This document shows, piece after piece, positions 1-37,391 of a stretch of DNA of 37,391 bases. A program made the position numbers and the translations under genes. This DNA is from Akkermansiaceae bacterium. GTDB lineage: Bacteria > Verrucomicrobiota > Verrucomicrobiia > Verrucomicrobiales > Akkermansiaceae. The notes beneath the pieces were generated by a model, which saw only the letters and a program-made list of their open reading frames with translations, had not been told where the DNA came from and made no database searches. How positions within the stretch are numbered: the stretch's first letter is position 1; each line of letters starts with the position of its first letter. Where the stretch lies: assembly GCA_029253285.1 (NCBI GenBank), contig JAQWZU010000161.1, positions 1-37,391 on the forward strand, given 5' to 3'.

Positions 1-302
1 CGCGAACGATGTTCGTGGGCCCCAAAGCGAAACTGGTAAGCTCCGACAATAAACGACGAACGACAGGCCGAGCAAACCGGAGCTGGAACATAGGCCCGTT
101 TGAAAAGCGTGCCTTCAGCCGCCAGCTGATCAACAACCGGAGTCTTCCCCTTGTTGGCTTCGTAGCCGTAGCATCCAATCCAGGGAGAGGTGTCTTCCTG
201 AACGATCCACAGGATGTTCGGTTTGTCTGCAGCCGAAGAGAAAAGAGAGCTGACGACCAGCGCGATGCCAGTCAGGAGAAAGGTGCTAATATTCAGTTTC
301 AT
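1..302 (-). CDS. Secreted sulfatase, 5' part only (runs off left edge)
   Basis: Reading leftwards from ATG at 300-302 there is an open frame of 100 codons that leaves the window, so the C-terminus is missing. Residues 1-25 look like a Sec signal peptide ending near SSAAD. Next comes KPNILWIVQED, the first strand of the sulfatase fold with its metal-binding acid (ED rather than the usual DD), then a GCYGYE segment and TPVVDQLAAEG. The formylglycine signature is C-S-A-C-R at residues 77-81, followed by a GAYQ...GAHEHRS stretch typical of planctomycete and verrucomicrobial type I sulfatases. Family members hydrolyse sulfate esters of polysaccharides after Cys is oxidised to formylglycine. The Ala at the usual Pro position and the second Cys inside the motif are unusual. 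The substrate cannot be told from this fragment. It is transcribed divergently from the glutaredoxin gene. Confidence 0.88.
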   Translation of the reverse strand, partial: MKLNISTFLLTGIALVVSSLFSSAADKPNILWIVQEDTSPWIGCYGYEANKGKTPVVDQLAAEGTLFKRAYVPAPVCSACRSSFIVGAYQFRFGAHEHRS

Positions 303-350
303 GTGAGTAAGACGATATTGGAAGTTCACCCTACGGAACGACGTGAGGAT

Positions 351-364
351 TTCTTCAAGAAGAA
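351..364. repeat. Inverted repeat in divergent promoter region
   Basis: TTCTTC-AA-GAAGAA is a perfect 6-bp inverted repeat with a 2-bp centre. It lies in the 147-bp gap between the divergent sulfatase (ATG at 302) and glutaredoxin (ATG at 450). The short centre suits a protein operator better than an RNA hairpin. No regulator can be assigned. Confidence 0.35.
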
Positions 365-385
365 TTCAGGTTCCAACATCCTATG

Positions 386-398
386 CCCTAAAATAGGG
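386..398. repeat. Inverted repeat in divergent promoter region
   Basis: CCCTA-AAA-TAGGG is a perfect 5-bp inverted repeat with a 3-bp centre, about 50 bp upstream of the glutaredoxin start and 84 bp upstream of the sulfatase start. It could be an operator or a small 5' leader hairpin. The sequence alone does not decide. Confidence 0.3.
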
Positions 399-449
399 TG
401 ACGCTCAGTCTGCTGGACAGTTGGGGAAAATTGCGAAACTCTCAAAGCC

Positions 450-686
450 ATGATGACCGTCTACATAAAACCCGGCTGCCCCTGGTGCATTGATGTCGAA
501 GCCTATTTGAAACAGCATGGCCACGAATACGAACGGATCGACGTCACCGCCGACCGCGAGGCCTTCGCTCGGATGCACGAGATCTTTGGGCAAACCTCTG
601 CCCCTTCCATGACCGTGGGAGATCTCAAACTCGCCGACTTTGGGGTCGAAGAATTGGTGCCCTTCCTGAAAGAGCATCGCTTGTAG
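450..686 (+). CDS. Glutaredoxin-family protein (CPWC)
   Basis: The 78-residue protein has a complete glutaredoxin/thioredoxin-like fold pattern: beta strand TVYIKPG, redox motif C-P-W-C at residues 10-13, helix, strand YERIDVTAD, the TSAP segment with the expected cis-proline at residue 52, the strand pair MTVGDLKLADFG, and a closing helix. The length fits small bacterial glutaredoxins. It is cytoplasmic with no signal peptide, and its likely role is dithiol/disulfide exchange. Two adjacent ATG codons (450 and 453) could both start it, and no strong ribosome-binding site decides between them. Its last 20 codons overlap, tail to tail, the end of the cupin-like gene on the other strand. Confidence 0.85.
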   Translation: MMTVYIKPGCPWCIDVEAYLKQHGHEYERIDVTADREAFARMHEIFGQTSAPSMTVGDLKLADFGVEELVPFLKEHRL

Positions 687-2004
687 CGGCAACACCGGGT
701 GTTTGAGAATGCGCTTGCTGCGGGAAGTCAAAGGTCAACACGAGCGGTTCAGTTCCCGTATTCTCGATTTCGACGCCGCCGCGATCAAGTGCGGCCTGGG
801 TCAGGAATCCAATCTCGGGATAGAGTTCCCCCAGCTTCATATCCTGGTGATAGCGCACTTCAAGTTTTCCAACCCGGCCACGCCCACCATTCGTATGGAA
901 TAGCGCGGGGCTCTCCGGGCAGAAATCGGTCTTCGCGCCGGGCGCAAGGGTGAGACGGAGGATAGAGCACTTCTGGTCACCAAGAACATCACCGTAAACA
1001 ATCCACTTTGCATCCACCCCGTCGCCGGCGAATTCATCGGCGGTGATCGCCGGACGCGAATTCTTCTTCACGAAGTCAGGATCCTGATTCGCCTCAAAGT
1101 CGAAGGTTTCAACGAGGCACTCCCAGTCTTCGTGCCGGTCTTTCGGATAATCCTCTTCCCGACAGGCATAAAACGCATCCGCTGAGCCGATGCGGCCGTC
1201 AAGTGTTCGGTCCTCGGCGAGGAAATGCTCATCCATCGTCACGTGCAACTCGTGCGTGCAAAGGTCCGTCGGTGAATGCAGCACACCATTCGGCATCACG
1301 AAGCCGTCATCAAGATGCATCATGGTGTGCGGCGACAGATACCGAACCCCATTATAATCGCCTTCTCCCCAGCGCTTCATGCACTCCAGGAAATCATCCT
1401 TCGTGACATAGGGATAGAGCCCCATGGCGGTGGTGTGGTAATGCGACGGATTAACCCCCGGATTATCGAAGGAATTGATGTCGTAGACTTCCCATTTTGA
1501 CCAGTGCAGGTGATGCGGGATAGGATTCAGATTATCAAACTTCTTGGACACAACCGGCCAGGTGATCTCGCCGAACAGTGATTCCGAAACGGCCATGATC
1601 TTCTCGCCCATGACGGCTTGGGGATTGGCCGTAATCAAATCCTGTAGCGAAATGACTTGCCCGTTCGGCGTAAGGACGTGTGCTTCTCCTTCACGAAATG
1701 GTGCCTTTCCCGTGCGGGTATCGATGACTCCGGTCACAATGGGCACGGTGCAGCACATCCAGATTTCATCGAGACCGGTTCCGCCCATGTAGTCCGGATA
1801 GTAGGACTTCTCATCCAGGCGAATCCGTTTACCCGGCGTACAAAATGTCCGGCCGGCGTAACGGTGCAGAAGTTGCAGCACCCCGTCGTTCTCATTCAGG
1901 CAATCATCGAGAATCGAATCCGGTCCGACGCCGGGCCCGTCAATCACATCCTGTTGAGGGTATTCGTGTAGTTTATCCGGCAGAATTGACGTCGAGGGAG
2001 ACAT
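625..2004 (-). CDS. Cupin-fold protein, possibly phosphomannose-isomerase-like
   Basis: This is a 459-residue protein without signal peptide, so probably cytoplasmic. It has cupin-like metal-site patterns: HHLHW near residues 163-167, a SHYHTT segment near residue 187, and then MPNGVLHSP with a THELHVTMDEHF block. The last part resembles the 'PaGxxHxxg...El...sD' pattern of type I phosphomannose isomerases and related cupins. A second beta-sandwich with LTLAPGAKTDFCPESPALFHTNG and a TLTFDFP-like end suggests a bicupin layout. I cannot name the enzyme; a sugar isomerase or a metal-dependent dioxygenase both remain possible. The coding region starts at ATG 2002-2004 and ends at a TGA inside the convergent glutaredoxin gene, a 62-bp overlap. 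The last 25-30 residues look less conserved in character, so they may be a run-on extension. Confidence 0.62.
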   Translation of the reverse strand: MSPSTSILPDKLHEYPQQDVIDGPGVGPDSILDDCLNENDGVLQLLHRYAGRTFCTPGKRIRLDEKSYYPDYMGGTGLDEIWMCCTVPIVTGVIDTRTGKAPFREGEAHVLTPNGQVISLQDLITANPQAVMGEKIMAVSESLFGEITWPVVSKKFDNLNPIPHHLHWSKWEVYDINSFDNPGVNPSHYHTTAMGLYPYVTKDDFLECMKRWGEGDYNGVRYLSPHTMMHLDDGFVMPNGVLHSPTDLCTHELHVTMDEHFLAEDRTLDGRIGSADAFYACREEDYPKDRHEDWECLVETFDFEANQDPDFVKKNSRPAITADEFAGDGVDAKWIVYGDVLGDQKCSILRLTLAPGAKTDFCPESPALFHTNGGRGRVGKLEVRYHQDMKLGELYPEIGFLTQAALDRGGVEIENTGTEPLVLTFDFPQQAHSQTPGVAATSDALSGRAPILRPQSRRV

Positions 2005-2289
2005 GGGTAGTGGATCTTGGGTAAGTGGGAAAAATTACGAGGTTTTCAATCTGGTAGAACAGAACGAGACGGGCCAAGGACCCGCAAACTGAAGGCGGAT
2101 GCTGAAGATTTGAGAAGAGAGTGGCAAGAGTGAATGGTAAGACTCTCTCAGCGCAGCTACTTCCCTGCTAGACTGACTGAACGGGGACAAACTAAAACGT
2201 CGATATTCGGCGGCTGAAAAAGATCTGAACTTTTTTGTCCAATAATCCTTACTTCCGTGGACCTGTTGTGAAGCTTACCCTTTTCACCC

Positions 2290-2820
2290 ATGCCCGTCGC
2301 GGATTCAGAAGACAATCACGAACACTTCACCCGCTTGCTTCTCGAAAGCGAGCCGGTGATGTTGCGCTCGATTCAAGTCGCCGTTCCGCATCGAGCCGAT
2401 GCCCGGGAAATCATGCAAGAGACGGCCGTCGCTCTTTGGAGACAATTCGACACCTTCGACTCATCCCGCCCCTTTATCAACTGGGCCATGGGCTTTGCGC
2501 GCATTGAAACGCGACGCTTTTTAGCACGGGAATCCCGCCGGGCCCAACTCTCTGAAAAAGCGATCGAGGCCCTCGAACTCGAAATGGAGCACTCGACGGA
2601 ATTCGATCATGCCATCGAGTCGCACCTCGCCACCTGCCTGGGCAAGCTCAGCGAAAAATCCCGTCGTCTGATCAAAGGCTATTACCATGAGGGGCGCAGT
2701 CCCGAATCTCTCTCAAAACGCGAAGGCCGGACGGTCGAAGCAATCTACAAAACGATCCAACGTTCACGCGGCGAGCTACAAACCTGCATCGAACGACAAA
2801 TTAGAAAGGCCCAAGCATGA
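2290..2820 (+). CDS. ECF RNA polymerase sigma factor (TIGR02989-like)
   Basis: The 176-residue protein has sigma-70 region 2 at about residues 12-78, including the ADAREIMQETAVALWRQFD helix and the WAMGFARIETRRF promoter-melting helix. Region 4 follows at about 112-170, with LSEKSRRLIKGYYHEG and the helix-turn-helix ESLSKREGRTVEAIYKTI. The FARIETRRFLARESR and RTVEAIYKTIQRSR wording is typical of the Rhodopirellula/Verrucomicrobium ECF subfamily TIGR02989. The stop overlaps the start of the next gene (ATGA), so the two are translationally coupled as a sigma/anti-sigma pair. It heads a co-directional run of secreted-protein and cytochrome genes that it may control. The start at 2290 gives the right N-terminal length for the subfamily. 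Confidence 0.92.
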   Translation: MPVADSEDNHEHFTRLLLESEPVMLRSIQVAVPHRADAREIMQETAVALWRQFDTFDSSRPFINWAMGFARIETRRFLARESRRAQLSEKAIEALELEMEHSTEFDHAIESHLATCLGKLSEKSRRLIKGYYHEGRSPESLSKREGRTVEAIYKTIQRSRGELQTCIERQIRKAQA

Positions 2821-3770
2821 GCGACTTCCCCGATTGGCAAACCCTCATTCAAAAGCACCTCGATGGTCAATCCACCGACGAAGAAGCCGGTGCCCTCTCG
2901 AAAGAAATCGAAACCAATGCCAAAGTGCGATCCGACTACCTCAAAGCGGCCCGCATTCATGGAGCTCTTGGTGATGAAGTCATCTCTTTTGATCTGGAAT
3001 CCACCCCGCCCCGCTCTTCCGGGACTCCTTCCATTAGCTGGGCCAAGCCTCTCGCCGCCGCCGTGATTGCCGGAGCTTTCGTGGGTCTCCTTGGAGTTGG
3101 AGTCGTTTGGGCGATCAGCTCCCCCAAATCAGAGGAAAGAATGGTTTCCGTTTCGAATGGTAATTTTGAAGAGTCGCTTGGTCCGGTGCCACTCGGATTT
3201 CCGTCAGGCTTCGGCAATTGGAGTGGTGACCCGGCCGAGGTCATTGAAGAAGATGGAAATCGAATCCTGCGCTTTCTAGAAACCGCCAATGTCACCGGCA
3301 AGCCCAATGGCGGAGCTTCGGCCTGCAATGTCTTTCAGCTCATCGATCTCTCCTCTCTGCAGCAAGACTGGAATACGGACAACGCAGACAGCCAGTTCAC
3401 GCTGGAACTTTCGGCCCGCTTTCATCGGGAGTCCGCTCCGACCGATGCCGAACTGCCGAAAATTTCCGGGAGTTGCACCATTCATCTCTATCAGGCCGCG
3501 CCGGATTCCATTGGCAAGGCGTGGCCCCAGGTGATCAGTGAGGCGGTCGCGATCGGAAACAAGGCCGTCAGGGTTGAACCCGGAGAAGAAGGGAAGCGGA
3601 TCACCGCATCCTGCATTCTGGAACAGGAAGCCACCCTCGCGTTGATTTCGGTGAACGTGAATGCCAAGAAACCCTCAACGACTCCGATCAAGCTAGGCGG
3701 CTATTTCGTCGATGATGTTCAGCTCACCGTGATCAGGCAGCCCAATCTTCCGGTGCGCGTTGTGAAGTAG
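2817..3770 (+). CDS. Membrane-anchored anti-sigma factor partner
   Basis: The 317-residue protein has a short acidic cytoplasmic domain (residues 1-75, opening DWQTLIQKHLDG, a common FecR/anti-sigma opening in this phylum), one transmembrane helix at about 79-100 (LAAAVIAGAFVGLLGVGVVW) and a 215-residue extracytoplasmic domain rich in beta strands. The ATG lies within the stop of the ECF sigma gene (4-bp overlap), the usual layout for co-regulated sigma/anti-sigma pairs. No zinc-binding HxxxCxxC motif is present, so it is not a ZAS-type anti-sigma factor. Its inferred role is to hold the sigma factor at the membrane until an extracytoplasmic signal is sensed by the C-terminal beta domain. Recognition comes from position and topology, not from a strong family match. 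Confidence 0.72.
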   Translation: MSDFPDWQTLIQKHLDGQSTDEEAGALSKEIETNAKVRSDYLKAARIHGALGDEVISFDLESTPPRSSGTPSISWAKPLAAAVIAGAFVGLLGVGVVWAISSPKSEERMVSVSNGNFEESLGPVPLGFPSGFGNWSGDPAEVIEEDGNRILRFLETANVTGKPNGGASACNVFQLIDLSSLQQDWNTDNADSQFTLELSARFHRESAPTDAELPKISGSCTIHLYQAAPDSIGKAWPQVISEAVAIGNKAVRVEPGEEGKRITASCILEQEATLALISVNVNAKKPSTTPIKLGGYFVDDVQLTVIRQPNLPVRVVK

Positions 3771-3804
3771 TCACTCTGTTTCAGGCCTGCTTCTCCGATT
3801 TTCC

Positions 3805-4479
3805 ATGATGAAAAAATCCCTTCTATTTCCTGTTACTGCAATCTTCGCGATGTCGATGGGCCTCCGAGCCGAAGAACCGGAGTTTAAATCCGATCTCTTC
3901 AGAAAAGGGAAACTGGTCTACTCCGACGATTTTGACGGCGAATTGGATCGGGAACGATGGGGGACACCCAAGGGACATAAAATCGAGAAGGGAAAGTTGA
4001 TCATCGAGCCGCAATTCACCAATCGGGAAGAGGCGATGAAGGTGCTCAAGCGAGATCATCATCTCGGCTTGGAGCCGATCGGGCATCTCAACAAGATTCC
4101 GGAGAAATTCGTCTGTCACTTACGCTACAAGGTTGAAAAACCAAAGCTCACGCTCGGTCGCCCCAGTTTTCAAATTGGCCATCACATGATTGTTCTGGGA
4201 GTCCTGGAAGGAGGAGGACATCGGATCAAGCTTCCGGACGGCCCGGTGTTCTCGGAGCCTGATTCGAAAATGGCGCTCAATGAGTGGATCGATTTGGGCA
4301 TCGAGTATCAGCTCGGTAAAATCAAAATCAGCGTGAACGGCCACAGCAAAACCTACGAGCACGAGAAGGTCACCATCGTTAACCCGAAAGATAAGTTCGG
4401 TCCACGCTTCACCTTCAAGGGAGGTCCGGAATGCCGGATCTTCTTTGACTCCGTCCGCCTGTGGGAGTGCCAGGATTAG
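3805..4479 (+). CDS. Secreted beta-sandwich protein, concanavalin-like (function unknown)
   Basis: The 224-residue protein begins with a Sec signal peptide (MMKKSLLFPVTAIFAM..., cleavage after GLRA). The mature part starts with KLVYSDDFDGELDRERWG, an opening typical of LamG or 3-keto-disaccharide-hydrolase-like jelly-roll domains. It ends with FTFKGGPECRIFFDSVRLWE, the usual last strand pair of such folds. No catalytic signature is clear. It is probably periplasmic or secreted and binds or processes a carbohydrate. It lies 34 bp after the anti-sigma gene and 25 bp before a DUF1552 gene, so it appears to be part of the same operon. Two adjacent ATG codons (3805, 3808) can start it. Confidence 0.7.
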   Translation: MMKKSLLFPVTAIFAMSMGLRAEEPEFKSDLFRKGKLVYSDDFDGELDRERWGTPKGHKIEKGKLIIEPQFTNREEAMKVLKRDHHLGLEPIGHLNKIPEKFVCHLRYKVEKPKLTLGRPSFQIGHHMIVLGVLEGGGHRIKLPDGPVFSEPDSKMALNEWIDLGIEYQLGKIKISVNGHSKTYEHEKVTIVNPKDKFGPRFTFKGGPECRIFFDSVRLWECQD

Positions 4480-4504
4480 AGAACCCAATCCAACCAATTT
4501 CACC

Positions 4505-5791
4505 ATGAAAAACCAATTCACTCGTCGCCACTTTCTCCGCGGAACCGGAGCCTTGCTTGCGCTACCTACCCTGGAATCACTCGGGTTTCGCGCCTTCGCC
4601 TCGACTGCGGTGACCAAGCCACCGAAGAGATTGATGTTCATGGGTATCGGCTACGGGGTCACGGCCGAAACCTGGTTTCCTGACCTCAATGACAAGGGAG
4701 CCGGCTACAAGCTGCCGGCAGGGTTGAAAGCTCTGGCCCGGCACAAGGAGGACTTTACGATCGTCCAGGGCTGCAGACATCACTTGAGTCGCCAGGCACA
4801 CTGGGGAAGCACCTACTGGCTGACGGGGGCAAATCAATACGGCACGCCGGGACAGTCCTTTTCCAATACCATTTCGGCGGACCAGGTGGCCGCAGCGCAG
4901 TTCGGTCAGCATACCCGCTATACTTCAATCCAGCTGGGGACTGACGCTAACGACAGGAATGGGCATGGCCCTGGAAATTCGCTGGCATGGGACCGGCGAG
5001 GGAAACCTCTTTCGGCATGGAACTCCCCTCTGGAAACCTACCTCAAGCTCTTTGCGGCAGATGACATGCCACTCGCTCAGCGTCGGGCTATGTTGGCGGA
5101 AAAACGCAGCGTCATGGATTCCGTGCTCATCGAGGCAAAGGACATGCAGCGTGGGTTGACCAAGAGTGACACCGACAAGCTGGACGAGTATTTTCAAAGT
5201 ATCCGTGACATCGAGACCCGCCTGAGCAAAGCGGAGAAATGGATGGACGTGCCCAAGTCCGAAGGCCCTCTCGAAGCGCCTGAGGAAGCCTTGGTCGGAC
5301 GCAGCGAAATCGAGATGATGTACAAGCTCATGGTGGCCGCCATCCAGACGGACAACACGCGGGTGATTACCTACCGCGAGCCCGGGTCACGATTGCTGTC
5401 GAGTATCGGAGCGGGCGGTAACCCGCACAACGTGAGTCATTATCGCCTCGGTGCCGAAACGGAAGTCTCATCCAAGATGAGGGACAAGGCGCACAGCGAG
5501 TTGTTGGCCGGATTGATTGATCAGTTGAAAGCCACCAAGGAAGCCGATGGCAGCAGCCTCTTTGATCATGTTGCCTTGGCCTTTGGCTCCAACATTCGCT
5601 CCATTCATTATCTCAACAACCCGCCGACCTTGATCTCCGGTGGAGGCGCCAATCTCAAACTGGGGCAGAACCTCGTCCTCAATGAGGGCACGCCGCTGAA
5701 CAACGTCTGGCTGACGATGTTGCAGGGCATTGGGGTGAACGCGGAACGTCACGGGGACAGCACGGGAATCGTGAGCGAGTTGCAGGCGTAA
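4505..5791 (+). CDS. DUF1552 family exported protein (module A)
   Basis: The 428-residue protein starts MKNQFTRRHFLRGTGALLALP, a twin-arginine export signal with RR at residues 7-8. ATG 4505 is therefore preferred over an in-frame ATG 60 bp upstream that lies inside the previous gene. The body shows DUF1552 (PF07586) features: KPPKRLMFMGIGYG, a TWFPDLNDKG segment, SFSNTISADQVAA, a central coiled segment (YFQSIRDIETRLSKAEKWM), QTDNTRVITYR, HNVSHY, and SLFDHVALAFGSN near the end. The biochemical role of DUF1552 is not established. It recurs next to DUF1592-type cytochromes, as here (18 bp gap to the following gene), so an extracytoplasmic oxidoreductase partner role is inferred. The preceding ECF pair may control it. 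Confidence 0.9.
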   Translation: MKNQFTRRHFLRGTGALLALPTLESLGFRAFASTAVTKPPKRLMFMGIGYGVTAETWFPDLNDKGAGYKLPAGLKALARHKEDFTIVQGCRHHLSRQAHWGSTYWLTGANQYGTPGQSFSNTISADQVAAAQFGQHTRYTSIQLGTDANDRNGHGPGNSLAWDRRGKPLSAWNSPLETYLKLFAADDMPLAQRRAMLAEKRSVMDSVLIEAKDMQRGLTKSDTDKLDEYFQSIRDIETRLSKAEKWMDVPKSEGPLEAPEEALVGRSEIEMMYKLMVAAIQTDNTRVITYREPGSRLLSSIGAGGNPHNVSHYRLGAETEVSSKMRDKAHSELLAGLIDQLKATKEADGSSLFDHVALAFGSNIRSIHYLNNPPTLISGGGANLKLGQNLVLNEGTPLNNVWLTMLQGIGVNAERHGDSTGIVSELQA

Positions 5792-5809
5792 ACAGGAATC
5801 ATCCTAATC

Positions 5810-8446
5810 ATGAGATCAATGCGACATCTTCTCATCGCGGTGCTTGCGACAGGTATCGTCTCCGCTGCGGAACCTGAAGTTCACTTCCCGAAAAAGCACT
5901 TCGCCTTTTTCGAAAACTACTGCCTCGACTGTCACGATGCCGCCACCGAGAAGGGCGATATTAATCTCGAAGACCTGTCTTTTCAGATCAAAACGATCGA
6001 GCAGGCAGAGAACTGGCAGAAAGTGCTCGCCTCCCTGAATTCCGGGGAAATGCCCCCGGAAAAGAAAGATCAACCCGAAGGAGCGGAGAAGGCGGACTTC
6101 CTGGATGATCTGTCGCTCACGATGGTAGCCGCCCGCAAGATACTGTCTGATTCCGGTGGCAAGATCACGATGAGGCGGCTCAATAAGCGCGACTACCAGA
6201 ACACGGTCGAGAGCTTGTTGGGCGTGCGACTCGACAACGCACTCCTGCCCGAAGACGGCAGCTCTGGCGACTTTGACACGGTGGGTGCGTCGCTCTTTTT
6301 CTCCAGTGACAAGTTTGAGCAGTATCTCACACTCGGACGTCACGCGGTGGATGAGTTCTACGAGCGAAGGGCTGCTCGAACGGCAAAGCCTTTTGTTCAC
6401 CGCGTGGAACCGGAAAAGACGCTCAATGTCGCTTTGAGAAAGAGAGTCGAAAAAAATGAGGACTACCTTAAACGCTATGAGGCACTGGATGCGGAAATGG
6501 ACAAGGTGCTCGCTCTACCAGAGAACAAAGGCTTTGAAGCCCGGATGGGCACCAAGGGTAACCGCGGGCAGCTCTACCGTAAAATTGGCCCTCACCTCAA
6601 GAAGCTGAAAGGAGCTCCCAACCCAAAGGACTTTGGGTTTCCGAATTTTGGCCATGCCGCAAAATTCTTTCCCAAGGCGGCGCCCTATGACAAACACTAC
6701 GCCGGACTTCCTCATAGTGAGACGGGAACCTGGCTTCAGCTGACCATGGGTTCAGCAAAGATCGTGATAGCGCCGCCCAACGACATGCCCGTCGGAACGT
6801 ACACGTTGCGAATCAAGGCGGGAGTCACGAAGGAGTCGCCGGCTTTTCGTCACTTCCTCGAACTCGGATACCCCGCGGCCAAGGGGCTTGCCAGAGGACA
6901 GTTCGAAGGTTTTCCCCTGAAGGCGCTGCACGTGACCGGCAGTCCGGCCCATCCGGAATTGATCGAGACCCAGGTAACGGTGGGCAAGGATACGGAACGG
7001 AGTTTTGCGATCCGGGAACGTCAGCCTGCGTGGGGACCCATGAGGAAGCATTACTTCTACCCTGCGATGAATCGCAACGGCTATGGCCACGAGCCCTCGA
7101 TTTGGGTCGATTGGGTTGAGATCGAAGGTCCGTTGCCGCAAGGGGATCCCAGTCCGCTTGATACGATCTTTGAAGTACATCGTGCTGGAGGCAACCTATC
7201 GGACTTGGAGCGTGCCAGGAACATTCTTCACCAATTCGCGGTCCAAGCGTTTCGAAAGAGCGAACCCACACCCGAATTCATCGACTCGTTGGTCGAAGTC
7301 TACAAAAACCGATTGGTGATTGATGAAGAGTTCGACATAGCGATTCGAAAGCCGCTCAGCATGATCCTGGCGTCTCCCCGGTTTCTTTTCATGAAAGAGT
7401 CTGGACAGGACGGAGCGCCTCGTGCCTTGAACGATCTCGAACTGGCGGTGCGCCTGTCGTATTTCCTATGGAGTTCACCGCCCGATTCCCAGCTATTGGA
7501 GTTGGCGAAAGCAAAGCAGCTGCGTGACCCTGCTGTCCTACGCAAACAAGTCGATCGACTCATTCAGGACCCAAGAGCGCACCACTTCGTCTCCGGTCTC
7601 GCTCATCAGTGGCTTGACATGAAGCGATTGGATTTCTTCCAATTCGATGTCGCCCGACATCGCGAATTCGACGAAAGCACGCGAGCGGCAGCGCGGGAAG
7701 AAGTCTACCAAACGATCCTCCACTTGGTGCAATCGAAGGATCAGGGACAACTACAGAACCTTCTCAAAAGCAACTACGTCATCGTCAATGGTTTGATGGC
7801 TGCTCACTACGGTCTGGAGAGCGTGGTTGGCGATCACTACCGCAAAGTCAGCCTTCCGAAAAATTCGCCGCGCGGCGGGTTCCTCGGAATGGCTGCGATC
7901 CATGCCATGGGCAGCGACGGCAGGGAAAGCAGCCCAGTTGAGCGCGGGTCCTGGGTGCTGCGCCATCTCCTGCATGCGCCGCCTCCTCCGGCACCGGCCA
8001 ATGTGCCCCAGCTTTCGCGCCTCGCCGACAAGCCCCTCACCAAGCGGCAGAAACTCGCGGCCCACATGGAGGAAGCCCAGTGCGCGAGCTGCCATCGCAA
8101 GATCGACCCGATCGGATTTGGACTTGAGAATTTCGACGCTGCCGGCAAGTGGCGCCTGGTCGAAGGCAAGGGAAGGCACGAACACAAAATCGATCCTTCC
8201 GGCGCCTTCCATAATGGCCCGGCATTCGCTGACTACTTTGAGTTGCGCGATATAATTGCCAGACGCGAATCCGATTTCGCCCGGGGGTTCACCGAACACC
8301 TTATCAGTTATGGTCTCGGCCGATCTTTTGGATTAACCGATGAAGATTTGGCAAACGAGATTATGACCGAAGCAAAGAGAGGAAACTTTACCGTGAGTGA
8401 GTTTGTGCAAGCTTTGGTCCGTAGTCAGCCTTTCCGGAGAAAATGA
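5810..8446 (+). CDS. Diheme DUF1587/1595/1592/1588/1585 cytochrome (module A)
   Basis: The 878-residue secreted protein has a Sec signal peptide at residues 1-20. The first c-type heme motif, CLDCH at 38-42, lies in a PSCyt-type N-terminal domain that includes the usual GEMPPEKK segment. Next come DUF1587 (RRLNKRDYQNTVESLLG, from about 120), a beta-rich middle region (about 190-470), DUF1595 (about 473-535), DUF1592 (ELAVRLSYFLWSSPPDS, about 540-665) and DUF1588 (RGGFLGMAAIHA, about 687-785). DUF1588 carries the second heme motif CASCH at 758-762 followed by KIDPIGFGLENFD. DUF1585 closes the protein and ends in the usual short basic tail. The domain order is the standard one for this planctomycete/verrucomicrobial family. 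The substrate is unknown; electron transfer during sugar oxidation is only a suggestion. It is directly downstream of its DUF1552 partner. Confidence 0.92.
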   Translation: MRSMRHLLIAVLATGIVSAAEPEVHFPKKHFAFFENYCLDCHDAATEKGDINLEDLSFQIKTIEQAENWQKVLASLNSGEMPPEKKDQPEGAEKADFLDDLSLTMVAARKILSDSGGKITMRRLNKRDYQNTVESLLGVRLDNALLPEDGSSGDFDTVGASLFFSSDKFEQYLTLGRHAVDEFYERRAARTAKPFVHRVEPEKTLNVALRKRVEKNEDYLKRYEALDAEMDKVLALPENKGFEARMGTKGNRGQLYRKIGPHLKKLKGAPNPKDFGFPNFGHAAKFFPKAAPYDKHYAGLPHSETGTWLQLTMGSAKIVIAPPNDMPVGTYTLRIKAGVTKESPAFRHFLELGYPAAKGLARGQFEGFPLKALHVTGSPAHPELIETQVTVGKDTERSFAIRERQPAWGPMRKHYFYPAMNRNGYGHEPSIWVDWVEIEGPLPQGDPSPLDTIFEVHRAGGNLSDLERARNILHQFAVQAFRKSEPTPEFIDSLVEVYKNRLVIDEEFDIAIRKPLSMILASPRFLFMKESGQDGAPRALNDLELAVRLSYFLWSSPPDSQLLELAKAKQLRDPAVLRKQVDRLIQDPRAHHFVSGLAHQWLDMKRLDFFQFDVARHREFDESTRAAAREEVYQTILHLVQSKDQGQLQNLLKSNYVIVNGLMAAHYGLESVVGDHYRKVSLPKNSPRGGFLGMAAIHAMGSDGRESSPVERGSWVLRHLLHAPPPPAPANVPQLSRLADKPLTKRQKLAAHMEEAQCASCHRKIDPIGFGLENFDAAGKWRLVEGKGRHEHKIDPSGAFHNGPAFADYFELRDIIARRESDFARGFTEHLISYGLGRSFGLTDEDLANEIMTEAKRGNFTVSEFVQALVRSQPFRRK

Positions 8447-8520
8447 TTTTCACAGACCATCAAGTTTTTGAATTGGTTTCCCACCAAATAACGCCACCCT
8501 TGGGAAAGAGACCTTAAGAA

Positions 8521-8661
8521 ATGCCGACCCTGAATCGAATTCGAAAACCCCGCTTCGAGATTAAGAATGAGGGATTCTCTGAAAAATGTGGGCAGGTCGA
8601 AGCCCCACCGGAAGTCTATCGATACAGCCATCTCATCAAAACCAACCCAAGCTCCAAATAA
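8521..8661 (+). CDS. Possible 46-residue ORF between cytochrome genes
   Basis: In the 229-bp gap between the two DUF1592 genes, ATG 8521 opens a 46-codon frame ending at TAA 8659-8661, with a purine-rich GGGAAAGAGA about ten bases upstream. The product is basic and polar, with no signal peptide, membrane segment or recognisable domain. It could be a small leader peptide for the downstream cytochrome gene or chance. Nothing beyond openness and a possible ribosome-binding site supports it. Confidence 0.18.
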   Translation: MPTLNRIRKPRFEIKNEGFSEKCGQVEAPPEVYRYSHLIKTNPSSK

Positions 8662-8675
8662 AGAAGAGAAGACTT

Positions 8676-11600
8676 ATGCGTTTTTCAACAAAAGGAAGCT
8701 CAATCGCGGTGACCGTTTGGCTGAGTTGTGTCGGCAACTCTGCCAAGGCCGATGACTTGCCGGAATCGCTGAATCTTCTTATCGAAAATCACTGCGTCGA
8801 TTGTCATGACGACTTCGACCAGAAAGGCGGATTGGATCTGCTTTCCCTGAAATGGGATCTGGAGGATCCCCACCTCGCCGAACGGTGGGTGAAGGTCTAT
8901 GATCAGATCGCATCCGGCGAAATGCCGCCTAAGAAAAAAAGCAAACTGGAAGATGCCGAGAGGCAAACGGTCTTGCGGAATTTGGCACGAGAAATCACGG
9001 CGTCCCAGGAGGCGAAAGCCCAAAAATATGGACGCTCTGTTTCACGACGAGTCAATCGCTTCGAGTACGAAAACATCGTTCGCGATTTACTCCATGATCC
9101 CTACCTGAAAATTGCTGATCGCATTCCTCTGGATGGAGAAGTCCTTGGCTTTGCCAAAGTCGGGACAGCTCTCGATGTTTCGCATGTTCAAGTCGACGCC
9201 TACCTCGACGTGGCTGAGTATTCACTTCGGCGGGCGCTTGATTTTCCCGAGAAAAAACCCAAGTCGACATCCCAACGACTCTACGCGCGGGAGCAGGGAC
9301 GAATGTGGGCCGGCGGAGGGAATGCCGCCTGGACTCGATTTTCGCTGGCTCTCGATGGATTGGAAATCAATGACAGGGCTTCTTTCGTGAAACGGGGTCT
9401 CGACCGTAAAAAGAAGTTACAAGCGATCGGAGTCGTTGTGGATGATTCGGAAGCGGAACGTGACGGACCATGGAATCAATCCACCCGTCGCCCCAATCAT
9501 TTCGGCAGGCACTACCTGGCAAACGCGAAAGGGAAGGGCTCGCACTCGATCACGTGGAAAGCCGCTTTACCAAAACCCGGCGTCTACGAAGTGCGAGCCA
9601 GTTTCTGTGGAGGAGAGAACCTCGCGAGTAATGCTCGATATGTCATTCGCCACGCAAAGGGGGAAAGTCGCGTTCTTGTCGACCAGAGTGCCAAGCCAAC
9701 GATTGATGACCTCTGGTTTCCGTTGGGGCGATTTGACTTCGAGGAAAATGCCGAGGTTTTTCTGACCGATAAAGGAGCCAACAACTGGATCATCGCGGAT
9801 GCCATCCAGTTTGCGCCTTTCAACGACCTGAATAAAAAAGCGCCCATTGCATCACCCAATCTGGAGGATGCCTCCACGGCGATTTTCCGCGGAGCCTATA
9901 CTCCTTTTTACTACGGGTTTGACGGATTCAAGGCTCCGGTTCGCGGTCACTACAAATTTCGCGTGAAGGCTCGTTCGGTGATCCGGCATACCGACTATGT
10001 TGATTGGGAAGGCGACAAGAAGCCTCGTTTTTATCCCGACCTGGTTCTCGACGCCTCAAGGAAGTTTCCCACCCCGGTGAACGACCGCATCAGTCCCGGC
10101 AAACGCAGTGAGCCGGTTAAAGTATACTCATCCACACTGGATGAACCGAACACCCAAAGCACCCTACCCATCGGCACTTTCGAGGCGTCACCGGATGCCC
10201 CGGAAGTTTACAAGCTCGACGGCTTTCTGGAAAAGGGCGGCATGGTGAAACTTGACTGCATGCGCCTGCCTTCGCCCATGGTGCCGGCCATGCCTCATAC
10301 CATCCAAAAGATTGATTCCGACGGTTATCCCGGTGTCGCCTTCCATTGGATGGAGGTGGAAGGGCCGCTTGTCGGGGAATGGCCACCGGCTTCCTACCGG
10401 GCCTTGTTCGGAGACCTGCCATTCACCCGGAAAGGGAAACATGTTGTCGCCCTGTCCGAAGAACCTCTCAAAGATGCCGCCAAGGTGCTTGCCCGATTCA
10501 TGGAGCGCGCCTATCGACGTCCGGTTACAGAGAAGGAATTCAATCGATTTTATCAGTATGCCAAAGGTCTCCTAAATAAAACGGAATTTACCGAGGCCAT
10601 GATCGCGACCTACTCCGCAGTCCTTGCTTCGCCTGAATTACTGTTCCAATGCAGCCAACCCGGAGAACTGGATGGTTTCGCTTTGGTCGAACGACTCTCC
10701 CTCTTCCTTGGGGAATCGCTGCCGGATGACACGCTGCGCAAGCTGGCGCGCGATGGGTCTCTGCGTGAATCCGAAAACCTCAAACAACAAGTCGATCGGC
10801 TCATCGCAAAGCCGGAGTTCGATCGCTTTGTTAGGGAGTTTCTCAACTCCTGGCTCAAGATGGATGAAATTAATGATACCGATCCGGATCGGGAACTCTA
10901 CCCGGAGTACGCCGGCGATTGGTGGCTGGTCAATTCGATGGTGAAAGAAACTCAGCTTTACTTCGCCGACCTGGTCATCAACAACCGGCCGGCGGCGAAT
11001 GTCATCGATTCCGACTACACCTTTCTCGACGAACGATTGGCCCGGCACTATGGCGTCGACGATTTGCAAGGAGCTGGTTTCAAACGCACTCCGCTTCCTC
11101 CGCAAAGCCCCTATGGAGGCATCCTGACCCAGGCATCGGTGCTGAAGGTGACCGCCAACGGAACCGTGACTTCTCCCGTCCTGCGTGGAGTCTATGTTCT
11201 GGAAAGACTGCTCGGCTATCATCCGTCTCCTCCCCCACCGTCCGTGCCTGCAGTGGAGCCCGACATCCGGGGGGCTGCCACCATTCGTGAGCTGCTGGCG
11301 AAGCATCGCGAGGATGCCAGCTGTGCCGGATGCCATGCAAAGATTGATCCTCCCGGGTTCGCCCTGGAAAGCTTTGATGTCATGGGACGCTGGCGCGACA
11401 ACTACCGTTCGCTCGGCGAGGGATCGAAACGAATCAAAGGAGTCGGCCGGAGTGGTAACGAGTTTGTCCACTTTATCGGTCAACCTGTCGATGCGTCCGG
11501 TCGCTTGAGCGAAGGGAAGGAGTTTGCCGATATTATTGAATTCAAAAAACTCCTTTTGCAGGACAAGGAAGTGATCGCCCGAAATCTCGTTGAGCAACTG

Positions 11601-11744
11601 GTAGTCTACGCCACAGGAGCGCCGGTGGGATTCGCCGACCGCAAAGAGGTCGATGCGATTTTGGAAAAGACGAAAGGGTCAGAATACGGTGTTCGAAGTA
11701 TCATCCACGCCATTGTGCAGAGTCCGCTATTTTTGAAAAAATGA
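8676..11744 (+). CDS. Diheme DUF1592-type cytochrome with inserted golvesin/CBM-like domain (module B)
   Basis: The 1022-residue secreted protein starts at ATG 8676, preceded by the purine-rich AAGAAGAGAAG. The in-frame ATG 90 bp upstream would put a non-signal sequence first. A signal peptide ends near SAKA. The first heme motif is CVDCH (40-44), then GEMPPKKK, DUF1587 (RRVNRFEYENIVRDLL, from about 122), a long middle region, DUF1595 (from about 607), DUF1592 (about 665-800), DUF1588 (about 811-910, with second heme CAGCH at 883-887 and KIDPPGFALESFD) and DUF1585. The middle region holds a segment at about 288-382 (SHSITWKAALPKPGVYEVRAS ... ADAIQF) that resembles golvesin C-terminal/xanthan-lyase-type beta-sandwich domains. 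This makes the protein about 140 residues longer than its module A homologue. It lies 13 bp before its DUF1552 partner. Confidence 0.9.
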   Translation: MRFSTKGSSIAVTVWLSCVGNSAKADDLPESLNLLIENHCVDCHDDFDQKGGLDLLSLKWDLEDPHLAERWVKVYDQIASGEMPPKKKSKLEDAERQTVLRNLAREITASQEAKAQKYGRSVSRRVNRFEYENIVRDLLHDPYLKIADRIPLDGEVLGFAKVGTALDVSHVQVDAYLDVAEYSLRRALDFPEKKPKSTSQRLYAREQGRMWAGGGNAAWTRFSLALDGLEINDRASFVKRGLDRKKKLQAIGVVVDDSEAERDGPWNQSTRRPNHFGRHYLANAKGKGSHSITWKAALPKPGVYEVRASFCGGENLASNARYVIRHAKGESRVLVDQSAKPTIDDLWFPLGRFDFEENAEVFLTDKGANNWIIADAIQFAPFNDLNKKAPIASPNLEDASTAIFRGAYTPFYYGFDGFKAPVRGHYKFRVKARSVIRHTDYVDWEGDKKPRFYPDLVLDASRKFPTPVNDRISPGKRSEPVKVYSSTLDEPNTQSTLPIGTFEASPDAPEVYKLDGFLEKGGMVKLDCMRLPSPMVPAMPHTIQKIDSDGYPGVAFHWMEVEGPLVGEWPPASYRALFGDLPFTRKGKHVVALSEEPLKDAAKVLARFMERAYRRPVTEKEFNRFYQYAKGLLNKTEFTEAMIATYSAVLASPELLFQCSQPGELDGFALVERLSLFLGESLPDDTLRKLARDGSLRESENLKQQVDRLIAKPEFDRFVREFLNSWLKMDEINDTDPDRELYPEYAGDWWLVNSMVKETQLYFADLVINNRPAANVIDSDYTFLDERLARHYGVDDLQGAGFKRTPLPPQSPYGGILTQASVLKVTANGTVTSPVLRGVYVLERLLGYHPSPPPPSVPAVEPDIRGAATIRELLAKHREDASCAGCHAKIDPPGFALESFDVMGRWRDNYRSLGEGSKRIKGVGRSGNEFVHFIGQPVDASGRLSEGKEFADIIEFKKLLLQDKEVIARNLVEQLVVYATGAPVGFADRKEVDAILEKTKGSEYGVRSIIHAIVQSPLFLKK

Positions 11745-11757
11745 GATCAGAGAAACA

Positions 11758-13014
11758 ATGAAAACCAACCGCAGAACTTTCCTTCGGGCTGCCGGAATCA
11801 CGCTGGGGCTTCCGGTCCTTGAGTCATTCGGCGCTACTGCCCCAGACAAGATCTCGCCGCGGCGTATGATCGCTATCAACCAGGATCTAGGTTTCATTCC
11901 AAAGTTGTTTTTCCCAAAAGGTGAAGGCCGCAACTATGAACCTTCGAATTATTTGGAGAAGATCGCTGCTCACAGGGATCAATTCACCGTTTTCAGCGGC
12001 TTGTCCCATCCCGGAGTCGACGGTGGACACCGGGCTGACAAGTCATTTCTGACCGCGGCCCCGCACCCGGGACGAGCGAGCTTTCGCAATACCATTTCGC
12101 TGGACCAGCTGATTGCCAACGAAGTCGGACACGAAACCCGGTTCCGTTCTCTTTCTCTCTCAATCAATGATCCGAGAAGCCTGTCTTACACTCAGGCTGG
12201 AGTGGAGATCCCAACTATCAAGAGTGCCTCCGAGCTATACAAAAAGATGTTCCTACAAGGAGATCAGAAAGCGATGCGGGAGCAGGTCGAGCGACTCAAG
12301 CGCCGGGGCAGCATCCTTGATGTGGTGATGGGGCAGACCAGTGATCTCAACAAACGGGTTAGTGGCTCCGATCGCGAGCGTATTGATCAATTCCAAACCG
12401 CGGTTCGCAGTCTCGAACAACGCATGACTGAAGCACAGGCCTGGGAAAGGCTTCCCAAACCCAAGGCCGAAGAAGAAATGCCGGATTATCCTTCTGACAA
12501 AAAGCAATTCTTCGAAATGATCCGCATGATGAATGACATGTCGCGGCTCGCCCTACAGACCGATTCCACAAGGGTGATTACTTTATTTTTAGGGAGTGTA
12601 AGAACGCCGGGAGTGAATCTCGATGATGGGCGTTCCATCGGCGGATACCACAACATTTCTCATCACGGAAAAGATGAGAATAAATTGAAACAGCTCGCCG
12701 AGATCGAAGTTGGACAAATGGAGTTGCTCAATGATTTATTGCAAGACCTCAAAGATATCGAAGAGGCAGATGGCACTCTACTCGATCACACCATGTTGCT
12801 CTATGGTTGCCACATGGGAGATGCCAACATTCACAACAACGTCAACCTCCCGGTCATTCTTGCCGGCGGTGGTTTTCAACATGGGCAGCATTTGAAGTTT
12901 AACGATCAGATCAATAGCCCTCTGTGCAATGTCTTCGTCAGCATGCTGCAGAAGATGGGGCTGGAGAATGACCGCTTCGCGAGCAGCACCGGAACTCTTA
13001 CGGGGCTCTCTTAA
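11758..13014 (+). CDS. DUF1552 family exported protein (module B)
   Basis: The 418-residue protein starts MKTNRRTFLRAAGITLGLP, a twin-arginine signal with RR at 5-6. Family landmarks are ISPRRMIAINQDLG, FFPKGEGRNYEPSNYLE, the HRDQFTVFSGLSHPGVDGGH block, SFRNTISLDQLIA, the helical linker ERIDQFQTAVRSLEQRM, LQTDSTRVITLF, GYHNISHHGK and LLDHTMLLYGCHMG near the C-terminus. It shares the GRNYE/VFSGL-type subgroup features with the module C copy more than with the module A copy. Here the gene order is cytochrome first, then DUF1552, opposite to modules A and C. It is probably cotranscribed with the cytochrome gene 13 bp upstream. The function is not established. Confidence 0.9.
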   Translation: MKTNRRTFLRAAGITLGLPVLESFGATAPDKISPRRMIAINQDLGFIPKLFFPKGEGRNYEPSNYLEKIAAHRDQFTVFSGLSHPGVDGGHRADKSFLTAAPHPGRASFRNTISLDQLIANEVGHETRFRSLSLSINDPRSLSYTQAGVEIPTIKSASELYKKMFLQGDQKAMREQVERLKRRGSILDVVMGQTSDLNKRVSGSDRERIDQFQTAVRSLEQRMTEAQAWERLPKPKAEEEMPDYPSDKKQFFEMIRMMNDMSRLALQTDSTRVITLFLGSVRTPGVNLDDGRSIGGYHNISHHGKDENKLKQLAEIEVGQMELLNDLLQDLKDIEEADGTLLDHTMLLYGCHMGDANIHNNVNLPVILAGGGFQHGQHLKFNDQINSPLCNVFVSMLQKMGLENDRFASSTGTLTGLS

Positions 13015-13372
13015 TTTTGCCACAAACCGATGACGTCCAAGCCCGGCCGAAGTACGATAAATCATTAGTCGATGCCTGACTAAATTAAAAACGACTTCAG
13101 GCCAACAACTCCTGGAGTGTCCCTTTGAGATCGAGGTCTTTCAGGGCCGGCTCGATCTAACCGAAGTGATCGCCACTTTCCATCCCGCCCGCGGAGGTCA
13201 TCGGCCACGTGGATTCGGCCTCCAATCCAGCAGCGGGCAACAAGAAACAGAAGCAAGGTGGGATGAGACCCCTTGATCCAAGCGAGTTGATCCGTCTTAT
13301 TGTTTGCACCAAGTGGGCCGCTGGTCATTCGTGATCGACCTCCGCCTGCCTTTGTCGCAGCCTCCCGCATTC
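13015..13372. other. Intergenic region, no supported gene
   Basis: This 358-bp gap separates module B from the HEAT/cyclophilin gene. A minus-strand open frame covers most of it, but its product is Arg/Gly-rich with no family character. In another minus-strand frame, ALKDLDLKGTLQELLA ends in TGA at about 13098 and looks like a genuine protein C-terminus. It is interrupted 19 residues earlier by an in-frame TAG. The gap may therefore hold the eroded end of a former gene. No promoter or terminator is clear. Confidence 0.3.
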
Positions 13373-15451
13373 ATGAGAACGCTCTCATTCCTCTCCATCG
13401 TTCTTTCCAGTTCGCTCGTCATCATCGCGACACTCCCCGGCAAGGAACCCGCCGCGCCTAACCTCACAAATCAGGCCTGGGCATTGAGGAACTCCGACGG
13501 ACTCCTACAGCGCGGTGATTTGCAGAAAATTGTCGAGGCGCAGAACCGGCGGGACCCTCACCTGATTAAATCCGCACTGGCCTCTCCGGATCCCGTCCTT
13601 CGCGCCCGGGCCGCCTTCGCCGCCGGATCACTTCAAGACCCGATCCTCCTCCCCGCGTTAGAAGCTCTTCTCGATGACTCTGAACCTAAAGTCCGGGTCG
13701 ATGCCGCCTTCGCCCTGCGCCAAACCCCTGGCGCGGATTCGCAAGCACTCCTCGACCACCTCCGCAAGGAGGTCGACCCCGACGTCCAAGCTATGTTGCT
13801 GGGCGCGCTCGGATTTCAAGGAGATCGTCGCTCCTATCACGAACTCCTCAATCTAAAACTCTCCAATCAGGAAGTCCCATTGATCCTCTGCATCATCTAT
13901 TACCTCCAGCGAGATATCGTTTCCCAAGAGGGCATTGAGGCCATGCTTGCGCTCCTCGACAAGAGGCAGGCTTCTTCCATCCGCGAACATGCCGCCTACT
14001 TTTTCTACACCCTCAAACGACGCCAACTAAAAGACCCCACCCTCGCGACGCGCCTCGCCAAGATCGTCCACTCAAGCAACTACCAGGATCCCGCCATTCC
14101 CTACCTCCTCCGCTACCTTGCCTCCTGCCAAAGGGACGAAGACCTCGCGCTCTTTACACGATGGTTTCGCAAGGGAGCCAGCCTTCGGGCTCGCAGCGTC
14201 GCGGTAGAATCGATTGGAGCTTTTATCAGTCGGGAGCCCGCGCGCCATCTTCTCATCGAAGCAATCAAAGACCCTGAACAGCACATCGCGATGACAGCCG
14301 CCGAACTCCTTGCCGCGAGCTCCGACCTCACCGAAAAAAATGTCGCCACCATCAAGATGGCCCTGAAAGCCAATCACACTAATCCGAGCACTCATTCCTT
14401 CCTCTGGAGCATTCTCTGGAAACATGGCGAAAAAGCATACCTCCAAAATTTAATCGCCAAGATCACCCCTGCAGAGGGCCCCTTGCTTCTCACCGCCCTC
14501 AGCGCAGCCCCGGGAATTGAGCTCGCTCCATTTGCCTCCCAAATCGAGGCTGCCACCACACATCCCAACCCGCAGGTTAATCTCCTCACCGGCGTCTACC
14601 TCGCCGAGCGCACCGCCCGGGATCCTTCCGAAAAATCCTTCGGGGCTTTTCACAAATTCCTCACCAAGGTCCGTGACCACCGGGTGCGTAGAGACGCACT
14701 CTTTGAGCTCGCACACGGCCTGCAGGATAAACTCTCCGGCAAAGAGCAGGCCGCTCGCTTCGGCGCTTACTACAAAATGCTTCTCGCCGAGGGTGATCAT
14801 CCCTCTGCCGGAGCCTGCCTCCTCATCCTAGGCACCACCGAAGACCCCGATGCCCTTCCCACCCTGCAGAGCGCCCTAGCACACGCCAACCCGATCATTC
14901 GTGAAGCCGTCCAACGCGGATTGAAGCTGTATAAAAACGGCACGACCAAGCCGATCAATTACTACATCCTCGACTATCTCCCCTTCCTCGACCCGGACTG
15001 GAAGCTCCTCCAAAAATACGGCCGCCACCCCGAGATGATCTTCACGACCAAACTTGGAGACATCGTCATTCAACTCGACGCGGAACAAGCCCCCGTGGCA
15101 GTCGCCAACCTCATTAAGCATATCGAAGAGAAAAATTTCGATGCGCTCCATGTCTACCGCCTCGTTCCCAATCATGTCATTCAAGCCGGGCCACCGGGCA
15201 ACTTTGGATACCGGATCCGCTCCGAGTTCACTCGTATCCCAAAAGTAGAACACAGCTTCGGCATTGGTGACCTCGGCAAGGACACCGGAAGCCAACACAT
15301 CGCCATCACCCACCTCATGCGTCCCCACAACGAGGGGAAATACACCAACCTCGGACTCGTCACCAGTGGACGTCAAATCGTCAAAACCGTAAACTTTAAC
15401 GAACTCATCGAAAAAACTACGATCCATCCCGACCCCGAGAGCGCCGAGTAA
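13373..15451 (+). CDS. Secreted HEAT-repeat protein with C-terminal cyclophilin-type PPIase domain
   Basis: The 692-residue protein starts at ATG 13373, which gives a Sec signal peptide (MRTLSFLSIVLSSSLVIIATL). Residues about 50-540 are alpha-helical repeats of HEAT/PBS type, for example PDPVLRARAAFAAGSL, DDSEPKVRVDAAFALRQ, DPEQHIAMTAAELLA and ANPIIREAVQRGLK. From about residue 553 a cyclophilin domain begins (FTTKLGDIVIQLD, APVAVANLIKHIE). The usual FHRV is LHVYRLVPNHVIQAG, keeping the Arg and the Gln of the active site. The usual SQFFI is SQHIAI, so an active-site Phe is lost and activity may be weak. An extracytoplasmic scaffold with prolyl-isomerase or peptide-binding function is inferred. 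The gene stands alone, with 150 bp before the next start. Confidence 0.85.
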   Translation: MRTLSFLSIVLSSSLVIIATLPGKEPAAPNLTNQAWALRNSDGLLQRGDLQKIVEAQNRRDPHLIKSALASPDPVLRARAAFAAGSLQDPILLPALEALLDDSEPKVRVDAAFALRQTPGADSQALLDHLRKEVDPDVQAMLLGALGFQGDRRSYHELLNLKLSNQEVPLILCIIYYLQRDIVSQEGIEAMLALLDKRQASSIREHAAYFFYTLKRRQLKDPTLATRLAKIVHSSNYQDPAIPYLLRYLASCQRDEDLALFTRWFRKGASLRARSVAVESIGAFISREPARHLLIEAIKDPEQHIAMTAAELLAASSDLTEKNVATIKMALKANHTNPSTHSFLWSILWKHGEKAYLQNLIAKITPAEGPLLLTALSAAPGIELAPFASQIEAATTHPNPQVNLLTGVYLAERTARDPSEKSFGAFHKFLTKVRDHRVRRDALFELAHGLQDKLSGKEQAARFGAYYKMLLAEGDHPSAGACLLILGTTEDPDALPTLQSALAHANPIIREAVQRGLKLYKNGTTKPINYYILDYLPFLDPDWKLLQKYGRHPEMIFTTKLGDIVIQLDAEQAPVAVANLIKHIEEKNFDALHVYRLVPNHVIQAGPPGNFGYRIRSEFTRIPKVEHSFGIGDLGKDTGSQHIAITHLMRPHNEGKYTNLGLVTSGRQIVKTVNFNELIEKTTIHPDPESAE

Positions 15452-15601
15452 ATTGATCTGGTCTGAATTAGGGATGCCAAAAGCATCACTCCCTTGCGGT
15501 ATGGGCAGCGCCATCAGATACCAGCCGGCATTACCACTCCTTGATGATTGCGCTGGCCCTGTCATCGGGTAGGCTTTCCGGCCATACTCCTTATCTCATC
15601 G

Positions 15602-18600
15602 ATGCGTATCCTCTTTTATTTCCGCCAATGCCTCTTCGCGATGTTGGCTCCCATCACCGCTCTGGCTGCACCCTACTCGGTCGAGGTTCTCGCGGACAAC
15701 CCGGTGGCCTTTTACCGGTTCAACGAAACTCCCGGAGCCACCGTGGCACTCGATGCCTCCCCCAACGGAAACCACGCCACTTACGCCGGCACCGTTCTGC
15801 CGACGCTCGGAATCACCGGACTGACCGAGGAAGCTGATAGCGCAGCCGAATTCAGCGGAAGCTCCACAAATAAACCGCACGTCCTTACTCCGCCTCTTTT
15901 CAATCCGGCTCTCACGAGTTTCACCATCGAAGCCCTTTTCAGAACCGACGCCGCGACCCAGCAAGCAGTTGTCCAGCAAGATGGCGGTCTGGGACGCACT
16001 CTCCTCTTCCTCTCTTCAAATGGCGGGGACATTCGCAGTTTTCTGGGTGGCACAACAAGCAGCAGCGGCACGTCAGCCGTCGTGGGACAGGTTCACCACG
16101 GGGCTCTCGTTTTCGATGACCCCACCAACACCTTGACCTGGTATATCGACGGAGTTGCCACCGCGACGGGCACGGTCAACCCGGAGTCAACCAACGGAGG
16201 CTTCTTCATCGGTATTCACAAAAACCTCACCAGCAACTATTTCGACGGCGTGATCGATGAGGTTGCCTTTTACACCGATGCCCTCTCAGCCTCGCGCATC
16301 GCCGAGCACGTCGCATCAATGGAAACACCGCCCATCCTAAACTCCTTCACCGGCGCTCCGGTAAGCATCCCGATAGGCGGCAACACAACTCTCGCTTGGG
16401 AAATTGCCCCCGAGGTCACCGCGCTTTCGATCGATCAAAGCGTCGGCGATGTCCTGCCACTCACGAGCAATGGGATCGGTAACGTCAGTGTCTCCCCGGC
16501 GACCACCACGATCTACACCATCACCGCCACCACGCCAAATGGCACCGCAAATGAAACCGTCACGATCTATGTAGACGAGCCAGCCAGCTTCCGCCTCAAT
16601 GAATTCGCCGCCCAAAATGCCGGCCCTTTGGCCGATGAAGACGGAGACGAAACCGATTGGATTGAAATCAAAAACACTGGAAACACTCCGAACGATCTTG
16701 CGGGATTCTACCTTACCGACGATCCCACCAATCTCACCAAGTGGCAGTTCCCCTCCACTGCGCTGAACGATGACGAGCTCTTGCTGGTCTTCGCCTCCGA
16801 CAAAAATCGCGCGGTCTCCGGCTCCGAATTACACACCAATTTCAAGCTCTCTTCCGGCGGCGAATACCTTGCGCTCATCGAGCCCGACGGCGTGACCATT
16901 CACGATGAATTCGGACCAACCTACCCGCCTCAATACGTTGGTAATTCCTACGGCCGTGTCTCCGATGGCAACTCGGGATACTTTGCCGAGCCCACTCCGG
17001 CCGCGGAAAATGGCACCACGACCTTCAGCGGATTCGTCGAAGAAGAAGTGGTCGCCGACATACCTCGTGGATTCTACGACGCTTCATTCCCAGTCGGGCT
17101 CAGCACCACTGATCCCACTCTATCCATCCGTTACACCACGGATGGCTCCCCCCCCACCAACACAAGCGGCATGCTTTACAGCGCGCCGATTTCCATCACC
17201 ACCACGACCATCCTGCGAGCCGCGGCCTTTCGGCCCGGAGAGACGCCTCGGAAAATCACCACGATCACTTACCTCTTCCTCGACGACGTCATCAACCAAC
17301 CCGCCTCCCCAACCGGCTATCCTTCCGTCTGGCAACCCGGCATCAGCGCGGACTACGCCATGACTTCCAGCGTCGCTCCGGACCAAGACATCATCGACGC
17401 CCTCATGGCTCTCCCCACGGTCTCCGTGGCGATGCCCATCGATGATCTTTTCGACAACAACACCGACCCCGCCATCGGTGGCATTTATGCAAACTCCACC
17501 ATCGCCCGTGGCTTCGCCTGGGAACGCGCTTGTTCTGCGGAATTCTTTGGCTTCCCCCACGGTCAGGAATTACAAGTCGACTGCGGAATGCGCGTCTTCG
17601 GCAATGCCAGCCGCTGGACTTCGCGTCCTAAACACAACCTGCGCCTCGTCTTTCGCTCCGCCTACGGCCCGTCGGAACTCGAGTTCCCCGTCTTCGGAAA
17701 CGATGCCTGGCCGGATAAGGTCAACAGCTACCTCCTTCGCGGACAAAATGGCGACTCGTGGTTTCACCCGACCTCAGGCCAACGCAACGAAGCGCTTTAC
17801 ATGCGCGATCAACTCGCCCGCAGCTTGCAACTCGCGATGAACCGACCCGCCAATTTTCAGGAGCACGTTCACCTTTACCTCAACGGAATCTATTGGGGTC
17901 TCTTCCACACTCTTGACCGCAATGAAGACAACTCGATGGCGCAGCGCTTCGGCGGCGCGGAAGAAGATTGGGACGTCATCAAATCGTCCCGCACCAATGG
18001 CATGGAAGCGATCGACGGCGACATCCAAGTTTGGAATTCCATGCTCACTCAAGCCGAAGCCGGTCTCGCCGGAGACGCCGAGTATGCCGCCATGGAACAA
18101 CTAATCGATCTCGACAACTTCATCGATTACCTCCTCGTGAATTTCTACGACGGCAACTCGGATTGGGATGACAACAACTTCCAGGCCGCCCGACGTAAAA
18201 CCGGGGGCGATCGCTGGCGTATTTTCGTATGGGACTCCGAGCGTAGCTTCCTCAGCACCGGAACCAACAGCACGACCAAAAACTTCGCCAACCGCACCAC
18301 CCGCCTGCACACCAAACTCCGGGACAATGCCGAGTATCGCCTGCGCTTTGCCGACCACGTTCACAAGCACTTCTTCAACAACGGCGTGCTGACGCCAAGC
18401 GGCGTCGCCAACGAACTCGATAAATGGATCGCGACCCTCGAATCTCCACTCCTCGCCGAGTCCGCCCGCTGGGGAGATGCGCAACAGGCCAGTCCAATCG
18501 GGCTCACGCAGTGGCAGACCGAGGTCAATTTCCAAAAGAACACCTACATCCCCGGACGCACCGCCACCGTCCTAGGCCAACTCCAATCACAAAGCCTCTA

Positions 18601-19723
18601 CCCATCGGTTACCGCGCCAAGCTTCAACCAACACGGTGGCAATGTGACCTCGGGATTCCAGCTCACCATGACCGCGCCTGCTGGCACGATCTACTACAGT
18701 CTGGATGGCTCTGATCCACGAGATTCCGGTGGCACTATCTCAGCCAACGCAATCGCATACGCTCCGGGTAGCCCGGTTTCGCTCACAACCTCGGTTCTCG
18801 CCAAAGCACGCGCCTTGTCCGGAGGAAGCTGGAGCGCGCTCAACGAAGCGAGCTTCTTCGTCGACACCATTCCCGCCGACAATACCAACCTCGTCGTTTC
18901 CGAGCTCAACTATCACCCGCTTAGCGACGACGATGCCGTCGAGTTCATCGAAGTGATGAACATCGGCGATGATGCCATCGATCTCCGTGGCGTGGAATTC
19001 ATTCGCGGCATCACCTTCGACTTCGATCAAAACGACACCCGCCCGATTTCCGTGCTTGCTCCGGGAGAACACATTGTCCTCGTCGGAAAATCCGCTGACT
19101 TCGCCACGGAATACCCCGGGATTCCCATCGCCGGAGAATTCATCGGCGACCTCTCCAACACCGGAGAAAACATCACGCTCCTCGCCGCCGACGGAAGCAC
19201 GATTAAAGACTTCCGATACAACGACAAACTTCCCTGGTCCACCAGCCCTGACGGCACCGGCCTCACTCTCGTGCTCATCGCACCCAACGAGAATCCCGAT
19301 CACCAACTCGCCTCCTCCTGGCGACCCAGCACCGCAAGCGGAGGCAATCCGACCACCAGCGACGCCATTTCCTTCACCGGAGATCCCAACGCCGATCTCG
19401 ATTCCGATGGCATGACGGCCCTTCTCGAATACGCCCTCGGTACTGAAGACAACGCCCCCAACCTCCCTAACGAAATTTACCTGCTCACCGGCCCGCCGAA
19501 CAATCTCACCATCGTGGTCCAACGAAACCTCGGTGCCGATGATACCATTGTCACCCTGCAAACTTCCCCCGACCTCCAAACCTGGATCAGCGCCGACGCT
19601 CTTCTCGAACTCAGCAACGAGGAAAACCTTGGTAACGGCAAGGCTCGCTACACCTGGTCCCTCCAAGCCTCCGCCGATCCAGGCACCCAACTCTTCGTCC
19701 GTATCCGTGTCGAATTGAGATAA
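15602..19723 (+). CDS. Large secreted LamG / lamin-tail / CotH-kinase protein
   Basis: The 1373-residue protein starts at ATG 15602, which gives a signal peptide ending ITALAAP. Domains in order: LamG-like jelly roll (about 20-245, VAFYRFNE ... FDGVIDEVAFY); Ig-like segment (about 250-325); lamin-tail domain (about 330-470, FRLNEFAAQN, DWIEIKNTGN); chitobiase C-terminal-type domain (about 480-560, IRYTTDGSPPT); CotH kinase-like domain (about 600-930, with HLYLNGIYWGLF, NFYDGNSDWDDNN and WRIFVWDSERSF); a second chitobiase C-type domain (about 1003-1090, IYYSLDGSDP); a second lamin-tail domain (about 1097-1256); and a tail starting DLDSDGMTALLEYALGTED that is common in verrucomicrobial secreted proteins. 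CotH domains phosphorylate spore-coat proteins in Bacillus; here a surface or secreted target is inferred. No sorting signal is seen at the C-terminus. Confidence 0.88.
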   Translation: MRILFYFRQCLFAMLAPITALAAPYSVEVLADNPVAFYRFNETPGATVALDASPNGNHATYAGTVLPTLGITGLTEEADSAAEFSGSSTNKPHVLTPPLFNPALTSFTIEALFRTDAATQQAVVQQDGGLGRTLLFLSSNGGDIRSFLGGTTSSSGTSAVVGQVHHGALVFDDPTNTLTWYIDGVATATGTVNPESTNGGFFIGIHKNLTSNYFDGVIDEVAFYTDALSASRIAEHVASMETPPILNSFTGAPVSIPIGGNTTLAWEIAPEVTALSIDQSVGDVLPLTSNGIGNVSVSPATTTIYTITATTPNGTANETVTIYVDEPASFRLNEFAAQNAGPLADEDGDETDWIEIKNTGNTPNDLAGFYLTDDPTNLTKWQFPSTALNDDELLLVFASDKNRAVSGSELHTNFKLSSGGEYLALIEPDGVTIHDEFGPTYPPQYVGNSYGRVSDGNSGYFAEPTPAAENGTTTFSGFVEEEVVADIPRGFYDASFPVGLSTTDPTLSIRYTTDGSPPTNTSGMLYSAPISITTTTILRAAAFRPGETPRKITTITYLFLDDVINQPASPTGYPSVWQPGISADYAMTSSVAPDQDIIDALMALPTVSVAMPIDDLFDNNTDPAIGGIYANSTIARGFAWERACSAEFFGFPHGQELQVDCGMRVFGNASRWTSRPKHNLRLVFRSAYGPSELEFPVFGNDAWPDKVNSYLLRGQNGDSWFHPTSGQRNEALYMRDQLARSLQLAMNRPANFQEHVHLYLNGIYWGLFHTLDRNEDNSMAQRFGGAEEDWDVIKSSRTNGMEAIDGDIQVWNSMLTQAEAGLAGDAEYAAMEQLIDLDNFIDYLLVNFYDGNSDWDDNNFQAARRKTGGDRWRIFVWDSERSFLSTGTNSTTKNFANRTTRLHTKLRDNAEYRLRFADHVHKHFFNNGVLTPSGVANELDKWIATLESPLLAESARWGDAQQASPIGLTQWQTEVNFQKNTYIPGRTATVLGQLQSQSLYPSVTAPSFNQHGGNVTSGFQLTMTAPAGTIYYSLDGSDPRDSGGTISANAIAYAPGSPVSLTTSVLAKARALSGGSWSALNEASFFVDTIPADNTNLVVSELNYHPLSDDDAVEFIEVMNIGDDAIDLRGVEFIRGITFDFDQNDTRPISVLAPGEHIVLVGKSADFATEYPGIPIAGEFIGDLSNTGENITLLAADGSTIKDFRYNDKLPWSTSPDGTGLTLVLIAPNENPDHQLASSWRPSTASGGNPTTSDAISFTGDPNADLDSDGMTALLEYALGTEDNAPNLPNEIYLLTGPPNNLTIVVQRNLGADDTIVTLQTSPDLQTWISADALLELSNEENLGNGKARYTWSLQASADPGTQLFVRIRVELR

Positions 19724-19918
19724 TTCCAAAAAACAATCTTCGCCCCATGAACACCCGATCCAGCCTTAATCCAAGGCCGAAAGCTCCAATGATTGGCTCC
19801 TATCTTAACGAAACTCGCCGCTGACTGGCCAGCTGACGACAAACGGGTCAGGAGGGCCGCGACCCAATTCTGTCCGCTCTCCTAAAGTAGGCCGACCACC
19901 CACTCATGGTGTTTGAAT

Positions 19919-20875
19919 TTACTCAACGGAAAGCCCCTCAGCCTGGACAACATAATCCAAGGCTTCCTCCATTGAACGACGCACCGCTGCGGTAGTCCGA
20001 TGAAGAAACGAGTGGAGCGCGGCATCGGCCGGATTCCTGTCCTCGCACTCGCTGCTATATTTTTCAAAGGCTGCCAGGCCCTGCAAGAGACCGGCAAGAT
20101 GCTGGGGGCATTCGCACTCAACGGTCGTCGAAATACGTGCCAATCGCGCGAGTTGTCGAGGCGAAAACAACCTCTCGGGAATGGGCGCGGACTCATCAAT
20201 TCGAGCCAGTGAACTTCGGGGTAGTTCCAGCCCCAGCTTAACAAGGCATTCACGTTTCAACTGGCGATCACCCACCGGTGCTTTGAGAAGCGTTAACCCA
20301 CTGATTGCACGAGCTAAGGCGGTGGCCGTTTTCGAAGTCGAGAAGCGATAGAGGAGAATTGCCGCTGAACAATGCGTACGATTCACGAGGTTACGAATCA
20401 TCGTGACTGTCTCAGGGAAAAGACTTTCCGTTTCGATGACCAGAAGATCAACCGGCACTAGCTCAGAATCAGCCTCCGCATCTTCAATTGTGTCATACCC
20501 GGCAACCGCCACCGCATTAAGAAACTCTTCATCTTCGGTCAGAGCCGCAACGACCGGACCAATGGTCATGAAACTCTTGCGAGAAGCGGAACCACTTGCT
20601 TCATCCACAGAAGCCAGCTCGTGGTCGCAGCGCTCGCCTAACTGGAGCAAGCTCAGGCCCGCAATCGTACTGATGGCATGCCCACGATCGGTCAGTTGTT
20701 TCATGAGGATGAGTCGCTCGATATCTTCAGCCGAATAGAGCCGCCGGTTGGTGTCAGTCCTCGCAGGAACGACTGCCTGGTGGCGCTTCTCCCACATCCG
20801 AATGTTGGGCGTCGCCAACCCGGTCCTCTTCGCTACCGCGGCAATCCCGTAGACATCCTGCAAACTATTCTCCAT
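19919..20875 (-). CDS. MerR-family transcriptional regulator, CarH/LitR-like
   Basis: The 318-residue protein has an N-terminal MerR winged helix (residues 8-75: YGIAAVAKRTGLATPNIRMW, then a wing with NRRLYSAEDIERLILMKQL). The RMWEKRH wording matches the CarA/CarH/LitR branch rather than metal sensors. Residues about 100-205 have an alternating alpha/beta pattern (VPVDLLVIETESLF, CSAAILLYRF) like a B12-binding or receiver-type Rossmann domain. The DxHxxG cobalamin-ligand motif of CarH is not seen, so light/B12 sensing is doubtful. The C-terminal 100 residues are helical. It is transcribed leftwards and ends 195 bp from the convergent CotH gene, with a hairpin-prone CCAATGATTGG between them at 19786-19796. 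Its upstream region carries 11-bp-periodic repeats that may be its own operator. Confidence 0.82.
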   Translation of the reverse strand: MENSLQDVYGIAAVAKRTGLATPNIRMWEKRHQAVVPARTDTNRRLYSAEDIERLILMKQLTDRGHAISTIAGLSLLQLGERCDHELASVDEASGSASRKSFMTIGPVVAALTEDEEFLNAVAVAGYDTIEDAEADSELVPVDLLVIETESLFPETVTMIRNLVNRTHCSAAILLYRFSTSKTATALARAISGLTLLKAPVGDRQLKRECLVKLGLELPRSSLARIDESAPIPERLFSPRQLARLARISTTVECECPQHLAGLLQGLAAFEKYSSECEDRNPADAALHSFLHRTTAAVRRSMEEALDYVVQAEGLSVE

Positions 20876-20903
20876 GCCCCAAGCTCAGCGCAAAAACCTA
20901 AAA

Positions 20904-20953
20904 GTAAACAAAAAATAAACATTATCAGAACTTTTCTAAATTTCCCCTAAAAC
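20904..20953. promoter_or_regulatory. 11-bp-periodic direct repeats upstream of the MerR gene
   Basis: GTAAAC (20904), ATAAAC (20915), CAGAAC (20926), a degenerate TAAATT (20937) and TAAAAC (20948) recur at exactly 11-bp steps, so all face the same side of the helix. They lie in the AT-rich 130-bp gap between the leftward MerR gene (ATG at 20875) and a rightward small ORF (ATG at 21006). CarH-type MerR regulators are known to bind 11-bp direct repeats, although with a different published consensus. This is inferred to be an autoregulatory operator. Confidence 0.45.
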
Positions 20954-21005
20954 TTATTGAACAAAGAAGTAACTAGGCAAATTTAAGGTAAGCAAAAACC
21001 AAACA

Positions 21006-21194
21006 ATGAATGCCGAATACTCAACAAGAATGAACATCGTAAGCAGGAAGTCAAATTGCGAGGCCAAGATGGCTGAACAGGAGCGCTACCTCCGACTTCT
21101 CAGCGCCCTTCTGGGGCAGTCCTATGCGGAATCAGTCAAAACGGTCGTCACACCCGAGGCACTTTCCTTCCACCGTGATCTCCAAACCAACTAA
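21006..21194 (+). CDS. Small hypothetical protein, divergent from the MerR regulator
   Basis: The 62-codon frame starts at ATG 21006, with a purine-rich TAAGGTAAG about 15 bases upstream. The product is hydrophilic, with a helical middle (AEQERYLRLLSALLGQSYAESVK) and no signal peptide, membrane segment or known domain. It is transcribed away from the MerR gene across the repeat-bearing promoter region, the usual place for a direct MerR target. An inner ATG at 21030 could also start it. It may be a small regulatory or structural protein; no function is recognised. Confidence 0.42.
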   Translation: MNAEYSTRMNIVSRKSNCEAKMAEQERYLRLLSALLGQSYAESVKTVVTPEALSFHRDLQTN

Positions 21195-21198
21195 ATCT

Positions 21199-21360
21199 GT
21201 GAATACTCTTATCTTTCTCACTGTCGCAACTCCCATTTGCGCCCTCATTGCTCTCTGCCAAACTTCGAGAACATCCCAATTCCGGCGTGGCCAGAAAATA
21301 CAATCCCGTCCACTCGGAGGCGATCGCCGTCTTCGGCAGCGGACTACCAGCTATCTCTAG
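21199..21360 (+). CDS. Possible small membrane peptide
   Basis: GTG at 21199, four bases after the stop of the previous small ORF, opens a 53-codon frame. It has one hydrophobic segment (TLIFLTVATPICALIALC) followed by a basic, Arg/Gln-rich tail. The close spacing would allow translational coupling. It is not certain that this is a gene, because there is no clear ribosome-binding site and the tail is low in complexity. The 98 bp after it, up to the end of the convergent lactonase-like gene, holds nothing I can support. Confidence 0.25.
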   Translation: MNTLIFLTVATPICALIALCQTSRTSQFRRGQKIQSRPLGGDRRLRQRTTSYL

Positions 21361-21458
21361 CTACAAGACGCCGCTCCCCCAAGTTGGCGTGGGCACTGCC
21401 AAAAAGTTACTTCGAAGCGGGACGAAAAGGTTTCGGCGATCCTCGTCCGAACCAACTC

Positions 21459-22553
21459 CTAGGGATTAGTCTTCCGGGTAACAAGATCCGTGACTTTATC
21501 ACCCCATTCGTATTTCACGACAAGGGTGAGATCCCCCTCCTTGCTGATGCTAAACACTTGAAGCGTTCCAGCGATCGCTCCGGTGGCAAGGAGGTAGCGC
21601 CCGTCCGGCGAGAAGGCCATTCCCCAAGGCACCGCATCGGCGGGGGTACGACCGAGAAAGGTGAGAGTTTTGTCCTCGTTTACTTTGTAACGGGCGATGG
21701 CGTTGTATTCTTTTTCTCGATCGCGAATGCCCACGAAGACGAACCGCCCATCAGGGGCACATCGGATAGCAGATGACGAGAGACCAGTGTCGCGAGGAAA
21801 TTTCTCGAAAGCATCGCAGACCTGCCGGTGCTTCAATTGGCCATTAGGAAGACGTTGATACACGGAGGCACCGGGACGTTGCTCGTTGGAGGAATAGACA
21901 AACTTTCCGCCAGGATGATTTGCGAGATGCCTGGGGCCGGTTCCTTCGGGCGGTTTGGCATTGAGGGGATCAAGGGGAGTGAGCGATTTTCCGTCGATAC
22001 CATACTGCATGAGGGCATTGAAATCCTTCACGTAGGGAACGTAGAGGTTCTTCTGATCGGGGGAGATGAGAACGAAGTGGGCATTCTTCTTTTCCTCATG
22101 GCGACTGACGAGAGATTTCCCAATCCGGCCCCTGTCATCGAGTTGATAGAGATCAAGCCAACCGGTGCGGTAGGAAGCTCCTGCAAGCCAGCCCGCTTTC
22201 GCATTCACCGCGAGTCCGGCGTAACCATTTTTCAGGAGGTGCGAGTGATGTTTTTGAGGGAGGCCTTTTTCATCGAGAACGACAGTTGCAGCCGGGCACT
22301 CTCCTTCTGGTCCGCCATTGGTCGTGACGTAGAGGAGGTTCTTTTCCGGGTGAGCGGTGATTGTCGTCGCGGTGAACCCGAGAGGGTAATCGACGATGCT
22401 CTTCAACTCAACGGCCTCGCCATCAACTTTGGCTTCAAGAACACGGAGAACTTTTGCCGACCGACTGGGCGCATAGATGTGGAAAGATTCCTGCGCGGAA
22501 AGCAGCAAGTTCGTGAGGAAGAGAATAAGAAAAGAAAGTCGCATAGTCATCAT
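21459..22553 (-). CDS. Secreted lactonase-family beta-propeller protein
   Basis: The 364-residue protein has a signal peptide (MRLSFLILFLTNLLLSAQE). The body is built from repeated blade units of the lactonase/YncE type: ITAHPEKNLLYVTTNGG, ISPDQKNLYVPYVKD, RHLANHPGGKFVYSSNEQ, IRCAPDGRFVFVGIRD and MAFSPDGRYLLATG. These match the seven-bladed 6-phosphogluconolactonase-like family PF10282. Being exported, it would act on sugar lactones or an unknown periplasmic substrate rather than in the pentose-phosphate pathway. Its ATG (22553) follows the TAA of the sulfatase gene without a gap, so the two are probably translationally coupled. An ATG nine bases further in (22544) gives a more typical signal peptide and may be the true start. 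Confidence 0.82.
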   Translation of the reverse strand: MMTMRLSFLILFLTNLLLSAQESFHIYAPSRSAKVLRVLEAKVDGEAVELKSIVDYPLGFTATTITAHPEKNLLYVTTNGGPEGECPAATVVLDEKGLPQKHHSHLLKNGYAGLAVNAKAGWLAGASYRTGWLDLYQLDDRGRIGKSLVSRHEEKKNAHFVLISPDQKNLYVPYVKDFNALMQYGIDGKSLTPLDPLNAKPPEGTGPRHLANHPGGKFVYSSNEQRPGASVYQRLPNGQLKHRQVCDAFEKFPRDTGLSSSAIRCAPDGRFVFVGIRDREKEYNAIARYKVNEDKTLTFLGRTPADAVPWGMAFSPDGRYLLATGAIAGTLQVFSISKEGDLTLVVKYEWGDKVTDLVTRKTNP

Positions 22554-23912
22554 TTACCATTTCATTTTAACTTGTTCGGCCCACTTGGAATACAGCGCTC
22601 GCAGTCGGCTCGCCTTTTCAGGCTTCTCCTTAGCGTGGTTTTTCACCTCCGGCTTTTCCTCCGCCAGGTTGTGAAGCGAGACATTCTTATTGCGGGTGCT
22701 TCCAATGAGTTTCCAGTCCCCTTCCCGGACCGCCCACTTGGCGCCCCAGGCAAAGTACAAGGATTGATATTTTGACGGGGCCTTCGCCTTTTCAATCAGC
22801 GGGAGGAGGTTGTGTCCATCGAGCTTCGGTGAGCCCTCGGCCTGCTTCACTCCGCAAAGATCGAGCACCGTTGGAAACCAATCCATCGCGGTCATGATCT
22901 GGTCCCGCGCCACACCCTTTGGAAGTTTGGCCGGGAAACTGACAATCGTGGGAACACGCACCCCGCCCTCCAGGAAAGAGCCTTTCTGCCCGATCCACTT
23001 GCCGGTGTAACCCCCACCGCTGGCCCCATAAAAATGCCCCTTGGGATGACCGCTCAAGTGACCGTCGTTACGAATCTTATTTCCCGTTTCCTCGGAATGA
23101 CCGTTGTCGCTCATGAAAATCAAAATGGTGTTCTCACGAAGCCCGTGTTCCTCCAACTTGTCGACAATCTGACCGACATAGTAATCCGTTGTCGCCATGA
23201 TCGCCCCATAAGAACGGAGCTCCGGATCCAGCTCATTCTCGAAGAGGGCCTCGTGCTTCTTGAGCGCCTGTTCCGGATAATGCGGAATATTGAAGGCCGC
23301 ATAGAGGAAGAAGGGACTTTCCTTGTTCTCTTCGATGAACTTCAGGGAACGCTTCACCATCAATTCGGGAAAGTATTCACCCGGCTTTTTTACCGTCTTG
23401 GTTCCCTCATAGAGATCATGAAAGCCGCGCGGATGCAAAAAGTAGTGATTGTAGTTATCGATGAAGCCATCGCGAATCCCGAAAAACTCATCGAAACCCT
23501 GCTTCTTCGGGCCGTAATCTTTGTGCGCCCCAAGATGCCATTTCCCAAAAAGCCCCGTGCGATAGCCCGCCGGCTTCAACGCCTCGGCCAGGGTCACCTC
23601 TTCCAGGGCCATGTTAATACCCTTCGCCGCATTCATATCGCCCTGTGTCCAATGCACCACACCGCCCCGCTGCGGATGCCGCCCAGTCAACAAGGCTGCC
23701 CTCGCCGGACAACACACGGTGTGCGCATACGCCTGGGTAAACTTCACTCCCGTCGCAGCGAGCTTATCGATATTCGGCGTAATGAGGTGCTTGGCCCCAT
23801 AACAACCCGCATCGAGCGTTCCTTGATCGTCGGTGAACAAGATCACCACGTTGGGCTTGGCCGCCTGCACCCGCGGCAGGAGCGCAAATAAGAGGAAGAG
23901 CAGCACTTTCAC
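22554..23912 (-). CDS. Secreted type I sulfatase (CCPAR)
   Basis: The 452-residue protein is read from GTG 23910-23912, chosen because it gives a clean signal peptide (VKVLLFLLFALLPRVQA). The frame is open a further 74 codons upstream, but that sequence is unlike a protein start. The mature protein opens KPNVVILFTDDQG (metal-binding DD), then formylglycine motif C-C-P-A-R at residues 67-71, AALLTGRHP, GYRTGLFGKWHLG (catalytic Lys/His segment) and ILIFMSDNGHSEE (second metal site). The order is that of arylsulfatase-type S1 enzymes, which remove sulfate from polysaccharides or glycosaminoglycan-like glycans. It is directly coupled to the lactonase-type propeller downstream. A 15-bp palindrome lies eight bases upstream of the start. 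Confidence 0.9.
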   Translation of the reverse strand: MKVLLFLLFALLPRVQAAKPNVVILFTDDQGTLDAGCYGAKHLITPNIDKLAATGVKFTQAYAHTVCCPARAALLTGRHPQRGGVVHWTQGDMNAAKGINMALEEVTLAEALKPAGYRTGLFGKWHLGAHKDYGPKKQGFDEFFGIRDGFIDNYNHYFLHPRGFHDLYEGTKTVKKPGEYFPELMVKRSLKFIEENKESPFFLYAAFNIPHYPEQALKKHEALFENELDPELRSYGAIMATTDYYVGQIVDKLEEHGLRENTILIFMSDNGHSEETGNKIRNDGHLSGHPKGHFYGASGGGYTGKWIGQKGSFLEGGVRVPTIVSFPAKLPKGVARDQIMTAMDWFPTVLDLCGVKQAEGSPKLDGHNLLPLIEKAKAPSKYQSLYFAWGAKWAVREGDWKLIGSTRNKNVSLHNLAEEKPEVKNHAKEKPEKASRLRALYSKWAEQVKMKW

Positions 23913-23919
23913 TCTGTGA

Positions 23920-23934
23920 GTGTTTGCCAAACAC
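23920..23934. promoter_or_regulatory. Perfect 15-bp palindrome upstream of sulfatase gene
   Basis: GTGTTTG-C-CAAACAC is a perfect inverted repeat (7-bp arms, one-base centre) located 8-22 bases upstream of the sulfatase GTG start. It faces the fasciclin gene on the other strand. Its size and form fit the operator of a dimeric helix-turn-helix repressor (LacI- or GntR-like). A small GntR-type protein is encoded about 2.3 kb away, but a link between the two is only a guess. Confidence 0.5.
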
Positions 23935-24028
23935 GAATCAAGGTCAACTCCACCAACGCATTTCGCAGAACGAGCGAACACAAGAATCCTGAGAATTTCG
24001 ACCGCTCGAAAAAAAATATGATTATTTT

Positions 24029-24056
24029 GAATCCATCCTTCAAAACCCGGCGAAGA
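24029..24056 (+). promoter_or_regulatory. ECF-type promoter candidate upstream of fasciclin gene
   Basis: GAATCC (24029-24034), 16 bases, then CGAAGA (24051-24056) has the form and spacing of an ECF sigma promoter. The surrounding 11-mers TTTTGAATCCA and GGCGAAGACAC recur with the same 13-bp gap at 26196-26230, upstream of the winged-helix gene. This gives a 5' leader of about 45-50 bases before the fasciclin ATG. The neighbouring SigK-like factor is the obvious candidate sigma. Confidence 0.55.
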
Positions 24057-24065
24057 CACTGTTGT

Positions 24066-24082
24066 AAGCCCAAGAAGGGCTT
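24066..24082 (+). other. Small hairpin in fasciclin 5' leader
   Basis: AAGCCC-AAGAA-GGGCTT is a perfect 6-bp stem with a 5-base loop, 30 bases upstream of the fasciclin ATG and downstream of the promoter candidate. No U-run follows, so it is not a standard terminator. It may stabilise the messenger. Confidence 0.35.
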
Positions 24083-24111
24083 GGAAAAACCAAACAAAAA
24101 CAAAGAAAAAC

Positions 24112-24612
24112 ATGAAAGCTATCACCACCTCCATCCTCCTCGGATTCTTCGCCTTGATCTCAACTGCCTCGGCAGATCATCACAAGGGAGGCAAGAAGGA
24201 CATCGTCGACACCGCCGTCGCCGCCGGCTCCTTCAAAACTCTCGCCGCAGCCCTCGGAGCTGCCGATCTGGTCGAAACCATGAAAGGTAAAGGTCCATTC
24301 ACGGTCTTTGCCCCAACTGATGAGGCCTTCGCCAAGCTCCCGGAAGGAACGGTCGAGACACTCCTCAAGCCTGAAAACAAGGATAAGCTCGTCGCCATCC
24401 TGACGTACCATGTCGTCGCCGGCAAGGTCAAGGCCAAGAAGGCCGTCACTTTGAGCAAGGCCACCGCCTTGAACAAGAAGGACATCGCTCTGGCGGTCAA
24501 GGGTGAGTCACTCACTCTCAACGGCACCGCAAAGGTGGTAAAAGCAGACATCATGTGCTCCAACGGAGTCATCCACGTGATCGACAACGTCATCCTCCCA
24601 CCAGCCAAGTAA
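24112..24612 (+). CDS. Secreted fasciclin (FAS1) domain protein
   Basis: The 166-residue protein has a Sec signal peptide ending STASA and then a single complete FAS1 domain (about 28-165). Hallmarks are [19 protein letters not shown], the H1 box [25 protein letters not shown], and the H2 box [18 protein letters not shown]1 proteins mediate adhesion or bind small ligands outside the cytoplasm. The length matches single-domain bacterial homologues such as mycobacterial MPT70. It is followed by a SigK-like sigma factor and an RskA-like anti-sigma factor, the same association known for MPT70/MPT83 in Mycobacterium. A candidate ECF promoter lies upstream. The basic, Lys-rich segment after the domain's middle ([12 protein letters not shown]) is usual for this group. 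Confidence 0.93.
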
Positions 24613-24625
24613 GCGAATCAACTCC

Positions 24626-24659
24626 CTATCCCGGATTCTCGAGTGAGGATCCGGGGTAG
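24626..24659 (+). terminator. Strong stem-loop between fasciclin and ECF sigma genes
   Basis: A 15-bp stem (24626-24640 with 24645-24659, including two G-U pairs) closes a GAGT loop, starting 13 bases after the fasciclin stop. No T-run follows, so it is not a classic intrinsic terminator. It may still act as a terminator, an attenuator limiting read-through into the sigma gene, or a 3' stabiliser of a highly expressed fasciclin messenger. Confidence 0.55.
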
Positions 24660-24679
24660 ACACGTCTCCCCCAAACTGT

Positions 24680-25279
24680 ATGCTGCCAGCCTCAGTGACA
24701 GATCGACTGCAAGATACTTCAGACGATGTGATGCTCCTTCAGGTGGCTCAAGGAAACGAACGAGCCATGGAATTGTGTATCACTAAATACGGCCCGCTCG
24801 TTTGGTCCATCGCCAAGCGCCATGTGCAAGACCACTCCTCAATTGAAGATGTCGTCCAAGAGACCTTCACCGACTTGTGGAAATCCGCCAGGCGCTACAA
24901 CCCGGACATTGCCACTGAATCCACTTTCGTGGGGCTACTGGCCCGGCGGCGCGCCATCGACTATGCACGCAAGGAAAGCCGCCGCCCTAAACTGGAACCA
25001 TTACCCGAAACAGAATCGTTTCTCGAACCTGCTCTTGAATCCTCGGCCGCTCTCCACTGCCAAAACGAAGATGTTCGCTCGGCTCTCAAAGAACTTCCCG
25101 AGGAAACCCGGCACATTTTCTCACTCCACTTTGACAAGGGAATGACCCATCCCGAAATCGTCGAACAAACCGGCCTACCACTCGGAACGGTGAAGACCCG
25201 CCTGAGGCGCGGTTTGATCGACCTTAGAAATACCCTCCGCCGCCTGCACAGCGGTCAACCATCAATCCCCACTACCTGA
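24680..25279 (+). CDS. ECF RNA polymerase sigma factor, SigK-like
   Basis: The 199-residue protein has sigma-70 region 2 at about residues 20-95 (LLQVAQGNERAMELCITKYG, the core-binding DVVQETFTDLWKSARRYNP and the promoter-melting FVGLLARRRAIDYARKESRR). Region 4 lies at about 130-190 (LKELPEETRHIFSLHFDKG, then helix-turn-helix THPEIVEQTGLPLGTVKTRL). The pattern fits the SigK/ECF19-like group whose partner is an RskA-type anti-sigma factor, and such a gene follows with a one-base stop/start overlap (TGATG). It lies 67 bp after the fasciclin gene, beyond a strong stem-loop. ATG 24680 gives the usual N-terminal length. Its likely role is envelope or oxidative stress response, with the fasciclin gene as a probable target. 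Confidence 0.92.
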   Translation: MLPASVTDRLQDTSDDVMLLQVAQGNERAMELCITKYGPLVWSIAKRHVQDHSSIEDVVQETFTDLWKSARRYNPDIATESTFVGLLARRRAIDYARKESRRPKLEPLPETESFLEPALESSAALHCQNEDVRSALKELPEETRHIFSLHFDKGMTHPEIVEQTGLPLGTVKTRLRRGLIDLRNTLRRLHSGQPSIPTT

Positions 25280-26097
25280 TGAACGAGCAAGAAATCTTAG
25301 ATCGATTCGAAGAGCTTGAAGCTGGACGGATCCTCGGTGATCTCGATTCCAATGAGATCAAGGAATGGGAAAAGCTCTCCGCCGATCCTCGTTGTAAGTC
25401 CGATCTCTCCCTTGAATTAGCGGCCGCCGCGCTTGAGTCCGAATATCTCGGGAACGAGGAGACTGGCCTTTCAAAGGATCTCCTCGGAAAACTTCAGGAG
25501 GACATGGCAGGCTTTATTGTCGCGGAGGAGCCTAAAGAATCTGAAGGCAACGTCATCCGTCCGGCGAATTGGCAAACCATTCTGGCCGCTCCGAAAACCG
25601 GATGGGCTATCGCAGCGCTTTTTGCCCTTCTTCTCATCGCCCAATCATTCATCGATAAGGGGCCTCAGGAACCCAAAGGTTTGACAACGGCCAAGGTCGA
25701 AACGACCTCTGCCAAAGAGAGCCGTGACACCCTAATTTCCAAAGCCAGCGATTTAGTTAAATCAGACTTCGGAGGACTCGAAAACTATGGAGAAATGTCC
25801 GGAACAGTAGTCTGGAGTGACGAACTTCAGGAGGGATACATGAGCCTCACCAATCTTCCCGCCAACAATCCCGGCACTAATCAGTATCAACTTTGGATTG
25901 TCGATCCTACCCGCGATGAAAAACCAGTGGACGGCGGAGTCTTTGATATTCCGTCAGGCGATGGCACCACCATCATTCCGATTCGTAACCCGCTCGTGAT
26001 TACCAACCCCAAGGCATTTGTGATCACCTTGGAGCAGCCCGGTGGGGTTGTCGTTTCCAAGCAGGAAATTGTGGTCGCGCTAGCCAAAGCTTCTTAA
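25279..26097 (+). CDS. RskA-type membrane anti-sigma factor
   Basis: The 272-residue protein has a cytoplasmic N-terminal anti-sigma domain (residues 1-95, including LEAGRILGDLDSNEIKEWEKL, the usual 'YaLgaL' equivalent), one transmembrane helix at about 106-124, and a C-terminal RskA domain (PF10099-like, about 160-270). The C-terminal domain has MSGTVVWSDELQEGYM, LTNLP, NQYQLWIVDP, DGGVFDIP and FVITLEQPGGVV. The stop of the sigma gene and this ATG share one base, so coupled translation is expected. The known role of such proteins is to hold the partner sigma inactive until regulated proteolysis or a redox cue releases it. No extra cysteine pair is visible in the extracytoplasmic part. Confidence 0.9.
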   Translation: MNEQEILDRFEELEAGRILGDLDSNEIKEWEKLSADPRCKSDLSLELAAAALESEYLGNEETGLSKDLLGKLQEDMAGFIVAEEPKESEGNVIRPANWQTILAAPKTGWAIAALFALLLIAQSFIDKGPQEPKGLTTAKVETTSAKESRDTLISKASDLVKSDFGGLENYGEMSGTVVWSDELQEGYMSLTNLPANNPGTNQYQLWIVDPTRDEKPVDGGVFDIPSGDGTTIIPIRNPLVITNPKAFVITLEQPGGVVVSKQEIVVALAKAS

Positions 26098-26199
26098 GCC
26101 CGGCTACGAAAGAAGTTCACCCGGAATTCAGTCTTTTTACGGCCATTTTTGGATAATTTGGCTCAATCCACGGGGGGTCACAAAAAGATTAAGTTTTTT

Positions 26200-26227
26200 G
26201 AATCCAGATCTTGAGGGGAGGCGAAGA
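26200..26227 (+). promoter_or_regulatory. ECF-type promoter candidate upstream of winged-helix gene
   Basis: GAATCC (26200-26205), 16 bases, then CGAAGA (26222-26227) is a second copy of the element found before the fasciclin gene. The outer 11-mers TTTTGAATCCA and GGCGAAGACAC are identical to that copy, and the 13-bp gap between them is the same length but different in sequence. It lies 30 bases upstream of the ATG at 26258 and downstream of the RskA-like gene. Confidence 0.55.
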
Positions 26228-26257
26228 CACCCATAGAGCCTAGCCGCTCCCAAATTC

Positions 26258-26578
26258 ATGAACCCGTTTACCGCTACCAATTTTCGCCTTCCGGGAATCC
26301 GCAGCTTCATCACCCGATGCTCGATGTTTCAACAAGTAGAGTCACGAAAAAGGCACTCCTCCTCAGAACTTGTGGCCTATGCCAATGAGGCAGTCCGAAC
26401 TGGACATTTTCGCAACGGAGATCGGTTTCCCACACCGGACGAAATCTCGAAACTGACCGGCGCCTCGGTCGTAGAAAGCCTCGATGCTGTCACAATCCTC
26501 ATCAAAGAAGGAGCCATTAGACAACTTCCCTCCGGACAACTCTCCATTCTCAGGCAGCCGGGCAGAGTATGCCTCTAG
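26258..26578 (+). CDS. Small GntR-type winged-helix protein without effector domain
   Basis: The 106-residue protein has a GntR-like winged helix at about 36-100: LVAYANEAVRTGHFRNGDRF, PTPDEISKLTGASVVESLDA, ILIKEGAIRQLPSGQLSI. This matches the 'l.pGdrlPs..elA..lgVs..tv..Al..L..eG.i....G.G' pattern. There is no ligand-binding domain, so it may work as a minimal DNA-binding protein or need a partner. The first 22 residues are not part of the fold, and ATG 26324 is an alternative start. A promoter candidate shared with the fasciclin gene precedes it, which suggests it belongs to the SigK-like regulon. Confidence 0.72.
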   Translation: MNPFTATNFRLPGIRSFITRCSMFQQVESRKRHSSSELVAYANEAVRTGHFRNGDRFPTPDEISKLTGASVVESLDAVTILIKEGAIRQLPSGQLSILRQPGRVCL

Positions 26579-26608
26579 TCCGAGCCCTTCGACGACCTAT
26601 CAATAGGG

Positions 26609-26662
26609 AACCAAGCTCTTACTTCTCACGAGACGTCCGCGCTTGGTTTCTCTCATGAGAGA
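26609..26662. terminator. Inverted repeats between convergent genes
   Basis: AACCAAGC (26609-26616) and GCTTGGTT (26641-26648) form a perfect 8-bp stem with a 24-base loop. They are followed at once by the perfect 14-bp palindrome TCTCTCATGAGAGA (26649-26662). Both lie in the 105-bp gap between the ends of the winged-helix gene and a sulfatase, where a bidirectional terminator would be expected. There is no T-run. Confidence 0.4.
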
Positions 26663-26683
26663 GGCCAACTCAAAGCGCTCCTT

Positions 26684-28228
26684 CTACTTCTTCTTCACGG
26701 CTTTCGGCTTCTTCTGGCGCTTCGGTCTCAGCGGGTCAACCTCGGGAACTTTGAATTCCTTCCGCAAACGAGCGAGTTCGGTCTCCATTTCCTTCTGAAC
26801 GGCCGCGTAGTTCGGATCACCGTGGACACTTTTCATCTCGTTGGGATCCTTTTTCAAATCAAAGAGCTCCCACTCCTCCTTTTGGTAAAAGTGAATCAAC
26901 TTGTGGTGTCCGTTGGTCACCCCGTAATGGCGCGCGACGCTGTGTGCTCCGGGAAACTCGTAGTAGTGATAGTAGAATGACTTTCGCCAATCCTCGGCAG
27001 CCTCGCCCTTTAACAATGGCACAATGCTACGCCCTTGCATGTCGGAGGGGACCTTCACTCCGGCAACATCGAGGAAGGTCTCGGCGAAATCGAGATTCGA
27101 AACGATGTCCTCATTACGGGAACCCGCTTTGACTGTTCCCGGCCAGCGCACAAGGAGAGGTGTTCTCAAAGACTCCTCATACATCCAGCGCTTGTCATAC
27201 CAACCGTGCTCTCCGAGATACCAACCCTGGTCAGAGGAATAGATCACAATGGTATTCTTCGCGAGGCCGCTTTCATCGAGATAGTCCAGGATTCTTCCAA
27301 TGCCATCATCCACTGACTTCACACAACGAAGATAATCCTTCACGTAGCGTTGGTATTTCCACTGAATGATTTCCTTCTCACTCATCGTGGCTTTTGCTTT
27401 TTCAAAGGCCTCGTTCTTTGGACCATAAGCGGCATTCCATTTCTCCAATTGCTCGGGATTGAGTCCGCGCGGCTTGTTCAACTTAAGATCATTCGCGCTG
27501 AGGTGCCGCTTGATTTCCATCGTCTGCTCGCTCGCGGCCGAAGTCCGACCCTTGTAATCGTCATAAAGAGTGTCCGGCTCCGGGATCGTTTTGTCATCGA
27601 GCCAGGTCAAATAATCCGGCCCCGGCTGCCAATTGCGGTGCGGGGCCTTGTGCTGGCACATCACCATGAAGGGTTTCGAGTCATCCCGCTTTTCCTTGAG
27701 CCAATCCAAAGTCAGGTCCGTGATAATGTCGGAGGTATACCCCGTGACCTTGGTGGGGACTTCCTTGCCATCTTTCCCCATTACCCGCATCGCCGGATTG
27801 TAGTAGGCCCCCTGCCCCGGAAGAATTTGGAAATGATCGAAGCCCTGTGGGGTGGTCTTCAGATGCCACTTCCCAAGAACCGCTGTCTGATACCCGACCT
27901 TCTGCAGAAGCTTCGGAAAGGTTTGTTGGTCTCCGTTAAAGGAGTTTCCATTCGTCATGAAACCATTCAGGTGGCTATATTTCCCAGTCAAAATCACCGC
28001 CCGGCTGGGACCGCAGATCGCATTGGTGACGTAACAACGGTTGAAAAGCATCCCCTCCTTCGCAAGACGATCCATATTCGGAGTCGTCATTCGCGACGGA
28101 TCGTAGGCGCTGAGGGCCTGCTCGCAGTGATCGTCGGTGAAAATGAACACGATATTCGGGCGATCGGCCGCCAGCGAAGAAATCGTGGCAGAGGTAAAAC
28201 AAAGGAGTGAGAGAAGGCGTGATTTCAT
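26684..28228 (-). CDS. Secreted type I sulfatase (CGPSR)
   Basis: The 514-residue protein is read from ATG 28226-28228, giving signal peptide [20 protein letters not shown]. An in-frame ATG 33 bp upstream would add a non-typical extension. The mature part has [12 protein letters not shown] (metal site), formylglycine motif C-G-P-S-R at residues 72-76, [56 protein letters not shown] and a C-terminal domain ending in a Lys-rich tail. The GWYLGEHG and APHRNWQP segments are typical of the S1 sulfatases of marine verrucomicrobia and planctomycetes that act on sulfated glycans. It stands alone, convergent with the winged-helix gene, 162 bp from the channel gene that ends upstream of it. Confidence 0.92.
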
Positions 28229-28390
28229 GAGGTATATGGGACTGAGAAGATACCCCACCACGCAAGCCCTCCTTTCAAGACCTTATTACTGATCACTTAA
28301 GGGATTTGCCTGATCTCTCGAGCCAGCACTCATCCGGGAAAGAATCCCCTCTACCAAAGCCCCCAATCCCGCGAAAACCCCGGAGACCAA

Positions 28391-29650
28391 TCAATGCCTC
28401 TCCAACTCACAGAGGTTTTTCAAATCAGCACCCGTCGGCGACTGGAAAATATTCAGTCCGAACTCCGGCAGCACAGCCAAAAGGTGATCAAAAATATCAC
28501 TCTGAATTCCTTCGTATTCAATCCACCGGTTGTCATTGGTGAATATGTAAATCTCAATCGGCAACCCTTTCTCTGTCGGTTGCAATTGCCGCACCAGAAG
28601 AGTTTGGTCCTTGGAAATCTTTGGATGGCTTTTGAGATACTCGGCAATGTAGGCGCGGAACGTTCCCAGGTTGGTCAGAGCCCTTGCATTCACCGGCTCC
28701 ACGCTTTCCTCGCCTGGAAACTGCCCGTTCCATTCATCCAGCTCTTTCACCTTGCGATCGAGATAGTCACGCAACAGCCGAATCTTACGAAATCGTTCAA
28801 TGGAGTTTTCGTCGAGCAAGCCTACCGAGTTCATGTCGAGCAGAAGGTTTCTCTTGATTCGCCGCACTCCCGATTTACTCATCCCCCGCCAATTGCGGAA
28901 GCTGTCGCTAATTAAGGCATGAGTCGGAATAGTGGTAATGGTTTTGTCAAAGTTCTGTACTTTGACCGTCGTCAATGCGACATCGATCACATCGCCGTCT
29001 GCTCCGAATTTCGGCATCTCAATCCAGTCCCCCCTCGCGACCATTCGATTCGCGGAGAGCTGCACGCCTGCGACAAGTCCAAGAATAGCGTCCTTAAAAA
29101 TCAACATCAACACTGCCGTCAAAGCGCCAAGCCCGCTGAAGATCAGCACCGGTGATTTCCCAATCACCGAGGCCACCACAAAGATCGCCGCCGCAACAAA
29201 AATCAAAACCTTGATGACCTGAAGAAAACCCTTGATGGGGATTTCCCGAGATACCGGAAAACGTCGATAGATACGCTCGCACACATTGAGAACGGAACTC
29301 AAAGCGAGAAACGCCACCACAATGATATAGATCTCAGCGAGAATTCTGACGACTTCGGACGCCGCAGGATTACGAAGCGCAACCTGCCCTCCGGACCATA
29401 TCAACATTCCCGGAACCAACTGAGCGATCCACTGGAAAACACGACTTTTAACCAGTTCGTCGTCCCAGGTATTATCACTTCGCTTAACCAGCGCCCGAAG
29501 CAAACGCACCACCAGTCGCCAGGCGATGAAATAGATCCCGATCGCAGCAAGCACCACTCCCAACAGAATCAAGACATCCGCCAACACCGAGACCCAATTG
29601 GCGCCACTCCCCGCGCCGCGGCCTATCCACCCTTCAACTGTTTGATGCAA
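28391..29650 (-). CDS. ybdG: YbdG-like mechanosensitive ion channel (MscS superfamily)
   Basis: The product of 419 residues (E. coli YbdG, also called MscM, is 415) has several transmembrane helices at about 15-190, then the MscS pore and beta domain: GLGALTAVLMLIFKDAILGL, VAGVQLSANRMVARGDWIEM, TTVKVQNFDKTITTIPTHAL and SFRNWRGMSKSGVRRIKR. The C-terminal domain ends with IFDHLLAVLPEFGLNIFQSPTG. It resembles E. coli YbdG closely across the whole length as I recall that sequence. The frame is open as far as 29914, but the extra part overlaps the divergent DUF1552 start. TTG 29648-29650, nine bases after GGGAGG, fits a start; GTG 29659 is an alternative. Its role is protection from osmotic downshock. 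Confidence 0.88.
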   Translation of the reverse strand: MHQTVEGWIGRGAGSGANWVSVLADVLILLGVVLAAIGIYFIAWRLVVRLLRALVKRSDNTWDDELVKSRVFQWIAQLVPGMLIWSGGQVALRNPAASEVVRILAEIYIIVVAFLALSSVLNVCERIYRRFPVSREIPIKGFLQVIKVLIFVAAAIFVVASVIGKSPVLIFSGLGALTAVLMLIFKDAILGLVAGVQLSANRMVARGDWIEMPKFGADGDVIDVALTTVKVQNFDKTITTIPTHALISDSFRNWRGMSKSGVRRIKRNLLLDMNSVGLLDENSIERFRKIRLLRDYLDRKVKELDEWNGQFPGEESVEPVNARALTNLGTFRAYIAEYLKSHPKISKDQTLLVRQLQPTEKGLPIEIYIFTNDNRWIEYEGIQSDIFDHLLAVLPEFGLNIFQSPTGADLKNLCELERH

Positions 29651-29780
29651 TCCGTTCACCCTCCCTAGTTGCCAGATAAGGACCTTCGAAGCAAGCCGCG
29701 TTGATCCATAGTCGCTAACAAGGCACAAAAAATCGCCTCGCCGGATGGACTTCCTCGGTTGTATCATCCCCGAAATCCCC

Positions 29781-31031
29781 ATGGAAACCTCTTTCACCCG
29801 AAGAAACTTCCTCCGCGCCGGAGGAATTGCCATCGCCCTCCCCTCTCTGGAGTCATTCGCGCAACCCGCGAAAGCCTCCAAGAAACCGGTAAAGCGCATG
29901 ATCTGCCTTTCCAATAACTACGGCGTTTACCAGAAGGCCTTTTTCCCCACCCAAGGCGGTCGCAATTACGAGATGTCGCACACTCTCAAGCCGCTCGAAA
30001 AACATCGCGAGGATTTCACCGTCTTTTCCAATCTCGATCACGGCCTCACCGGCGGACATGCCTGCGTCCCGACTTTCCTCAACGGTATCCGCCCCGACAT
30101 GTCATCCAGCTTCCGCGAAGGCAACATCAGCATGGACCAAAAGGCCGCCGAGTTTGTCGGAGCGGCCACGCGTTATTCCTCCATGACGCTCAAGGTGAAG
30201 GAGAACAACCAAACGAGTTTCACCCGCACCGGCGTGCAGGTTCCTTCCATCGATGTCACCGCGATGTATCGCAAGCTCTTCCTCGAAGACTCAGCCGAAG
30301 CCAAGAAACAAGAAGAGCTGCGCCTGCAACGACACGGCAGCATTCTCGACACCGTTCTCGGAAGAGCCAAGGACGTCAAGAAGGAGCTCAGCAAGCAGGA
30401 TCAGGATAAGTTCACCGAGTATCTCGACTCCGTACGCAGCCTCGAAAAGAAAATCGACCTGCAGCGACCGTGGCTTGATCAGCCGAAGCCAACGACCGAA
30501 ATGGAGGAACCCCGGCCGGCCCGACAGACCGCCGACGAGATGAAAATCATGATGGAGCTGATGGCACTCGCCATCGAAACCGACTCCACCCGTATCATGA
30601 CTCTTGCCAGTGGATTCGCGAATGGCGATTTCGGCTTGAATGGCGGCTACCATGGATTTTCCCATCACGGCGAACTTGCCGAGAAAACAGATGCCCTCAA
30701 ATTAATCGAGGGAAATCAGATCGCGCAGATGGCTTACCTCATCGACCTGCTCAAAGGAAAAGAAGACACTCTCAACGGCGGCACGCTTTTCGATCACACC
30801 ATGATCCTCTACGGATGCGGCATGGCGACGGGAACGCATTCCTGCAAAAATATGCCCCTTGTCCTCGCCGGTGGCGGGTTCAAGCTGGGCGAGCACGTCG
30901 TTCTTCCCGAAGGAAAATTCGAACGCGTGAAAGCCTGCAATCTCCTCCTCTCCATGCTGCAAAATTTCGGGCTGAAAGTTGATCAATTCGGAACAAGCAC
31001 GGGAACCCTGACGGGACTCGAGTGGGCGTGA
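29781..31031 (+). CDS. DUF1552 family exported protein (module C)
   Basis: The 416-residue protein is read from ATG 29781, which places the twin-arginine signal at the N-terminus (METSFTRRNFLRAGGIAIALP, RR at 7-8). Family landmarks are KRMICLSNNYGVYQKAFFP, GGRNYEMSHTLKPLEKHRED, FTVFSNLDHGLTGGHA, the DKFTEYLDSVRSLEKKIDL linker, ETDSTRIMTL, GYHGFSHHGEL and TLFDHTMILYGCGMATG. It resembles the module B copy more than module A. The stop overlaps the next ATG by one base (TGATG), so it leads an operon with the propeller/NIPSNAP protein, the diheme DUF1592 protein and an esterase. It is divergent from the channel gene, with 130 bp between the starts for both promoters. Confidence 0.9.
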   Translation: METSFTRRNFLRAGGIAIALPSLESFAQPAKASKKPVKRMICLSNNYGVYQKAFFPTQGGRNYEMSHTLKPLEKHREDFTVFSNLDHGLTGGHACVPTFLNGIRPDMSSSFREGNISMDQKAAEFVGAATRYSSMTLKVKENNQTSFTRTGVQVPSIDVTAMYRKLFLEDSAEAKKQEELRLQRHGSILDTVLGRAKDVKKELSKQDQDKFTEYLDSVRSLEKKIDLQRPWLDQPKPTTEMEEPRPARQTADEMKIMMELMALAIETDSTRIMTLASGFANGDFGLNGGYHGFSHHGELAEKTDALKLIEGNQIAQMAYLIDLLKGKEDTLNGGTLFDHTMILYGCGMATGTHSCKNMPLVLAGGGFKLGEHVVLPEGKFERVKACNLLLSMLQNFGLKVDQFGTSTGTLTGLEWA

Positions 31032-33187
31032 TGAGGAAAACCTTTCATGCCATTTTCCTGATCGCAGCCGGGCTAGTTCAAGCCAAGGGCCAAGAGCGCT
31101 GGGTGCAAAGTTACGACGCAGGATACACCGATGCCAATGGCGCTTGGGCGGGCGGATCCGAGATGATGCACCTCGCCTCGCACAAGGGAAAGCTCTACGC
31201 CTCCAATGGCTACTGGGTGGATTCCCATTGGGTAATTCCACCCGAGGGCCAACGCCAGTCCGCGCAAGTCTTACGCCTCGATTCAAGTGATGCGCAATGG
31301 CAGGTCGACCTCAAGATGGGAAAGTCCAACGACGACCTCGGCGTGGAATACATGAAGGGCAACATTCTCAAGTCAGTCACCTTCACACGTGACGCCAAGG
31401 GCCAGCCGCTCGCCAAACCGGAATCCCTTCTGGTGATGGCTGCGGGTGCGAATTTCGAACGCGGCGGCGCGGTCTCGGCATGGGTCCGCGATGACTCTAC
31501 GGACAAATGGACGCACACCTTGGTCCGCCATGGCTCGAGTGCCGGCGGAGTTCGCTGGGTGCCGCGCGATATGGAGGTCTATCGCGACAAAGTCACCGGA
31601 GTGGAACGCATCTTCATGTCGCTCGGAAATCCCGGCATCATCTCGGGTGTCTATGACCCCGCCGCTCCCGGCCGCATTCGCTGGGATCGCAATCTGGAGT
31701 ATCCCTTCCTCACCGACGGAAGTTTTCGCACCCGCCCTCTCGGCATCACGAAAGCCAACGGCTCTTTGTTTTTTTCCGAGGGCGATTCGATCTATCAACG
31801 CATCGATGGTGCAAGACCTAGCTACCGCGAGATCTTCGAACTCTTCGAAGACACCGATACCGACGTCGGCGGCATTCGGGGGCTGACTCGCGTCGACAAT
31901 CCGAATGGTAAAGGTGACTCGCTTCTCTTCATCTGGGCTCCCGGCGAGCGATCAGCCAGCGCGGTCAAGCGACTCGATCCCGACGGCAAAGGCGGCTACA
32001 CCTTGCACGATGAAGCCCGCATCATTGATCTGATGAAGGACTACCTCGATGTCGAAGTCACCTACACACTCGGCGCACACAACATGGTTTACCCCTTCAC
32101 TGATCCAGCCACTGGAGAGACCGTTCACATCATCGGCTTTCAGGGGAACATTCGCGGGTCCAAAAATCATCTCCGCTGGAAAGGGAGCGCGCTTTATGCC
32201 GGCGCGCTCTATGCCGTGAGAAAAGCCGATCAGAGCTATCAGGTTCTCGAAGTCAACAACCGCTACAAACCCGGCAAACAACTCCTTATTTCTCCCCGCA
32301 CTTTTTGCGAGTCACCATTCGGCGACAAGGACATCTATATCGCAGGCCATGATTCCAGCTTCAAAAACTCCGACAACATGGCCTGGGTTTTCCGCGCACC
32401 CGAAATGGTGGTCCTCGGATCAACGAAAGCCCTCGATGCTCTCCCGCCCAAACCAAAACCAAAGCCCCCGCAACGCTTACTGGATGGACCAATTTACGAG
32501 CTCCGCATCTACGCCGCCAATGAAGATCGGCTCCATCATTTGGAAAAACGCTTCCGCGAGCACACCGATCGTATTTTCAAGAAACGCGGCCTCAAATCCA
32601 TCGGATACTGGGTTCCCACCGAGGGCCCGGCCAAAAAACGTCGTCGTCTGATCTACATTCTCAAGCACCCTTCGCGCTATACGGCTTATCAAAACTGGAT
32701 TCACTTCAACAACGATGGTGAATGGGACAGAGTTCTCGACGAACCACAGTTTCAGGGACTTCTTTCCGAAAAGCCGACGAGCATCTTCATGAACGAAACG
32801 GATTACTCCTCTCAAGTCCGCAATGCCATCGACCAAAAAGGAGGTGTGTTCGAACTTCGAACTTACGTAACCAACCCGGGCAAGCTCGACGCGCTCAACG
32901 AACGGTTTAAAAACCATACCGCCAAGCTCTTCGCCAAGCATGGCATGAAGAATTTCGGCTACTGGACACCCTTCGACATCCCCGACTCTGCAAACACACT
33001 GATCTATCTCATTCATCACGCCGACCGGAAGCAAGCCGACGCCAATTGGAAGGCCTTTGCCTCCGATCCCACTTGGCAAAAAGCCCGTAAGGAATCCGAG
33101 CGTGATGGCAAAATTCTCGCCCACGCACCCGAGCGCATCTTCCTGCGAGCCCTCGATTTTTCTCCCACTAACCAAGTGAAAAAATGA
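31031..33187 (+). CDS. Secreted beta-propeller protein with two C-terminal NIPSNAP domains
   Basis: The 718-residue protein starts at ATG 31031, coupled to the DUF1552 stop (an in-frame ATG nine bases earlier is also possible). It has a signal peptide (MRKTFHAIFLIAAGLVQAKG). Residues about 25-470 have a propeller-like series of strands (LASHKGKLYASNGYW, VRWVPRDMEVYRD, RIFMSLGNPGIISGVYD, PLGITKANGSLFFSEG). After a Pro/Lys-rich linker (LPPKPKPKPPQ) come two ferredoxin-like NIPSNAP domains (PF07978), at about 486-590 (IYELRIYAANEDRLHHLEKRF) and about 606-710 (VFELRTYVTNPGKLDALNERF). NIPSNAP proteins have varied and poorly known roles. A link to the redox module is inferred from tight coupling on both sides (1-bp and 4-bp overlaps). 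Confidence 0.82.
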   Translation: MRKTFHAIFLIAAGLVQAKGQERWVQSYDAGYTDANGAWAGGSEMMHLASHKGKLYASNGYWVDSHWVIPPEGQRQSAQVLRLDSSDAQWQVDLKMGKSNDDLGVEYMKGNILKSVTFTRDAKGQPLAKPESLLVMAAGANFERGGAVSAWVRDDSTDKWTHTLVRHGSSAGGVRWVPRDMEVYRDKVTGVERIFMSLGNPGIISGVYDPAAPGRIRWDRNLEYPFLTDGSFRTRPLGITKANGSLFFSEGDSIYQRIDGARPSYREIFELFEDTDTDVGGIRGLTRVDNPNGKGDSLLFIWAPGERSASAVKRLDPDGKGGYTLHDEARIIDLMKDYLDVEVTYTLGAHNMVYPFTDPATGETVHIIGFQGNIRGSKNHLRWKGSALYAGALYAVRKADQSYQVLEVNNRYKPGKQLLISPRTFCESPFGDKDIYIAGHDSSFKNSDNMAWVFRAPEMVVLGSTKALDALPPKPKPKPPQRLLDGPIYELRIYAANEDRLHHLEKRFREHTDRIFKKRGLKSIGYWVPTEGPAKKRRRLIYILKHPSRYTAYQNWIHFNNDGEWDRVLDEPQFQGLLSEKPTSIFMNETDYSSQVRNAIDQKGGVFELRTYVTNPGKLDALNERFKNHTAKLFAKHGMKNFGYWTPFDIPDSANTLIYLIHHADRKQADANWKAFASDPTWQKARKESERDGKILAHAPERIFLRALDFSPTNQVKK

Positions 33188-35730
33188 AACGATTATTCCC
33201 AGTTTGGTTTCTCACAAGTCTGCTCGCTTTTGGCGAAGCCGATCCCTCGTTGAACACTCTCGGCCCCTTCCTGAAGAAACACTGCATCGAGTGCCACGGC
33301 CCGGACAAACAAAAGGGCGACTATCGCTTCGACCTTTTGAAAAATGATCTCTCCGACCTGCCAACGCTGGAACTTTGGCAGGGAATTTTGGATCAACTCA
33401 ACCTCGGTGAAATGCCCCCGAAAAAGAAGGAGCAGCCGTCCCGGGAAGAGAGTGCTAAAGTCATCGCCACTCTCACTCCCGCGCTCCAAAAAGCCTACGC
33501 CTCTCAGAAAAGCACCGGCGGGCAGGCCGTCATTCGAAGGCTCAACAAATTCGAACTCCGCAATACCCTGCGTGATTTGTTTTATCTCGATCACCCGGAC
33601 TTTAAACCCACCGTCGTGTCCGGACTTTACGACTTCAATGGCAACGGCATCACGGCGCAAAAAACCATCGAGCCCACACGAAGTTTTCAGGACGACGAAG
33701 AAGCCGAAGGCTTTGACAACATCGGCGACACTTTGGTGATGTCAGACTTCCTCCTCAAGATGCTCATCTCGGCTGCGGAGGAATCGATTGAAATGGCCAC
33801 GAACAACGAGCCCCAAAAGCCCTTCGAAGCAGAAACCTTCACCGCACCCATTTGCACCAAGACTCTGCACGGCGACAGCCTCGACAAACATCAACGCGAC
33901 AATGGAGATCCTTACGATGAGGTTTTCCAGCGCTGGGATCGCTACAACCGGATTGGGCCGGACAAATACCATAAAGGAATTCGTCGTCCCAACAACTACC
34001 GCGTCACAGTCGAGATCTCAGCCCACAATCCGAAAGGGGACAAATGGGGAAACTGGACCGTGAACGAGGGCCGACTCATCCACCACGGCCGCGAAAGCCT
34101 TGATGCTCCCTTCGAAGTCGGTCTTTATCTCGAACGGCACGAACACCTCCGTGGAGAGCAGAAGCATCGCATCGCCCATTGGACTTTGCCTCCGGATGGA
34201 AAGAAGCGAACCTTCTCTTTTGAGACCTGGATTGATAATCCCTGGAGCACGTGGATTGGTTGGGAAAATGGCCCCTGGATTCAACACAACGCCTTCCACA
34301 TCCTCCTCGATCAGTGGTATCCCGAGGATTACAAAAAAATCGACCGAAAGAAAAAGGGCTTCAAGAAAGACGTCGCTGAGATCCTTTTCAAAAAAGGATA
34401 CCTCGGACCTACCTTGCGAGTGCACAAATACCGAATCGAACCTGTTCCCGAAGAGTGGCCACCCAGGAGTCACACCGCCCTCTATGGGAAGGGTTCCATT
34501 AATGAAGCAAATCTCCCGAAGCTTTTCCACGCCTTTGCCGAGCGAGCCTACCGTCGTCCGGTCGATCCTTCGGAAATCAAACCCTTCATCGAACTCACAG
34601 AAAAACTCGAATCCGAAGGAAGCTCACGACAGGAAGCGATGAAAGGCGCCTACACCGCGCTCCTCTGCTCGCCCGACTTTGTCTATCTTCGGCAGAAATC
34701 CGGAAAGCTCGACGACTTCGCACTCGCTTCACGTTTGAGTTATTTCCTTTGGTCATCGATGCCCGACGAGTCCTTGCTCAATCTCGCACGCGCAGGAAAG
34801 CTCTCCGCTCCGGCGGAATTGAATCGCCAGGTCGAGCGTATGCTCAAGGACCCCAAGGCGGCGGCCTTTATCCGCCACTTCCCCGAACGTTGGTTGAAGC
34901 TCCACGAACTCGGTCGCATGGAACCGGATAAGAGGGGACCCTACGGCCACTATTTCCGCGTGAAGGATTTTCTCATTCCTCAAGTCGACGCCTACTTTGG
35001 AGACCTCCTCGAGCGCAATGGGCCAATCCGGGACTTCATCGATTCCGACTACACTTTCATGAACCAACTCCTCGGGGAATTGATCTACAAACAGAAGAGC
35101 CCCGGAGAAAATCTGCGGAAGGTGAAACTGGATGACCCACGGCGCGGAGGACTACTCACTCTGCCCGCCATTATGACCGTCACCTCCAACGGCGTGGAAA
35201 CCTCCCCCATCAATCGGGGCGTCTATGTTCTCGAAAACATTCTCGGTACTCCGCCACCACCGCCGCCGCCCGACGTCGAACCGCTCTCACCCGACTTGCG
35301 CGGAACCACGACACTCAAAGACCAGCTCGCCGCCCACCGGAACCAGGAAGCTTGCCGAAGTTGTCACCAAAAAATCGATCCGATGGGATTTCCGCTGGAA
35401 AATTTCGACCCGATCGGCCGCTGGCGCGATGATTATCCCAAGCTCGATAAGAAGGCCAAAAAGACTCTCCCTGTCGATTCCTCCTCTGTTCTCCCGAATG
35501 GTCGCGAAGTTCAGAATCTCACTGAATACAAAGCGATGCTCCTCGAACGCGAACCACAAGTGGTCCACTGCCTCACCGAAAAAATGCTCACCTACGCCAC
35601 CGGTCGCTTGCTTGAGGTTGGGGACCGGGGTGAAGTCAACCGCATCGTTTCGGAGATGGAGAAAAACGGAAACCGGCTCCGCGATCTCGTTCATCTTATC
35701 GTTAGGAGCGATCTCTTCTTGAACAAGTGA
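33184..35730 (+). CDS. Diheme DUF1587/1595/1592/1588/1585 cytochrome (module C)
   Basis: The 848-residue secreted protein's ATG overlaps the previous stop by four bases (ATGA). A signal peptide ends near FGEAD. The first heme motif is CIECH at 34-38 followed by GPDKQKGDYRFDLL, then GEMPPKKK and DUF1587 (IRRLNKFELRNTLRDLF, from about 116). The middle region contains a long beta-rich part with many Trp residues. DUF1595 starts at about 448 (AERAYRRPVDPSE), DUF1592 at about 508 (FALASRLSYFLWSSMPDE) and DUF1588 at about 653 (RGGLLTLPAIMTVTSNG). The second heme motif CRSCH lies at 724-728 with KIDPMGFPLENFDPIGRW, and DUF1585 closes the protein. As in the other two copies, the PPPPPPDVEPL linker precedes the second heme. 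The substrate is unknown; an extracytoplasmic electron-transfer role is inferred. Confidence 0.92.
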   Translation: MKRLFPVWFLTSLLAFGEADPSLNTLGPFLKKHCIECHGPDKQKGDYRFDLLKNDLSDLPTLELWQGILDQLNLGEMPPKKKEQPSREESAKVIATLTPALQKAYASQKSTGGQAVIRRLNKFELRNTLRDLFYLDHPDFKPTVVSGLYDFNGNGITAQKTIEPTRSFQDDEEAEGFDNIGDTLVMSDFLLKMLISAAEESIEMATNNEPQKPFEAETFTAPICTKTLHGDSLDKHQRDNGDPYDEVFQRWDRYNRIGPDKYHKGIRRPNNYRVTVEISAHNPKGDKWGNWTVNEGRLIHHGRESLDAPFEVGLYLERHEHLRGEQKHRIAHWTLPPDGKKRTFSFETWIDNPWSTWIGWENGPWIQHNAFHILLDQWYPEDYKKIDRKKKGFKKDVAEILFKKGYLGPTLRVHKYRIEPVPEEWPPRSHTALYGKGSINEANLPKLFHAFAERAYRRPVDPSEIKPFIELTEKLESEGSSRQEAMKGAYTALLCSPDFVYLRQKSGKLDDFALASRLSYFLWSSMPDESLLNLARAGKLSAPAELNRQVERMLKDPKAAAFIRHFPERWLKLHELGRMEPDKRGPYGHYFRVKDFLIPQVDAYFGDLLERNGPIRDFIDSDYTFMNQLLGELIYKQKSPGENLRKVKLDDPRRGGLLTLPAIMTVTSNGVETSPINRGVYVLENILGTPPPPPPPDVEPLSPDLRGTTTLKDQLAAHRNQEACRSCHQKIDPMGFPLENFDPIGRWRDDYPKLDKKAKKTLPVDSSSVLPNGREVQNLTEYKAMLLEREPQVVHCLTEKMLTYATGRLLEVGDRGEVNRIVSEMEKNGNRLRDLVHLIVRSDLFLNK

Positions 35731-35756
35731 ATTGCCGACAGCACGCTAAGTTTCCA

Positions 35757-37391
35757 ATGAGAACGACCATTGCTCTGCTCACTATTTTCTTCTGCGAGGC
35801 CTCTATCGAGATTTTTGCGCAGGACGCCCCCCGCACCGTCACTGAGACCTGGGCGGACTACGATCCGCGCGCCGAACCCCTGGAGGTCGAAGTGGTGCGC
35901 GAGGAATCTGACGGAGGAATCATCACCCGCTACGTTCGCTATGTCGTAGGAACCTTTGCCGGAAAGAAGACCAAGGTGGCGGCCTTCTATGCCTTTCCGG
36001 AAAAAGCGAAAGCCTTGCCCGGGATTATTCAGGTTCACGGAGGCGGGCAATTCGCTCGCAAACAATCAGTGCAGTTCTACGCGACCCGTGGCTACGCCGC
36101 GATCGCGGTGAACTGGGGCGAGAAAGCCATTGATCAGGCGGATGATCCCAACACCGACTGGCAAGGAATTCCTGCGGGATTTCTCGACCCAAAACATCAC
36201 AATGGAGTCGAGGCGAGTGAAGGGACGATCCACAGAAAAGCCCATCCATGGAACAGCTCGTGGATTCTCTACGCGGCAGCGACACGACGCGCGATCACTT
36301 TTCTGGAGCAGCAAGCAGAATGCGACGGCGATCGCATTGGCCTTCAGGGACACAGCATGGGTGGACGCCTCACCGTCCTCACCGCAATCGACCCCCGCAT
36401 CAAGGCCGCTTCCCCATCGGTCGGCGGCAGCGGATTTCTCTACACTGACATCGCCGGCATTCCCAACTCGGCCCGACGGATGGCAGCCGGCCCTGAGCGC
36501 GATCTCTACCTAAAAACACTCGCCTGCCAAAACTATTGGCCACTGGTTCGCTGCCCGGTGATGTTTCTTGGCGCTACCAACGACTTCAATTCACCGATGG
36601 AGTTTGTCCTTCGTGGTTTCAACTCCCTGCCTGATGTCAGACAGAGCCGCACTTCCTTCACTCCTCACATGAATCATCGCTTCACCGCCGACAACATGAT
36701 GGCGCGCATTCGCTGGTTTGATACACATTTGAAAAAATCATTCACCTTCCCCGCCACCGCCAAGGCCACTTTGGATTTGAATACTCCCGACGGCATCCCG
36801 GTCTTCACGGTGCGACCTGATCTTTCCGAACCCCACAAACCTGAACGGGTCGAGATTTACTACGGTTATGATCGAGACCCACGCGCCCGCTTTTGGCGTT
36901 CGGCGGAAGTCGAACGCGACGGCAACACCTTTTCGGCACCCTGTCCGGTCATAACCACCGGCGAGCCTTTGTTCGTATTTGCCAACGTCATTTACGAAAC
37001 CGGTGAAAAGATCAAAATGCCACCGGGCTACCGCGATAATTCGCTACTGACAATCACGAGTGAATACCGAAAGGCCTATCCCCACCAACTTCAAAAGGCC
37101 GGGGTGAAAGCGACGGTAAAACGCCAGCGCCTCATCGACAATTTTGCTCATGGATGGCGGGACTGGGCGCGGGTTTCCGAAAACAACCGGGAGCACTGGA
37201 ACTTCGAAACTCACAAGATCAACGACCCCGCCTTTGTCGGCCCAAAAGACGCCAAGCTCGCCTTCGAAATCACCACCACCGAACCCGGCGAAACCTTGGC
37301 CGTGGTCATTGATACCGACCGCTGGCGTGGCTACACCGGTCGCAAGCCCACCCAACATGTTGCCCTGGTGGAATTGGAAACGGCCGGCCCG
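35757..37391 (+). CDS. Secreted alpha/beta-hydrolase (dienelactone hydrolase / acetyl xylan esterase-like), 3' end cut by window
   Basis: ATG 35757, 26 bases after the cytochrome stop, opens a frame that runs 545 codons to the right edge without a stop. Residues 1-22 look like a signal peptide (MRTTIALLTIFFCEASIEIFAQ). An alpha/beta-hydrolase core follows: LPGIIQVHGGGQFARKQ (oxyanion loop), YAAIAVNWG, the nucleophile elbow GHSMGG at about 200-205, a strand with GATNDFNSP (candidate catalytic Asp) and PHMNHRF (candidate His). About 200 residues after the core form a beta-rich C-terminal part (LDLNTPDGIPVFTVRP, VEIYYGYDRDPRARFW). The arrangement resembles secreted acetyl-xylan-esterase/dienelactone-hydrolase proteins of planctomycetes and verrucomicrobia. 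It is probably the last known member of the module C operon and may remove acyl groups from a polysaccharide. Confidence 0.85.
   Translation, partial: MRTTIALLTIFFCEASIEIFAQDAPRTVTETWADYDPRAEPLEVEVVREESDGGIITRYVRYVVGTFAGKKTKVAAFYAFPEKAKALPGIIQVHGGGQFARKQSVQFYATRGYAAIAVNWGEKAIDQADDPNTDWQGIPAGFLDPKHHNGVEASEGTIHRKAHPWNSSWILYAAATRRAITFLEQQAECDGDRIGLQGHSMGGRLTVLTAIDPRIKAASPSVGGSGFLYTDIAGIPNSARRMAAGPERDLYLKTLACQNYWPLVRCPVMFLGATNDFNSPMEFVLRGFNSLPDVRQSRTSFTPHMNHRFTADNMMARIRWFDTHLKKSFTFPATAKATLDLNTPDGIPVFTVRPDLSEPHKPERVEIYYGYDRDPRARFWRSAEVERDGNTFSAPCPVITTGEPLFVFANVIYETGEKIKMPPGYRDNSLLTITSEYRKAYPHQLQKAGVKATVKRQRLIDNFAHGWRDWARVSENNREHWNFETHKINDPAFVGPKDAKLAFEITTTEPGETLAVVIDTDRWRGYTGRKPTQHVALVELETAGP

Follow-up and report, generated by a model that had tools for sequence, protein, structure and literature searches.

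The DNA window analysed here, a stretch of 37,391 nucleotides from an Akkermansiaceae bacterium, encodes a 718-aa protein in which a propeller is fused to two NIPSNAP domains. Judged by sequence, this fusion represents a conserved marine family that is undescribed and unnamed in Pfam and NCBIfam. Its members come mostly from marine Verrucomicrobiota and Planctomycetota. We consider it probable that the family is exported and acts independently, and that in the window subclade it shares expression with an adjoining DUF1552-DUF1592 gene pair without forming a fixed complex with it. The features of the window, all on the plus strand, are as follows.

29745..31031, plus strand: DUF1552 gene (PF07586, HXXSHH), from ORF and Pfam
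31029..31033, plus strand: TGATG junction of the DUF1552 and fusion genes, from the sequence
31031..33187, plus strand: propeller-NIPSNAP-NIPSNAP fusion gene, 718 aa, from ORF, Pfam and AlphaFold model
31031..31102, plus strand: signal-peptide-like start MRKTFHAIFLIAAGLVQAKGQERW, from hydropathy score and reading
31091..32428, plus strand: propeller domain, residues ~21-466, from AlphaFold model and structural alignment
32492..32800, plus strand: NIPSNAP domain 1, residues ~488-590, the conserved half, from Pfam, model and conservation
32846..33154, plus strand: NIPSNAP domain 2, residues ~606-708, the variable half, from Pfam, model and conservation
33184..33187, plus strand: ATGA overlap of the fusion stop and DUF1592 start, from the sequence
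33184..35730, plus strand: DUF1592-type gene, 848 aa, from ORF and Pfam
35727..37391, plus strand: ORF overlapping the DUF1592-type gene by 4 nt and cut by the window end

The DUF1552 stop codon (TGA, 31029-31031) and the fusion start codon (ATG at 31031) have 1 nt in common, base 31031, and the fusion stop codon (33185-33187) overlaps the DUF1592 start codon (ATG at 33184) by 4 nt. Both overlaps had been claimed in an earlier, sequence-only reading of this DNA and are present in the window. The upstream protein matched PF07586 at 226.8 bits; near its start, RRNFLRA is twin-arginine-like by eye, with a Pfam TAT_signal score of 14.8 bits that lies below the cut-off of 22.7. By Pfam, the DUF1592-type protein contains PF07631 (119.8 bits) together with PSCyt1, PSD3, PSD5, PSD4, PSCyt3 and PSD2, and two CxxCH motifs, CIECH and CRSCH, were seen by eye. 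The complete counterpart of the last ORF in a related locus (L081) has 657 aa and matches acetyl xylan esterase AXE1 at 23.9 bits, narrowly above the cut-off of 21.

We observed the fusion as a single ORF in 52 of the 66 related loci fetched, a set that speaks to spread and not to frequency because the scan started from two peptide patterns taken from the propeller of this very family. In the remaining 14, the locus was cut by a contig end (L164, L169, L176, L182, L184), a propeller matched and NIPSNAP was not found (L170, L173, L183, L177, L178, L179, L180, L181), or the match was short (L185). Of 260 family genomes, 21 had the fusion, G460 and G449 among them with cut or split copies. Since one open frame spans the fusion in so many of the fetched relatives, it is not a chance product. 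The window assembly does consist of 224 contigs, but 52 loci from other records carry this fusion, with 60-97% identity over the best propeller segment, which leaves a chimeric ORF or assembly join with next to no probability. Viral origin or phage carriage was rejected, as two viral-contig scans yielded no relative and there was no PHROGs match.

The start of the window protein is export-like by hydropathy and reading, and hydropathy scoring placed a hydrophobic stretch ahead of the propeller in 51 of 53 scored ORFs of the family, a count that takes in propeller-only ORFs, in support of the proposed export. Pfam, the AlphaFold model and the fusion loci likewise bear out a propeller with two NIPSNAP domains on an export-like protein. 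This architecture had been called unusual; it is indeed unnamed in the libraries searched, and our literature search found no description of a propeller-NIPSNAP-NIPSNAP protein, but with 52 fusion loci it is also a conserved marine family.

The AlphaFold model of the 718-aa protein, built with 50 sequences, had a mean pLDDT of 85.7 and a pTM of 0.78. It places 29 strands in residues 25-457, a count that we read as seven predicted blades, and shows the circular array of four-stranded blades of a beta-propeller, aligning to known propellers at Z 23.8-26.7. The best of these alignments (Z 26.7, 328 residues, rmsd 3.9) extended over residues ~21-466, and YncE aligned at Z 26.4. YncE and WD40-type propellers thus have the same fold, at the Z-scores above among the 50 alignments listed, but share 5-11% identity with the window domain, which matched no Pfam family, and no named propeller family, at E values up to 1. 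No Pfam match was obtained in the first ~490 residues and no NCBIfam match in the whole 718-aa protein; one of 12 propeller relatives gave a weak Kelch_2 match (Pfam, E 0.001). Remote propeller relatives carry tandem glyoxalase or esterase-like domains instead of NIPSNAP: L029 and L101 fuse the propeller to two glyoxalase domains, L101 also has an esterase-like domain with EF-hands, and L027 has EF-hands alone. Tentatively, the propeller may be an undescribed exported platform to which bacteria of the PVC group and others have repeatedly joined domains that are pseudo-dimeric or act on small molecules; among the NIPSNAP fusions, the active pocket would then lie in the conserved half, with the second half a decaying scaffold.

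PF07978 matched two stretches of the product with 79.3 bits (gathering cut-off 22.3), and at E 0.01 it matched 42 of the 50 members of set A4; this set has eight propeller-only rows, equal in number to its 8 non-matching members, in a match table that is not per member. Across 39 full-length fusions, the first NIPSNAP domain is conserved and the second free to vary, with 35 versus 9 positions at least 97% conserved and a mean pairwise identity of 65.4% versus 52.1% (propeller, 70.3%). The pair was modelled as one pseudo-dimeric alpha+beta barrel with a mean pLDDT of 93.0. This predicted model has the dimeric alpha+beta barrel of NIPSNAP proteins, aligning at Z 12.8 to 5k9f and 12.6 to 1vqy. 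Over the NIPSNAP PF07978 structures (Agrobacterium Atu4242/Atu5224, Burkholderia; 1vqs, 2ap6, 1vqy, 5k9f), the C-terminal model aligned at Z 12.2-12.8 and rmsd 1.6-2.0, mainly through the first half, and both C-terminal halves match the Pfam model. Unlike these crystal structures, whose chains have 103-110 residues, the window protein has two such domains in tandem behind an exported propeller. Sequence matches to 1vqs and 2ap6 were weak (E 0.061 and 0.41), as were all sequence matches to solved structures, the best being poly-N-acetylglucosamine deacetylase chains. Akkermansiaceae also have secreted-looking tandem-NIPSNAP proteins of ~250-300 aa, which have two NIPSNAP domains and in many cases a signal-like start, but lack the propeller. 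In L131, L132, L134, L136 and L139, one such gene precedes the fusion at a distance of 35-67 nt.

Taken jointly, the two halves aligned to sulfur oxygenase reductase (Z 17.8 over 220 residues, rmsd 3.1), to 2pgc (Z 17.0) and to putative monooxygenases (Z 16.4 and 15.8), with lower scores for coproheme decarboxylase (Z 9.2-9.6). A single-chain barrel made of two ferredoxin-like halves is likewise seen in sulfur oxygenase reductase and putative ABM-type monooxygenases, but at 9-12% identity to the fusion. A heme pocket in one half of a tandem barrel is the mark of chlorite dismutase and coproheme decarboxylase, and HxxxH plus Glu forms the iron site of sulfur oxygenase reductase. The alignments to sulfur oxygenase reductase and coproheme decarboxylase would suit a NIPSNAP pair that is itself an iron or heme enzyme, making the fusion a redox protein in its own right. 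We regard this as improbable: residues 487-718, read by eye, contain no HxxxH, sequence identity to sulfur oxygenase reductase is 9-10%, and each half has a single histidine that is at least 97% conserved, H546 in the first and H663 in the second. A shared barrel fold alone does not determine chemistry. Most likely, the fusion is an independent exported protein of the small-molecule-binding or oxygenase type, a chemistry that we only infer. At modest odds, the propeller may serve to bind or position a ligand or polymer, with a small-molecule pocket, perhaps monooxygenase-like, in the conserved NIPSNAP half and the second half acting as scaffold.

The sequence-only reading had gone further: it took translational coupling to lock in the fusion as the stoichiometric partner of a DUF1552/DUF1592 redox pair. 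The orthologous DUF1552-fusion-DUF1592 sandwich was found in the window, L082, L121, L122, L123, L124, L125 and L127 (the last two near-identical). A further copy is divided between L182 and L186, contigs from the same assembly whose ends fall within the fusion gene, and L126 retains the start of DUF1592 together with what is left of DUF1552. The order is thus kept across one subclade, and the 1-nt and 4-nt overlaps persist in five genomes (window, L082, L121, L122, L123), both points in favour of such a partner. The sandwich is the arrangement of this one subclade, however, and the exact overlaps are kept in part of it: short spacers replace them in L124, L125 and L127. The gene arrangement suits translational coupling in the window genome. 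A 13-nt repeat, TATGATGCGACGA, at both L124 junctions looked like an insertion scar but was dismissed, as L121, L123, L125, L126, L127, L128 and the window had no shared stretch of at least 11 nt.

Fusion genes widespread without DUF1552 or DUF1592 neighbours, the finding named beforehand as refuting the partnership, were looked for and found. In 30 of the 52 fusion loci, all flanked by 1 kb or more in either direction, the genes directly next to the fusion included neither DUF1552 nor DUF1592, as called by BLAST against three DUF1552 and three DUF1592 window proteins, which could miss divergent members. Flank tblastn of these 30 gave one match only, to DUF1592, 3.3 kb upstream in L161. The other 22 comprise 11 associated with pair genes, 10 in which a flank is shorter than 1 kb, and L163. 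Neighbour proteins formed 109 clusters (35 shared, 74 single), and none of the 20 scanned with Pfam, one of them beside the propeller-only L170, matched DUF1552 or DUF1592. In L146, a gene that lies three positions away from the fusion clusters with the DUF1552-like gene of L163, though tblastn on L146 gave no match.

The pair likewise occurs without the fusion. Among 11 genomes with an orthologue of the window DUF1592, four (L187, L188, L189, L190) have the pair genes directly adjacent, at 75-90% (DUF1552) and 72-84% (DUF1592) identity to the window pair; the ortholog scan scored three candidates per genome, and more orthologous pairs may exist. Two of these fusion-free pair genomes, G451 and G456, have a fusion elsewhere, and G483 and G484 gave no propeller match, an uncertain absence in assemblies 87% and 81% complete. 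The window genome holds 12 DUF1552-first pairings with domain gaps of 1520-2307 nt, except the fusion-containing one at 3973 nt. PMC5615132 reports that genes for planctomycete-specific cytochromes (PSCyt/PSD) are paired with families of unknown genes. A DUF1552/PSCyt pair adjoins the fusion in the window, but the fusion is not a pair member. The DUF1592 tree puts L190, which lacks the fusion, with the window clade (98/99), a position left unsettled by the DUF1552 tree. L189, also fusion-free, clusters with L123 in the two trees alike (96/98 and 100/98). These placements do not fit a single gain of the fusion without later losses; losses, repeated gains or recombination may explain the fusion-free pairs.

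Fusion and pair thus each occur without the other, and the constant presence with the pair expected of an obligate DUF1552-DUF1592 module member was not observed. Because four pairs exist without the fusion, a complex does not follow from stop-start codon overlap by itself. We therefore consider a stoichiometric partnership very unlikely, and the fusion's tight fit between two redox genes seems a matter of local gene order, not the sign of one three-protein machine.

A looser association is somewhat easier to entertain, though still unlikely: the fusion could be a non-obligate helper of an exported PSCyt/DUF1552 catabolic programme, drawing on a shared substrate pool without a complex and so repeatedly co-located with it. 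A different, unrelated DUF1592 gene follows the fusion in L150 and L151 (then DUF1552 in L150, whereas the L151 contig ends there), DUF1592 precedes it in L155, and DUF1552 and DUF1592 lie on the opposite strand near L163. DUF1501 and DUF1549/DUF1553 genes occur near L131, L139 and L158, DUF7133-cytochrome c genes adjoin L157 and L162, and a GSDH-cytochrome c gene adjoins L130 and L133; PMC5615132 also reports PSCyt genes in the vicinity of sulfatase and carbohydrate genes. However, neighbours differ between clades. Sulfatase-type genes near 13 of the 52 loci, counted through a neighbour cluster with a sulfatase as its representative, were rejected as a substrate clue because this is about the chance rate (roughly a quarter to a third), estimated from the window genome alone (124 matches in 4.31 Mb, 123 above cut-off; one per 35 kb, ~12 kb flank).

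Instead, we favour an exported protein that would work outside the cytoplasm on its own, its two NIPSNAP domains pairing within one chain as a dimeric alpha+beta barrel. In the window subclade, the gene inside the DUF1552-DUF1592 pair is probably co-expressed by read-through, with translational coupling added where stop and start codons overlap; it would share expression with the pair, not a fixed complex. Comparing L187-L190 with the sandwich loci offers a natural contrast of the pair with and without the fusion. In conclusion, what emerges is a real and undescribed family of exported proteins, as distinct from a tempting story about an operon, and it offers research on the role of exported NIPSNAP domains in marine bacteria a defined target. 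If the platform reading is true, the propeller would define a class of secreted small-molecule enzymes whose chemistry is undescribed.

We observed that one gene of the window encodes a propeller followed by two NIPSNAP domains:
31031-33187, + strand, ATG to TGA: propeller-NIPSNAP-NIPSNAP fusion gene, 718 aa
Pfam analysis of the window proteins found two NIPSNAP stretches in the fusion (NIPSNAP-1, residues ~488-590; NIPSNAP-2, ~606-708), DUF1552 upstream of it and a full planctomycete-type cytochrome/PSD protein (DUF1592) downstream. The N-terminal part had no Pfam match, and the whole protein had no NCBIfam or PHROGs match. An AlphaFold model built from 50 sequences (mean pLDDT 85.7, pTM 0.78) placed a propeller over residues ~21-466, which aligned with known propellers, YncE and WD40 types included (Z 23.8-26.7 among the 50 matches listed). 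When the C-terminal 235 residues were modelled separately (mean pLDDT 93.0), both NIPSNAP domains together aligned to tandem barrels (sulfur oxygenase reductase, Z 17.8; 2pgc, Z 17.0), and NIPSNAP crystal structures matched the first NIPSNAP half with Z up to 12.8. The joint alignment of the modelled domains suggests that NIPSNAP-1 and NIPSNAP-2 very likely pair within a single chain. A hydrophobic signal-like start was seen in 51 of the 53 family ORFs scored. Together, Pfam, the model and this start bear out the sequence-only reading of two NIPSNAP domains on an exported propeller.

The fusion occurs in 21 of the 260 genomes of the window's family, Akkermansiaceae (8 from the window's genus and 13 from a sister genus, where two copies are cut or split). 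A scan of 84,980 species genomes, seeded with peptide patterns, recovered 66 related loci, 52 of which hold propeller and NIPSNAP in one frame. The titles of these records name chiefly Verrucomicrobiota or Planctomycetota; the few titled as other phyla may be mislabelled bins. Of 288 genomes drawn from the phylum, 5 had a match to the N-terminal part, the window's own counted. Remote propeller relatives are 26-36% identical, and those scanned with Pfam lack NIPSNAP, with tandem glyoxalase, esterase-like or EF-hand domains in its place:
L029: propeller relative joined to two glyoxalase domains
L101: propeller relative joined to an esterase-like domain and EF-hands
L027: propeller relative joined to EF-hands
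A further ORF of L101 (1551 aa) combines sulfatase, FG-GAP, glyoxalase and EF-hand domains.

The fusion had been proposed to be locked between DUF1552 and DUF1592 as their partner. We found it widespread without them: at 30 of the 52 fusion loci, each with at least 1 kb on each side, neither immediate neighbour was DUF1552 or DUF1592. Across the full examined flanks of those 30 loci, the sole tblastn match was a partial DUF1592 ~3.3 kb upstream in L161. A DUF1552 or DUF1592 gene adjoins the fusion on the same strand at 11 loci, including those of the window's subclade:
L121, L122, L123, L124, L125, L127, L186 and L126 (DUF1592 start retained, DUF1552 a remnant only)
A different DUF1592 lies immediately downstream of the fusion in L150 and L151, followed in L150 by DUF1552, and L155 has DUF1592 upstream. 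Of the remaining 11 loci, ten have <1 kb on one side and L163 has a DUF1552/DUF1592 pair on the opposite strand. The fusion is thus not locked to the redox pair.

Some of these neighbourhoods have further features. Upstream of the fusion in L126 (5831-6001), the final codons of the orthologous DUF1552 persist (GTLTGLEWA-stop by eye) and the remainder is gone; past this remnant comes a DUF1592/DUF1552 pair that is unrelated and transcribed divergently. In L131, L132, L134, L136 and L139 (and in L184, which is cut), all within one well-supported clade, the fusion is preceded at a distance of 35-67 nt by a separate tandem-NIPSNAP gene, so that a NIPSNAP pair with a propeller and one without are encoded next to each other.

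On the window's coordinates, the fusion start does share 1 base with the DUF1552 stop and its end 4 bases with the DUF1592 start, as previously claimed. Exactly these 1-nt and 4-nt overlaps recur in L082, L121, L122 and L123. In L124, L125 and L127, however, spacers replace them: 28-55 nt separate the DUF1552 stop from the likely fusion start, and DUF1592 has its likely start 7 nt past the fusion stop. Translational coupling is plausible in the window's genome, but exact overlap is not a conserved constraint across relatives.

Pairs without the fusion were also found. Among the 260 family genomes, 11 had a match to the window's DUF1592 protein with E 1e-150 or lower (three candidates scored per genome). 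The fusion stands beside that DUF1592 in seven (G000, the window's own genome, G476, G479, G480, G487, G488 and G494), and DUF1552 and DUF1592 are directly adjacent in four (L187 in G451, L188 in G456, L189 in G484 and L190 in G483). In G451 and G456 the fusion lies at another site; no propeller match was obtained in G483 or G484, but these two genomes are 87% and 81% complete. In trees of the pair proteins, members with and without the fusion are interspersed, so the fusion was gained or lost repeatedly, or the region recombined. In the window's genome, 12 pairings are DUF1552-first, with domain-match gaps of 1520-2307 nt except for the fusion-bearing pair (3973 nt), so a gene of the fusion's size inside the pair is the exception there. 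Another 17 pairings are DUF1592-first (gaps 752-1450 nt); one PSD4 match was used in two pairings, and three DUF1552 and six PSD4 matches were unpaired.

The whole 4.31-Mb genome has 124 sulfatase, 34 PSD4 and 32 DUF1552 matches. Elsewhere in the window we noted the following:
2290-2820: sigma-factor-like gene, upstream of the next feature
4445-13014: two more pairs, in the order DUF1552, DUF1592, DUF1592, DUF1552
15548-19723: 1391-aa ORF with CotH kinase, lamin-tail, laminin-G and chitobiase C-terminal domains
35727-37391: fourth ORF, overlapping the DUF1592 stop by 4 nt
This fourth ORF is complete in L081 (657 aa, AXE1 match). L121 and L122 have an ORF of the same length past DUF1592; in L123 and L124 the ORF at this place is shorter and falls outside the cluster of the fourth ORF.

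No paper was found to mention more than one of NIPSNAP, DUF1552 and DUF1592. The propeller-NIPSNAP architecture was absent from the titles and abstract openings of the papers listed on NIPSNAP with propellers, bacterial crystal structures, and secreted, marine or polysaccharide topics. Excerpts of published work describe PSCyt genes as adjoining families of unknown genes and standing near sulfatases, with unknown function (PMC5615132), NIPSNAP domains as enriched in PAUC34f and Poribacteria compared with Latescibacteria (PMC7081726), and a secreted DUF1552 protein tabulated in a Rhodopirellula baltica stress study (PMC2754498).

Conservation is uneven along the fusion. Among 39 full-length fusions, mean identity was 70.3% for the propeller, 65.4% for NIPSNAP-1 and 52.1% for NIPSNAP-2, and 35 positions in NIPSNAP-1 were at least 97% conserved vs 9 in NIPSNAP-2. 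NIPSNAP-2 is only 30-41% identical to the window's in L137, L138, L142 and L143 (part of the Roseibacillus group, within the sister genus) and likewise in L155, L156, L159, L163 and L165, while NIPSNAP-1 in the same loci keeps 53-68%. Others, such as L130, L133 and L154, have the opposite pattern, with NIPSNAP-2 the better conserved. Divergence of NIPSNAP-2 with NIPSNAP-1 kept fits one working half and one half free to decay as a scaffold, in some lineages at least. Putative monooxygenases and sulfur oxygenase reductase have the same barrel fold as the NIPSNAP pair, but fusion residues 487-718 lack the HxxxH motif of sulfur oxygenase reductase. In the most likely account, the fusion is exported and presents on its propeller a part that would bind small molecules or act as an oxygenase-type enzyme; the analyses support the fold, spread and asymmetry, and the chemistry is inferred.
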